Shown: positions 1-64,000 of the stretch, piece after piece
Layout: every line of letters begins with the position of its first letter
Numbering within the stretch: position 1 is the first letter of the stretch
Source of the DNA: Symbiodinium sp. CCMP2592
Taxonomy: Eukaryota > Sar > Dinophyceae > Suessiales > Symbiodiniaceae
NCBI GenBank assembly: GCA_905221615.1
Contig: CAJNDT010006013.1
Span: forward strand, 1,330,915-1,394,914
Length of the DNA: 64,000 nucleotides
Reading direction: 5' to 3'
Position numbers and translations under genes: made by a program
Notes under the pieces: model-generated
Told to the model about the DNA's origin: nothing
The model's input: only the letters and a program-made list of their open reading frames with translations
Databases searched by the model: none

Positions 1-3000
1 ACACAAGCTGCAAGCGTACCTCTTTTCTCATTAGTTGAGCCAAAGATCATGTCATTGGCACATTAAGCTACACAGTCAGACATGTTACCTATACAAGGAC
101 AGGGAACGTCGTATTCTATCAACTAACTGTTACAACATTGCTGCTTTGCAAAACAGGATACCTGACTTTTGCTGTAGATGATTGCGGAAGAAGCACGAAG
201 CAGATTGGTATCCGGATCGGCCGCCTGTCGGACGGAGCAAATTGGGAACTTTGCAGTGCAAACTTGGCAAAAGACGTGCGAAGAGGTTTGTCGGCTTCTT
301 AGGCGAACGAAAATCTTCTTTTGCACGGAACCATTGACGATTTTTCCGCAGACCGAACGAAGAACGTCGTCCACAGGATCTTGCGGCAAGTTTCCCGCAA
401 GTGTCACAACCTTGCCGTTTTGCAAGACAGGACACCTTGCCTCTGCTGTAGACGTTCGTGGACGAAGCACAAAAGAGAGTAGTATACGGATCGGTCGGCT
501 GTCGCACGGGAAAGACGGGCAACTTTGCCGCACAAACAAGGCAAAAAGAAAAGCGAAGGGGTTTGTCGGCTTACATCGCAAACAAAAATCTTTCTTTACA
601 CGAAACCGTTGACGATTTTTTCCGCCGACAAAACGAAGGACGTCGTCCACAGGATCTTGCTGCCGCAGAAACCACGCAGGGAAAGAACACGCAACATTGC
701 CATTTTGCGAGACAGGATATGTGGCCTCTGCTGTAGACGTCTGTGGAAGAAGCACGAAAAAGGTTGGTATACAGATCGGTTGGCTGCCACACAGGAAAAG
801 GTAGCAACTTTGCCGCGCGATCTTGGCAAAAAGAAACGCAAAGGGGTTTGTCGGCTTACATCGCAAACACAAACCTTTCTTTACACGGAACTATTCACGG
901 TTTTGGCCGCAGACCGAGCGAAGATCCACAGGATCTTGCTGCCGCAGAAACCACGCGCGGAAAAAACACGCAACATTGCCATTTTTGCGAGACAGGATAT
1001 GTGGCCTCTGCTGTAGACATCTGTGGAAGAAGCACGAAAGAGGATGGTGTACAGATCGGTTGGCTGCCACACGGGAAAAAGTAGGATCTTTGCCGCGCGA
1101 ACTTGGCAAAAAGAAACGCAAAGGGGTTTGTCGGCTTACATCGCAAACAAAAATCTTTCTTTACACGAAACCGTTGACGATTTTTTCCGCCGACAAAACG
1201 AAGAACGTCGTCCACAGGATCTTGCTGCCGCAGAAACCACACACGGAGAAACACACAAGTTCCCCTTTACACGGAACCATTGACGATTTTTTCCGCAGAC
1301 AAAACGAAGAACGTCGTCCACAGGATCTTGCTGCCGCAGAAACCACGCACGGAAGAACACACAACCTCCCCGCAACTGTTACAACATTGCTGCCTTGCAA
1401 GACAGGATACCGGATACCTGGCCTCTGCTGTAGACGTTTGTGGAAGAAACACAAAAGAGGTTGGTTTACGGATCGGTTGGCTGTCGCACGGGGAAAGGTG
1501 GGAACTTTGCCGCGCAAACTTGGCGAAAAGAAGACCGCACAGGGGTGTTTCGGCTTACAAGGCAAAATAATATCGTTCTTTACACGGAACCACTGACGAA
1601 TTTTTCCACAGACCGAACGAAGAACTTCGTCCACAGGATCTTACTTCCGCAGAAACCACGCACGGAGAACACACACACACACACACATAACTTTCCCGCA
1701 ACTGAGTTAATCCGACCCTCAACAGCAGCACAACGATATTGGGGTAGGATCGCCGGGCAAGGCAAGGAAACCCAAAAGGGAAGCCCAGCCCGAAGAGGAA
1801 CGCAAGCTGCAAGCGTACCTCTTTTCTCATTACTTGAACCAAAGATCATGTCATTGGCACATTAAGCTACACAGTCAGACATGTTACCTATACAAGGACA
1901 GGGAACGTCGTCTTCGATCAACTAACTGTTACAACATTGCTGCTTTGCAAAACAGGATACCTGACTTTTGCTGTACATGATTGCGGAAGAAGCACGAAGC
2001 AGGTTGGTATACGGATCGGTCGCCTGTCGGACGGAGCAAATTGCGAAATTTGCCGTGCAAACTTGGCAAAAAGAAGTGCGAAGAGGTTTGTCGGCTTCTA
2101 AGCGAACGAAACTCTTCTTTTGCACAGAACCATTGACGATTTTTCCGCAGACCGAACGAAGAACGTCGTCCACAGTGCGGCAAGTTTCCCGCAAGTGTCA
2201 CAACCTTGCCGTTTTGCAAGACAGGACACCTTGCCTCTGCTGTAGACGTTCGTGGAAGAAGCACAAAAGAGATTAGTATACGGATCGGTCGGCTGTCGCA
2301 CGGGAAAGACGGGCAACTTTGCCGCACAAACAAGGCAAAAAGAAAAGCGAAGGGGTTTGTCGGCTTACATCGCAAACAAAAATCTTTCTTTACACGAAAC
2401 CGTTGACGATTTTTTCCGCCGACAAAACGAAGAACGTCGTCCACAGGATCTTGCTGCCGCAGAAACCACGCACGGAAAAAACACGCAACATTGCCATTTT
2501 GCGAGACAGGATATGTGGCCTCTGCTGTAGACGTCTGTGGAAGAAGCACGAAAGAGGTTGGTATACAGTTTGCCGCGCAAACTCGGCAAGAAGAAATGCA
2601 AAGAGGTTTGCCGGCTTACATCGTAAACACAAACCTTTCTTTACACGGAACTATTCACGGTTTTGCCCGCAGACCGAGCGAAGATCCACAGGATCTTGCT
2701 GCCGCAGAAACCACGCACGGAAAAAACACACAAGTTCCCCTTTACACGGAACCATTGACGATTTTTTCCGCAGACAAAACGAAGAACGTCGTCCACAGGA
2801 TCTTGCTGCCGCAGAAACCACGCACGGAAGAACACACAACCTCCCCGCAACTGTTACAACATTGCTGCCTTGCAAGACAGGATACCGGATACCTGGCCTC
2901 TGCTGTAGACGTTTGCGGAAGAAGCACAAAAGAGGTTGGTTTACGGATCGGTTGGCTGTCGCACGGGGAAAGGTGGGAACTTTGCCGCGCAAACTTGGCG

Positions 3001-6000
3001 AGAAAAAAGACCGCACAGGGGTGTTTCGGCTTACAAGGCAAAATAAATATCGTTCTTTACACGGAACCACTGACGAATTTTTCCACAGACCGAACGAAGA
3101 ACTTCGTCCACAGGATCTTACTTCCGCAGAAACCACGCACGGAGAACACACACACACACACACACACCCACACACGCACAACTTTCCCGCAACTGAGTTA
3201 ATCCGACCCTCAACAGCAGCACAACGATATTGGGGTAGGATCGCCGGGCAAGGCAAGGAAACCCAAAAGGGAAGCCCAGCCCGAAGAGGAACACAAGCTG
3301 CAAACGTACCTCTTTTCTCATTACTTGAGCCTAAGATCATGTCATTGGCACATTAAGCTACACAGTCAGACATGTTACGTATACAAGGACAGGGAACGTC
3401 GTATTCGACCAACTAACTGCTACAACATTGCTGCTTTGCAAAACAGGATACCTGACTTTTCCTGTAGATGATTGCGGAAGAAGCACGACGCAGGTTGGTA
3501 TACGGATCGGTCACCTGTCGGACGGAGCAAATTGGGAACTTTGCCGTGCAAACATGGCAAAAAGCAGTGCGAAGAGGTTTGTCGGCTTCTAGGGCGAACG
3601 AAAATCTTCTTTTGCACGGAACCATTGACGATTTTTCCGCAGACCGAACGAAGAGCGTCGTCCACAGGATCTTGCGGCAAGTTTCCCGCTAGTGTCACAA
3701 CCTTGCCGTTTTGCAAGACAGGATACCTTGCCTCTGCTGTAGACGTTCGTGGAAGAAGCACAAAAGAGATTAGTATACGGATCGGTCGGCTGTCGCACGG
3801 GAAAGACGGGCAACTTTGCCCCACAAACAGGGCAAAAAGGAAAGCGAAGGGGTTTGTCGGCTTACATCGCAAGCAAAAATCTTTCTTTACACGAAACCGT
3901 TGACGATTTTTTCCGCCGACAAAACGAAGGACGTCGTCCACAGGATCTTGCTGCCGCAGAAACCACGCAGGGAAAGAACACGCAACATTGCCATTTTGCG
4001 AGACAGGATATGTGGCCTCTGCTGTAGACGTCTGTGGAAGAAGCACGAAAAAGGTTGGTATACAGATCGGTTGGCTGCCACACAGGAAAAGGTAGCAACT
4101 TTGCCGCGCGATCTTGGCAAAAAGAAACGCAAAGGGGTTTGTCGGCTTACATCGCAAACACAAACCTTTCTTTACACGGAACTATTCACGGTTTTGGCCG
4201 CAGACCGAGCGAAGATCCACAGGATCTTGCTGCCGCAGAAACCACGCGCGGAAAAAACACGCAACATTGCCATTTTTGCGAGACAGGATATGTGGCCTCT
4301 GCTGTAGACATCTGTGGAAGAAGCACGAAAGAGGATGGTGTACAGATCGGTTGGCTGCCACACGGGAAAAAGTAGGATCTTTGCCGCGCGAACTTGGCAA
4401 AAAGAAACGCAAAGGGGTTTGTCGGCTTACATCGCAAACAAAAATCTTTCTTTACACGAAACCGTTGACGATTTTTTCCGCCGACAAAACGAAGAACGTC
4501 GTCCACAGGATCTTGCTGCCGCAGAAACCACGCACGGAGAAACACACAAGTTCCCCTTTACACGGAACCATTGACGATTTTTTCCGCAGACAAACGAAGA
4601 ACGTCGTCCACAGGATCTTGCTGCCGCAGAAACCACGCACGGAAGAACACACAACCTCCCCGCAACTGTTACAACATTGCTGCCTTGCAAGACAGGATAC
4701 CGGATACCTGGCCTCTGCTGTAGACGTTTGTGGAAGAAGCACAAAAGAGGTTGGTTTACGGATCGGTTGGCTGTCGCACGGGGAAAGGTGGGAACTTTGC
4801 CGCGCAAACTTGGCGAAAAGAAGACCGCACAGGGGTGTTTCGGCTTACAAGGCAAAATAAATATCGTTCTTTACACGGAACCACTGACGAATTTTTCCAC
4901 AGACCGAACGAAGAACTTCGTCCACAGGATCTTACTTCCGCAGAAACCACGCACGGAGAACACACACACACACACACTTTCCCGCAACTGAGTTAATCCG
5001 ACCCTCAACAGCAGCACAACGATATTGGGGTAGGATCGCCGGGCAAGGCAAGGAAACCCAAAAGGGAAGCCCAGCCCGAAGAGGAACACAAGCTGCAAGC
5101 GTACCTCTTTTCTCATTACTTGAGCCAAAGATCATGTCATTGGCACATTAAGCTACACAGTCAGACATGTTACCTATACAAGGACAGGGAACGTCGTATT
5201 CGATCAACTAACTGTTACAACATTGCTGCTTTGCAAAACAGGATACCTGACTTTTGCTGTAGATGATTGCGGAAGAAGCACGAAGCAGGTTGGTATACGG
5301 ATCGGTCGCCTGTCGGACGGAGCAAATTGGGAACTTTGCCGTGCAAACTTGGCAAAAAGAAGTGCGAAGAGGTTTGTCGGCTTCTAAGGCGAACGAAACT
5401 CTTCTTTTGCACGGAACCATTGACGATTTTTCCGCAGACCGAACGAAGAACGTCGTCCACAGGATCTTGCGGCAAGTTTCCCGCAAGTGTCACAACCTTG
5501 CCGTTTTGCAAGACAGGACACCTTGCCTCTGCTGTAGACGTTCGTGGAAGAAGCACAAAAGAGATTAGTATACGGATCGGTCGGCTGTCGCACGGGAAAG
5601 ACGGGCAACTTTGCCGCACAAACAAGGCAAAAAGAAAAGCGAAGGGGTTTGTCGGCTTACATCGCAAACAAAAATCTTTCTTTACACGAAACCGTTGACG
5701 ATTTTTTCCGCCGACAAGACGAAGGACGTCGTCCACAGGATCTTGCTGCCGCAGAAACCACGCACGGAAAAAACACGCAACATTGCCATTTTGCGAGACA
5801 GGATATGTGGCCTCTGCTGTAGACGTCTGTGGAAGAAGCACGAAAGAGGTTGGTATACAGATCGGTTGGCTGCCACACGGGAAAAGGTAGGAACTTTGCC
5901 GCGTAAACTCGGCAAAAAGAAACGCAAAGAGGTTTGTCGGCTTACATCGCAAACACAAACCTTTCTTTACACGGAACTATTCACGGTTTTGCCCGCAGAC

Positions 6001-6469
6001 CGAGCGAAGATCCACAGGATCTTGCTGCCGCAGAAACCACGCACGGAAAAAACACGCAAGTTCCCCTTTACACGGAACCATTGACGATTTTTTCCGCAGA
6101 CAAAACGAAGAACGTCGTCCACAGGATCTTGCTGCCGCAGAAACCACGCACGGAAGAACACACAACCTCCCCGCAACTGTTACAACATTGCTGCCTTGCA
6201 AGACAGGATACCGGATACCTGGCCTCTGCTGTAGACGTTTGTGGGAGAAGCACAAAAGAGGTTGGTTTACGGATCGGTTGGCTGTCGCACGGGGAAAGGT
6301 GGGAACTTTGCCGCGCAAACTTGGCGAAAAGAAGACCGCACAGTGGTGTTTCGGCTTACAAGGCAAAATAAATATCGTTCTTTACACGGAACCACTGACG
6401 AATTTTTCCACAGACCGAACGAAGAACTTCGTCCACAGGATCTTACTTCCGCAGAAACCACGCACGGCG

Positions 6470-6503
<34 letters not shown>

Positions 6504-9500
6504 ACTTTCGCCGGCAAGGCAAGGAAACCCAAAAGGGAAGCCCAGCCCGAAGAGGAACACAAGCTGCAAGCGTACCTCTTTTCTCATTACTTGAACCAAA
6601 GATCATGTCATTGGCACATTAAGCTACACAGTCAGACATGTTACCTATACAAGGACAGGGAACGTCGTCTTCGACCAACTAACTGTTACAACATTGCTGC
6701 TTTGCAAAACAGGATACCTGACTTTTGCTGTAGATGATTGCGGAAGAAGCACGAAGCAGGTTGGTATACGGATCGGTCGCCTGTCGGACGGAGCAAATTG
6801 GGAACTTTGCCGTGCAAACTTGGCAAAAAGAAGTGCGAAGAGGTTTGTCGGCTTCTAAGCGAACGAAACTCTTCTTTAGCACGGAACCATTGACAATTTT
6901 TCCGCAGACCGAACGAAGAACGTCGTCCACAGGATCTTGCAGGCAAGTTTCCGCAAGTGTCACAACCTTGCCGTTTTGCAAGACAGGACACCTTGCCTCT
7001 GCTGTAGACGTTCGTGGACGAAGCACAAAAGAGATTAGTATACGGATCGGTCGGCTGTCGCACGGGGAAAGGACGGGCAACTTTGCCGCACAAACAAAGG
7101 CAAAAGAAAAGCGAAGGGGTTTGTCGGCTTACATCGCAAACAAAAATCTTTCTTTACACGAAACGTTGACGATTTTTTCCGCCGACAAAACGAAGGGACG
7201 TCGTCCACAGGATCTTGCTGCCGCAGAAACCACGCAGGGAAAAAACACGCAACATTGCCATTTTGCGAGACAGGATATGTGGCCTCTGCTGTAGACGTCT
7301 GTGGAAGAAGCACGAAAAAGGTTGGTATACAGATCGGTTGGCTGCCACACAGGAAAAGGTAGCAACTTTGCCGCGCGATCTTGGCAAAAAGAAACGCAAA
7401 GGGGTTTGTCGGCTTACATCGCAAACACAAACCTTTCTTTACACGGAACTATTCACGGTTTTGGCCGCAGACCGAGAGAAGATCCACAGGATCTTGCTGC
7501 CGCAGAAACCACGCGCGGACAAAACACGCAACATTGCCATTTTTGCGAGACAGGATATGTGGCCTCTGCTGTAGACATCTGTGGAAGAAGCACGAAAGAG
7601 GTTGGTGTACAGATCGGTTGGCTGCCACACGGGAAAAGGTAGGATCTTTGCCGCGCGAACTTGGCAAAAAGAAACGCAAAGGGGTTTGTCGGCTTACATC
7701 GCAAACAAAAATCTTTCTTTACACGAAACCGTTGACGATTTTTTCCGCCGACAAAACGAAGAACGTCGTCCACAGGATCTTGCTGCCGCAGAAACCACAC
7801 ACGGAGAAACACACAAGTTCCCCTTTACACGGAACCGTTGACGATTTTTTCCGCAGACAAAACGAAGAACGTCGTCCACAGGATCTTGCTGCCGCAGAAA
7901 CCACGCACGGAAGAACACACAACCTCCCCGCAACTGTTACAACATTGCTGCCTTGCAAGACAGGATACCGGATACCTGGCCTCTGCTGTAGACGTTTGTG
8001 GAAGAAACACAAAAGAGGTTGGTTTACGGATCGGTTGGCTGTCGCACGGGGAAAGGTGGGAACTTTGCCGCGCAAACTTGGCGAAAAGAAGACCGCACAG
8101 GGGTGTTTCGGCTTACAAGGCAAAATAAATATCGTTCTTTACACGGAACCACTGACGAATTTTTCCACAGACCGAACGAAGAACTTCGTCCACAGGATCT
8201 TACTTCCGCAGAAACCACGCAGGGAGAACACACACACGCACATATAACTTTCCCGGAACTGAGTTAATCCGACCCTCAACAGCAGCACAACGATATTGGG
8301 GTAGGATCGCCGGGCAAGGCAAGGAAACCCAAAAGGGAAGCCCAGCCCGAAGAGGAACACAAGCTGCAAGCGTACCTCTTTTCTCATTACTTGAACCAAA
8401 GATCATGTCATTGGCACATTAAGCTACACAGTCAGACATGTTACCTATACAAGGACAGGGAACGTCGTCTTCGATCAACTAACTGTTACAACATTGCTGC
8501 TTTGCAAAACAGGATACCTGACTTTCGCTGTACATGATTGCGGAAGAAGCACGAAGCAGGTTGGTATACGGATCGGTCGCCTGTCGGACGGAGCAAATTG
8601 GGAACTTTGCCGTGCAAACTTGGCAAAAAGAGGTGCGAAGAGGTTTGTCGGCTTCTAAGCGAACGAAACTCTTCTTTTGCACAGAACCATTGACGATTTT
8701 TCCGCAGACCGAACGAAGAACGTCGTCCACAGGGATCTTGCGGCAAGTTTCCCGCAAGTGTCACAACCTTGCCGTTTTGCAAGACAGGACACCTTGCCTC
8801 TGCTGTAGACGTTCGTGGAAGAAGCACAAAAGAGATTAGTATACGGATCGGTCGGCTGTCGCACGGGAAAGACGGGCAACTTTGCCGCACAAACAAGGCA
8901 AAAAGAAAAGCGAAGGGGTTTGTCGGCTTACATCGCAAACAAAAATCTTTCTTTACACGAAACCGTTGACGATTTCTTCCGCCGACAAGACGAAGGACGT
9001 CGTCCACAGGATCTTGCTGCCGCAGAAACCACGCACGGAAAAAACACGCACCATTGCCATTTTGCGAGACAGGATATGTGGCCTCTGCTGTAGACGTCTG
9101 TGGAAGAAGCACGAAAGAGGTTGGTATACAGATCGGTTGGCTGCCACACGGGAAAAGGTAGGAACTTTGCCGCGTAAACTCGGCAAAAAGAAACGGAAAG
9201 AGGTTTGTCGGCTTACATCGCAAACACAAACCTTTCTTTACACGGAACTATTCACGGTTTTGCCCGCAGACCGAGCGAAGATCCACAGGATCTTGCTGCC
9301 GCAGAAACCACGCACGGAAAAAACACGCAAGTTCCCCTTTACACGGAACCATTGACGATTTTTTCCGCAGACAAAACGAAGAACGTCGTCCACAGGATCT
9401 TGCTGCCGCAGAAACCACGCACGGAAGAACACACAACCTTCCCGCCACTGTTACAACATTGCTGCCTTGCAATACAGGATACCGGATACCTGGCCTCTGC

Positions 9501-12500
9501 TGTAGACGTTTGTGGAAGAAGCACAAAAGAGGTTGGTTTACGGATCGGTTGGCTGTCGCACGGGGAAAGGTGGGAACTTTGCCGCGCAAACTTGGCGAAA
9601 AGAAGACCGCACAGGGGTGTTTCGGCTTACAAGGCAAAATAAATATCGTTCTTTACACGGAACCACTGACGAATTTTTCCACAGACCGAACGAAGAACTT
9701 CGTCCACAGGATCTTACGTCCGCAGAAACCACGCACGGAGAACACACACACACACACACACATAACTTTCCCGCAACTGAGTTAATCCGACCCTCAACAG
9801 CAGCACAACGATATTGGGGTAGGATCGCCGGGCAAGGCAAGGAAACCCAAAAGGGAAGCCCAGCCCGAAGAGGAACACAAGCTGCAAGCGTACCTCTTTT
9901 CTCATTACTTGAGCCAAAGATCATGTCATTGCACATTAAGCTACACGGTCAGACATGTTACCTATACAAGGACAGGGAACGTCGTATTCGATCAACTAAC
10001 TGTTACAACATTGCTGCTTTGCAAAACAGGATACCTGACTTTTGCTGTAGATGATTGCGGAAGAAGCACGAAGCAGGTTGGTATACGGATCGGTCGCCTG
10101 TCGGACGGAGCAAATTGGGAACTTTGCCGTGCAAACTTGGCAAAAAGAAGTGCGAAGAGGTTTGTCGGCTTCTAAGGCGAACGAAAATCTTCTTTTGCAC
10201 GGAACCATTGACGATTTTTCCGCAGACCGAACGAAGAACGTCGTCCACAGGATCTTGCGGCAAGTTTCCCGCAAGTGTCACAACCTTGCCGTTTTGCAAG
10301 ACAGGACACCTTGCCTCTGCTGTAGACGTTCGTGGAAGAAGCACAAAAGAGATAGTATACGGATCGGTCGGCTGTCGCACGGGAAAGACGGGCAACTTTG
10401 CCGCACAAACAGGCAAAAAGAAAAGCGAAGGGGTTTGTCGGCTTACATCGCAAACAAAAATCTTTCTTTACACGAAACCGTTGACGATTTTTTCCGCCGA
10501 CAAAACGAAGGACGTCGTCCACAGGATCTTGCTGCCGCAGAAACCACGCACGGGAAAAACACGCAACATTGCCATTTTGCGAGACAGGATATGTGGCCTC
10601 TGCTGTAGACGTCTGTGGAAGAAGCACGAAAAAGGTTGGTATACAGATCGGTTGGCTGCCACACAGGAAAAGGTAGCAACTTTGCCGCGCGATCTTGGCA
10701 AAAAGAAACGCAAAGGGGTTTGTCGGCTTACATCGCAAACACAAACCTTTCTTTACACGGAACTATTCACGGTTTTGGCCGCAGACCGAGCGAAGATCCA
10801 CAGGATCTTGCTGCCGCAGAAACCACGCGCGGAAAAAACACGCAACATTGCCATTTTTGCGAGACAGGATATGTGGCCTCTGCTGTAGACATCTGTGGAA
10901 GAAGCACGAAAGAGGTTGGTGTACAGATCGGTTGGCTGCCACACGGGAAAAAGTAGGATCTTTGCCGCGCGAACTTGGCAAAAAGAAACGCAAAGGGGTT
11001 TGTCGGCTTACATCGCAAACAAAAATCTTTCTTTACACGAAACCGTTGACGATTTTTTCCGCCGACAAAACGAAGAACGTCGTCCACAGGATCTTGCTGC
11101 CGCAGAAACCACGCACGGAGAAACACACAAGTTCCCCTTTACACGGAACCATTGACGATTTTTTCCGCAGACAAAACGAAGAACGTCGTCCACAGGATCT
11201 TGCTGCCGCAGAAACCACGCACGGAAGAACACACAACCTCCCCGCAACTGTTACAACATTGCTGCCTTGCAAGACAGGATACCGGATACCTGGCCTCTGC
11301 TGTAGACGTTTGTGGAAGAAGCACAAAAGAGGTTGGTTTACGGATCGGTTGGCTGTCGCACGGGGAAAGGTGGGAACTTTGCCGCGCAAACTTGGCGAAA
11401 AGAAGACCGCACAGGGGTGTTTCGGCTTACAAGGCAAAATAAATATCGTTCTTTACACGGAACCACTGACGAATTTTTCCACAGACCGAACGAAGAACTT
11501 CGTCCACAGGATCTTACTTCCGCAGAAACCACGCACGGAGAACACACACACACACATATAACTTTCCCGCAACTGAGTTAATCCGACCCTCAACAGCAGC
11601 ACAACGATATTGGGGTAGGATCGCCGGGCAAGGCAAGGAAACCCAAAAGGGAAGCCCAGCCCGAAGAGGAACGCAAGCTGCAAGCGTACCTCTTTTCTCA
11701 TTACTTGAACCAAAGATCATGTCATTGGCACATTAAGCTACACAGTCAGACATGTTACCTATACAAGGACAGGGAACGTCGTCTTCGATCAACTAACTGT
11801 TACAACATTGCTGCTTTGCAAAACAGGATACCTGACTTTTGCTGTACATGATTGCGGAAGAAGCACGAAGCAGGTTGGTATACGGATCGGTCGCCTGTCG
11901 GACGGAGCAAATTGGGAACTTTGCCGTGCAAACTTGGCAAAAAGAAGTGCGAAGAGGTTTGTCGGCTTCTAAGGCGAACGAAACTCTTCTTTTGCACAGA
12001 ACCATTGACGATTTTTCCGCAGACCGAACGAAGAACGTCGTCCACAGGGATCTTGCGGCAAGTTTCCCGCAAGTGTCACAACCTTGCCGTTTTGCAAGAC
12101 AGGACACCTTGCCTCTGCTGTAGACGTTCGTGGAAGAAGCACAAAAGAGATTAGTATACGGATCGGTCGGCTGTCGCACGGGAAAGACGGGCAACTTTGC
12201 CGCACAAACAAGGCAAAAAGAAAAGCGAAGGGGTTTGTCGGCTTACATCGCAAACAAAAATCTTTCTTTACACGAAACCGTTGACGATTTTTTCCGCCGA
12301 CAAGACGAAGGACGTCGTCCACAGGATCTTGCTGCCGCAGAAACCACGCACGGAAAAAACACGCACCATTGCCATTTTGCGAGACAGGATATGTGGCCTC
12401 TGCTGTAGACGTCTGTGGAAGAAGCACGAAAGAGGTTGGTATACAGATCGGTTGGCTGCCACACGGGAAAAGGTAGGAACTTTGCCGCGTAAACTCGGCA

Positions 12501-13975
12501 AAAAGAAACGCAAAGAGGTTTGTCGGCTTACATCGCAAACACAAACCTTTCTTTACACGGAACTATTCACGGTTTTGCCCGCAGACCGAGCGAAGATCCA
12601 CAGGATCTTGCTGCCGCAGAAACCACGCACGGAAAAAACACGCAAGTTCCCCTTTACACGGAACCATTGACGATTTTTTCCGCAGACAAAACGAAGAACG
12701 TCGTCCACAGGATCTTGCTGCCGCAGAAACCACGCACGGAAGAACACACAACCTCCCCGCAACTGTTACAACATTGCTGCCTTGCAAGACAGGATACCGG
12801 ATACCTGGCCTCTGCTGTAGACGTTTGTGGAAGAAGCACAAAAGAGGTTGGTTTACGGATCGGTTGGCTGTCGCACGGGGAAAAGTGGGAACTTTGCCGC
12901 GCAAACTTGGCGAAAAGAAGACCGCACAGGGGTGTGTCGGCTTACAAGCAAAATAAATATCGTTCTTTACACGGAACCACTGACGAATTTTTCCACAGAC
13001 CGAACGAAGAACTTCGTCCACAGGATCTTACTCCCGCAGAAACCATACGGAGAACACACACACACACACACATAACTTTCCCGCAACTGAGTTAATCCGA
13101 CCCTCAACAGCAGCACAACGATATTGGGGTAGGATCGCCGGGCAAGGCAAGGAAACCCAAAAGGGAAGCCCAGCACGAAGAGGAACGCAAGCTGCAAGCG
13201 TACCTCTTTTCTCATTACTTGAACCAAAGATCATGTCATTGGCACATTAAGCTACACAGTCAGACATGTTACCTATACAAGGACAGGGAACGTCGTCTTC
13301 GATCAACTAACTGCTGACTTTTGCTGTACATGATTGTGGAAGCACGAAGCAGGTTGGTGTACGGATCGGTCGCCTGTCGGACGGAGCAAATTGGGAACTT
13401 TGCCGTGCAAACTTGGCAAAAAGAAGTGCGAAGAGGTTTGTCGGCTTCTAAGCGAAACGAAACTCTTCTTTTGCACGGAACCATTGACGATTTTTCCGCA
13501 GACCGAACGAAGAACGTCGTCCACAGGATCTTCCTTGCCGTTTTGCAAGACAGGACACCTTGCCTCTGCTGTAGACGTTCGTGGAAGAAGCACAAAAAGA
13601 AAGTAGCATACGGATCGGTCGGCTGTCGCACGGGAAAGACGGGCAACTTTGCCGCACAAACAAGGCAAAAAGAAAAGCGAAGGGGTTGTCGGCTTACATC
13701 GCAAACAAAAATCGTTCTTTACACGAAACCGTTGACGATTTTTTCCGCCGACAAAACGAAGGACGTCGTCCACAGGATCTTGCTGCCGCAGAAACCACGC
13801 ACGGAAAAAACACGCACCATTGCCATTTTGCGAGACAGGATATGTGGCCTCTGCTGTAGACGTCTGTGGAAGAAGCACGAAAGAGGTTCGTATACAGATC
13901 GGTTGGCTGCCACAGGAAAAGATGGCAACTTTGCCGCGCGATCTTGGCAAAAAGAAACGCAAAGGATTTGTTTTC
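1..13975. repeat. Tandem satellite with alternating 1.8-kb and 1.5-kb monomers (3.3-kb higher-order repeat)
   Basis: The anchor CATGTTACCTATACAAGGAC (one mismatch in the third copy) recurs at 81, 1880, 3371, 5166, 6637, 8437, 9954, 11751 and 13265. Spacings are 1799, 1491, 1795, 1471, 1800, 1517, 1797 and 1514 bp, so long and short monomers alternate without exception. Each monomer is built from about 290-bp internal modules marked by CTCTGCTGTAGAC and by CCACAGGATCTTGCTGCCGC. The long form has five CTGCTGTAGA boxes (for example 171, 438, 729, 1009, 1426) and the short form four, so the size difference is one extra module. The array starts outside the window and ends in a truncated monomer near 13,975. 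Several frames on both strands stay open for 100-345 codons, but these frames break at the (CA)n tracts and change between copies, so I do not call genes here. Confidence 0.95.
1668..1690. repeat. (CA)n tract, one per satellite monomer
   Basis: Each satellite monomer carries one CA microsatellite at the same place, just before TAACTTTCCCGCAACTGAG. Copies lie near 1668-1690, 3146-3180, 4960-4977, 6470-6503, 8226-8244, 9743-9765, 11542-11560 and 13054-13074. Length varies from about 10 to more than 30 bp between otherwise near-identical monomers. Confidence 0.9.
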
Positions 13976-14515
13976 GAACAAAACTTCCGTCAGCGCGTTT
14001 GGGACCCTAACTGCGGCAGAGGAACCCTGTGCAAAGCATTCTCTCTTTTTTCTCCTAGCTGGGTCACTGCAGCTACCAGTTGCTACTCTGTAATCAGACG
14101 GCCTGCGGCCTGTGTACAAGAGCGCACTCTGTGCTGACGCCTCTCTGCTGGAGAGAACATAAGCGCGCTGCTTCCTGGCAGCTTTGCTGCCTACGCGGTT
14201 CCCTAGACCCCGCAATGCAAAAAAAACTTTTTTGGATCACAGATCCAACTTCAAGCCGAAAGTTGCACGGCAAAGCTTGTTTAGTGTCACTCAGACACAA
14301 GTGAAAACACTGTTTTCCTTTTTCGACAAACTTTTCTACACTTTCGGCGGAAAATAAAACCCATTCACGCACGTGATGGATGTTTATTTTCCAACGGAAA
14401 CTTCCGTTAGCGCGCGTCTGGGAAACCCTAACTGCGCTGCAGAGAAACCCTGTGCAAAGCAATCTCTCTTTTTTCTTCCTAGCGGACAAGGGGGGTCAGT
14501 TCGGGTCGGGTTGCA
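13976..14515. repeat. Dispersed repeat S, copy 1
   Basis: This block is homologous, in inverted orientation, to 46,722-47,210 (copy 2). It contains two direct sub-copies of a 78-83 bp unit (13,980-14,056 and 14,399-14,481; both hold CCCTAACTGCG and TCTCTCTTTTTTC). It also has an imperfect hairpin at about 14,346-14,395 with GGAAAATAA pairing with TTATTTTCC. No terminal inverted repeats or ORF of note were found, so it looks like a non-autonomous (SINE-like or MITE-like) element of about 0.5 kb. It abuts the end of the satellite array. Confidence 0.75.
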
Positions 14516-14570
14516 AACATACAGAAAAATATGGCTTCATATCATCAAAGGCAATCGTTGATTCAGGAAC

Positions 14571-14589
14571 GGTTTAGGGTTTAGGGTTG
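14571..14589 (+). repeat. Interstitial telomere-type repeat (TTTAGGG)2
   Basis: Two tandem TTTAGGG units directly downstream of repeat S. Similar short runs occur at 18,412-18,425, 46,000-46,030, 46,398-46,428 and 57,508-57,520, and as CCCTAAA near 16,018-16,040 and 16,668-16,830. Confidence 0.8.
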
Positions 14590-15047
14590 AAAGCTATGTT
14601 GTAGAGGCATTGGGATCCTTTAAGCAAGCCTCTATACGAAGAGTAAACACGTCTATATATGTACCATCTACACTTGACGTTCAAGTTCCAAAGTTTTTCG
14701 GGTTTTATCAGGCCGGGGTTTAGGTGCTGACATGGGAACTGTGTGAGTTCTTCACGGTGCCATGCAGCTTTGTGTGTGGAAGACTGCGAGATGCACAGGG
14801 ACTTGACAGCTCAGGAAGATCGGCAAGGCTGGTATGCACGGTTTCTACTCCAACAAGGTGCATCAAGCAGTACACAAGATTGCTGCTCAAGGCATTCAAA
14901 ATCCACGACCGTCTTTGTAGAAATCCATTTGTTCGAGTGTGGAAACATTGGAGTAGTTTTTGGAATGCTATGTTGGAGAGCAAGAACCCCAATGTTACAA
15001 GTGCCATCACAAGAAAGAAGAATTGGAAGCAGCGGTGTACACCACTT
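14590..15047. other. No gene recognised
   Basis: About 460 bp with short open frames but no recognisable domain. The 3' part may belong to the upstream exons of the split gene at 15.1-18.1 kb, but I cannot show this. Confidence 0.5.
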
Positions 15048-15080
15048 GCCTGTCACGGGGACGGAGTCCCCGTGACAGGC
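15048..15080. repeat. Perfect 15-bp inverted repeat, 3-nt loop
   Basis: GCCTGTCACGGGGAC (15,048-15,062), loop GGA, then the exact reverse complement (15,066-15,080). It is GC-rich and would form a very stable hairpin in RNA or single-stranded DNA. Confidence 0.95.
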
Positions 15081-15117
15081 CTGGGGAAAACCTGGGTCCA
15101 ACAGTAACCAACTTTTC

Positions 15118-15309
15118 ATGTTCAGTCTCCTCACCACCGGTTCCTCCACAATGGATGCACTTTTCTTTATATACTTTATGTACGACAAAAAATTGAGAGC
15201 CGATGCGAAGGACTTGTCCGGAACTGCACACTATTTGCTCCAGCTGCTGCGATGGAGCTTCGAGATTCTCTTTAAAGGTGTGTGGCCTTCAGCTGACCAT
15301 TTTGGCCAG
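15118..15309 (+). CDS. Possible upstream exon of an uncharacterised dinoflagellate multigene family
   Basis: The frame reads LSGTAHYLLQLLRWSFEILF then KGVWPSADHFGQ. This resembles, from memory, the N-terminal part of a large family of hypothetical proteins in Symbiodiniaceae gene models, whose C-terminal part is at 17,084-18,136 here. The coding signal ends at CAG followed by GTGAAT, a plausible donor site at 15,310 (phase 0). The 1.8 kb to the next coding block would then be one or more introns, now containing satellites. Both exon limits are inferred; alternatively this is a fragment of a decayed copy. Confidence 0.4.
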
Positions 15310-16284
15310 GTGAATTTCGGCTTGATAGAACAACACAGAATCTTGAAGCCTAGAGAACGACAGTCCCCACTATAGTTTGTTGGAGATCCTTTCCCAAGTC
15401 TGTTAGAAAGCTTATGTATGTCATGCGGAACTGTTGTTGTAAATCAAGTTTGAAGAACTATAACACTATATACTTGAAACTGTGTGAACCATGGTAGAAG
15501 GTGCTTTCAAGTTTTTCTCCACACAGGTACCCCGAGGACTCCCCCCAAGAGCGAAAAGCCGGCAAACAGATCGCTGGATTCTGCGGCACTTTATTTTCCG
15601 TGGTTTGGTCGATTGTGCGGTGTCCTTGTTTGCTTTGGTTAACGGTGTTTTTCGGGTGTTTTGGGTAATTCTCCATTTTATTGCACTGAACGACGCCAAG
15701 GGCGGGCCTGCTGAAGATTGTATAGGTTTTTGTAAGTGCTCCAGCTCCCTCGTGGAACCATGAGTGACGCAGTGCTTCTCAAGCAGTCGCGAGGCGCAAA
15801 CCAGGATCAACAAACCCAGTTCAGGTCTAATCTAGAAAGGAGCCAGAATCTGGCAACATGCCAGGCTCACTGAAGTGTTATCAGGTCGAGTCCAGTTCGT
15901 AAGCCCATCTGCAAGCTGTACCGTCAACGCCTAGGGCCGGCTAGCATGCATATGCGTACATGTCCAGACGCATGCAGTTTGCAAAGCACTCCTTCAACAA
16001 TGCGGTGTTGCTCCATCATTAAACCCTGAATCCTAAACCCTTCCCAGAGTCCAGGGTCTTGTCTTGGATCGAACTTGGACTCCAAGGCCCATAGCTGTAG
16101 AGACAGATGGAATGGATCGGCCTGACACTGTCCTTGCACGACTTTTTTTCGTTATTTGTCCTTATTTGTTTTGTTTTGTTGTTTTGTTTTGCTTTGTCCT
16201 TATTTGTGTTGTTTTTCCCCCCGCTGCGCAGCACATTTGGCAGTTTTTTTGGGCAGGGCCACGATTTCTGGCGTTTCGCTTTGT
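15310..16284. other. Probable intronic or intergenic DNA with T-rich tract
   Basis: No convincing ORF. From about 16,140 to 16,215 the + strand is an irregular T-rich run with repeated TTTGT and TTGTCCTTATTTG. Around 16,018-16,040 there are CCCTGAATCCTAAACCCTT telomere-like words. Confidence 0.5.
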
Positions 16285-16470
16285 TGTGGTTCGGGCGTGG
16301 TTCGGGCGTGGTTCGGGCTGTGGTTCGGGCATGGTTCGGGCATGGTTCGGGCGTGGTTCGCGGCGGTGCGTGGTTCGGGCGTGGTTCGGGCGTGGTTCGG
16401 GCGGTGGTTCGGGCGTGGTTTGGGCGTGGTTCGGGCGACTGGTGGTTCGGGCGTGGTTCGGGCGATGGGG
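16285..16470. repeat. 11-bp minisatellite (GTGGTTCGGGC)n
   Basis: About 15 copies of an 11-bp unit GTGGTTCGGGC with single-base variants and a few 1-4 bp phase shifts. It makes all three + frames look like Gly/Arg/Trp/Phe-rich peptides; these are artefacts of the repeat. Confidence 0.9.
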
Positions 16471-17083
16471 TTTTCAAACAAATAAGGACATAACTATCCA
16501 AAATCAGTTTTAAAACCAAAAAAATGCAAAAACTAGGCCCAAATTAGCGCAAAATCGAAAATTCGCAAAACTAAGCCAACAAAATCACAAATTAGCACCC
16601 AGGGCTTCTTGAGCCATCCCGATTGGACACAAATAAGGACAACACCGCTTTCGGGAGGGCGGAAGACCCTGGACCCTAAACTCTAAACCGACGCCCAAAC
16701 CGGTGGTTTTCCACAACTGAGCAGGCCGCAAATCTTAAACTTTGGACCCTATAAACCTTGAACCTAGGCCCTAAACCCCAAACCGCGACAGTTGTCCAAG
16801 AAGGTTGGCAGGAACCGTAAACCCTTGACCCTAAACCCTCCACAGCAACCCCAAACCTCAAAGCGGTGACACTGTTTCATAAGCAATGGATAAACACACC
16901 GCAAGCTCGTCGGACATTGTACGCTGCAGCGCAGCTCACGCCGGCAACAGGTTTCACGTTTTGGGGATGAAGGAAAACCTTTCAGGCATGGCATGGATTT
17001 GCAGGCTTGTGTTCTTGTGTGAAAGCTTTCAACTTCAAGCTGCAAGGTTTATGGCCAACAACCCACGGTAAGGATTCATTTGC
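16471..17083. other. No gene recognised; degenerate CCCTAAA words
   Basis: Between 16,668 and 16,860 there are at least six degenerate CCCTAAACC-type words on the + strand, interspersed with unique sequence. No coding signal was seen before about 17,084. Confidence 0.5.
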
Positions 17084-18136
17084 TTGGTTCAGTACAGATC
17101 AGTCCGTTCCAATCGTATGAGGGACCATGCGGCCAACAAAGAAGGACATACACAATCTACCAGCGTGGTTGGTGACCTCGATTACTATGCGAGTGTATTG
17201 GACCTGCCACGGTCGACATCGGCATCGTCACCGTGCTGTAGGTGCCAGGCGACGAAATACGGACACTTGAGCTGGCAAAACTACCACCCTAATGCACCGT
17301 GGAAAGCCACGGTGTACAGTCCCAGTTCCTGGCGGGGGCTGCCAGCTGCGGAAAAGTCCACCTGCCCACTCTTTCATATGAGTTCCACCAGCATCTGCAA
17401 TTTGGGGTTTGACTACATGCATTGCAAGTATTTGGGGCAGGACAGAAAGCTGTACTCCTCCGTCCTTTTCCTTTTGGTTTTTTATGTGCTCAATCTCGGC
17501 AGCCCAGAGGCCAACATGGACTGGGTTTGGTCGCAAATCCAGATCCACTACCGAACCTTTGGTACGGAATTGCGGTTTCTTTACCTGAACAAGATCTCAA
17601 TGTTTTTCAGGGCCAAGGTCCGTGCTTTGGGCCTTCGAGGCAAGGCGGCCGAGGTTCGATCTTTGGCGAAGCCGCTATTCTTGATATGGGCGAGCACAAT
17701 GAATCACTCCGTCGAGCTTCACCGGAAAGTCCATTTGCTCTTGAAATTGAACAACAAGCTGGAGGAGATTTTGGCGGAGAACAAGTTCCAGTTCACCTTG
17801 TCAGCAGCAGATGCCGCCGCTTTTAGGGACTCAATGAATCATGAATGGATTTTTACTTCTGCAAGTTCAGCTGTCCCAACACTTCAGCAACAGCAACCAT
17901 GATCCACCCCTCTTCTCCACGACGGAGAAGTGTCATTCTTGCAGCACATTGCACTGGAGTCTCGGAGCATAAACCCACGTCTTCTATGGTGTTTCTCTGG
18001 CGAGGACTTTCAGCGACGGGTTCAAAGAATAACTGCAGCTTGCGCAAGGGGGCAAAAGCCAGGGCAGGCCGAGGTGAAGATGTGCCAGCGATACCGAATC
18101 GCACTCCACCTCCGTTTCCGAAAGCATGAGCTGTGA
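17084..18136 (+). CDS. Uncharacterised dinoflagellate family protein, C-terminal part, interrupted by an in-frame TGA
   Basis: The first open segment (17,084-17,902; TTG start, first ATG at 17,117) encodes a CCRC cysteine pair, then NLGFDYMHCKYLGQD, a helical region (HRKVHLLLKLNNKLEEILAE), and stops at TGA 17,900-17,902. The same frame resumes without a shift and gives SINPRLLWCFSGEDFQRRVQ, ending at 18,136. From memory this order matches a widespread family of unannotated Symbiodiniaceae proteins, probably transposase-derived (the MHCKYLG and PRLLWCFSGED blocks recur). No catalytic triad can be assigned by eye. The TGA may be a nonsense mutation, or may be spliced out. Function is unknown. 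Confidence 0.5.
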
Positions 18137-18291
18137 AAAAACAGGGTGTATAGGACGGTTGTTGTGTTTCACATGTGCAAAGCCAACGTTTTCTATGCAT
18201 AAATGCTTGCCCGGCCAGGACTATTCTCCTCGTGTGCGACGACGGGAGACAGGAAAGGGAGGAACCCTACCACGAGAGACAGTGCTGGCTT

Positions 18292-18329
18292 CATCTCTGT
18301 ATCTCTCTGTCTCTCTGTCTCTCTGTCTC

Positions 18330-18397
<68 letters not shown>
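18292..18397. repeat. (CT)n microsatellite
   Basis: About 100 bp of CT repeat with GT interruptions in the 5' third, then uninterrupted CT. It is followed by a TTTAGGG pair at 18,412-18,425. Confidence 0.95.
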
Positions 18398-18400
<3 letters not shown>

Positions 18401-18486
18401 GTGTTTGTCAGGGTTTAGGGTTTAGTGTTTGACTAAATCTACCAAAAAGAATATACCGTATATACATATATACACACACATATACA

Positions 18487-18512
18487 CTGTGTATATATAT
18501 ATATATACACAG
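18487..18512. repeat. Perfect 26-bp TA-rich palindrome
   Basis: CTGTGTATATATA followed immediately by its reverse complement. A second 26-bp palindrome with different ends (CGTGTATATATAT and its complement) lies at 22,228-22,253. Confidence 0.9.
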
Positions 18513-18559
18513 GTCTGTTATAATAGCTCTGTACCAGACACATCTCAAGAAGTCCCTGA

Positions 18560-18935
18560 AAACAAAGATCTGAAGCATTGCCTGTATGTATATCTGCTCT
18601 GTATAATGTTTTGATACGGTTTACCAAAAAGGTTTGAGGAACCTCACATCTCTATGAACACCACAGAAAGATCTGAAGAGTTGCTTGTATAAACCAGGGA
18701 AGATCTGAAGCATTGCCTAAATATTTGCTCTGTATATCATTTCTACTGCTTACCAGAAAGACCTGAAGAATTGCCTTTACCAGAAAGATCTGAAGAATTG
18801 CCTTTATATACCAGGAAAGATCTGAAGCATTGCTTATCAATCTGCCCTCTATTGTTTCTACTATACCAGAAAGATCTGAAGAATTGCTTGTATATCAACG
18901 AGGGAAGATCTGAAGAATTGCCTGTAGAAATTCGC
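18560..18935. repeat. Irregular tandem repeat around AGATCTGAAG[C/A]ATTGC
   Basis: Eight copies of AGATCTGAAG-N-(A/G)TTGC at about 18,566, 18,665, 18,699, 18,751 (AGACCTGAAG), 18,786, 18,817, 18,871 and 18,906. Copies are usually preceded by CCAGAA or CCAGGGA and followed by T-rich spacers of 15-60 bp. Spacing is irregular, and longer spacers share TCTGCTCTGTATA. No coding function is apparent. Confidence 0.85.
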
Positions 18936-19036
18936 TGCATCTATATTATATCTATAAGCAGAAAGAAAGAACTTCGCCCTTGAATCTCTGTCTTGTGTGC
19001 AAGATTTCCTAGCTTTTCGTGCTCCAAATCGCCACA

Positions 19037-19190
19037 CGAAACTTCCACCAAACTTCCCTTCAAACTTCCACCAAACTTCCTCGGTTCAGGCCTTCAAACT
19101 TCCACCAAACTTCCTCTCAAACCCTTTGTAGCCGCCCCAAACTTCCACCAAACTTCGGGCGAAGTTTGGGCGAAACTTCCTCGAAACTTC
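19037..19190. repeat. Minisatellite AAACTTCCACC/AAACTTCC
   Basis: At least eight copies of AAACTTCC, mostly in pairs separated by ACC, then ending as GCGAAACTTCC. It is followed to about 19,370 by TTCGGCAA and ATTCGACA words on both strands (FR-poor, palindromic TTCGGCAAATTTTGCCG at 19,233). Confidence 0.8.
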
Positions 19191-19461
19191 CTCTGGTCGC
19201 GTGTCGAGGGATCGGACGCAGTTTTGTCGTATTCGGCAAATTTTGCCGGATTCGGCAACTACTTTCGGTTAACGACTTGTCGATTCGACAACCCAGGTTT
19301 GCCGAATTCGGCAACTTGTTGTTTTAACGATTCGACAGGAATTTCCCGAAATCTAACAAGTCACCGGTTCGGCAGGAATCTGTCTAACCGGGTCTATTGG
19401 GAAACGAGAGAACCTCAGCAAGGCCTCTCACAGGAAGACCTCCTCAGGCTCAGCCCCCCCA

Positions 19462-19803
19462 GTGGGGGTGGAAGCCTTGAAGGTCTCACAGCAGCAGGAG
19501 CTCAGCGACACGGAGGACAGTGCCAGTGACACTGACAGGGAAGACGATTTTGCGAAGGAGCCCGAGGTGGAAGCTCACTACCGTCTTCAGCGGGAGGTGC
19601 AGTGCACCCTCCCGGACTGGGCTTTCTCGTGGTGTCATCTTGCCAGTGGCAAGATGCATGCAAGCCGTGGTCTGCAAGCTAAACGCCTCCTTTGTGGCAG
19701 AGCCTTGACAGACAAGTATACCGAATGCGAAGTTCGCAGCCTCGCGCCGGGTCGGCCTCACTGCAAGACTTGCTGGAGCAGCAAGGCTTTTGACGCGGAG
19801 TGA
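19462..19803 (+). CDS. Small ORF with zinc-ribbon-like C terminus, retroelement 5' ORF
   Basis: 113 residues. The first half is acidic (SDTEDSASDTDREDD). The second half has His and paired Cys: KMHASRGLQ, then LLCGR, TECEV and PHCKTCW, which could bind one zinc. From memory a similar His/Cys ORF precedes the MASLVDSVAEF-type ORF in Symbiodiniaceae retroelements, and here that ORF starts 117 bp downstream. An ORF1-like nucleic-acid-binding role is likely but not shown. Confidence 0.45.
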   Translation: MGVEALKVSQQQELSDTEDSASDTDREDDFAKEPEVEAHYRLQREVQCTLPDWAFSWCHLASGKMHASRGLQAKRLLCGRALTDKYTECEVRSLAPGRPHCKTCWSSKAFDAE

Positions 19804-19919
19804 AAAAGAGAGGGAGCGTGTTTGTCCGTCAGTCCTAGTAGGTAGGAGCCTTAGCTGAGTGCACAGTGTTTGCTTGCCTCTCTCTCTCTCTTTTTCTGTT
19901 TTTGTGACCTGTCAGGACG

Positions 19920-20030
19920 ATGGCGTCTCTGGTCGACAGTGTCGCCGAATTCACGAGCAGGGCTCAGCAACTTCTGGGAGACGCCGAGTCGGCGAAGCTC
20001 CTTGCGGCAGACATCCGCGCCTTTCCCTGA
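19920..20030 (+). pseudogene. 5' end of a DIRS-like retroelement gag ORF, truncated
   Basis: The ATG at 19,920 starts MASLVDSVAEFTSRAQQLLG and stops after 36 codons at TGA 20,028-20,030. I recall MASLVDSVAEF-type starts at the head of long gag-pol ORFs in Symbiodiniaceae. The rest of that ORF is absent here and is replaced by the palindromic, TATTGATT-rich sequence from 20,031. It may be the detached 5' end of D1 (same strand), but no joining evidence exists. Confidence 0.45.
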
Positions 20031-20070
20031 GCATCCCATATTGATTACAATCAATCAATTTCGCAAACAG

Positions 20071-20105
20071 ATATTGATTTTTGGCGCAGCGCCAAAAATC
20101 AATAT
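20071..20105. repeat. 35-bp palindrome, 17-bp arms with 1-nt centre
   Basis: ATATTGATTTTTGGCGC, A, then the exact reverse complement. It sits just before a 12-bp tandem repeat that shares the ATATTGATT word. Confidence 0.95.
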
Positions 20106-20118
20106 GCAGAAAAAACGA

Positions 20119-20204
20119 CATATTGATTAGCATATTGATTAGCATATTGATTAGCATATTGATTCGCATATTGATTCTCATATGGATTCTCATATATGAT
20201 TTTC
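20119..20204. repeat. 12-bp tandem repeat (CATATTGATTAG)n
   Basis: Copies at 20,119, 20,131, 20,143, 20,155, 20,167, 20,179 and a decayed seventh at 20,191. The last three change AG to CG, CT or a variant, so divergence grows towards the 3' side. Confidence 0.95.
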
Positions 20205-20593
20205 ATGGCATTTTCATGATGGATGTGCATGCTTGGAAAAGCATGCATAATGCGATTGATTTGGCATATCATGTGCTGCAGTGCATGTTTTTGGAGTGAT
20301 CGAATTGCATGCCCGCCGCTGCCCGCCGTGCTCCCAGCGAGAGTGTACAGTTCAGAAGCAGTCCAGCAGGCAAAAGCAATATATGTTTGGGTAGGCACAG
20401 CACTCTACAAACCTTAAACCAGATCGGTCAGCAGGCCGGCAGCAGCAGTACAGCACTATGCAGGCAGCAGAGCAGCCAGAGCAGGCAGAGTAGGCAGCGA
20501 AAGTAGGTAGGTAGTCGCCTTCCTCCCCTGGCCTTCCTGCGAAAGTTTCACTTGCAACAGCAGGTTTTTTGGTTCTCTTCGGAAAATATATAT
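20205..20593. other. Unannotated spacer
   Basis: About 390 bp with GCATGC and CAGCAG-rich words. No ORF or promoter is called. Confidence 0.5.
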
Positions 20594-20698
20594 AGGCTTG
20601 GGAAAGCCTGGATTGCGAAAGCCCAACTGTTACTTCATCGGTTTGGGAAAACCGGTTCGGCGAAGCTTGGGAAAGCTTAAGCTGTCCACTTGGGAAAG

Positions 20699-21996
20699 AT
20701 GGGCAGAGGCGGGGCAAGGCATAGTCCGAAGCCCATGATAGACTCCGGGGTCCTTTATACGGCCCTGAAGCTCTATCAGCCCATGGTCGCCGACATGGGC
20801 GCTTACGAGCGGATAAGCAGCAGCCAGGCCCCGGACTGGAAAGCCCTGGTGGGCCTGGCGGACCTGTGGAGAAACCTTTTGAAGGTTTCTCCAAGTGGGG
20901 AGGTCCATGCCCAGCCCCTCAGGGCGGCTCTGCTGTCGCTCCTTGCACACTGTCCGTCGCTCAATTCCTCGGATTGCAGCGGACAAGTGTGGGTTGGGCT
21001 AAGGGTGGAAAGGATCAACTGTCTGTTGACCCATCTTCGCAAGATAAAGCGAGATGGAGAAGGCGCCTTGGGAAAGGCAGCAGCCAAGCTCAGCAGACAG
21101 GAGTTCCAGCAGCTGCAGGCTGGGCTGCAGTTGCTCACCCTTAAAGACGAGGAAAGCTTGGAAAAGCCCTCGTCCGCCCAGCCGGACTTGGGAAAGTCGG
21201 GGCCTGGCAAAAGCAGAGACTTGGAAAAGACTCCCAGGAAGCTTAAGAAGCGGGACAGCGACGACGTGTCGCTCAACAGCTTCGGCCTGCCACGAATGTT
21301 CGACAGCCCCCCAGCCTCGAAGAAGCAGCGAGGAGAGCCCAGCTCTTCGTCCAAGGACCCCGGGGTTGGCTTGGAAAAGCCATCGTCGAGTTTGGCACTT
21401 GTCCCCTTTCAGCCGGACCTGGTCTCCAGGAGGAGAGCCGGGAGCAGGGTTCCGGCAAAGCAGGAGAACCTTTCTGAGCTCCTGGGCTACTCAGCCCCTG
21501 CCGAGGAGAACAAAAAGAAGAAGCGAAAGAAGAAGAAGAGGAAGCTGCTTGGGAAAGCAGAGGCGGCTGAGGCAGAAGGTGCCGAGCCAAAGGCTTCGCC
21601 GAAAGCGAAAGCCAAGGCTAAAAGCAAAGCGAAAGCCGCCCCAGCGGCTAAAGCGAAGGCGAAGGCCTCCCCGAAAGCCAAGGGAAAGGCAAAAGCCGTG
21701 GCGGCAAAAGGCTTGGAAAAGCCAAAAGGCTTGGAAAAGCCAAAAGGCTTGGAAAAGCCAAAGCGGAAGCCATGGCTTGCCATCACAAAAACGAATGCCA
21801 GCAACCCTCGCAGGCCTACTTGCTTGGCAGGACAGAGGTTGGCGAGAAAATGCGGCTTATTATTGAGGTGTCGCAGTCGAGATGCCCTGCCTTCTCAGGC
21901 ATCATCGACGAAATCAAAGCAACCTTGGAAAAGGAGCACCTCACTAAGGAGGAGGCCAGGGACCTCCGTGAGCACCTCTGCAGCCAACATGGCTGC
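20699..21996 (+). pseudogene. Lys-rich hypothetical protein with LEKP/LGK insert repeats, one frameshift
   Basis: The frame is open from TTG 20,690; the first ATG is 20,699. Residues 1-150 form an ordered-looking region (ADMGAYERI, WKALVGLADLWRNLLKVSP). Then comes a disordered Lys/Ala/Pro tract with LEKP, LGKS and GLEKPK units encoded by the micro-hairpins, including three perfect 18-bp copies at 21,710-21,763. Near 21,805 the frame should shift: the downstream reading AYLLGRTEVGEKMRLIIEVS, then TLEKEHLTKEEARDLREHLC, ends at 21,999. That tail matches the ending I recall for this family in Symbiodiniaceae models. The unshifted frame instead runs on to 22,123 as nonsense. Function is unknown; it is probably nuclear or nucleic-acid-binding by composition. 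Confidence 0.55.
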
Positions 21997-22123
21997 TGAA
22001 GGACGTGTTTGGAAAATCGGAAAAACACTAGCTGCCGCTTCGTTTTTTCGTTCGCTACTGTGGTGGCCCGCTTGGAAAAGCCTGGCCTCTGTAGGTCCTG
22101 CAGAAACTTGGAAAAGTTTTTAG

Positions 22124-22772
22124 GGGTAGGCCGACCGCTTTCGACTTTCTCGGCCTCCTGGCTGCGAAAAATTGAGACATGGAGCTTGATTTTCGTCTCT
22201 TGCATGTACGTTTTCGCATGTCGTGTGCGTGTATATATATATATATATACACGGCAGTGCGAGGCTCCGAGCATGCATGCATGGACCAGGACAGCATGAC
22301 ACAGCAGAGCACACAGACAGAACACTTTCACAGAGAGAAGCAACTGGGTTTCTTCAAAGACCTTGGGGGTCTACATGTGATATATATATATATATAGATT
22401 GTGGGGTTCAGGGTATAATAGGCCGGGGCTTTATAACTCTCTCTCTACTTCAGGCCGGGTTTTTAGCCTGGGGGTGTGGGGGTTTTTGTCTACCTTCAGG
22501 TTGTAGTGCTGCTTTAGGTCCTGCTAGGGCCGCCGGTAGGGCCCTCCCTTCTTGGGGTTCCTTAGGCCTATAGCAGCACAGTCGCAGACACAGTAGGTTG
22601 TAGGCTAGCAGTCGTAGCCAGCAGCCGTAGTTTTGAGCCATAGTCCCGGCTCACGGCTTGGAAAAGCCTGTAGCCGAAGAGCTGCAGGCTTGGAAAAGCT
22701 TGTAGCTGCCGGAGGCTTCGGCAGCCTCGACAGGCTTGGAAAAGCCAGCTCTCCAGCTGGCTTGGAAAAGCC
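22124..22772. other. Spacer with TA palindrome, TA microsatellite and micro-hairpins
   Basis: It contains the 26-bp palindrome 22,228-22,253, a (TA)n run at about 22,380-22,397, and four micro-hairpins at 22,655-22,773. The last of these overlaps the ATG of the next ORF. No independent ORF is called. Confidence 0.6.
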
Positions 22773-23648
22773 ATGGGCTGGCAGAACGACAGCTACGAGG
22801 ATAGCTGGAGCAGAGACTGCCAGGCTTGGAAAAGCTCGTCCTGGGACTGGGAGGCTTGGGAAAGCCCCGGCCAGCCCGCCAACTACGGGCGCGACAGAAG
22901 TTGGAAAGATAAGGACGACGACGAGGCTTGGAAAAGCCCCAGCCAGCCCGCCAACTACTGGCACGACAAAAGTTGGAAAGACAACAAGGACGACGACCAG
23001 GCTTGGAAAAGAAAAAGCTCCAGCTCCAAGGACGACGAGGCTTGGAAAAGCCAGAAACCGTCGGCGAAGAGCTCCTCAGACTCCGAGGGGCTCAACTCGC
23101 ACAAGCGGCCGAAAGGCTCGGGCACCACTACGAAGACCAGCCAAGACAAAAGAAGGGGCAAGCAGTGGGAGGTCCTGGAGAAAAAAGGTGCCGAGCACGA
23201 GCCAGACACGGTCGAAAGCATGAAGGCACACTTGGAAAAGTTGGCTAAAGTCGACTTCAAAATGAAGCAGCGGCTCGAGGAGCTCAAATACGAAGAGGAG
23301 CTTGGAAAAGCGAAGGCGAAGAAGGAGGCGGATGAGCTTGGAAAAGCTAATCCGCCATCGAGCTCCAGCAGCTCCGAGACCCCGCAAGGCAAGCGGCCAA
23401 AGCTGCCCAAAGTGGAGGAGACGAAGGAGGAGGAGGAGGAGGAGGTCGAAGAGGAGGTGGACTGGGATGCCTCAGAGGAGGACAAAGAGAAGCTTGGAAA
23501 AGCATCTCCTGCTCCGCAGCAGGGCAGGCAGGGCAAAAAAGGCTTTCGATCCACCGGTGACGTCAAGCTGACACCAAGGAGAAAGGTGGTGCAGCTGGAC
23601 TTTCACAACTGCTTGGAAAAGCACGTCTCGGTTCAAGAGAACTCGTAG
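22773..23648 (+). CDS. Charged low-complexity hypothetical protein with AWKS/LGKA insert repeats
   Basis: 291 residues from ATG 22,773. The N-terminal third is Trp/Asp/Ser-rich with AWKS units and a duplicated block (QPANYGRDRSWKDKDDD and QPANYWHDKSWKDNKDD). The middle is a probable coiled coil (MKAHLEKLAKVDFKMKQRLE) and the C-terminal third is Glu-rich. Micro-hairpin copies contribute AWKS, HLEKL, LGKA and CLEKH, so all three phases of the same DNA motif are translated within one ORF. The last residues, KVVQLDFHN, look like the start of a further domain that is cut off at 23,648, about 110 bp before the LINE1 5' motif, so the gene may be truncated by that element. Function is unknown. Confidence 0.5.
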   Translation: MGWQNDSYEDSWSRDCQAWKSSSWDWEAWESPGQPANYGRDRSWKDKDDDEAWKSPSQPANYWHDKSWKDNKDDDQAWKRKSSSSKDDEAWKSQKPSAKSSSDSEGLNSHKRPKGSGTTTKTSQDKRRGKQWEVLEKKGAEHEPDTVESMKAHLEKLAKVDFKMKQRLEELKYEEELGKAKAKKEADELGKANPPSSSSSSETPQGKRPKLPKVEETKEEEEEEVEEEVDWDASEEDKEKLGKASPAPQQGRQGKKGFRSTGDVKLTPRRKVVQLDFHNCLEKHVSVQENS

Positions 23649-23760
23649 CGGTGGGCCCCCGCTTGGGTCTGGGTTTTTGTTCAGGGCACCCGGGTTTCCC
23701 CTCCTCTGTGTGGTTTCCCGGTGTTCCCTGTTCGTTCGACCCCTTGCGAGGCGTAGGGGC

Positions 23761-23780
23761 GGGTAGCGGGGCGGGGTAGC
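23761..23780 (+). promoter_or_regulatory. Shared LINE 5' motif GGGTAGCGGGGCGGGGTAGC
   Basis: An exact 20-nt match to 31,196-31,215, at corresponding positions near the 5' ends of two LINEs whose proteins are strongly diverged. Possible roles are an internal promoter or a 5' RNA structure; neither is shown. Confidence 0.7.
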
Positions 23781-23799
23781 GGCTGATCGTGCTACCTGA

Positions 23800-24108
23800 G
23801 CACGCGAAGTGCCATATCTTGCAGCCACGTCATTGCTTACACCAGTGCAGTATACCAAACTGTTTGCCTGCGAATTAGTTGGCGAGGTCTGTGTTGTGAA
23901 CGACAGCATTTACGCCCGGACTTTAGCTGCCAATTTGTGGGCACCTCTTTCAGTGAGCAAGTTCTTTCTCGACGCATTGCAGACATTGCCTCGCGGAGAG
24001 TGCCTCCAGCTGATCGCTTTCGTTGGCAAAGCATACCCGGCTGTGCTTGCTGAAGCTGAGCAGGCGCTGGACTGCAGTCTTGCCTGCCACGTCCCTCACG
24101 ACCCATGA
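23800..24108 (+). CDS. LINE1 ORF1 candidate (no ATG)
   Basis: Open from 23,800, with GTG at 23,809 and no in-frame ATG, to TGA 24,106-24,108. It is about 100 residues, helical and hydrophobic (LFACELVGEVCVVN, LIAFVGKAYPAVLAEAEQAL). Its stop overlaps the next ATG as ATGA (24,105-24,108). A small ORF1 also precedes ORF2 in LINE3. No domain is recognised; it may be decayed. Confidence 0.35.
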   Translation, partial: AREVPYLAATSLLTPVQYTKLFACELVGEVCVVNDSIYARTLAANLWAPLSVSKFFLDALQTLPRGECLQLIAFVGKAYPAVLAEAEQALDCSLACHVPHDP

Positions 24109-27100
24109 GTTCAGCACGGTTGCCATTTGCCAATCTGATTTTCAGCTTGATTTTCAGCTTGATTTTAGGTGCGTGCTTCTCATCTTTCAGTGTTTTGCGG
24201 ATGGAGCCGAACATGAACCATGAGCATGATTTTCACGGCGTGCTATCAACGGGTGCTGCAGCGCCCTTGAACCCGCATGCACCGGAGTTCGTGCCTGCCA
24301 CGTCGCAACCTCAGAGAGTTCATGCTTTGCACCCTGAAGCAGAGGTAGGAGTAGGAGCTGCAGTTGTCGCATTCAGTGCGCCTGAGCTTGTGAATGCACC
24401 TGCTTCTTCTTGCGCATTATAAGAAACACATTCAGCTCGCATGCTCCTGTCTTTGTACCACAATCCCTTGCTGAACATAACCCAAATCCTGCCCAAGCGA
24501 GCCCAGCCGAACTACTGGAAACAATGAGCACACGAACCAGCCCCGGTCCCAAGTCCGGGGGCAAGCTTTGTACTTCCAACATTGCAACATCATCCGAGCT
24601 TGCAGACGCGAGGGTTGGGCTGTTGGCCGACAGCCCTGAAGCCACACAGGTTTCCATTGCAGCTTCTTCGGAGGCGAACCTAGGTCGAGATACCCCAAAA
24701 ATACCGCATCGGAAAAAGAAGCTACGGAAGGCCGTCCTCGAGGCGAGCCACACAGCGATCACGATTTACAAAGGTGCTCCTCACACAGCTCGTAGTTTGC
24801 AGTCACATCGCATGCCCATTCCCGCCTCCCCCCCCCCTTGCCCCTCCCCCCCGAGAACCGAATCCAAACCGAAACCTGCACAACAAACTCGTTGCCGCTT
24901 TCTCTGCTGGAATGCCAGTGGTTTGTCTGCGCTGGTGTGGGCAGAACTGCAGCACTGGCTACGCACAGCCGATCTTGACATAGTCTGCATTCAGGAGACA
25001 TTCTGGAAAGAGGATCTTGAATGGGAGGATGCTAGATGGAGTTTTGTGCATCATGGCAGCGGCCTCAACAAGCAAGCAGGTTTGCTCATTTGTGTTGCTC
25101 GCAGCTTCGCTCCGCCTAGCTCTGTACGTCACACATCGATTGTGCCAGGTAGGCTGCAGCATGTGCGCATCACACCCAGTGAAGGCCATCAGCCACTTGA
25201 TATTCTACATATGTATCAATTTGCATGGTGCCACAGAAAACAGGACGATCGCACCGACTGGTGGCGCGACTGTATGACGCGTCGTGCACAGTACCTTCAG
25301 AAGCTCAGCGCAGCCCTGAGAGGGATCCCTAAAAGGAACGTTCTTTGCCTGCTCGGCGATGCCAACACGCAACTGCCGTCACAGCCCGGGATAGTAGGTC
25401 AAGGTATCCCCTCCACCCCTGGCCCCCAACGTGATGCTCAGGACCTCCTGGATGTGCTACAGACCTTCTCGTTGACGGCAGTCAACACTTACGGCGAGGC
25501 CCCTGGAGGCACCTTCTGCAATTCTGCCACCGCTCATGTATCGCAGATAGATTTTGTCTTCTTGCGCAGTGCACATAGTGACGGGATCAGTAAACTCACA
25601 CGGCCCCTCCAGGAGTGGCCTGTTGCACAGACCCGACAAGGCATGAATCACATACCACTCCAGGGTAGCATGCAGCTTCGCTGGTGCCCGTGGAGTGCCA
25701 CACGCGCATCACAGGCATCACACCTGCAGCCCAGACGGATCTGGGATGATGTGCAGGCCAACCCGGCCCTCTTGGAAGAGTTTCGCCTAGAACTGTCGAG
25801 GCTGCTACCTGCAAGCCCCAGCGTTGCAGATATGGACCGATGCTTGAAGAAGGCCTGGACAAACTGTGCCCCCAACACGGCACCGATGCCACGAACACAG
25901 CAGCCACCCGATCAGGTCCCAAGCCTTTGGAGGCTACGGGCCGAGAGGACGCAGCTTTCAAGACGTGCCAGTGCATTGCATCCTCTGCCACCGGCTCGGC
26001 TGATATGGCAATTATGGAGCACTACTGCAAAGATACTTCGTATGGAACGAGAGGTCGCACAACAAAAGCGAGCAAAGCGTCGCAGTTTCCTTTTGGAACA
26101 GACGGACATTGCTGAGAAGGCCGCGCAGCAGGGTCGCATCACAACGGTTTATCGGGTTGTTAGGACTCTTGCCCCTAAGCAGCCCAAACCCAGGTTACAG
26201 ATACGTGACTCGGCAGGTCATCTCCAGGGTCCCGCAGCCGAATGCCGGTCACTCTTAGCTCACTTTCGGGAGACATACCAAGCACCGCTTGCACAACCCT
26301 CGCGTGCATCACCCTGCCAGGTCTCACTGAGACTGCTCGATTCAGAATCCTGTGTTACGGCCTTGGCTACCCTCCCTGCACTCAAGGCGGTACACCCCAC
26401 TGCCGCCCCAGGTGCCCTTTGGAAGTACGGAGCCGCGATTCTGGGCGCTCCTCTGAGTGACTGCCTGAACCAAGCCTTCGCATTGCTTCCGCGAACGCTG
26501 CCTTTGGAGATCCGCCAGGTTGCGTTGTTCTTGATGCCCAAACCGGGCAAGAAGGCCCAACAACCGGGTGATGTTAGACCTATCAGCTTGCTACACCCGG
26601 CCAACAAGGCCCATGCCCGTGTGCTCACACATCAGCTCGGCACTTATCTTCAGCAGTATGTCTGGGACATACCGCAATTCGCATACTGTCAAGGTCGCTC
26701 CACTACGGAGGCTTTGCATCGAGTTGCTTCGCATTTTCACGCATGCCGTGCTAGAGCACCGGCTCGGGCCACCATGGTCCAAAGACGTCGAGATGGAGTC
26801 TCTCGAGCGCCATGCGTCGGGGGCCTCACATTCTCCCTAGACATTGCTCAAGCATTTGATGCTCTCCCCAGGTGGGTGATTCTGGCTGGACTTCGGGAGG
26901 CTCAGGTACCCCAATCTCTGATTGATCATATCTTGGGGATACACGCACAAATCCTGATAGAAATCACGCATCATGGATGCCAGGCCCAATGTGGCACTGC
27001 CCGAGGGATAAGGCAGGGATGCCCACTCAGCCCAGCGCTCTGGGCTATCGCATCTACATACGTTTTCCGCAGGATCCGTGAAAGCCTTGGTCCCAACGCC

Positions 27101-27862
27101 ACCGACATCATCACGATCTTCGCCGACGACGTGATTGCTCAATGGGACATTGCCAACGGTGCTGATCTAAAGGACTGCCTCCAGCAGCTGGCTCGACTTG
27201 TTCACATCTTGCGTGCGCATGGTTTGCAAGTTAGTGCGCAAAAGAGTGTCATTCTTTATCAGCTTCACGGCCCGCTAGCTCAACGGATCCTCGGACCCAT
27301 CCGCTTCAAGGACAAGGGGGTTGCACACCTTCGTGTGGATACTGAGCTTGCCTTCCCTGTCGTGCGGCAGCACAAATACCTTGGCATCATGCTCAGTTAC
27401 TCTGCATTTGAGCGTCATTCCGTCGACTATCGTTGTCGTCGAGCCGGCACTGTGTTTTCCAGGTTGCGCCCGGTACTCAGAGCTCGACACCTTCTCAGCC
27501 AGAAGACTCGCATCAGGCTCTGGTTTGCAATTGTGTGGCCATCGCTCAAATACGGCATCACCTCATTGCAGCTTGAACCGACGGAGGTCCAGAAAATTGT
27601 CGGAGTTGCCGCGCGACACCTTCGCATCCTTACACATCAGCTAGGCCATGAAACACACATCCCCAATCAACAGCTTTTTGCACAACTGCAATTTGACCCG
27701 ATACAGCGACTGCTAAAAGAGGCCCATGGCAATCAGGAGCGATTTCAAGCTCTCCCGGGAGAGCTGCAGCCCCAAAGGGTTGCACAATGGCATGGCTTTG
27801 TGACTGCGAGTCTTCAGGGCTCAATGCCAATGGAGGCTCACGGCTACGGCCTCTGCTCCTGA
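24105..27862 (+). pseudogene. LINE1 ORF2, part 1: hydrophobic N terminus, endonuclease and reverse transcriptase
   Basis: ATG 24,105 starts a segment with a strong hydrophobic stretch (FANLIFSLIFSLILGACFSS) that stops at TAA 24,420-24,422. The next frame is open from 24,386 (ATG 24,524) to 27,862, so one frameshift lies near 24,400. The second part has an EEP/AP endonuclease: LCWNASGL at 24,903, CIQETFW, GDANTQL at about 25,357 and IDFVFLR, MNHIPL. The RT follows: RPISLLHP at about 26,577, SLDIAQAFDALP at 26,833, GIRQGCPLSPALW at 27,005 and FADDV at 27,120 (catalytic Asp pair). It stops after the RT thumb, whereas in LINE2 the zinc fingers continue in frame. RT, endonuclease and finger order all fit a functional-family LINE; this copy has probably decayed. 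Confidence 0.85.
24541..24560 (+). promoter_or_regulatory. Conserved LINE hairpin, LINE1 copy
   Basis: CCCCGG, loop TCCCAAGT, CCGGGG. Counterparts are at 31,447-31,466 (LINE2) and 60,934-60,953 (LINE3), each 355-455 nt upstream of the endonuclease domain. Confidence 0.75.
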
Positions 27863-28812
27863 CGCAGCTGTTTCAAACCCTGATACACAGGTACCGCACA
27901 GAGCCGAACCTTGCTCCAGAGCTCACTTCTTGCAACGAGGTGCCCAGGCTCACACAGTACAGCAGACTGTACACCTTCAAGAGATCACCTTGGTTGAAAA
28001 GCCGAGGCACGCATGCCCGGAATGCGGCATCACCTTTGCCACCTCAGGTGTCTTACATACCCATCGTGTGAAACAACATGGTGTTGTGGCTCGTGCCACT
28101 TTGCGCGCGGAGGCCAGGATGAACAACCAAGTGCAGCATTCTAAAGGCGGCGTGCCGACCTGCAAACATTGTCATGCTGAGTTCAATGGCTGGCGAAATT
28201 TTAATTTACATATCCTCTTGGGAAACTGCCCTGTTCTGCATACAGGCTCGGGCGCTCGGCTCCGAAACGGGAACGCTTTCTGTCACCCTTCTGCTGACGC
28301 AGTTCCGCCCTCGCCCCAAGCAGGTTCCCATCTGCTAGGACATTCGTGTCGGGATGGGGTATCGCAGCCTGAGGTCTCAGCCTCTTCATCACAGGTGACG
28401 TTGGTACCACCGGTACCACCGGTGCCTCCGGCACCGCAGGTACCGCCTTCTGAGTTTGTGCCGAAACTGGTTGACGAACCAGCTGTGGCCCATCTCACAG
28501 CTGTGCAAAAACGTGACTGGAAGGCTTTTGCTGCTGTGCCTGCCTTGCACATCCGGATGCGCAATCACTGCCCTGAATGCAATCTTTGGGCGAACGACCC
28601 CTCTAGAATCAAGGTTCATATGCGAGCCAAACACCCCGCCCTCAAGCCTCGGCTGGAGCAGACAGAGCAGGTAGCTAAAAGCGTTTCTGTAGGGCGCCCG
28701 TGCCGCTTCTGCCAACAGGACTACAACTGTGCTCCTAGTAGACACGCTGTTGGCTGCCCAGTCCTTTGGCAATCAATCTTTGCAAGCCTTGACCCGCTGC
28801 ATACAGGACCAG
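27863..28812 (+). CDS. LINE1 ORF2, part 2: C2H2 and CCHC zinc fingers
   Basis: The frame is +1 to the RT frame and is open from before 27,930 to 29,822; the finger-coding part ends near 28,790. Fingers in order: CPECGITFATSGVLHTHRVKQH; CKHCHAEFNGWRNFNLH...C; CPECNLW...HMRAKH; and CRFCQQDYN...H...CPVLW. The middle linker is Pro/Val-rich (VPPVPPVPPAPQVPP). The order matches LINE2 and LINE4, where the fingers follow the RT. They probably bind the element RNA or target DNA. The open frame beyond 28,813 overlaps the basic ORF and is likely a shadow or frameshift zone. Confidence 0.75.
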
Positions 28813-29880
28813 ATGACTCTCCCACCGACGGCAGAGCAACAAGACGAGATGGAGTGGGACATGTATCATCAGTTCATGAAAGCTTCGCCGGAGGCCAAGA
28901 AGGCACTGCTGGAGAATCGGCCGTCGGCCGTCCAGGAACAGCCTGCCAAGCACCGAAAAGGCGACAAGGGGAACAAAGGAAAGGGAAAGGGAGGAAACAA
29001 GGGCAAACCACAGTCTCAGCAGGTGGACCAAGCGGAGCTGAGTGCACTTCGTCTGATCTGCAACATGCTGATCCGCCTAGCGATCAGACACGAAGATATG
29101 TTGAAGACGCTGCAGCTGGACACATCCTTCATCATGTGGCTTCGCACCGGCCTCCCCATGGGGATCCCGGAAGGACTCTTCCAGGTTGCGGAGAAGTGGC
29201 GAGCGGACAAAGCGGTGAAGCAGCACACGACTTCCCTGCGCCAGGTTCTTTGGATGTGTGTATGGAAAGAGTTTCAACAACGCCTCCAGCCTGCTCGCCT
29301 CACCGCCGAGATCCAAAGCACCATGACCAAGCTGGGTTATCTCAAAGACGGCCGGTGGATGTTCTTGAAATGGGCACCCGAGGAGAATCGGCTCATCCCA
29401 GACACGACTCGCGAGGGCCTCACCCTAACCGATGCACTAGAGTTAGTCAACAGCATCGTGAGGCTTTCGGAAGATGTGACCATCTTGACGAAGTTTGCAC
29501 CGACCAGACCCCTCGCAGCGGAACTCAGAGGACCATCGCTGACGTTCTTGGCGTCCGTCGCCAACCGAACGAACCCATCGGACCAATTGTTCGCCAGCCT
29601 CACCTCGCTGTGCGGGAACGGCTGTTGTCAGGTTGTGGGGATGTCGATCAAACCGGAGAGGGGCAGCCTGACTATAGGGACCTCTGCACCTCAAGCGGCA
29701 GAGCCGCTTGCCTCTCAGCCACAGGGTGCCACCGGAATACCTGCAGCTGCACGCGCCTCTTTTGTTACGGAGCCCAGCCCAGTGCAGCAGCAAACCGGCG
29801 CCCGGACGGCAGTGCCGTCTGACGCAAAGTTACCGGCGCCACCCGACGCGCCACAAGAACGGCCAGATCGCCCGCTCTAG
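28813..29880 (+). CDS. LINE1 overlapping basic ORF (KGKG protein)
   Basis: The frame is open from GTG 28,729; ATG 28,813 aligns with the start of the LINE2 homologue (35,785). After an acidic start comes a basic KGDKGNKGKGKGGNKGK linker. Then a conserved globular region: LIRLAIRHEDMLKTLQLD, LRQVLWMCVWKEFQQRL, DGRWMFLKWAPEENRL, TKFAPTRPLAAELRGP and CCQVVGMSIKPE. LINE2 has the same blocks in the same order with about 30 percent identity by eye. It lies in the +1 frame relative to the finger ORF in both elements. Homology ends at about 29,685; the last 65 residues are D1 linker. No known domain is recognised. Confidence 0.7.
   Translation: MTLPPTAEQQDEMEWDMYHQFMKASPEAKKALLENRPSAVQEQPAKHRKGDKGNKGKGKGGNKGKPQSQQVDQAELSALRLICNMLIRLAIRHEDMLKTLQLDTSFIMWLRTGLPMGIPEGLFQVAEKWRADKAVKQHTTSLRQVLWMCVWKEFQQRLQPARLTAEIQSTMTKLGYLKDGRWMFLKWAPEENRLIPDTTREGLTLTDALELVNSIVRLSEDVTILTKFAPTRPLAAELRGPSLTFLASVANRTNPSDQLFASLTSLCGNGCCQVVGMSIKPERGSLTIGTSAPQAAEPLASQPQGATGIPAAARASFVTEPSPVQQQTGARTAVPSDAKLPAPPDAPQERPDRPL
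29693..29711. repeat. Hairpin at the LINE1/D1 junction
   Basis: CAAGCGGC, AGA, GCCGCTTG: a perfect 8-bp stem located where homology to LINE2 ends. Confidence 0.8.
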
Positions 29881-31159
29881 CTGGCGGAGCAACAATTCGA
29901 ACCGGCAGATGCCGATCACAGCAGCGTGCCAGCAGAGCCTGCTCAGCGAGCAGGCTCCAGACCCCCACTTTTCGTGGAGGTCTTTTGCGGCCTGGGCCGC
30001 CTTAGTAAGGCGGCCGTCGAGAAAGGTTTCTCGAACATAGCGGTGGACCACAAGTCCAAGGCCAGAGGCCTTAAGGTCTTGCAGCTAGACCTCTGCACAC
30101 AGCTTGGTCGCAACCTCTTGAAAGCAGTGCTTTCCCACGAGGACTTGAGATGGGTCCACTGGGCCCCGCCGTGCGGGACCTTTTGCAGGCCGTGGGGCAG
30201 GGCATTCGTCGAGGGGGCCACAGTGTGGTCCACCTCTTTAGAGAGCGCGTACACGACCCAGTTGAGTTCTGTGTGGGTCTCTCTGGCAGCAGAGCAATGC
30301 GCAGCGCAGCTCAAGGCAGCGCCTCTCAGCCGCAAACGTCTGAAACGCCTGCGCTTCGAGCCTGACTTCAGTGACAAAGTCACCTTAGACGGCGCTGCAG
30401 CGCAGTGCTTCAAGGGCTGGAAAACGCCCCAGAAGCTGCCACAGTCGTGGTCATGCTTTCCGAAGGGGTCCAAGCTCATCCATGGGATCGAGTCCACGCA
30501 GCGGGCCGTGATTTCCATCCCTCTGCAACCCTTGCACTGGGTGCGCAGAGCGCACCTCATCGATCACCCCGCCAGAGACATCGAGGCGGTGCCCTTAATC
30601 AAGCGCGCCATTTCGGCCGAAGTTCACCAAGACACGGTCTTCCTCGCAAAGCGGCGGACCGCAGCTTCGATGCATATCGCCAAACCCTGCACAGAGTGCA
30701 GGGCGTTGGAAGAAGCAGCGCACGTTTCGAATGATGCACAGGTTAACAGCGTTACCCTGCCGAAACAGACGGTGGCTTTAGAAAAGCTGCTGGGGGAAAT
30801 CTTCCCCGACAGCACCGTGGCCCGCCAGGTTCGGGAAGGTTTCCCACTTTTGGGGTGGATACAGCCCAGCGGGCTTTGGCCTGTGCAGATCTTGCCTCCA
30901 TCACTGGACGAGACGTCCATTCTGCAGAACTCTCACAGCATAGGCATGCGTGGCGTGCGCAGCGCGCTACGCCCCTCGGAAGACGGCGTCTCCGACCAAG
31001 TCTGGGAGAGCACCCTTGAAGAGAGCAAGCAGGGCTGGCTTTCCCTCGAAGACTTTTCCCCTTCTAGCCTGCACGAGACGATAGTATCGTCGCGTTTCGG
31101 CGTTGTGCAAAAGGGCAAGGTGCGCCCTATCGACAACTTTAAGAGCAGCTTCATTAACA
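29881..31159 (+). CDS. D1 pol, 5' half: DNA methyltransferase-like domain plus RT N terminus
   Basis: The frame is the same as the LINE1 basic ORF, separated only by TAG 29,878-29,880. Motif I-like FVEVFCGLGRLSKAA with GF...AVDH starts at about 29,965. A motif IV-like WVHWAPPCGTFCRPWG has its Cys codon at 30,172-30,174. Both resemble the SAM site and Cys loop of cytosine-C5 methyltransferases. A region with paired Cys (PCTEC) follows. The RT starts at SSRFGVVQKGKVRPIDNFKS. From memory, such methyltransferase-RT fusions exist in Symbiodiniaceae, and cytosine methyltransferases captured by retrotransposons have been published for dinoflagellates. PPCG instead of the canonical PCQ makes activity uncertain. 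The open frame beyond 31,159 (to 31,230) is LINE2 leader. Confidence 0.65.
31147..31159 (+). repeat. Target-site duplication, left copy
   Basis: AGCTTCATTAACA, identical to 39,138-39,150, flanking LINE2. Confidence 0.92.
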
Positions 31160-31195
31160 AAGCTTCTCGGCCCAAGACCGGTTGCTGTGAGTGGT

Positions 31196-31215
31196 GGGTA
31201 GCGGGGCGGGGTAGC
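31196..31215 (+). promoter_or_regulatory. Shared LINE 5' motif, LINE2 copy
   Basis: Identical to 23,761-23,780. It lies 37 nt inside the LINE2 5' boundary. Confidence 0.7.
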
Positions 31216-31238
31216 TGTAGCCTTTCGTAGGGACACGC

Positions 31239-34200
31239 ATGGACTGCAGCACTCGTTGCCGACTGTTTCCTGAGCCCACGCTGCACCTTCAGTCAGCGCG
31301 ACTACGCATGCTTTTCATTACTTTGCTTGGCTTGGTGTTTTCATTTCACAACTTTTCTTCACACAGTATTCGTATTTGCCACATGGATTTTCCGGAGAAC
31401 GCATGCAGTGCAGCAACAGCACCTTATGAGAACATGGTGATGGCCGCTCCGGTCCCAAGTCCGGAGGCTGGGGTCCCAGAAGAGTTCAGGCTTCTTGCTC
31501 AACTTCTGGATCGCAGTAGAAGCGAGGGTTGGGGTTTCCTTCGTCAGGGCCCTGAGAGCGGGATGGATATGGATCTTCAAAAGCTTCTTGCACCCGCGAA
31601 AATCGACGATCGAGGCAGTCCTTCAGGGTTCACACAGGCTAGAAAGCGCTCCTACAAGCGAGCGATTCTTCGGGCGAGGAGATGGGGATACACGCAGTAC
31701 AAAGGCACAGCGGTCGACGAAGGCGACCTCACGGGCATGTACACCAACAAAGCACAGCAAACTTGCCGTCAGCGTCACAGGTACACAGGGTCATTGACGC
31801 GATCGGAGGCCTCGCTCTCTTTGCTTTCATGGAATTGCGGGGGACTCAGTACACTGCAGGATGAGCTGCTCACTTGGCTTGCTTCCACCGATTACCAGAT
31901 AGTATGCCTACAAGAGACATGGTTTAAGAGTCACATGGACTACAGCACCAGGGGCTGGCATTGTATCAACTGCGGCGTCGGCGAGAGCGCAAAGCGGGGG
32001 CATGCAGGAGTGATGGTTTTATTGAGGGCTAGCCGATTTGATCAGCAGAGCATTCGCTTCAATTATGTGGTGGCAGGGCGACTCTTGCACGTGAAAGCCT
32101 ACGGCAAGGGCATAGGCTGGGTGGAGATAGTCAACGTCTACCAGCATGCGTGGGGACTGCACGGCGAACAGACCACCATAGAGGCCAAGAGGGCTACGCT
32201 CTGGGAGAAGATGAGACTGACGTTGGGCCAGATCCCTCAGAGCAGTGCACTTATCGTTTGTGGTGATTTCAATACCGCGCTTCAGCACCGAGCTCCATAT
32301 GTGGGTCGAGGTCTTCCGAGGCAGCAGCAGAGTTCGTCAGATGCAGAGGCTCTGGAACACATTCAGAATGATTTTGATTGCATTGCTGCCAACACTTTTC
32401 ACAGGTCCGGGTCGTACACATACATACATGAGGGATTCGCGAAAGCACGGCGCTCATTCATTGACTATGTGATGCTCCGAAGACACAAGCACCGCTCCAT
32501 CACTTCCAAAATCATCAGCGATTTTGAGGTGGGACGCTGGCGAGCAGGAGGACGGCATCTACCTGTCCATGTGGTCTTCACGCATCGACCTTACTACTCC
32601 AGTAGTCCCAGAACCCCCTGCGCAGAATGGCCGAGCTGGAAATGCAAACTACTCGCTCAACAGGTCAAGGAGCATCCCGAACTTGTGGAGCAGTTTCAGC
32701 AGCAGGTTGCGGAATCCCTAACGGCTGTCACCTCTTACGAGCCCCAGCAGCTGAATGACCTGCTGCTTGAGGCCGGCAAAAAGGTCTTCACGATCCGGAG
32801 GCCCCCGAGCTTACCTGCTCCAGCTGAGGACCCAGAACATGTCGTTACCATCAAAACCATGTGGGGACACTACAGGGAGATGCGCAAAGCTCAGCTGGAT
32901 CGCTCCGGCAGTGGGCGGGCTACGCTGCGAGGAGCCATTCAGGCTTGGCGACATTGGATGCAGTTCCATCGCATGCATCGGCAGGTACAGAAACACAGTC
33001 GTAGTTTGCGACGGCAGCGGTTCGAAAGGCTCCTGGCTGAGGCGCAGGCCCATGAACGCTCGGGTTGCAGTTCGGCGATCTTCGACTTATTGCGTAGGCA
33101 TGCACCGAAGCAAGCCCGTCGGCGTGCACAACTGCGAGATGTGAGTGGCAAGCTCATGACTCCAGCAGAAGAAGCACAGGTACTGCTCACCTTTTGGCAA
33201 AGTGTCAATGGTGGAACCAGGCCCAGTGGAGACGAGCCCACCAGCTACACGTTCCATATCACATGCGAGGAGCTCAGAGATGCTCTTCAGCGGTTGCAGG
33301 GTAACAAAGCAGCTCCCAAACATTGTGCTCCACACGTGTTCTGGAGTATGGCTTCGGAGCACATTGCAACGTTCATGAGCGAGCAGGTGTTCCATGATTG
33401 GCAGCAGGGCGGCGCTCGTGTCCCTCAGGACTGGGCTTCGGCATGGCTGGTGTTCCTAGGAAAAGCGGGCAAAATCGGGGATTCACCCGCGCATCTCAGG
33501 CCCATAGCACTGCTCGAGCCCATGGGCAAAGCGGTTGCCGGCATCTTGAAGGATCGTTTGATGCCGTTTGTACAACCCTGGACTGCACCGCAGCACCTGC
33601 ATGGCTATCTCCCACACCGTTCTCCTCTTCAGGCTCTCTGTGTGGTCTTCGCACACTGTCGCGACGTTAGGGCGGCTGCGCAGGCACAAGGTCGCTCGCT
33701 ATACGATCTACGAGCAGGACACAAGCGAGGCTCATGCGCCGGTGGTCTACAGCTCAGCATAGATTGTACACAAGCATTCGACAGAATCAGCCGCGACCTA
33801 CTGCAGCGAGCACTGGAGATGATGGAGGTTCCCGCCGATTTAATCGGCATCATCATGCAGTGGGTCCATTCAACCAAGTTCCACATAGGCGGACATCCAG
33901 ATGAAGTACAATATGGCTCCGACAAGGGCATTAGGCAGGGGTGCAAGCTCTCGCCGACTCTCTGGGTCTGCATCTCGGTATACTTGCTTAGACACTTGGA
34001 CAACACCTTGGGATTGAATTGGTGCCAACAGCACGGAGTAGGATTCGCGGACGACTTGCACTTCAGGTGGAGGTTTGAGGACGTGGCTGGCATGCAGCTG
34101 GCACTCAAACAGGCGGGCACCGTCTTGCAACTCCTTACTGCCTGCGGACTCATAATCAGCAAGGAGAAAACCGTTTGCCTGCTTAGAGCAGATGGGGTCC

Positions 34201-37200
34201 AGGCACCGAATGCAATCAAGAAGGTGGTACGCAAGACCAAACAAGGCAAGCTGCTCAAACTCGACATGAACTGGGAAATGCCGCTCAAGAAGTCGCATAT
34301 CTATCTAGGGGCCTGCATCTCCTACGAGAACTTCGAGTCACAGAACATGCAGCATCGACTTCAGGCATGCCGTGCAGCTTTCAGCCGGTTACGTACCACG
34401 CTCATGGCGCACAGGGCCCTCAACATGCACCGACGACTCCAACTGTGGAAAGCAACAGTGGTGACCTCAGCTATGTACTCACTTCTGGCCTCGGGTTTTA
34501 GTGCAAAGACGCTGGATCAGTTTCGGGTTGTGCTCACGCGGCAAGCCCGCGCCATTGCTCGCAGCCCAGTTCACTTGGACCTAGAGAACAATGATAAGTT
34601 CTGGCGGCGGATAGGCATCATTGCGCCAGTGGACATGATCCTGCAACGGCTCGAACGAGCCGTCACCGTCACCACCACCTTGAAGGCCAAACTGAGGGAA
34701 GATGATGCCAGGATATCCAGTATCATCCTTGATCACGAACAGGCCGTTCTTGCTCGGACCCGGGAGATATTGACCGAGGCCCAAAAGACCGCAGGCGACG
34801 CGGAAGACAGTCTGACACATGTGTGTCAGGAGTGCGGCGCTAAGTTTGGCACCTGGGCAGCGCTGCGTGCACACGCGGGCAAGCTTCACAGTCAGGCCCG
34901 ACGACAGGAGGCCAAAGAGCAAACACCCGACTTTGACCAGCAGCGGCACGGGAAGGACGGAATGCCCATTTGCTCGCAATGCAATCATCGCTTCCCACGG
35001 TGGGCAGACCTGCGCAAACACATTGAGGGCGGCCACTGTCAGGCAGCATCCACCATTGCGACGGAGCCAGCATCGGGCACAGATAAAGACTCGGTCATGC
35101 AAATGGTCAGGGCAGGGCAGATCGATGTGCAAAACTTGCGGGTGGAGGCCGTCACGGCTGATCTGCGAACGGAGCTCATGCAGCATTGCGCGCTTTGCAG
35201 GCAGTGGCACCACGACCACAAGTATCTTAAGAGACATTGGCAGCGCTCACACACAGAAGAATGGGAGACACATTCAGCTCCTACATTTCAGTGGCGCAGG
35301 CAGCATATCGACAAAATCAAGGTGATGTGTGAGTGGTGTGGAGCGCAGGTCCCGAGCAAAGCGGAGCACAGGGATACATGTCCAGTCTTGTTTCAGCTCT
35401 CCATGATCAGGTCCATCCACGTGAGCAACGAGCACAATGTACCCAGCCAAGCCAGTGCGCCTGACATTCCTTTTCCTGCAGAGGCAGAAATCAAAAGATG
35501 GCACGGAGCTTGTCAGTTGTGTGGGCTTACATGTACATCACGGTCTTTGCAGAAACACTTTGAGACGGTGCATGCTGAGTCCTGGAGCATGTTGGGGCCA
35601 CGGGTCAAACAGCTGTGTAGTCAGTGGACAAGTGGTCTGGGCAGTAAATGTCAATTCTGTCTAGGTGGCTACGGCAAGAAGGTCAAACATGCCAACAGCT
35701 GCTCTGAACTCCTACAGAATGCGTTGTACAGTGTAAACCGGCATCGACAAACACACGACGCTGGAGCCACATTGCCCGACCATCATGACGGAGGAGTTGG
35801 CCACGGCGGCCATGCAGTTCCAGGAAGTGTTCGGTCCGGTGTTGGGGAAGCGGTTGCTGCAGGAGGAGCCGAAGGAACAGGACAGACCGAGCAAGCAGAA
35901 CAAACCGGCCAACAGGGGACCCAAAGGCAAAGGAAAGGGCAAAGGAGGGGGAAAGCAGTTCCGAAAGCCGCAGCACCAGCCCAGCAGCTGGAACAGTGGA
36001 TACAGCGGGGACATGGACTGGCTCGTGGACGCCATCCAACTGATGGCCAGAATGATGGTGAGACAGGAGGATGTCCTGCACGTCCTCAGGCAGTCGACCG
36101 GGTGGGTGTGGTGGCTAAGCATCTCCACACCAACCATAGTACCGGATCTTTTCCAGGCGGCGCAGGTGTGGCGGAAGGAGGTGTCCCAACCCGACAGCAA
36201 GATGGCCAACACCAGTCTCCGATCGGCGCTCTTCTGGTGTCTGCTGCACCAGCTGGCAGCGACACTGGGGAGCATGGACCAGACGAAACTGGCGGAGGCG
36301 AACAAACAAGGCTGGCTCACGGCGGAGGGCAGATGGGTCTACCAAACATGGTCGGCAGAAAATCAGCAGCTCATGGTGGACGAAACAAAGCCGGGCATGA
36401 CCACTCAGGAAGTCGTCCATCTACTGAACGACATGCAGGGCTTGGTGAGCGGCGACACAGTATCGCGCTTTCACTCAACGAGGCCACTAGTGGAACAGAT
36501 GTCGGGGCACATGCTCACCATGGTTATGGACATATCGTTCCGCAAAGCCTCAGCGAATGCGTTATACAGCAAACTGGAGAAACTTCAGGGAAGTGCGGCG
36601 CTACAGGTGTGCGGAGTTCAGTATCGCAAGGAAGGCTTCAAGCGCTCGCCGGGAGCGCAGAGGTTGCTGGAGCTCGTGGCCTAGGCCTAGTCCGAACCCT
36701 GGTTTTACGGAATCCTAGCAACTATTGCTACATCAACACTGCGGTTCGAGGTCTACTCTGGTCGCTTGTCTCGCTCGGGCAGTGGGCGACAGTCTTCACG
36801 AGGACCGGAAAAGAAGCACTTAGCCTCATCCTGAACCATCAGCAGCGGTCCCTCTTGATCATTGGCATTCCTATGTGGAGGCTGCTGCTACACGACTGGG
36901 GGAACCCACATATGCAACACGATGCGTCGGAGTTCCTGTCTTTTCTGCTGTGTAAGCTAGGTGCCACACGACTCACATGCCAGTGGGAAGCTCGGACCAC
37001 CACAGACGAGCACTGCCAGGTTGTGGACAGGGGCGATTGCGTGGAAGCAATCACGCTGGATTTACCCGGGGAGGTCGGGTCCCATGCCATGCAATCGCTG
37101 CTGCATCACTGGCATGCGCAAGCACATGTTCATGCGCTGACAAATGCAGGATCACTGCTTCTCTTCAGACTAGCCAGGTATGCGACGGTGGATGGCCACA

Positions 37201-37496
37201 CAGTCAGGCGCAGCGATGTGATCACATGGTCAGAGCGACTGTACATACCGGTTTTCGATGGCCAGGGGCAGACCACGGAGGTTCATGAGTACACAGTGCA
37301 GGCCGTACTCCTACACCACGGCGCATCCTTACGCCACGGGCATTATACCCTGCTCATGCATGCTTCAGATGCGGATTTTCACAGTGATGACGGAATACAA
37401 CCACAGCAGCAGCCTAAGCCGCGGAGTCGTATACACACATCGGCGGATGTCTACATGTTCTTCTGCAGGAGGTTGGATCCTGGGGGAGAAGAGTGA
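31239..37496 (+). CDS. LINE2 ORF2 polyprotein: endonuclease, RT, zinc fingers, ubiquitin-specific protease
   Basis: 2,085 codons from ATG 31,239; ATG 31,309, just before a hydrophobic segment (LFITLLGLVFSFHNF), is also possible. EEP endonuclease, residues about 192-445: SWNCGGL, CLQETWF, GDFNTAL, RHLPVH. RT, about 700-1060: RPIALLEP, SIDCTQAFDRI, GIRQGCKLSPTLW and FADD (catalytic Asp pair). C2H2/CCHC fingers, about 1190-1490, start with CQECGAKF...H. Residues about 1515-1815 are low complexity and lie opposite the basic ORF in another frame. The last 260 residues are a peptidase C19 (USP) domain: Cys box RNPSNYCYINTAV (Cys about 1830), QHDASEFLSFLL, and His box RHGHYTLLM (His about 2035), then VYMFFCRRL. 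All USP hallmarks are present, so it may be an active deubiquitinase. The open frame is intact throughout. Confidence 0.88.
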   Translation: MDCSTRCRLFPEPTLHLQSARLRMLFITLLGLVFSFHNFSSHSIRICHMDFPENACSAATAPYENMVMAAPVPSPEAGVPEEFRLLAQLLDRSRSEGWGFLRQGPESGMDMDLQKLLAPAKIDDRGSPSGFTQARKRSYKRAILRARRWGYTQYKGTAVDEGDLTGMYTNKAQQTCRQRHRYTGSLTRSEASLSLLSWNCGGLSTLQDELLTWLASTDYQIVCLQETWFKSHMDYSTRGWHCINCGVGESAKRGHAGVMVLLRASRFDQQSIRFNYVVAGRLLHVKAYGKGIGWVEIVNVYQHAWGLHGEQTTIEAKRATLWEKMRLTLGQIPQSSALIVCGDFNTALQHRAPYVGRGLPRQQQSSSDAEALEHIQNDFDCIAANTFHRSGSYTYIHEGFAKARRSFIDYVMLRRHKHRSITSKIISDFEVGRWRAGGRHLPVHVVFTHRPYYSSSPRTPCAEWPSWKCKLLAQQVKEHPELVEQFQQQVAESLTAVTSYEPQQLNDLLLEAGKKVFTIRRPPSLPAPAEDPEHVVTIKTMWGHYREMRKAQLDRSGSGRATLRGAIQAWRHWMQFHRMHRQVQKHSRSLRRQRFERLLAEAQAHERSGCSSAIFDLLRRHAPKQARRRAQLRDVSGKLMTPAEEAQVLLTFWQSVNGGTRPSGDEPTSYTFHITCEELRDALQRLQGNKAAPKHCAPHVFWSMASEHIATFMSEQVFHDWQQGGARVPQDWASAWLVFLGKAGKIGDSPAHLRPIALLEPMGKAVAGILKDRLMPFVQPWTAPQHLHGYLPHRSPLQALCVVFAHCRDVRAAAQAQGRSLYDLRAGHKRGSCAGGLQLSIDCTQAFDRISRDLLQRALEMMEVPADLIGIIMQWVHSTKFHIGGHPDEVQYGSDKGIRQGCKLSPTLWVCISVYLLRHLDNTLGLNWCQQHGVGFADDLHFRWRFEDVAGMQLALKQAGTVLQLLTACGLIISKEKTVCLLRADGVQAPNAIKKVVRKTKQGKLLKLDMNWEMPLKKSHIYLGACISYENFESQNMQHRLQACRAAFSRLRTTLMAHRALNMHRRLQLWKATVVTSAMYSLLASGFSAKTLDQFRVVLTRQARAIARSPVHLDLENNDKFWRRIGIIAPVDMILQRLERAVTVTTTLKAKLREDDARISSIILDHEQAVLARTREILTEAQKTAGDAEDSLTHVCQECGAKFGTWAALRAHAGKLHSQARRQEAKEQTPDFDQQRHGKDGMPICSQCNHRFPRWADLRKHIEGGHCQAASTIATEPASGTDKDSVMQMVRAGQIDVQNLRVEAVTADLRTELMQHCALCRQWHHDHKYLKRHWQRSHTEEWETHSAPTFQWRRQHIDKIKVMCEWCGAQVPSKAEHRDTCPVLFQLSMIRSIHVSNEHNVPSQASAPDIPFPAEAEIKRWHGACQLCGLTCTSRSLQKHFETVHAESWSMLGPRVKQLCSQWTSGLGSKCQFCLGGYGKKVKHANSCSELLQNALYSVNRHRQTHDAGATLPDHHDGGVGHGGHAVPGSVRSGVGEAVAAGGAEGTGQTEQAEQTGQQGTQRQRKGQRRGKAVPKAAAPAQQLEQWIQRGHGLARGRHPTDGQNDGETGGCPARPQAVDRVGVVAKHLHTNHSTGSFPGGAGVAEGGVPTRQQDGQHQSPIGALLVSAAPAGSDTGEHGPDETGGGEQTRLAHGGGQMGLPNMVGRKSAAHGGRNKAGHDHSGSRPSTERHAGLGERRHSIALSLNEATSGTDVGAHAHHGYGHIVPQSLSECVIQQTGETSGKCGATGVRSSVSQGRLQALAGSAEVAGARGLGLVRTLVLRNPSNYCYINTAVRGLLWSLVSLGQWATVFTRTGKEALSLILNHQQRSLLIIGIPMWRLLLHDWGNPHMQHDASEFLSFLLCKLGATRLTCQWEARTTTDEHCQVVDRGDCVEAITLDLPGEVGSHAMQSLLHHWHAQAHVHALTNAGSLLLFRLARYATVDGHTVRRSDVITWSERLYIPVFDGQGQTTEVHEYTVQAVLLHHGASLRHGHYTLLMHASDADFHSDDGIQPQQQPKPRSRIHTSADVYMFFCRRLDPGGEE
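31447..31466 (+). promoter_or_regulatory. Conserved LINE hairpin, LINE2 copy
   Basis: CTCCGG, loop TCCCAAGT, CCGGAG. Relative to LINE1 and LINE3 one base pair is changed on both sides (C-G to T-A), and it sits in a different codon phase. Confidence 0.75.
35785..36684 (+). CDS. LINE2 overlapping basic ORF (KGKG protein)
   Basis: 299 residues from ATG 35,785, in the +1 frame and entirely inside ORF2. Layout: N-terminal 50 residues, a GPKGKGKGKGGGKQ linker, then a globular part with LMARMMVRQEDVLHVL, SLRSALFWCLLHQLA, EGRWVYQTWSAENQQ, RFHSTRPLVEQMSGH and LQVCGVQYRKEG. It is homologous to LINE1 28,813-29,685, also in the +1 frame there. The protein-like conservation is in this frame; the ORF2 reading of the same bases is Gly/His/Gln-rich. 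It may be made by internal initiation or by +1 frameshifting out of the fingers. LINE4 lacks it. No known domain. Confidence 0.72.
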   Translation: MTEELATAAMQFQEVFGPVLGKRLLQEEPKEQDRPSKQNKPANRGPKGKGKGKGGGKQFRKPQHQPSSWNSGYSGDMDWLVDAIQLMARMMVRQEDVLHVLRQSTGWVWWLSISTPTIVPDLFQAAQVWRKEVSQPDSKMANTSLRSALFWCLLHQLAATLGSMDQTKLAEANKQGWLTAEGRWVYQTWSAENQQLMVDETKPGMTTQEVVHLLNDMQGLVSGDTVSRFHSTRPLVEQMSGHMLTMVMDISFRKASANALYSKLEKLQGSAALQVCGVQYRKEGFKRSPGAQRLLELVA

Positions 37497-37798
37497 TGAT
37501 CAGGGGCGGGGCACTGCTCCATTAGGCTGCAACTTGTACAGTGTTGCAGTGGCGGGGAGCAGCTCGAGGGGTATTCTCTTTGTTTATACACACATACAGT
37601 TTCTGGCGACTGGATGCAAAACATCTGTACAGCTCGCATACCATTGTTACGCATGTTCGGTGACAAGCTGTGCCTTGCGTTGACACTGTCGCTCTTTATG
37701 CTTTCGTGCTTATATAGAGTTCTTGTGCCTGATCGCCCCAATTATTCTCGAATCACAGTTTCACGAAATTTCGGCCACATCCCTGGTGACGATGTTCC
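37497..37798 (+). other. Spacer between LINE2 ORF2 and the dioxygenase-like ORF
   Basis: About 300 nt with no conserved coding signal. It could carry the means of translating the downstream ORF, but nothing specific is seen. Confidence 0.5.
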
Positions 37799-38743
37799 AT
37801 GGCTACAGGCTGTGAAGACTCGGATGTGACCTTGCAGGTGTTGCGACTTCCTGCCCCGTGGTTTGAGACAGCACTTACGCCTGAGATGTATTATTATGAC
37901 CCTCGCCCGGACGACGACATGCCGGATGACGATGCCACCATCATTGACTCTTCTTTGCACAGCAGCTCCAGTCAATCATCTATGGCCACCGATTGTTCTT
38001 GCTGCTCTGACGGGTTTGCGATTGAGTTTGTTCTTGTGCGCACGCTGACAGATGCTTTCACTGACATGGGGGAGCGCGCCAACCAGCTGGCATACACCTG
38101 TCTGCATACAGGGTTCGTGACCTTTAGTCAATTACAGCAGCTATGCCTTCTTCTACCAGTCGATGCGAAGCCACGCAAACACATGGTGGATAGCAGTCAC
38201 TCCTACTCGCGCTGCCAGGAGTCCCGGTGCTTTACAACAGGTGCCTACATCTTCGGTGGCGAAGCGGGGATCCGAACAAGCATGCGTACTTATTTGTGGG
38301 TGACGAGGCTACTCTGCTGTATAGTTAAATCTGCTGCGGGTTCGAGGCCCTTTACAACTGTCACACTCTCGCTGAATCAGCAGTCTGGGGTACATGTGGA
38401 TGCACACAACAGCCGGACTTTTCAAAATATTGTGATTCCGGCCGGCTAGTGGGACGCTGGCGAACTTTGGGTCTCCAGTGACCGTGGCTGCATCACATTC
38501 CCAGGTACCGAGCTACTAGGCGATGTTGTGCCAGTAAGACACCCTTTTACCTTGCTGGATGCAACGCAGCCGCATGCAGTGTTTGACTGGACGGGAGAGC
38601 GGACGGTCGTCATTGGTTTTCACATACGAGATGCATGGAGACTTCAACCGGATGATCTCGCCATGCTTGCTGATGCTGGCTTCCATGTTCGGACCTGTGA
38701 GCGAGTGACTGACCCATACATGTCGGTCATCGAGGTACAGTGA
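37799..38743 (+). CDS. LINE2 3' ORF: 2OG-Fe(II) dioxygenase-like protein with in-frame TAG
   Basis: ATG 37,799, 314 codons to TGA 38,741-38,743, with one in-frame TAG at 38,447-38,449 (codon 217). N-terminal 60 residues are acidic (DPRPDDDMPDDD). A double-stranded beta-helix signature follows: HVDAHN (His 199, Asp 201), GELWV, then QPHAVFDWTGERTVVIGF (His about 259, Arg about 268). The D2 ORF (41,804-43,669) has the same elements with identical His-to-Arg spacing of nine. From memory this resembles an unannotated dinoflagellate family I associate with the TET/JBP-like fold. Substrate unknown; oxidised pyrimidines are abundant in dinoflagellate DNA, so a base-modifying role is attractive but inferred. 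The TAG means this copy is dead unless read through. Confidence 0.6.
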
Positions 38744-39128
38744 CTGCCGCTTGTAGCGCCTGTCAGTTCAGTTGTCAACCACTGCTGCTGAAGCGTGAGC
38801 TTTTCGGCACTTAGAGGGCTGCTTCACTTAGTCTGCCGCTGTTGTCTGCCGCTGTAGCCGAGTTTTTGTTTCTTACTGTAAGAGGGCTCCTGCTTGCACA
38901 AACGCACGCAAGTGTTGAAAGAGCCAACTCCTGTCGCCTCGAAGTTTTGACGAACCTTTTGTACTCTGTGTTCTAGTGTAGTGGGAACCGTGCACTTGTC
39001 GCTAGGGCATACGTGCCGGACTTGTTGAGCACTGTCTAACAGTGCTAGGGGCCAAGCGTCCACAGAGACGCCAGGTTGCGAAAACCTGTAGTGCCTGAGC
39101 TAGGCGACCTTCGAGGACGCTGCTGGTG
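38744..39128 (+). other. LINE2 3' UTR
   Basis: 385 nt without ORF, leading to the A run. No AATAAA signal is seen, as expected for dinoflagellates. Confidence 0.7.
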
Positions 39129-39137
39129 AAAAAAAAA
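39129..39137 (+). other. LINE2 poly(A) tail
   Basis: A run of ten A (39,129-39,138). The last A is shared with the target-site duplication. Confidence 0.92.
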
Positions 39138-39150
39138 AGCTTCATTAACA
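39138..39150 (+). repeat. Target-site duplication, right copy
   Basis: AGCTTCATTAACA, identical to 31,147-31,159. Confidence 0.92.
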
Positions 39151-39730
39151 GCTGCTGTGGCACTACCGAGAAGGTACAGGTCGATAGCATCGACGAGCTC
39201 CTTGCAGTGTGCCTGGAGTGGTTGCGCCAGGGTGTGCCTGCAGAGCAGGCACACCGCATCGTAGGCAGAACGTGGGACCTCAAAAGCGCCTACAAGCAGC
39301 TTGCAGTGCAGGCCTCGCGCAAAAAGTTTGCTTGCGTCGCAATGGTTGACCCACAGAGTGGGAAGGTCAAAATTGCTCACCTGCACAGCATGCCGTTCGG
39401 TGCAGTCGCGGCCGTGCATGCCTTCCTGCGCTGCAGCGAAGCGCTCAAAGCAATCGGGCGCGAGAAGCTCGCATTAGTAATGACGAGCTTTTTCGATGAC
39501 TTCACGGTCCTCACGCGCAGCGCGCACAAGAAGCTTGTAAGTTTGGCAGTGACCAACATGTTCAACAAGCTGGGCTGGCAAGTTGCCACAGAGCCCAAGA
39601 AGAACGTCGACTTCAGCGAAGTTTTCGACGTACTAGGCGTCAGGGTCGACCTCTCCAACCAGCACCTTGGAGAGATCTCTGTCAGGAATAAGCCGACCCG
39701 AGCAGCAGAGCTACCCTCTCACGAGGAAGC
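39151..39730 (+). pseudogene. D1 reverse transcriptase, C-terminal part
   Basis: It continues the RT after LINE2. Blocks: TTEKVQVDSIDELL, TWDLKSAYKQLAVQ (first catalytic Asp), HLHSMPFGAVAAVHAF and SFFDDFTVL (catalytic Asp pair), then LGWQVATEPKKN and LGVRVDLS. These match the DIRS/Ty3-like RT layout rather than a LINE RT. Near 39,710-39,735 the frame shifts: the current frame runs on to 39,818 as nonsense, while MSPLEAQSLRGRL in the next frame begins the connection to RNase H. It is broken twice, by the LINE2 insertion and by this shift. Confidence 0.75.
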
Positions 39731-40384
39731 ATGTCCCCGCTGGAAGCGCAAAGCTTGCGCGGAAGGCTCATTTTTGCTGAGCAGCAGGCCTGGGGCCGCA
39801 ACACTCGCATGGCAGTGATCTGCGTAGGTGACGTGCCGGGGGAGGGCCCCGAGCAAGTCCCTCTCTCCGAGCAGCAGTGCCAAGCCATGGCTTTTCTGCT
39901 GCAGCGCGTGGTACACGGACCGCCACGGACAGTGTCCATCCACGCACGCAGGAAAGTCCACCTGTACATCGACGGGGCCTGCGAGTGGGAGACCCCAAGA
40001 CTGGTGCCCAAGTGCGGCCTCGGTGCAGTGCTCATCGGTGAAGGTATTGCCTTTACCTGGGGGTTACAGATCAGCGCCCAGGTGGCAACCCAGTGGGTTG
40101 CCAGAACCCAGAAACAGCAGCTGGTGTACGAGTGCGAGCTCTTGCCTTGTCTGCTTAGCCTTCAGCTGTGGGCTAAGTACTTAGCAGGCAGTGACCTGTT
40201 TGTGTGGATTGACAATGAAGCAGCGCGTACGTCTTTGCACAAGGCCTTCACACGGAAGGCAGAAGGAGCTGCGATAGTTTCGCAAGCAGTTGATTTTGAA
40301 GAGTCCCTGCAGTGCAGGGCTGTACTTGTGGACTTGTCCACTGATGTTTTGCAAATGGAAAAACGGTTTCCTTTCTTTTGGTAA
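39731..40384 (+). pseudogene. D1 RNase H-like domain, truncated
   Basis: ATG 39,731, 217 codons. PLEAQSLRGRLIFAEQQAWG is the RT-RNase H connection. VHLYIDGACE (Asp), YECELLPCLLS (Glu) and FVWIDNEAARTSL (Asp) are the RNase H acidic residues in order. The final His/Asp segment of DIRS/Ty3 RNase H is missing because the ORF runs into repeat R from about 40,326 and stops at 40,384. Confidence 0.7.
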
Positions 40385-40514
40385 AACTGGAAAGTTTTCC
40401 TTTATTCGCTTTTGCCAGTGCCTGCATCTTCTTGCCTCAGTACATGTCGTGGAAGCTCTGTGCATCCGCACTCCGCTTTGGATCAAGTTGCAGCGAAGTC
40501 GCTTCGCAATTTTG
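40326..40514 (+). repeat. Repeat R, copy 1
   Basis: About 190 bp, nearly identical to 46,053-46,242 (copy 2). It includes GGACTTGTCCACTGATG and ends ...GCGAAGTCGCTTCGCAATTTT. GCGAAG/CTTCGC at the end forms a small hairpin. Confidence 0.9.
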
Positions 40515-40534
40515 ACGTCGCTGCAGCGACGCGG

Positions 40535-41263
40535 TAGTACTGAGCCTGCTCCTGCAGAACCGCTGGGATCCCCGGCCAAGCAAGGCTCGGGATGGTCTGA
40601 AGCCTTCGCCCCCAAGCTTGATGCATCGCGTGTGGCCACGCTCAAAAAGCGTTTCTTGGAAGCCTTCCCATCCGAAATCTTGACGGCTATGAATACCCCA
40701 TCGCTCCGCCTCTTGAGCACTGCTGTCGACGCCGAGGTTAAGAGGAACTGGTCTTGGATCCCGTGGAAGAGTCGCATGACACAACAGATGTATGAGGATT
40801 CCCTCATGCAGAAGCCCGCAAAAAGGGCCAGGATTGAGACCCTTCAGCTTTCGGACCTCTTGCTTGATGAACCGCCACAGATAGATATCAATGATTCCAC
40901 CATGGGGATTTCGATGATCCGTAGGCTGTTGGAGGTGCATGACAAAGTGCCCTCGCTCTTGCAGGCACCGCGCATCTTGCGCGCCTCAAAGCTTACACTT
41001 CTAAGTTTTTGAGCCTGGTTTCGCAAAAATTCCCGCCTGAAACAAACCTTCGGCCCCCCTCTGTGCTGGAAGCTCAGCAGGCGGACAAACACTTGTGGTC
41101 GTGCATCTTTCAGCTAGTGATCGAGAAAGAGTGGCAGGTGAACGATGCGATCTACGAGTTCACGGAGATCCGCGGCGATATGTCGTCATGGTTGCAGCCC
41201 CGCGCCAAAGCTGCCTCAGCAGGCAATCGTAGGCCGTATACACCGGGCGGCCGTGACAGGTGA
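40535..41263 (+). pseudogene. D2 gag-like N-terminal region, one frameshift
   Basis: First frame to 41,012: LKKRFLEAFPSEILTAMNTP, RIETLQLSDLLLDEPP and MIRRLLEVHDKVPSLL. The second frame, 41,009-41,263, continues with LRPPSVLEAQQADKHLWSCI and MSSWLQPRAKAASAG. From memory this order is that of the N-terminal region of Symbiodiniaceae gag-pol ORFs. The shift lies near 41,010. A structural (gag-like) role is inferred. Confidence 0.5.
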
Positions 41264-41406
41264 AAAAATTGTGCATTGGGTGGCAGATCGGGAAATGCCA
41301 GCGTGGCAATTCCTGCGAGTTCACGCACGGCTGCGCTTTCCCTAAGCCCGATGGTTCACCCTGCCTTAGCAAGGACCACGGTGCGCCTCAGCACCCTGAG
41401 AAGTGA
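41264..41406 (+). pseudogene. D2 CCCH zinc finger
   Basis: In a third frame, CIGWQIGKCQRGNSCEFTH gives C-x7-C-x5-C-x3-H, a textbook CCCH finger (codons 41,272-41,328). It is followed by GCAFPKPDGSPCLSKDHG and TGA 41,404-41,406. It lies right after the gag-like region, where D-type elements carry a Cys/His finger. It is too short to show as an ORF because a frameshift precedes it. Confidence 0.7.
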
Positions 41407-41803
41407 CATCATGCGCCCGACTCGCCACCCCCAAAGGTGCTGCCGGGTCCATCCACAGCTGGGGGGAGCTGCCTGCTCCCCCGCCACTGCCACCGCCGAT
41501 TCCACCATCGCAACAGCAAGCCCCCCGGGGCTCGCAAGTTTTGGACTTCAGCTTTCCGCCACTGCCGCCACAACCCCTCTCTGCCGATAATACAGTTTCT
41601 GTGTCACCGCCTCAGGAGGCCGTACCCTCCGTGCATCATACTGTTTCAGTGCCTTCGGGGGACGTTGCCCCCTCCACATGCACTTCAAGCACTCCCATTG
41701 AGCCGATTCCGCCCGCCAGCGGTACCGCCCTTTTGGGTCGCGCACTTGAATTGTCCAATTTCTGTGGGCCGGCCTTGGCAGGCCTGTTCGATTCGATTGC
41801 ATT
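41407..41803 (+). other. D2 Pro-rich linker, frame uncertain
   Basis: A Pro/Ser-rich reading (PAPPPLPPPIPPSQQQ, FSFPPLPPQPLSAD) is open in the 41,403 frame to 41,969. A CAHCGKPLG at about 41,807 lies in that frame, before the dioxygenase frame takes over. Confidence 0.45.
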
Positions 41804-43669
41804 TTGTGCTCACTGCGGGAAGCCCCTTGGCCCCAACAGGTTCGCCGCGCTCACATCATTTCCGGTGCCTCTTCTGCTTCAGGCTATTTTAATTTCGGGG
41901 TTCAGCTTTCTAAGCGCTCTTCGCTCACTCAGGTTACCACCGCCCTGCCTGAGCTTTGCAGGGACCTGAATGCCCTCTTCAGGTTTCTCTTTCCAAACGA
42001 GCACTGGAACGCTTTGTGTGTCTCGCGCAATGGCCTCAGTGCGCTGCATTCCGATTCAGCGAACATTCCTGGCTCACGCAATTTGTCACTCTCGCTGGGC
42101 GCCTTCTCGGGTGGCCATCTGTGGATTGAGGACCTCTCCTGCCTCGCGCAAGGCCAGCCGATATCAGTTGCATCTGGCTCGGGCTGGCTGCATGGCTGTG
42201 CTGCTATCGACACACATCGCAAAGCCATCAGCTTCGATGGCCGCATTAGACACATGACACTTCCTTTCTCAGGAGAGCGTTGGGCCCTCACGGCCTTTTC
42301 CCTGCCTGACGTGTGTTGTGCCGAACTTGAGTTTCTGGGTTTCCCACTGCCGCCGCTGCATGCTATCACTGCCAACTTTCCTGCCGAGCTTTCAGGGGTT
42401 TTGCCCTTGGCGGAATTGTCCGTTTCTGAGGAAAAACCTGAGATTTGGCCTCCAGCAAAATTGTCGGTTTTTGAAGAAAAACCCGAGATTCCGCCCGGCC
42501 GCTTGAGAGGGGGTCCTGAGATCCGAGCAGGGATGTTGGCAGCTATCACTGCCTCACCCTCTCCCCTCTTGGGTTCTAGTCCTGCCCCTAAACCCTCAAC
42601 CTCTCCCACCTCGCCCGCGGGGCTCGAGGAAGCAGACATCACTTCATCGCGCTTTCTAGCAGGGACGCACATTCAGGAAGATGTGCCACCCAGTGGGTCA
42701 GCATCCGATGTGTCCGCAGATGTCCCTCCTGCGCAGCATCTCCCTTCAGCACAGCCAATGCCCAGGGTACCGGAGGCCGCCTCGACTACTAAGCAGCACG
42801 AGCCTCAGTCGTGCAGGGAACATGCAGTCCAATCCAAGTCGGCATCGTCTAAGCTGCCACTGGGATGCAAACTGTGGGGAAAACGCTCCACGTCAGGTTT
42901 GTTTCTCTCCCACAAGCTTAGGGTTGCACGCCCCTTGTCACCACCGGAGGGCGCTTGGCGAGCTGATACTTGCATTTCTTCCCTCCCGGCGCGTCTTTTT
43001 CTCGAGATCACATGGAGCAATCATTCGCGCCATCAGCTTAGCATGGCTGTCCGTGCTTCAGGTGGAAACTCCCTCACCCTAAGCCCCAGCCTTGACCCGA
43101 CCCTGGATGTCCTTTGCCCAGACCTCCTCGAGCAGGTCCTCTTCCTTTGCGGCTCGGGAGCTGTCGCGTATCTAGCAGCATCGCCCCTAGCCGAGTCAGC
43201 AGACTCGCCAGACGACGTGGGTTCCTCCTCGTGGCTGCTGTCGGCAATGCACGAGCAAACGGCGGCTGCAAAGGTTTCCCGTTGCACCTGGCTCCTCAGC
43301 ATTGTACACACTGCCGGGGGTCAAGGGCATTTGGAGTTGCCCCCCACTTCTTCTTACTGGTCGTCAGAGCGGCCCCAGGCCTGGTTGCATCAGGGCAACT
43401 GTGCTCTGATCTTGGTACCCCCATTGCTGCGCTCAGACTCAGCTGTTCCGGGCCAGCCCCAGCTTTGGGCTGCTTCATACCGCCCGCTTTCCGCCCTGGC
43501 GGTCAGCTCGCCCGCCTTCGCTCCCCCGCAACGCGCAAATGAACTTGCGTCTTCGTTTGCTACGATCGCTGCCCCTCTGCTCCCGAGAGGGCCGCGAGCT
43601 CTCCCTGCAGTCAGTCATCACGTCTATTCCACGCAAAGGCCTCTTCGCAGGCCCACATGCACTTCATGA
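41804..43669 (+). pseudogene. D2 dioxygenase-like plus methyltransferase-like polyprotein segment
   Basis: 621 codons open (TTG start; no clear Met). Residues about 30-165 are 2OG-Fe(II) dioxygenase-like: LHSDSANIPGS (His 82, Asp 84), LGAFSGGHLWIED, IRHMTLPFSGERWAL (His 150, Arg 159). The spacing matches the LINE2 3' ORF. A disordered linker with duplicated EEKPEI units follows. The C-terminal third reads FLEITWSNHSRHQLSMAV, DLLEQVLFLCGSGAVAYLAA and GHLELPPTSSYW. From memory these align with the methyltransferase-like module of Symbiodiniaceae retroelements, but the catalytic PPC is replaced by SPL, so it is probably inactive. Confidence 0.6.
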
Positions 43670-44060
43670 TGGAGCTGGAAAACGCTCCATTGCCGATTGG
43701 AGCAGCCCTGCAAGCCATGATGCATTTCGGGGATTACGCAAAGCCCTGCTGCAATTCTGCATCTCAGCTCGAGCCGACAAACGCTTGCTTGCTCGCGGCT
43801 CCTGCCCGTCGACTGAACCGCTTTTCAGCTCTTCCGAAGTGTCCGCAGCCAGGGATCTGGTGTTTCCTTCGCTGGGTATGCAGACCCCGGACAACGCTTG
43901 GTATGTGCATCCATACCAACCCATGTGCTTGCACGCGTTTGAAGCCCTGGCACAACATTGTGGCGATCAGGACATTCATTTGTTTCCGCATTTGCGTATG
44001 GGTGTGCCGACCGGGTACTTAACTGTTTCTGGCCTCCCAAAGGCCAATCAGGGGAGCTGA
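43670..44060 (+). pseudogene. D2 linker to RT
   Basis: The frame open from TTG 43,539 gives WYVHPYQPMCLHAFEALA and GVPTGY, the spacer that usually precedes the RT in D-type elements by memory. It then shifts to the 43,958 frame near 44,010. Confidence 0.45.
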
Positions 44061-44510
44061 TTCCATTGGCGCTTAATCTTGAAAACTGGAAGTCGGCCGA
44101 TGTGGCTCCTGAGGTCACTTCGCGCTTGCTCCAGGAGGAGTTGGACGCGGGATACTGCTTTAAGTTTGAGGGCACGCTTGAGGAAGCGAAAAGTAGATGG
44201 CCCGTGGGCCTAGCACTGGGAAAATTGGGGGTTGTTAGGGCACCGGGGAGGGCCGAACGGCTCGTGTTGGACAACAGCGTAGCTGGGACCAACTCTCAGT
44301 GCACAGTGCCGGAACGTCAATGTTTCCCGAGCATACACGATGTTTCGCATTCTTTCCCGATTCGCGAGACTTCCGACCGCCAGATGGCCATTTGCATTGA
44401 TGTCAAGCAGGCGCACAAGCGCTGCCGCATCCGCGATTCCGAGCAGGGCTTGCTCGGCTTCACTTGGCAAAACGCGCTATACTTCTTTCGCTGCTGCCCA
44501 TTCGGAGCAG
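44011..44510 (+). pseudogene. D2 reverse transcriptase, N-terminal half
   Basis: The frame open from TTG 43,958 to 44,626 carries LGKLGVVRAPGRAERLVLDN, then MAICIDVKQAHKRCRIR (first catalytic Asp) and YFFRCCPFGA. Homology leaves this frame near 44,510 and resumes one frame over, so a single frameshift lies between the PFGA block and the FVDD block. Confidence 0.7.
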
Positions 44511-45798
44511 TTTTCCTTTGCGCCTGTTACACACCCTGCTGTTCCTGGCCCATGTGGGCCTCCTATTCGTGGACGACTTCATTTTCAGCCAAGTGGCCAG
44601 CCTCATGCCGCTTTCGGGAGCTGTGATATGCCTTTTTCTTCAGATCTTGGGTATTCCAGTCAGTTGGAAAAAATCACAAATTTCTTGTCGGGTCGATTGG
44701 ATAGGATGGCGGTTGTGCTTCTCTTCGGGTACGGTTAGTCTCAGGGAAGAAAAACGCTTGCGCCTCCTTGAACAAGTGCGTTCCCTTCTGAGGGGCGGTG
44801 GCCGTATTTATACCAAGGAACTGGAATCCTTTCTGGGCCTTGCCATGTGGGCCTGCGCACTCTTCCCCACTATGCGTGCCATGCTGCACCCTTTCTACAA
44901 AGACTTGTGGTCTCCGGCTGCCACTAATTTCAGCATTGCTCCGGAATCGTGGCATAGCATCTGTAATTTTCTTGATTCTTCACTTAGGTTTAAGGCCTCA
45001 CCGCCTCACACTGCCATCCCCGCGGGTGCTAAGCTCCTCTCGGCTCGTCATGTGCCTTTCGCAACCCTGGCAGACTTGTCCAAAGTCGCCGTGACGCACA
45101 AAAGATTGTGGCTCCGCGTTGAATGCCTTAGCAGTTCGAGGCGGAAACTCTCGAGTGCCTCCATCCGCTCGTTGCAGGCCTTCGAGCGTTGGTTGCAACA
45201 CGTTGCACCACTCGCCAGCATGCGCCCGTCACAGGTTGCAGACGTTGAAGTCTTTGCCGATGCATCGGCGTCCGGCCCATCTTGCAGTTTGGGGGGTTTT
45301 GTTTCTTGTCCGGTTCTAGGCCAGGTTCGGTTCGCGGAAACCTTTTCGGTCCAGGAATTTGAGGCCGCAGGCATTCCTTTCGGCAATGACTTGGCTAAGA
45401 AGATAGCCAGTTGTGAAGCCCTGGCTCAGGCGGGGCTGATTCATGCTCTCTCTAGGCTGGCTCCTTGCAGCAGGGTTCCTTTACGCCTTCCGTCCCTCTG
45501 CGATAACTCCGGGGCGGAGGCAGGTCTGAATAAGATGTTTTCCACAAAGCATCCCCTCGGCCTCGTTCTTGAACACATCGCCCTCCTGGCGGCCATGCAT
45601 CGCATCTCTATCGATGTGTCTCATGTCCCAGGTGCCAAGAACTGCAAAGCCGATGCACTTAGCCGGCCGGCTGAGTACCCCACACCTCCAGACTGCCTTC
45701 CGTGCCAGCGCATACGCTTTGGGCTCTCTGCTCTCTGGGAGCCTCGTCCTGCGGTGCAGATTTTCCCTTCCAGCTTCACCCTGCCTTGGCTTCGCTGA
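44511..45798 (+). pseudogene. D2 reverse transcriptase C-terminal half and RNase H
   Basis: The frame open from TTG 44,464 to 45,798. RT: GLLFVDDFIFSQ (catalytic Asp pair), LGIPVSWKKSQ, then TKELESFLGLAMWA. RNase H: EVFADASASG (Asp), ASCEALAQAGL (Glu), CDNSGAEAGL (Asp) and SHVPGAKNCKADALSRPAEY (the His...N-x-x-AD signature of Ty3/DIRS RNase H). It is complete at the RNase H level, unlike D1. It is probably inactive overall given the upstream frameshifts. Confidence 0.82.
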
Positions 45799-45870
45799 AA
45801 TCTGCCACTCCCTTCAGCCCACACTTCCTTGGCTTTCTTGAGCGTGCTGTGGGGTGGCAAATTACCTTGG

Positions 45871-46050
45871 TGCAACAGTGGCCACCCCACAGAAGGCATC
45901 CTCGGGTCAACCCGTTTCTATGCCTGGCACAGCCGATCTTTGCGATCCCATCGAAAAGTGAGTGGACCGAGTTCGGATTGCATTCATTTTCCGTTCTCGG
46001 GTTTAGGGTTTAGGATTTGGTTTAGGGTAACGGTTTTCCTTAGCAGAACG
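45871..46050 (+). repeat. Direct repeat A, copy 1
   Basis: 180 bp, nearly identical to 46,269-46,448 (offset 398). It contains CGGGTTTAGGGTTTAGG. The two copies flank a 218-bp block that is mostly repeat R copy 2. Confidence 0.9.
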
Positions 46051-46052
46051 TA

Positions 46053-46242
46053 CTTGTGGACTTGTCCACTGATGTTTTGCAAATGGAAAAACGGTTTCCT
46101 TTCTTTTGGTAAAACTGGAAAGTTTTCCTTTATTCGCTTTTGCCAGTGCCTGCATCTTCTTGCCTCAGTACATGTCGTGGAAGCTCTGTGCATCCGCGCT
46201 CCGCTTTGGATCAAGTTGCAGCGAAGTCGCTTCGCAATTTTG
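46053..46242 (+). repeat. Repeat R, copy 2
   Basis: About 190 bp, nearly identical to 40,326-40,514, inserted between the two copies of repeat A. Confidence 0.9.
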
Positions 46243-46268
46243 ATTTCCCACCCGACCCGCCCTGTTTG

Positions 46269-46448
46269 TGCAACAGTCGCCACCCCACAGAAGGCATCCT
46301 CGGGTCAACCCGTTTCTATGCCTGGCACAGCCGATCTTTGCGATCCCATCGAAAAGTGAGTGGACCGAGTTCGGATTGCATTCATTTTCCGTTCTCGGGT
46401 TTAGGGTTTAGGATTTGGTTTAGGGTAACGGTTTTCCTTAGCAGAACG
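46269..46448 (+). repeat. Direct repeat A, copy 2
   Basis: See copy 1 at 45,871. The first 20 bp carry one substitution. Confidence 0.9.
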
Positions 46449-46623
46449 CTTTCTTTCGTGTCCCAACCGACAGCAACATTGCCGACGGACCCAGCAGAGA
46501 CTGGTGGGAGGAAACGGAGAGGTTGGGCGCGCAGCGCCAGCACCTCCCGCCTAACGCAGTGCCGTTGGCTTTGTCACTCGGCGCGGACTAGATGGGGGGT
46601 GAGTAAGGCTTCGAGTGCCTTGA

Positions 46624-46724
46624 AGGGGGGTGAACCAGTCGTTCGCCTTACCTGCGACCAGCGGTCGTTCTTTTCAGACAGATGCCAGCGGCATCCTTCG
46701 TTTCAGTGCCCGAAGATCGGGCCC
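46624..46724 (+). repeat. Direct repeat C, copy 1
   Basis: 101 bp identical by eye to 47,265-47,365 (offset 641). It flanks dispersed repeat S copy 2. Confidence 0.9.
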
Positions 46725-47264
46725 GAACTGACCCCCCATGTCCGCTAGGAGAAAAAAAGAGAGTGCTTGCACAAGGTTTAACTGCAGCGCGGTTAAGGGT
46801 TTCCCGTTACGCGCGCAAACGGAAGTTTCGTTGGGAAATAAGCTCCCATCATGCGTGCGTGAATGGGTTTTATTTCCCGCCGAAAGTGTAGACAAAGTTT
46901 TGTCGTAAAAGGAAAACAGTGTTTTCGCTTGCGTGTTGAGAACACTAGACAAACTTTGCCGTGCAGCTTTCGGCTTGAAGTGGATCTGTGATCCAAAAGT
47001 TTTTATCCCACCCACCACACCCTGTATAGTATGCGGGGTCTGGGACCACGCTTGTGGCAGCAGAGCTGTCGGAGCAGCGCTCCTTGTTCTATCTCTAGCA
47101 GAGATCTCATCTTCAGCACAGCGTGCTTTGCTGTACATAGGACGTAGGCCGTCAACAACGCAGAGTAGCTAGTAGTAATAGTAGACTGCAGCGACCCTGT
47201 GGGTCGAAGAAGGTTTCACCTTTGTCTCCAGTAGTACTGAGACACCCCTGGTATAGGGGGCAGG
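46725..47264. repeat. Dispersed repeat S, copy 2 (inverted relative to copy 1)
   Basis: 46,722-47,005 matches the reverse complement of about 14,230-14,510 closely. The remainder, to about 47,210, matches 13,990-14,200 with more divergence (GCGGGGTCTGGGACC, CAGAGTAGC). The internal hairpin GGGAAATAA/TTATTTCCC (46,834-46,880) replaces GGAAAATAA/TTATTTTCC of copy 1. Repeat C copies border it on both sides. Confidence 0.75.
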
Positions 47265-47365
47265 AGGGGGGTGAACCAGTCGTTCGCCTTACCTGCGACC
47301 AGCGGTCGTTCTTTTCAGACAGATGCCAGCGGCATCCTTCGTTTCAGTGCCCGAAGATCGGGCCC
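47265..47365 (+). repeat. Direct repeat C, copy 2
   Basis: See copy 1 at 46,624. Confidence 0.9.
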
Positions 47366-47434
47366 ATTTGGTGGGATGCCCATCTGCACTCTCGCTGCCG
47401 TTCTGGTCTTAGTAGCGTTGGTTTGGGACAAGCC

Positions 47435-47992
47435 ATGGCCACGATTCCGGAGAATCTTGTGGCAACCATTGTCACTTACGCCTCGATGCAGATACAGGTG
47501 CTCTTTGGGGCCCCACCATCGTCTGCCACTCGGCAGGTGCTTTGCGCCATTGGTACGCAGGAGCGCAAGGCTGCCTGCCTTGCGCTTCGGCAACAGCTCG
47601 CCGAGTGTCACCAACGTGTCTTTGCATGCCTGGCGCAGCGTAATCTCTATAGCTTCCGGGTTGCGACCGATTTCCAAGTGATCGTTCGACTGGGCCTTCA
47701 AGTGCGCACCACCATTGTTCAGCTCGACCTTAAGACTTTAGTGGTACTCGCTTCGTTGTCCCGCCTCGCCTATCGGACGGTTGCGGGGCTTTACGAGGGC
47801 TTGGACTTCTTCCGTGCTGCGGCCATCCAGTCTGCACTGATTCATACGCAGCCCTGGGCATTGGCATGGCCTACGCTGCGGGGGCTGCCCTACTTCTCCA
47901 TGGAGCCGATGGGCGATCTCCCGCTTACGCGTCTGCTACCCCCGCTGCAGGCTTGCTATCCACTCGACATGTCAACTTCACTCTCCGCTTAG
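47435..47992 (+). CDS. Hypothetical protein, 185 aa, helical
   Basis: ATG 47,435; the frame is open upstream to 47,222 but that part is repeat C. It is Leu/Ala-rich and probably all-alpha: LVATIVTYASMQIQVLF, RQVLCAIGTQERKAACLALR and LKTLVVLASLSRLAYRTVAG. No motif is recognised. Its size and helical character resemble the small ORF1 of LINE3 (58,581) and LINE1 (23,800), so it could be an orphan LINE ORF1. No RT follows within 10 kb on this strand. Confidence 0.4.
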   Translation: MATIPENLVATIVTYASMQIQVLFGAPPSSATRQVLCAIGTQERKAACLALRQQLAECHQRVFACLAQRNLYSFRVATDFQVIVRLGLQVRTTIVQLDLKTLVVLASLSRLAYRTVAGLYEGLDFFRAAAIQSALIHTQPWALAWPTLRGLPYFSMEPMGDLPLTRLLPPLQACYPLDMSTSLSA

Positions 47993-47999
47993 CCCTGTT

Positions 48000-48505
48000 C
48001 CTTGCGAGACCCACCCTGGTGGGAAGCTGGGTATGGGCAATTTTGCGTAGCGGGACCCCTTCAACCCTATGATGGGTGTTTGCTCCGTGACACCACTCTC
48101 AGCCTCGGCCCTTGCGATACCCACACATGGGAAGCTGGGCATATGCAGATGCAGGATCAGGATCTGGCTGGTTAACCAACATTGCTTTACCCTGCCGCAC
48201 TGTTAGTTGCATTGTGCTCCTATTGTGCTGCCCTTGCGAGACCCAACATGCTGGGAAGCTGGGCACGGATCAAAGTGCTTGTGGTCGCTGGCTGATGGCA
48301 GGTGCGCTTTTGGGCGACCTCAAATCAATGCATTACTTTTCTGGCACGTCTGCACATCTGGGCAACTGCGAGGCGTGTCCGTGGATCTTATTTCTGTGTT
48401 AAGGAGCGAGCACACAATCGAGGGCTGCACGGCTGGTACATTGTAACTGAATGCCTCGTGCGTTCATTCTTGCCCTTGCGAGACCCACAACACTGGGAAG
48501 CTGGC
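48000..48505 (+). repeat. Four copies of a two-tier hairpin module CCCTTGCGAGACCCA-N-TGGGAAGCTGGG
   Basis: Copies at 48,000-48,031, 48,109-48,140, 48,231-48,264 and 48,473-48,505. Each has an invariant outer part and a variable loop. The inner stem CCCA/TGGG is extended in copy 1 to CCCACC/GGTGGG, while loops differ (CT, CACA, ACATGC, CAACAC). Outer CCC and GGG can also pair. Intervening sequence is unique. The setting is downstream of the 185-aa ORF. Confidence 0.8.
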
Positions 48506-48770
48506 CCGTCCTGCATTTTGCTACATCTGCCCTTGGAACATGCTGCATTGTGGCTGCTTGCACATTTACACTTCGTCCTGGCTGTACAACACCTGAGTGC
48601 AGCCGCGCTTAAATAGGCCGAACGATCCCCCATGGCTAAGTCTGCAAGTCGCGGCCGGTTTCACCCTTATGTGATTTTCTTGTACAGCTTTTATTGTCTT
48701 CTTGTAGTTCTTACTGGGGCCGAGTGCAGCAACTGCTGTCTTTGAGGCCCGCCCACGCCAAAAAAAGGCC
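48506..48770. other. No gene recognised
   Basis: About 265 bp of unique sequence without a domain-bearing ORF. Confidence 0.5.
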
Positions 48771-49065
48771 CAGGCGGCCCTGGACACCGCATTGGCGCTC
48801 AGAGGGCCGGCGACGGCCACGACGCCGACATCTTGGCGCTGCAGAGCGCGGGGCCCTTTGCCCTACCCAGCAAGATCACGGCACTCCAGGCATCCATCGA
48901 CGCCATCCTGGCGGAGCTCGCCACCCCTCGTCAATGCCCCAGCCTGGCCCCGCGAGATCACCTGGGACCTGCTCGCCGGGACGAATCAAATCCAGAACTT
49001 GCACGCCGTGGCGCCCCTGAGCATCCAGCTCGCCAACGACAACTGGACCCTGTCCCAAAAAACAC
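48771..49065 (+). pseudogene. Degenerate coding fragment, family not recognised
   Basis: Two protein-like stretches lie in different frames: ILALQSAGPFALPSKITALQ then ASIDAILAELATP (about 48,823-48,935), and PREITWDLLAGTNQIQNLHA then PLSIQLANDNWTLSQK (about 48,945-49,065). The switch near 48,935 suggests a frameshift in an old copy. GC content is higher than in the flanks. Confidence 0.35.
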
Positions 49066-50103
49066 TTTTGTGCTGGCCCACCCAGTGTATGCACTTTTGT
49101 GTTTGTGCAAACAAGGTTTGTTGGATTGTAGAAAGGGAAAAGAGAAGAGAAGAGCAGGGAAGATGCAAGGAAGGAGTTTTGTGTGTGCATGGAGAGGGTG
49201 GATGGCCGCCCGACTTTCGTGTACGTGTGTTTAATTCGGTGTTGTGCTTTTTCTGTGTGGAAAAAGCAGAGATGGAGCAGAAGGAGCTTTTTGTGTACAT
49301 GTGTGGACTGTGAAGAGCCACAATGGTTCTCGAAAACAACCAGATTCGACCCCGTCGCAGTCGTGAGGAGCAGTCACGTCCATGAGTCCGGATGATGTCG
49401 TAGTGGAAAGATGTCCCCTCATCCCGGGTTTAGCGTTCAGGGTTATAGGAGTGCGCGAGCCTACGTTAAGGGGGAGTTAGGGCGTGCAGGAAATTTCTTG
49501 ATGATCACTTGGTGGTCTAATTTCCCAGACCACTTTTTTTTCGGCAGGAGAGGCGAGGGTGGCTGATTTCGGATTTGGCAAAGGACAACTGAAAACAACA
49601 GCAGCCGTTGTACTGTTCTCATTGTACCCCACTACTAGCAAAAAACTGCCAGGTATGCTTGTTCCACGACTGCAACCATTCCTACGACTGCGACTGCTGC
49701 TACTGCTACTGCTTGCACAACCACCGTCACACACTTGTGGTTTCGAAGCTAAACTGAAAACAGTGCGACAAACACGAGCTGTAGCCGCTACAGTGACCAT
49801 GGAGTCTGGTTCTTGTGTCAGGTATGGGCCTGCGCATGTACGGGTGTAACCAACATGGGTAACGGCAAGGATTCGAACGTGGGAACCCCAAGAATGCCCC
49901 CACCCCACCCCGCCCCACCCCACCCTACCCCTGACAAACCCTAGCTGATGCTCCGATGTTGCGTCCCCCCATGACAAGTTTCTGTCCCCCCTCCCTCCGA
50001 AACCGTTCCTGCCCTGCACCCTCGCTTCCTACATCCTCTAAGCACTGGGTTGATTGGATGTCCTTTGGGTCTCTGGGGGCCTTTTGGCTTGGGTTGTGCG
50101 CTG
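49066..50103. other. About 1 kb without a recognised gene
   Basis: It contains a 7-bp hairpin GTGGTCT/AGACCAC near 49,511-49,532, a CTGCTGCTACTG-like triplet run at 49,690-49,720, and C-rich CCCACCCC words at 49,890-49,930. On the minus strand near 49,880 the word GTTCGAATCC resembles an RNA polymerase III B box, without a matching A box. Confidence 0.5.
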
Positions 50104-50855
50104 GCGGGGGTGGTGGTGTCACAAGTAGACGGTGGCACAAGTTGGTGGCACGGAAAGGTGTTGGTGCACAACGTCTGGGGTGCAAAGCAAGCTTGAGAAG
50201 GCACCACCTGGTGGTGGCACAAGTTTGGTGGCGGAAGTTGGTGGCGCAAGTGGTGGCGCAAGTGGTGGCGCAGGTTGGTGGTGGCAGACAGGCGTTGGTG
50301 CACACATTCTTGGGTGCTAAGCAACTTCATGGATGCACCACCCGGCGGTGGCACAAGTGGTGGCGCAAGTTGGTGGTGGCGCAAGTGGTGGCGCAAGTTT
50401 GGCACAAGTTGGCGGTGGCGCAAGTTTGGCGCAAGTTGGTTTGGTGGCGCAAGTTTGGCGCAAGTTTCGGCTCTTATTTAAGAGCAACTTGCGCCAAACT
50501 TGCGCCAAGCCAACTTGCGCCAAACTTGCGCCACCAAAACCAACTTGCGCCACCACCAACTTGCGCCACCACACTTGCGCCACCACCAACTTGCGCCACC
50601 ACTTGTGCAACCACCGGGTGGTGCATCCATAAAGTTGCTTTGCACCCCAGAATTTGTGCACCAACGCCTGTCTGCCACAACCAACTTGCGCCACCACACT
50701 TGCGCCACCACCTGCGCCACCACCTGCGCCACCAACTTGCGCCACCAAACTTGTGCCACCACCAGGTGGTGCCTTCTCAAGTTTGCTTTGCACCCCAGAC
50801 GTTGTACACCGACACCCTTCCGTGCCATTAACTTGTGCCACCGCCCACTCGTAAC
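50104..50855. repeat. 750-bp imperfect palindrome with about 375-bp arms
   Basis: The left arm (50,104-50,476) and right arm (50,479-50,855) are reverse complements over their whole length with scattered differences. Matching landmarks: GTTGGTGCACAACGTCTGGG (50,160) and CAGACGTTGTACACC (50,800); GGTGCAAAGCAAGC and GTTTGCTTTGCACC; and GGCACCACCTGGTGGTGG on both sides. The centre is GCTCTTA-TT-TAAGAGC (50,470-50,485). Both arms are themselves built of a GGTGGCGCAAGTT minisatellite. Open frames in it are artefacts. Confidence 0.93.
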
Positions 50856-51474
50856 ACCAACTTGGGCCACCAACACTTTCACTACTTAGAGGGGTGGGTG
50901 GGGGGCTGTGGTTTATTTTGAGTGGGCGGGGTTTTGGGGGGTTGGAGGTAGGGTGAAGGGTGAGGCTGGGGGGCGGTATCGCGGCTGCGGCTGGTGCTGG
51001 ATGTGACCGAACGGATAGAGTTTGTCGATTATTCGGGAACTTTGGAGGGTGGCCCAAAGCTGAACCAAATCTCGGCGCGACCAGGAGCGGGGTAAGCAGA
51101 GTAACCGAACAAGCTGACCAACCAGATAGCAACCAGAAAGCGATGTGAACGGGGCAGAGAGAGTAATTAACCGAGCAACCAAATGGCAACTGCCAAAACA
51201 AGGGTTGCAGTTGACACATTCCTTTTGCTCTCTTGCCTACACAAAGGTGCTAGTTGGACACGCTCCCTTTGCTCTCACGCCAAACGCAAGTTCCTGGTTT
51301 GAAATAATTAGGGTGCTCTTTTCAGAGCTGTGGCAATGTAGTTTCCTGGTACATCGCGTTTTCTGTTTTGATACTTTGAAGCGGCCTTTGCGAGACCTAG
51401 AGTGTTTTTGGCGACCCCGCACACCAACCTACCCGCAGTTAACGTATCTCGCGCACTTCCGTATTCAGGGTTTG
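50856..51474. other. No gene recognised; G-rich then mixed sequence
   Basis: G-rich runs (GGGGTGGGTGGGGGG, GGGGTTTTGGGGGG) at 50,888-50,945, able to form G-quadruplexes. Afterwards there is unique sequence with no domain. Confidence 0.5.
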
Positions 51475-51800
51475 GTGGTTCTAGGGGTCTAGGCTTAGGG
51501 TTAGAGTGGTTAGAGTTTTAGGGTTTTAGGGGTTAGGGATTTAAGTTTTTAGGGGTTGGGTTTCTGGGTCTTGCAGGGTTTTAGGGATTGGGGTTCGGGT
51601 TTTCGGGATAAGGATTTAGTAAGGCTTTGGGTTTTAGGGTTTTACGGGGTGGGGCTCAGGGTTTTAGAGGCCAGGTGTTTGAGGGTTAAAGGGTATAAGG
51701 GTTTTGGTGTTAAGTTAAGGTTTCAGGTTTAGGGTTTCATGGGGTTGCAAGGTCAAGGCTTGTGGGGTTGGGGATTAGGTTTGAGGTTAAGGGCTAAGGG
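51475..51800 (+). repeat. Degenerate telomere-like array (TTTAGGG/TTTTAGGG)
   Basis: About 330 bp of imperfect GTTTTAGGG, GGTTAGGG and GTTTAGGG words without fixed period. It ends in GGGTCACAGGGTG and a short CA run (51,812-51,824). It is too degenerate for a chromosome end, so it is interstitial. Confidence 0.85.
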
Positions 51801-51984
51801 TCACAGGGTGCACACACACACACACAACACAAGTTTCCGGCCCTTGAAAAAGGGTACTCGTTAAAGTGTTCCTGGGAAGGTGAGGGGGTCGGGGGGTGGC
51901 GACAGGGTTCTTCTTTTGGGGTGTCTGGTGAATGCCAGGGCAGAGCTGATGGTGTGGATCGGGCTGGGCGGGCAACAACGTTTG

Positions 51985-52136
51985 GAATCTATCAAACCTG
52001 ATCAAATTGATCAAATTCTGATCAAACCACCGTTTGACCAGAATTTGATCAGATTTGATCGGATTTCATCAGAATCTGATCATCAGAATCTGATCAGATT
52101 TGATCAGGCTTGATCAGACTCTGATCAGATTAATCA
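51985..52136. repeat. Cluster of TGATCA palindromes
   Basis: About 150 bp with roughly a dozen GATCA-type words (TGATCAAATTCTGATCA, AGATTTGATCAGGCTTGATC). Words appear in both orientations, without a clear single repeat unit. It borders the Copia gag. Confidence 0.8.
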
Positions 52137-54357
52137 GACCCGGCACCTTTTTCAAGGTGCCGGGCGAACACCAATTGTCACCACCATCCCCGGCCTGAAC
52201 GGCTGCTACAGAGGGAGCAGGAGGAGGAGGCGGTACAGGTGGGGCCTTATTGGGAGCAGGTTGAGGCTGATCCTTCCCAGTATGTATAGCTGAATTCCTA
52301 GGTCTCTTCTCAACCCCAGCTTCCGACACCAAGGATGCAGCTTCACATTCCGAAAGGATCAATCTTACAAGCTGGATAATCCCATCAACAGTAGGCAGAT
52401 AATCCAAAGCAGTCCGATGCCTGAATGCGCTTATCCTAAAGTCCTAAAACTGATCATGGGACTCTGCGAGAGCAATGCACCTGTAGCATTGTCTATTCCT
52501 TTGATTAGAAGTGAAGGGTCCGGAAGTGCAGCTTGTACCTCCTTGGCTCGCTGTAAGTTCTGAGTCCATCGCCTAAGACTGACTATAGCTTCCTTGTGGG
52601 TTTTACTCACCTCCGGGGAGACTAACTGACTAAGGAGGTGAGCGCGTTCGCTGGCGCCTCCAGGTTGGTATAAGCAGAGAACTCTGAATAGAACAGCGGC
52701 GCTAGTAAGGCACCTATTTGTAATCAGGTCTTCCTTTATCCCCTGAGGGATGGCAGCTAAGAGTAACGATACCACTCTCTGAAAATCGATAGGCATCGAA
52801 ATCCGTAGCAACCCCACCCGGGTCCAAAGCTAGCCGTCCAAGTGGGTCAGCGACTAACCACTGGTTGTAGTGACGCATAGCCGCCCGCTCAACACTAGAG
52901 AACCAGTCGGGCGCCCCAGGACTCAAACCCATGAAAATCTGCTTTACTTGAGCCCACCAGTTACCGCAGGTAACCGCTGAGACAGAGATGTCAGTTTGCT
53001 GAAGTTTTGGAAGTTCAATGATATATTTCGCCGGTTCTTCGGGATTCCTATTGCCAGGGCTCAAACTTGTAACTCCTTGAACACCTAGAGGTTCTTGCAG
53101 TAGCTGGGTAGATGGCATCACCGGAGGAGCAATCGGAGTCACCTCAACCGGAGCAACAGGGGGTGCACTTGAAAAAGCGGGTGGCGGAATCGGCGGAGGC
53201 CGGATAATCGTACCACCCGGAGACATAGGATAACCATCACTGGACACCCTAGCCCCTGTACCCGCGCCCGACCTAGGTGTATGATAACCCGTATCCGCCG
53301 GCTGCCGCATCCCTTCCAATTCCATCAACCTCCTAAACTCCCTAAAGTTCTGAACCGGAGGTCCCTCTTCACCCCTTGCAACAGAAGAGCCTTCAAAGCC
53401 CAAAGCCGGAGCCTCAAGGCCTGTTTCAAGTCCTCCAACTCCTAACATAGGCCCTTGGCCCGGAAATCCCACCATTCGGCTGCCGGATCGGGAGTCCAGC
53501 TGTTGAGAATACCCATCCCTGAACCTAGTAACCTCGTAGTTCATCTGTGCTCGGAGATCACCTTCCCTCACGAAGCGCTCAAGCGCAGAAGGAGCTTGCC
53601 GCAAGCACTCAGCACCTACTGGAAAATCCGACGGTGGCGCAAACAACACTGGAGATCCTACAGGCAATTCTCCGGTATTCCTTGTGCACCCACTATGCCA
53701 ACTCGAACGCTCAACCTGATCAAGCCTTCCCCTAAGCAACCGATTCTCCTCAATCACTTGCAAGAGCATTGCCTCTAGCCGCGAACCCTCAGCTGCCGCA
53801 GGCACCAGCTCACGAGGGTCTTCCGGCAGTGGTTTGTCCGGAGATTGGACAGCGCTGGAACCCCTGCTCATGCTGTCTTCAGCGGCAACCGCTTTCCCCA
53901 CATCCTCAGCCTCGGTCTTCGCATCCGCTGCCCGATCAATCCTAGCTACCCTTGGCGGCGGGGACTGAGCAGACACCTCGTCGAAATACACAGGCTCATC
54001 AATTCTCCCAGACAAGCTTGCATCACCAAGGCCAGTGTCATTGACTTCACCCATCCTACGGGCATCTTCATCCAGAGTACGAGGTCGACTTCTCGCTAGA
54101 GCTACCTCCTGCCTCACTCTTTCCGAATGAAACGGGCTGGCAACGGGGCCAATCATCTCAGAAACCGCCACAGGCTCTGGTACGACTGCTCCTCCTTGTT
54201 CTAATGTGCTCGGCGATGTTTCCCCATATCTAGATTCACCAGCTGGTAACGACACGTCTTGACTCAAGGCTGTTGCATAATCGGGTTCAACGGGTGCAGC
54301 CCCTAATTCCGGATCACCAGTGGCTGCACTCCTTCTTTGCCTTCTCAAGTGGTCCAT
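52114..54357 (-). pseudogene. Copia-type retrotransposon gag, two frameshifts, pol missing
   Basis: ATG at 54,357 (reverse strand), open to 52,714. It has an acidic, disordered N terminus, a short coiled coil (SRLEAMLLQVIEENRLLRGR), and a Pro-rich segment (IIRPPPIPPPAFSSAPP). A conserved gag core follows: LQQTDISVSAVTCGNWWAQV, WFSSVERAAMRHYNQWLVAD. The core continues in another frame (52,817-52,431: MPIDFQRVVSLLLAAIPQGI, LFRVLCLYQPGGASERAHLL) and then in a third (52,407-52,114). From memory this matches the gag of Copia elements abundant in Symbiodiniaceae. Shifts lie near 52,810 and 52,430. No protease, integrase or RT follows; the frame ends in the TGATCA cluster. Confidence 0.65.
52139..52164. 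repeat. Perfect 11-bp hairpin CCCGGCACCTT/AAGGTGCCGGG
   Basis: Loop TTTC. It lies inside the 3'-most part of the gag reading frame (minus strand) and adjoins the TGATCA cluster. Confidence 0.9.
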
Positions 54358-55329
54358 GGCCCTGCTACAGCTTCACACTAAAGCCTTCAAAAGCACTAGC
54401 CTAGCCCACTAAAGCCGCTACGGCTGATAACCTATGTGAATTGCAGAATGAGTCACCCAACCCGAAGTTATCGAAGTAGCCTACACTAGGTCTTAAACCC
54501 CAACAACCACGCGGGCCTTCTGGAAATTTTCGAGCAACAACAGCCTTCAACGGTACACTTCTCGGACAGTGCGTGTCATCCTGTGCGCGGGGTCATCCTT
54601 GCAGACGATAAGCTCTACGCACTAAGCCCTAAGCCTAGGGCCCGGGGCCGAGGCCTAAGCCTACTAAGCCTTAGGCCGTTAGGGCCTTGTAGCTTAGGTC
54701 TTGAGTCTTAAGTCGTAGGTCCTAAGTCCTGAGTCCTAAGTTTTAATTGTCGTCTTAACTGAAGTCACTTAAGTCTTACGTTTTATGCCAGGCTTCTCAG
54801 AACCACAGCAGTGTCTCACTTGCCTTCGGCTGTCAGCCAGAGGACTGCGACGACAGGCGCGGGAGAAAACAATCTGACTTATGTCGAAGCAGGTTTTAAT
54901 AACCCAGCGTCTGCAATCGAAACTGAGAAGTAGATGGATAACTTCAGACTCAATTAATTCTAGTTATATTCCTTGGTTACTTATAGTGACTTATAGTAAT
55001 ATAGTATCAACAAGATCAGTTAGTTAAGTAGTTAATGACGTTAAAGAATTGCGTACTTTTTTTATATGTATTTAACTATTAGGTTACTAAGTTTAAGTTA
55101 TGGAACTTTTAAACTTTAAACAAACAAATAGTTAATTAAGTAGCTAACTAATGAACTCATTCATGAATTCATCATTAAATCATTATACGGCCTAATTGAA
55201 TTAACTAATGGAATTAATGAAATTCATGGAATGAATATAGTTAGTGGAATTAATGGAATTGATGGAATTAGTGGAATCAATGAATTAATGGAATTACTGT
55301 AATTAATGCCTTTCCGCCGTCATAAAACA
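54358..55329. other. AT-rich spacer with minisatellites, possible Copia 5' leader
   Basis: 54,620-54,760 holds degenerate CCTAAG/CTTAGG words in both orientations. From about 54,960 the sequence becomes strongly AT-rich, unlike the rest of the window. 55,140-55,310 is an irregular repeat of TGGAATTAAT. No LTR pair was identified. Confidence 0.6.
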
Positions 55330-56255
55330 TTTCTGTGAATTTCAGCCTTTCCTGCCAGATCATATACCAGACTGGTTTCTGACGCTCGTAACTGTTGTTC
55401 CAGTTTGAAGCTCTTGAATTCGCCCAAGGTTATACCACGCTTCGCATGCATTTTGCAGTGTGCGACAGGACTGAGACAGCGGTAGAAGGAGAGGGGTGGC
55501 GCCCTCATCGTCCAGCTCAGGAGAGCCGTCTGTACGGCCCTGCCAGTTGACAGGTTGGAGGCTGCCCGGCCAAGAATTCAGCGGCATCCTGCTGACGCCC
55601 ATCGGACTTCCACTGCGGCATAAGTGATCCTAGCGAAAACATGCCTACAGGATTAACCGGCCGAGTGTCCTGCTCATGTCCTGTGCACATGTTGAGCAGC
55701 GGACTCAGTTCGGCCTGATGATGTATGTGATCCTGCACCGCTATCAGCGCCTGCAGCGTGGCATTGATGTAACAGGTGTTGCCGGAATTCAGCATAGTCC
55801 TCATCTTCAAAGACGGACCTGCTTCCGTTTCTCCCGGGTGAGGTCTGGGAAGGGTCTGTCTGGGCGTTCCCTGCTGACCAACAGGTGTGTCGGATCTGTT
55901 AGTAGTAGAAATTGACGGTGTTACCGGTGCTTTTCTGGGCGCGGTTGGACATTGTCCCCGCTTGTCGTCTGTGCCATGCATTCTGTGCCATCCAAACAGG
56001 ACTTGGAAAAGAACGATGCATTGCTCCGGGTGTTTACGGTTGTCGTAAACCTGCTTCTTGCAGTAGGGACAGGGATGCCCCTTGATCATTTGCACAGAGT
56101 AGGCTTGGCGCAGGTGCATTGCAGCGGGGCCATCTCGGTGCCGCGCGCTCGCGTGGGCTTGTCTGTGATGGTTCTTCATTTTCGTGTGGTCTGGCGTCCA
56201 AACCGCATATGATGCACCTGTTCGTCAGCTTCTGAGGTTGCAGCAAGGGAACCAA
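55330..56255 (-). pseudogene. LINE4 fingers 3-4 and ubiquitin-specific protease domain
   Basis: 56,255-56,180: RCIICGLDARPH (first half of a finger), then a frameshift to HHRQAHASARH. The frame 56,179-55,517 continues with CPYCKKQVYDNRKHPEQC (CCHC), a 60-residue linker, and the USP Cys box MLNSGNTCYINATLQALIAV. Next come PVNPVGMFSLGSLMPQWKSD and GRQQDAAEFL. A second frameshift near 55,560 leads to the 55,602-55,360 frame (DEGATPLLLPLSQ, ACEAWYN). The Cys box is closer to canonical host USPs than that of LINE2. The His box is not present; the copy ends in AT-rich sequence near 55,330. Confidence 0.8.
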
Positions 56256-56860
56256 GGCGCGTACCTACGGCGTACCTACGGTGACCTGTATCGACTGCAC
56301 TCGATCCAGGACCCAATTGACAAGATTACGGACAGGATGACGTCTCGCCTCAGACGACTATGCGCGAGAGGTGCCTCGGGGAACAGCTTGCCAGCTGAGC
56401 CTCTGCCTGCCCCCCCAACACTAAGGAGTCCTGGACCCGCTCCCAAGCAGCTGCCGCGCCTTTTGCTGGCTCGCACTCCGCGGGGTTTGGCGACATACAG
56501 GCCGACGTCACTCAGATGCCACATGTTATCCAAGACCTGCAGATCCTGAGGGAGGCGGAGAACATCTCGGCGCCCACGGAGGCCTCGCAGCAGGCCTTGC
56601 CTGTCTGTCCTCACTGTGACTCAGGCTTTGTTTCAGCCCATGGGCTTCACACACGTGTCACCCGCATGCACAGGGACAAGGTGCCCAGGTAGACCCCGAC
56701 AGAATTCGACCGAAGCAAACATGCAAAAAATGGCTTGCCCATCTGCGCAGCCTGCGACAAGGATTTCAATCAGTGGAAGGGCCTGCGAGATCACCTGCTG
56801 TCAGGCGCCTGTCCAGAGCTGGACAAACTACGGCAAGTGTCCAACTCCCCGGAGGAGCAA
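56230..56860 (+). pseudogene. LINE4 inverted segment: fingers 1-2
   Basis: On the plus strand: YLRRTYGDLYRLHSIQDPID (post-RT linker), then in another frame VCPHCDSGFVSAHGLHTRVT with RMH (C2H2, about 56,605), TAG at 56,690. Then ICAACDKDFNQWKGLRDHLL with SGAC (about 56,738). Sequence and order correspond to fingers 1 and 2 of LINE1 and LINE2. Confidence 0.7.
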
Positions 56861-56879
56861 CTACTTGGGCAGGCTCTCC

Positions 56880-57351
56880 AGGTCTGGCGGCTTTCAAGGC
56901 TAAGCTTTGAGCTCACCAAGCACGCGACTGATGTGAGCCGGCTGATTGAGGACCGAACGTGCTTGTGCGCGTACCAGCCGCTCAACTGGCGAGCGGTTTC
57001 CTCAGTGAGGCGGACTTGTGGCAGGCTTGTGACTAGGGTCGCCCAAACTGTTGTGAACCACACCCGTAGCTTGGCCATTGGCCCTGCCGTTCTACGGTTG
57101 TAGACGAATCGTCTCACCTGTTGGAGCTTTTTGGCCCCCTCTGCAATGCGATAGCGAAGCGTTTGCATCCTGCATGCCGGGCATGATTTATGCTTTCCCA
57201 GGCGCCAGTGTTTTTGTAGCTGGCCGTTGGCATCTGGGAGCCAGCACGTGTGCTTTTGCAGAACGGACTCCGCCTCTCTGCCGTTGAGCTTGACCAGCAT
57301 GACACACTTGGCCGGATTAACCCGAAGTTGCAGCCGTTCTACCGCCGCCAA
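56880..57351 (-). pseudogene. LINE4 reverse transcriptase C-terminal (thumb) region
   Basis: Minus strand: LQLRVNPAKCVMLVKLNG, TLRYRIAEGAKKLQQVRRFV, MAKLRVWFTTVWATLVTSLP and RSSISRLTSVAC. These align by eye with the post-FADD part of LINE1 to LINE3 RTs (QHRL...F.RL...RLR.W). The catalytic motifs lie beyond 57,365 and are absent. Confidence 0.6.
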
Positions 57352-57365
57352 GCGAAACAGTTTCA

Positions 57366-58580
57366 GACGATTGTGACAGGTCTAGGGCTAGGGGTCAACT
57401 TGTGCAAATAGCAAGGTTGCACTCTCAACGAGGGTGCCACACGACTCGAAGTTCCCAGTGTCACAACGAAAAAAAGAGTAAACGTCCGCTGAGTGCTTCG
57501 AGTTTTGGTTTAGGGTTTAGTCGTACTGCTAATCCGCTGCAGTTTGGCTCGAGGGGGCAACAGTTCTGAGCAGTTAAAGAATATACCTTCTCGCTTGCGA
57601 GACAGCATTTTAATTCCCAAACTATTTTCTGATTTGCAGCGTTCCCTTTGCTGCTTGAGTTCATGCCGTGCGTCATCTTCACTCCTCGCAGCTGTTGGGC
57701 TGTGCGCAACCGTGTGAAATACAGTGTTCCCGCCCGCCCGCCCTGGGGTGGGTGAGAGATGACGGAACGCCGATCATCTGCATGTGCATTGGCATATGCT
57801 GCGTGCAATGTGTTGGGTGTGTGCACCCTTTTGTCTTCACCGTGCATGCTTTTGTTCACCACGACACACCCCGGTTGTTGTGAAAAAGAGAGGGTCGACC
57901 GAATGCTTGAGTTGCAGTTACACGCATTGTATGTGCTGCCAAACATATGATTTGATTCCCTTTTGTGAATACCTTAATAGTTGGAAATAAAAGCCAAGTA
58001 GATGTCTCCGGAAGCCTGCGAATGTGTTCGTTTTTGGCGGTTTGTGTCAACTCCGGCCTTGGAAAGGAAGACTGGGGAAATCCGGCCTCAGAAGGCGGCG
58101 ATGGGCTTTAGATGTGTTTCCAAGGTGCACAGCACGGAAAGTGTTCCTGGAACACATTCAGTTTTTCTACTGTTGCATCCCCTTTTGCTTGGAGCTGTTT
58201 TGAGAAGAGTCCGCGGCCGCCACACAAAAAGATGGACTTACTTGACCCTAGGGAGAGGCTCCTCCATAGAGGTTCAGGGGCTCCAAGGCAACAGGTCATG
58301 GCAAGGGCTGGTTGCCCACCTTTTGAAGGTGCTCCCGTACAGCACGTCGATTTTGTTCAACTCCGTGTCAAAAGGTCTTTTCCCCTGTTTTGTGTAATCA
58401 AGTCTTGCGATTTAGTGCTCGTATCTTTTGATGCGGACACACCTTACTTGCTGCTTTGCTGGTGCTTTGACCGGCAGATATTTTTCCGATGTTGTTATTG
58501 TGTGTTTGCTTGTTCGTTTAAGGCTTCTGGCTCAGGCTTTTGTTTGTTGGTGTGTAGGTGACCCCAATAGTGGGCAGGCC
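57366..58580. other. About 1.2 kb without a recognised gene
   Basis: It contains GTTTAGGGTTTAG at 57,508-57,520. The 149-codon frame at 58,112-58,561 shows no domain. It may include the LINE3 5' UTR in its 3' part. Confidence 0.5.
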
Positions 58581-59354
58581 ATGGCTTTTCTTATGCTTCG
58601 CGTTCTCTGGCAGTGTAGCATTGTGGTACTGGATGGTAGCTGTGATCTGTCCAGCCCCTTATCGTCTTTGCTGGCATTTGGAACGCAAGCTGATTCTATG
58701 GCAACTGAAGCTTGTGCGACCATTGTCGATCTCGCACTGGTTAACCAGGACCCGCTGACCTGCTGTTTTGATGCGTGTGCAAACTTGATGATCACCGCAG
58801 CGTCTGCGCGGATAGTGAATGCACATTCTGACCTATTACCGGTGAAACAACACATGCAGGCACCGTTTCTCATTGCTGCCATGCAGCAAAGAGCTTTTGC
58901 AGCTACCCTTGCCGGCGAGAGCAAACAGAACCGACCTTCTGTAGTCACCAGTGTCTCCTGCCCTCGGAGCCACCAACATGCTGGCGATACAGGCGCCGAT
59001 CCCACACTCTCTTTGCCGTTGTCTCATGCCTTCTGCGATGGCTCGAAGACTGCTCAGGCGGCAATGGACCAAGGACTAGGCTCTGCTGGCGTTCTTGCCC
59101 TGGCCAGTGCAGCGTACAGTCTCATCCCATACAGTCGGGGTGGTGACCCGCATGCTTCCTGTGTCGGCAGGCTCTGGACTGAGGTGTTTACCTCGCCAAT
59201 GCCATGTGTGTGCAAGGTGGGTTGTCAATATGATGATGTTGTCATCAGATGTGGGAAGAGGAAGATGAGTGTTGCTCCAGGCTGTGCCACCTGGGACGTG
59301 TCTTATGCCGTGCGCCTGCACGGTCAGCTGCCAGTCTGTGCTATGCCTGGCTGA
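58581..59354 (+). CDS. LINE3 ORF1 candidate
   Basis: 257 codons from ATG 58,581. The N-terminal half is hydrophobic and helical (MAFLMLRVLWQCSIVVLDG, ACATIVDLALVNQDPL). The C-terminal half is Cys-containing (CGKRKMSVAPGC, VCKVGCQYDD). No known ORF1 domain is recognised. Its last 120 nt overlap the open frame of ORF2. Confidence 0.4.
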   Translation: MAFLMLRVLWQCSIVVLDGSCDLSSPLSSLLAFGTQADSMATEACATIVDLALVNQDPLTCCFDACANLMITAASARIVNAHSDLLPVKQHMQAPFLIAAMQQRAFAATLAGESKQNRPSVVTSVSCPRSHQHAGDTGADPTLSLPLSHAFCDGSKTAQAAMDQGLGSAGVLALASAAYSLIPYSRGGDPHASCVGRLWTEVFTSPMPCVCKVGCQYDDVVIRCGKRKMSVAPGCATWDVSYAVRLHGQLPVCAMPG

Positions 59355-62300
59355 GGGGGCCCACCTCGCCGTGGCAGCCTGAGCTGCGTGCAATCAGAGC
59401 TTCTGCCGAGCTCCAGCCACTCATTGCCACCCAGGCCTCGTCGCGTTGTTGCGGTGAGCGTGGCCAGACCGAGGTGAGCGCAAGATGTGGTGAGATGACT
59501 AGCCCTGCTCTTGACTGGCCAGGTCAGAAGAACTGTCAATTCCACGTGCTGCTCTTTCATGCCGGGACCCTGGCCCGAGTCAAAGGCTGCCACAAGCGGT
59601 CGCCTTCTCAGGCGCATCCAAGGTCTATCTGCGCAGACGGGCTCCTAGGGTTGAGTTGTAGGCATTTTAGAGTTGTGGGGGTTTTGCTGTCTGGCCTGAG
59701 ATACCTGCCTGATCACTGCCTCCTCCCCAGGGACCCTTTTTATCATGAATGGGCTTCCTGTGTAGTGGTGCGTGCTATGGGTCATAGTGCGGCATCAAAG
59801 CGCCGCCAGCGAGCGCGCTTGGGCAAGAGGGAACGACAGGCTGAAACAACGCCAGATGATGCAGGACACGATGGTCCCAATGCAACTCCTGCCCCAGAGG
59901 TAGTGATCCATGGAGAAGACAGTTCTGCAGCGACTTCTTCCTTCATTGCTACTGCGAGTGCTGCCGACCCTGATGGCTCTTGGTCTGGGGAGGTTACCCT
60001 CCCTTCCTCTTCCAGCAGCTCGGGACTCCGAGGCCTTCCACTGGTGCACATGTCTGCTAGGCGTGACGAAGGCTCCATGCTGGATGAAGCTGAGGGTGTA
60101 ACAGATGTCGTTGAGGAGACTACGCATCAGCCCGCTCATGCTCAGATGACCCTGGAGGGAACACCGACTGTTTCCGGTACAGCTGTTAGCAGTGGCTCTG
60201 CTGGTGGGAGCATTTGCACATTGAGTGGGTCGGCTGCATCGGCGGTTGAGGTGGTCAGTTCCAGTAGTGATGAAGAGCTACCCACACACGGTCGAAAGCG
60301 CGGGCGTCCACCAACTCCGCCTCGTCCGCGACCGCTTGAGGCCTTAGCGCACACTGATGAGGAGCTCGTCCCGACCGACTATGCAGGCTACCCTGAGCAA
60401 GGCCCTGATGAGCCGAGATTGCACTATCTCAGACGCTGCTTACGAGAAGCCTTGCAAGCAAGCACGCATCCCTCGACTGACTGGGCGAGGGCGAAAGAGC
60501 TGTCTGGTCAAGTGCTACTGTGCGCATGTCAGTTGAGCCCCATCGTGCTATCCGTGCTGCTAGCTCTCGCCTATCGCTTGCTAGTACTACTTTGGCGTCA
60601 TTTCTTTAGACGTGGTCACAGCATCTGGGTTCCCACCAAGGTCTGTCCCGGCATCTATGTGCGAAGGCAATGGCCCTGGCCTGAGTGCAGGGCCGCCCCG
60701 TGGATAAGGAGCGCAGGAGTGGCTGGTAGCAAAACTGCTAAGCCTAAGCTTGCTAGACACGGGCAGCGCGGCAACTGCGAGACTCCGTGTCCTCAGATCT
60801 CCTTGCATGTTCGCCCACGGGCCCGGGGTCCAGGACACACCGCCATTGTTGAGGAAAGGGCGCCTCGACACCATAACCATAACCATCATAAACATAGTGC
60901 GGTCACCACACACGCAATAGCATGCAGAGCCAGCCCCGGTCCCAAACCCGGGGGCTGCAGCAAAGGTACAAGACGACCAGCCATGGGCTGGATACTCAGG
61001 CTGATAGCCTGCCTTGTCAGTTTGCAGGTTACTGCTGCAGTGAAGCCGAGGGTTGAGGGCAGAGTCGCTAGGCCCTCTGAAGTCAATTCTCCGAGCTTTG
61101 GAGCTGTGTCGCAGGGTGCGACAAAGACCAGCGAATCTTTTACACATCATGTGACATACCAGACACAGTCATTGAATCACAACATAGGCGAGTTTACTTC
61201 CTTTCGAAAGCGATCATTCATTCGTGCCCTTAATCGCGCGAGGCTACACGGCCAGACATGGTATAGGGGTAGGCTGCATACCGTCGACACGCTTGGCAAT
61301 CCTCGCTCAGATCATGGGGCAGATCAGGCTACGACACGAAGTAGCCGTCCTGACAGTCAAGTTCCACAACACGGCAGAAATCAATGGAGGGGCCTTTGCT
61401 GGAACGCGGGGGGGCTCAGCAACGCAAAGTTGTCCGAACTTGAGCTGTGGTTGTCTGAGCAGGCGAATCAAGGATTGCCGATACAGATCCTGGCAGTCCA
61501 AGAGACGCATTGGAGCTTCACAGGCGAGTGGGGGGGCGCAGATTACTGGTACATACATAGCGGGACGGGCAACAGAACGGGTGGCATTCTCCTCATGATA
61601 CACCGCGCATTCGTCAGAGATGACCAAATCCGCATCGACCATGTTGTACCAGGACGAGTGTTGCATGTTAAGCTTGCGTTTGAGCCTGCTCTTGAAATCA
61701 TCACCATTTACCAGCGCTGCTGGTCCCGCGCGGGCCCTACGCGAACAATGGACCTGGACACAGGCGACACCCTCGAAGCTAAGCGCGAAAGGGTATGGGA
61801 AAAGTTGCAGCAAGTCCTTAATCGGGTTCCGTGGCGTAGTGTGATGGTTTTATGGGGTGATTTTAACACGGAGTGTAGGCCGATGTCGCCCCACGTTGGG
61901 CCGGGAATACTCAAGCCCAGCTCGCCGATTCCTCAGACGGATCACATCAGGCTTGACGGCCTCATGGAGAGATTCGGGCTTACTGTTCTGAATAGCTGGT
62001 CCCGCCGTGGGCATTGCGCCACCTTCCTTGGCACAGCAAAAGGCAAAACACGCTCTACCCAGATAGACTTTATCCTTACTAGACAGCATCATGCCACTCC
62101 CAGGTCCAGACTGGCGAGACCGCTGTGGCGAACTCCTTTCGTGCCTGCTGCTGGCATGCGCCACTTACCGATTGAGGCTTGGCTTCCACGACCAGGTAAG
62201 CGACATATCATCAGGGGGGCACGACCTCACCGACCCTCACATCACGTCATGGCTCAGGCCCTCTCTCAGAGCCTAGACCTTCGTACTCAGTTGCGTGAGA

Positions 62301-64000
62301 CTGTCCATCAAATTCTCTGCACCAGGGAACCCCGCAGCACAGATGACCAGGCTGAAGTTGTCAATGCTGCATTGCTTCAGGGCTGGAACCAAGTTGGTGC
62401 TTCGAAGGCTCAGCAGGCGGATCATGCAGTGCCTGCTCCGGCCCCCACTACCCAGCTCATTCGTGAACTGTGGCAGGCGCGTGCCAACCTACGAAGTCTG
62501 CGTCGAGGTGCCATGGCTTCGCTCTTCACTGCTTGGAGGCAGGTTCTGCGCGTGCAAAGGCTCCAAGGGGAACTGCACAAACGCTGTAGGACTAATAAGC
62601 GGGATAAGGTTGAAACGCAGTTGCAGATTGCGGAGTCTAGCAAGGGACCTGCAGAGATTTACCAGGTGGTCAAACGACTGGCACCGAAGTCCCGACGTCT
62701 GAGAATCCAGCTTCGTGATGAAGCGGGGGCCCTCTTGTCACAGGAGGGAGAGCTGAAAACTATCGTTGACTACTTTCGTGGTATCTACGGCCCAGATCCT
62801 GCCAATAGCACCCCTATTGGGCCCATGAGTAGCTTCTCACTTGAAGACGTAGTTGCTGCACTGCGCAAACTCCAGCCACGTAAAGCTCTTCCTCCACAGA
62901 GTGCCCCTGCTGTTCTGTGGAAAGTGTGTGCTACTGAAGTTGCGCCCTGTCTCCATGCAGCCTTGGAGAACTCGCTGCACCAAGACAGCCCTAAACTGCC
63001 CCACCGTTGGCATGATGTAACTGTCTGCTTGATTCCCAAAATCCCGGAAGTAAAGCTGCCGAAGCAACTTCGCCCGATATGTCTTCTGACTCCGGGCAGT
63101 AAGATAGTGGCTACCATGCTTGCGGACAAACTTCGAGGCAGCATCGCAACCTACATGCAGTGCATACCGCAATTTGCATACTTGCCTCAGCGTTCTGCCA
63201 ACGACGCTCTCCTCCGAGTATGCTCACATCTTCATCAATCCCGAGACCTCGCCTATAATGCGAATCCTTCGGTGCATGCAAAGCATGAGGGGGCTAAGAC
63301 ACACAGCCTTCGTGGTGGTGTTGCCTTAAGCTTAGATGTCAACAAAGCCTTCGACGCCTTACCAAGAGGCTACTTGCACCAGGCCTTACGCCGTGCACGC
63401 ATCCCCAATGAGGACATCAACCTCATCATGCACATACATGATGCAGCTCGCATGGTTTATCAGGTAGGTGATCAGCAGGCCTGTGTAAACCTGAATCAGG
63501 GTGTGAGGCAAGGATGCAGCCTATCACCTCTGCTATGGGCGGTAGCAACGGCTAGCCTTTACCTGGATTTAGTTTGCAATCTTCAACAGGCTCAGGTTCC
63601 CTTGGGGGAGCCAACGCTGTACGCGGATGATGTGTTTGCAGCTTGGACAATTCGCAAATTGGCTGATCTGCCATGTGCAATTCGGGCCATGGGCATTTTG
63701 ATTGAGACCCTCGAACGAGCGGGCCTCAGTCTCAGTCTTGACAAGACCGTTGCGCTTATGTGCTTGCGAGGCGGGGCTGCGCAATCCCAGGTTGCGAAGG
63801 TGTGTCGTAAGGATAGTGACGGAAACAAAGTGCTGCAGCTTCGTGTCTTTCAGCGTAGAATCCGGATCCAGGTCAAGAGTACCCATGTCTATCTCGGTGC
63901 TTGCATCGGATATCACAACTTCGAACTCTCAAATCTCCAGCATAGGATGCGGATAGCGTGGGGTACTTTCTGGCGCCTGCACTCCATTTTGCGCAGTCGA
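59246..64000 (+). CDS. LINE3 ORF2: endonuclease and reverse transcriptase, 3' partial
   Basis: Open without a stop from 59,234 to 64,000 (1,589 codons). ATG 59,246 is the first; ATG 59,777 (MGHSAASKRRQRARLGKRER, a strong basic start) is a good alternative. About 60,242-60,330: VEVVSSSSDEE resembles a SUMO-interaction motif and KRGRPP an AT-hook. Two hydrophobic segments follow (IVLSVLLALAYRLLVLLW at 60,542; MGWILRLIACLVSLQV at 60,983). Endonuclease from 61,388: LCWNAGGLS, VQETHW, GDFNTEC, QIDFIL, MRHLPIE. RT: RPICLLTP at 63,080, SLDVNKAFDALP at 63,331, GVRQGCSLSPLLW and YADDVFAAW at 63,622 (catalytic Asp pair). This copy is intact as far as visible. Confidence 0.85.
60934..60953 (+). promoter_or_regulatory. 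Conserved LINE hairpin, LINE3 copy
   Basis: CCCCGG, loop TCCCAAAC, CCGGGG, extendable by AG/CT pairs across a one-base bulge. Confidence 0.75.

Follow-up and report, generated by a model that had tools for sequence, protein, structure and literature searches.

A Symbiodinium LINE with a ubiquitin-specific protease domain and a TET-like oxygenase gene, inserted in another retroelement's reverse transcriptase gene

We analyzed a 64,000-nt window of Symbiodinium sp. CCMP2592 DNA (GCA_905221615.1, CAJNDT010006013.1:1,330,915-1,394,914, forward strand) and identified a 7978-bp LINE insertion at positions 31160..39137; this insertion and all features described below lie on the + strand. It is flanked by two copies of a 13-bp target-site duplication (TSD), AGCTTCATTAACA, at 31147..31159 and 39138..39150, for which the chance expectation is a mean of 0.00 (100 shuffles), and it closes with a poly(A) tail (39129..39137) directly after the conserved 3' end GGACGCTGCTGGTG. 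These boundaries bear out the initial annotation, which had described an insertion bounded by a TSD and poly(A), but they move the end of the element from 38743 to 39137. Four relatives (L026, L027, L029, and L033) are 5'-truncated, so that all the hallmarks of a LINE are present: a TSD, a poly(A) tail at the 3' end, and copies with shortened 5' ends. From their sequences, the copies evidently inserted through target-primed reverse transcription (TPRT).

A single open frame (31239..37496; 2085 aa), whose ATG is preceded by only 79 bp of element, evidently encodes an endonuclease, a reverse transcriptase (RT), zinc fingers, a linker, and a C-terminal ubiquitin-specific protease (USP). The APE-type endonuclease domain (31824..32507; PF03372, Exo_endo_phos, E=1.2e-13) and the RT domain (33486..34184; PF00078, RVT_1, E=5.7e-17; FADD at residue 936) both score above cut-off within one protein, as in APE-type LINEs. 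Four C2H2-type zinc fingers (34824..35573) were recognized in a pattern scan, with Pfam zf-C2H2 matches sub-threshold; endonuclease and fingers may together select the insertion site. The element has no upstream ORF1 and lacks the DNMT-encoding ORF that precedes the RT ORF in SymbioLINE-Dnmt; Pfam scans of five element pieces revealed no DNMT profile. A PDB sequence search with the L047 RT gave no match at E<=0.1.

Downstream of this frame lies a TET-like 2OG-Fe(II) oxygenase gene, initially annotated as one dioxygenase ORF (37799-38743). Sister copies, which are free of stops, show that the family does possess this gene, but in the window an in-frame TAG (38447-38449) splits it into a 5' piece (37799..38449; 216 aa) and a 3' piece (38450..38743); the stop is absent from three copies 98-99% identical. 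The proposed HxD...H...R spacing of 2OG-Fe(II) oxygenases is likewise invariant in 15 of 15 members, but here the TAG comes before both the distal His at residue 259 and the Arg at residue 268, which lie on the severed 3' piece, and the oxygenase of this copy is therefore broken. The window gene also matched the Tet_JBP profile, in partial agreement with the TET/JBP affinity first suspected, but only sub-threshold (E 0.13 and 0.067; 11.9-12.9 bits versus a gathering score of 34.9). Oxygenase P0004 scored 16.1 bits, and eight of the 15 members matched at E<=1; judging from the other scores, the best of these matches (8.1e-5) probably lies well under 34.9 bits. No member with a known score among the 15 scanned reached the gathering score, and we therefore call the enzyme TET-like only, rather than a proven TET/JBP protein, on the basis of a relative's predicted fold, catalytic residues, and sub-threshold profiles. 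A search of PDB sequences with the oxygenase profile gave no match at E<=1, and none of the pattern matches to oxygenase relatives in viral contigs (17) or prokaryote genomes (220) was confirmed. An RNA-modifying, AlkB/ALKBH5-type demethylase or a protein hydroxylase, in place of a TET/JBP-type DNA base oxidase, is conceivable though somewhat doubtful: Tet_JBP is the sole Pfam family matched by any of the 15 members, and for the predicted fold of one relative the list of aligned structures is headed by TET2 and NgTET1. The oxygenase could act on 5mC, or convert T to hmU, and by such base oxidation relieve the silencing of the element or of its target.

Over the linker lies MID, a conserved 299-aa ORF (35785..36684) that overlaps the polyprotein frame in the +1 frame. 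In all 10 of the copies tested that have an intact MID, it sits in the +1 frame and the polyprotein frame stays open across it; L020, whose MID match contains stops and is located behind the USP, was left out of this frame test. The polyprotein linker itself (35785-36684; ~300 codons) is unconserved as protein, the conserved protein there being that of the +1 frame. We accordingly rejected, for this interval, a reading of the entire 2085-aa frame as one conserved protein, linker similarity being confined to L010-L014 (E<0.01). By these alignments MID is evidently a second conserved protein, encoded across the linker that joins the fingers to the protease, and to our knowledge such an overlapping gene would be an uncommon arrangement among LINEs. 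Its recurrent +1 frame and its place directly between the fingers and the USP would also suit an internal polyprotein domain, made through programmed +1 and -1 frameshifts. We consider this rather unlikely, since double frameshifting would not need the polyprotein frame to be stop-free across MID, and the window's MID starts with its own ATG (35785). A structure prediction for MID was unusable (pLDDT 39.8). As a separate overlapping gene, MID may supply the ORF1-like RNA-binding partner that the element otherwise lacks.

The initial annotation's claim that the polyprotein ends in a USP (peptidase C19) domain held, with a Pfam UCH match above cut-off at 36681..37493 (PF00443; E=2e-9, 37.9 bits versus a cut-off of 23.9). 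All 16 aligned family USPs match this profile at E<=0.1; Cys16 and His221 are invariant in all of them, the third catalytic residue, Asp/Asn, is present as judged by eye, and catalytic residues are retained in copies down to 21% identity. We regard this sequence-based identification as firm. Searches of 5.8 billion proteins with the USP alone and with the polyprotein's USP region gave nothing at E<=1e-3, which is no measure of rarity because the USP-alone search omits long polyproteins and both searches require shared 5-residue words; the window's USP patterns were absent from viral contigs. Given that the domain forms the C-terminal end of a very long polyprotein, and that Utopia/NeSL LINEs carry Ulp1-like proteases, it might instead process the polyprotein in the manner of viral or Ulp1-type cysteine proteases. 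This is unlikely: its sequence matches are to USPs. UCH is the sole peptidase profile found in the element, with no Ulp1-like (C48) domain. A ubiquitin-directed enzyme is predicted instead, one that may deubiquitinate the element's RT/RNP or target-site proteins; such removal of ubiquitin would protect retrotransposition from degradation.

That both domains are owned by the element, as first proposed, agrees with their neighbors in other copies. Of 16 fetched USP loci, 10 have a LINE EN-RT ahead of the USP, a count that is not a rate because the loci were picked by hand from 148 UCH matches, mostly for long open frames. Among the remaining six, L009 and L021 have Helitron domains (under cut-off in L021), L018 has UCH without LINE parts and a USP nearly identical to that of L021, L017 and L022 are unclassified, and L012 is ambiguous. 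At 13 of the 27 distinct sites that carry an oxygenase, a USP lies just upstream of it. Overall, these comparisons support the assignment of USP and oxygenase to the LINE. Host genes or other elements riding inside the insertion as functionless passengers are highly improbable: although Helitron-type proteins also contain USPs, oxygenase relatives also adjoin other RT genes, and the window's oxygenase is broken, USP and oxygenase both lie between the TSDs, gene order is the same across families whose oxygenases are 32-52% identical, and most of the pairs measured show purifying selection on both. The functions first proposed, deubiquitination and base modification at the insertion site, would fit these two domains, although the oxygenase of this copy is broken.

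The element interrupts an ORF of another retroelement. The 5' half of this target gene (29926..31159) ends ...KVRPIDNFKSSFIN at the insertion site, and its 3' half (39138..39818) holds an RT domain (RVT_1 E=3.1e-6; 27.5 bits, slightly under the cut-off of 29.6); when the flanks are rejoined without the insertion, they form a single open frame of 633 codons plus a terminal stop. A reading of the 5' half as a methyltransferase, suggested by sequence motifs, was dropped for want of a Pfam match there. Genome-wide, 10 of 15 exact 3' ends adjoin a codon motif in other retroelements' RT genes, with an RT match confirmed in nine; L034 and L035 (C5017/C216) have identical flanks, may be duplicates, and when counted once give nine of 14 sites. 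We read the post-junction peptide in ten loci; in L034 this peptide runs into an early stop, and the RT match begins further on. The target genes are ~29-37% identical to one another in protein. Independent insertions at one target position, as in site-specific LINEs, are documented. By these junctions, a single conserved codon pair in the RT genes of other retroelements evidently served as the insertion site of most copies. The initial annotation had missed both this site-directed insertion and the MID overlap. R1/R2-type LINEs insert repeatedly by TPRT at one site of a repeated gene and leave 5' truncated copies. The element here also recurs at one site with 5' truncated copies, but unlike theirs this site is a codon motif within protein-coding sequence of mobile retroelements.

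With moderate confidence, we interpret the insertion as a site-directed LINE of the APE type, present here at full length, with the roles proposed above. More speculatively, and on balance improbable, the lineage may prey on other retroelements, its endonuclease and fingers recognizing DNA that encodes the conserved (I/V/A)-N codons of RT motif 1 while a TET-like eraser and a deubiquitinase disarm methylation and ubiquitin defences; by such recognition, each on-target copy would disrupt a competitor's RT gene.

Parts of three published accounts offer comparisons. SymbioLINE-Dnmt and SymbioDIRS-Dnmt3 are Symbiodinium retrotransposons carrying cytosine methyltransferases (PMC5890265). SymbioLINE-Dnmt resembles our element as a LINE with Exo_endo_phos, RVT_1, TSDs, and a captured epigenetic enzyme gene, but it is described there without poly(A) tails, and our element instead has a USP, an oxygenase, and no upstream ORF1. 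The whole words "ubiquitin", "TET", and "dioxygenase" are absent from the main text of PMC5890265. Utopia/NeSL elements are likewise target-specific LINEs that carry zinc fingers and a cysteine protease related to ubiquitin/SUMO (PMC4640811). They differ in having a restriction-like endonuclease, where our element has an APE endonuclease, and a Ulp1-like domain, which is N-terminal in NeSL families and a nematode Utopia, where ours has a C-terminal USP; Utopia targets the U2 snRNA gene rather than another retroelement's RT gene. TET/JBP-carrying fungal DNA transposons share mobility and a TET-type oxygenase, thought to evade methylation-based silencing; in a 2025 survey of fungi, the carriers are DNA transposons only, with no retrotransposon found to carry such a gene (PMC12730594), whereas our element is a LINE.

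In the literature searched we found no USP- or TET-bearing LINE, and a conserved USP and TET-like oxygenase in a LINE would, as far as these searches go, be without precedent. By targeting conserved RT codons, the element uses an unusual safe harbour: other selfish elements. If the lineage does prey on retroelements, then, together with the published DNMT-carrying Symbiodinium retrotransposons, writer- and eraser-carrying retroelements would coexist in such genomes. With this element, it becomes testable how retroelements cope with 5mC/hmU and ubiquitin in the nuclei of dinoflagellates.

The LINE insertion spans 31160-39137, flanked by a 13-bp duplication (31147-31159 and 39138-39150) and ending in GGACGCTGCTGGTG followed by poly(A). 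No such flanking duplication arose in 100 shuffles of the window. The target-site duplication (TSD) and poly(A) named in the initial annotation are confirmed, and the insertion bears the hallmarks of TPRT. The main frame (31239-37496) matches Exo_endo_phos (E = 1.2e-13), RVT_1 (E = 5.7e-17) and, at the polyprotein end where a ubiquitin-specific protease (USP) had been suspected, Pfam UCH (E = 2e-9). A pattern scan finds QET, GDFN and FADD motifs and four C2H2 fingers in this frame, and the EN-RT part has six PDB sequence matches, four of them LINE-1 ORF2p. Two database relatives of the oxygenase, 84 and 91% identical, are from Symbiodinium sp. CCMP2592, which points to a Symbiodinium-like dinoflagellate as the likely source. 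Among the open-licence full-text matches listed we found no USP- or TET-bearing LINE, an absence that is itself no proof.

We chose 16 UCH loci from the 1.1-Gb genome, ten of which have LINE EN-RT upstream of the USP: L010, L011 (joined with the window end), L013-L016, L019, L020, L023 and L024. All 16 aligned family USPs match the UCH profile and keep Cys16, Gln79, Asp81 and His221 invariant; their identity to the window USP is 21-54%, except in L028 (100%) and L030 (89%). Against the PDB, the family USP profile gave 112 sequence matches, and the 60 listed were all USPs, the best being USP12, USP46 and USP7. NG86 dN/dS ratios, which point to selection, were 0.18 for window-L030, 0.15 for window-L036 (dS 2.5, near saturation), 0.11 for L041-L043, 0.08 for window-L028 on five substitutions, and 0.37 for the nearly identical pair L023-L024; window-L019 yielded no dS estimate. 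Judged from sequence, the protease in the LINE is real and old. A tree of USPs from this genome (22 rows) splits 14 LINE-type rows from three Helitron-labelled rows with 100/100 support, L018 carrying that label by near identity to L021 only; a long branch divides the two sets, a further row has a very long one and five rows lie outside any group, and the split does not prove a single capture. Proteins in L009 (5378-10000) and L021 (6050-9901) combine UCH/USP at the N terminus with Helitron_like_N, which exceeds the cut-off in L009 and falls under it in L021; here a rolling-circle element has apparently captured a USP separately. At 55873-55387 the minus strand of the window carries remnants of one more USP domain.

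Between the fingers and the USP, the +1 frame encodes a conserved 299-aa protein, MID (35785-36684), which lies between EN-RT and USP in nine of the ten USP-LINE loci and behind the USP in L020. Among nine copies, MID translations match in all 36 pairs (E <= 3e-8); translated in the polyprotein frame, this DNA gives a match (E < 0.01) only between L010 and L014. That frame is nevertheless stop-free across MID in all ten copies with MID intact, where 4.5-8.8 stops would be expected after synonymous re-coding (probability of no stop 0 to 0.006 per copy; L023 and L024 are near copies, and L020 was excluded). The simplest reading of these frames is an RT-linker-USP polyprotein within which a second gene lies in a different frame. 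Because the window LINE has no ORF1 upstream, MID, which contains a KGKGKGGG stretch, may be an ORF1-like partner. Another EN-RT-fingers-MID-USP LINE crosses the window's right edge (60917-64000, continuing in L011 1-2937). A further element, LINE1 (24410-29877), comprises EN-RT, fingers in another frame and MID, and ends abruptly at the start of the target gene's ORF; no USP was seen in it, and its 53% identical relative L016 has one. The segment 123-9229 of the window has minus-strand ORFs of 247-249 aa at 123, 3420, 5215 and 8486, a recurrence that suggests a repeated unit.

The 30 oxygenase loci fetched represent 27 distinct ones, L031/L039, L034/L037 and L035/L038 being the same places. 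A USP lies upstream of the oxygenase in 13 of these, which supports the original claim that both domains belong to the element. Four others are 5'-truncated copies (L027, L029, L033, L051), seven have the oxygenase gene behind another RT gene (L046-L050, L052, L054), two have MID and no detected USP (L040, L045), and L044 was put in none of these classes. Since the oxygenases of L019, L036, L041 and L053 are only 32-52% identical to that of the window, the USP-then-oxygenase layout is common to families this diverged. Among the ten USP-LINE loci, an oxygenase follows in L019 only (L016 ends too early to tell). As the LINEs of L040 and L045 have MID and oxygenase with no USP detected, gain or loss of USP and oxygenase may be independent of each other. 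The seven elements with the other RT (RVT_1 E = 5e-6, under the cut-off) are near-identical, show no USP within their loci, and on motif grounds are possibly Penelope-like. In the window region 41804-43669 and 43958-45798 there is also a second, very different oxygenase-like domain, at 41882-42304 (domain E = 7e-11, our own oxygenase HMM against ORFs of the fetched loci); it lies upstream of ORFs that give the impression of a DIRS-like RT, and the one of the two that was scanned had no Pfam match.

The LINE interrupts the frame of another retroelement, whose flanks, once joined, read through 633 codons to a terminal stop (...KVRPIDNFKSSFIN/SCCGTTEK...). Copies with differing 5' truncation sit at exactly this site in L026, L029 and L033 (TSDs of 12-15 bp), and L019 lies at the same place (...KVRIIDDMSETLVN) in a target 29-37% identical. 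L036, L051, L024, L030 and L034 run on into RT sequence, with LVN, SVN, SFIN or SLAN at the junction, and L023 (494-9896) contains two tandem LINEs separated by TGGGGTCAAC, which looks like a target-site remnant. Genome-wide, the exact 3' end GGACGCTGCTKGTGAAAAA occurs at 15 places (none in the reversed control), ten of which have CTTN{3,4}AAY within the next 14 bases (control 0; by our rough estimate, chance is about 1.5% per place). Of these ten, all but C5244 were read past the junction, and each of the nine has an RT match there; the motif is absent at L027 (which has its own 13-bp TSD at a different sequence), L028, L032 and two further places. We take the junction motif to be RT motif 1, R.(I)DD...(I/V/A)N. 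With the target profile, no match was seen behind the USP-LINEs of L010, L011, L013-L015 and L020 or within the oxygenase loci L040-L050 and L052-L054, so the RT-site preference belongs to only part of the superfamily.

In the mechanism we propose, the fingers and endonuclease would recognise RT codons, the USP would guard the RT/RNP or remodel ubiquitinated target proteins, and the oxygenase could oxidise 5mC or T. CG methylation of the Symbiodinium genome is reported as homogeneous, with DNMT-carrying LINE and DIRS elements present (PMC5890265), and 5-hmU in Breviolum as enriched in most repeats, some LINEs excepted (PMC11071213). Substrates would thus be available to an eraser or a thymine hydroxylase.
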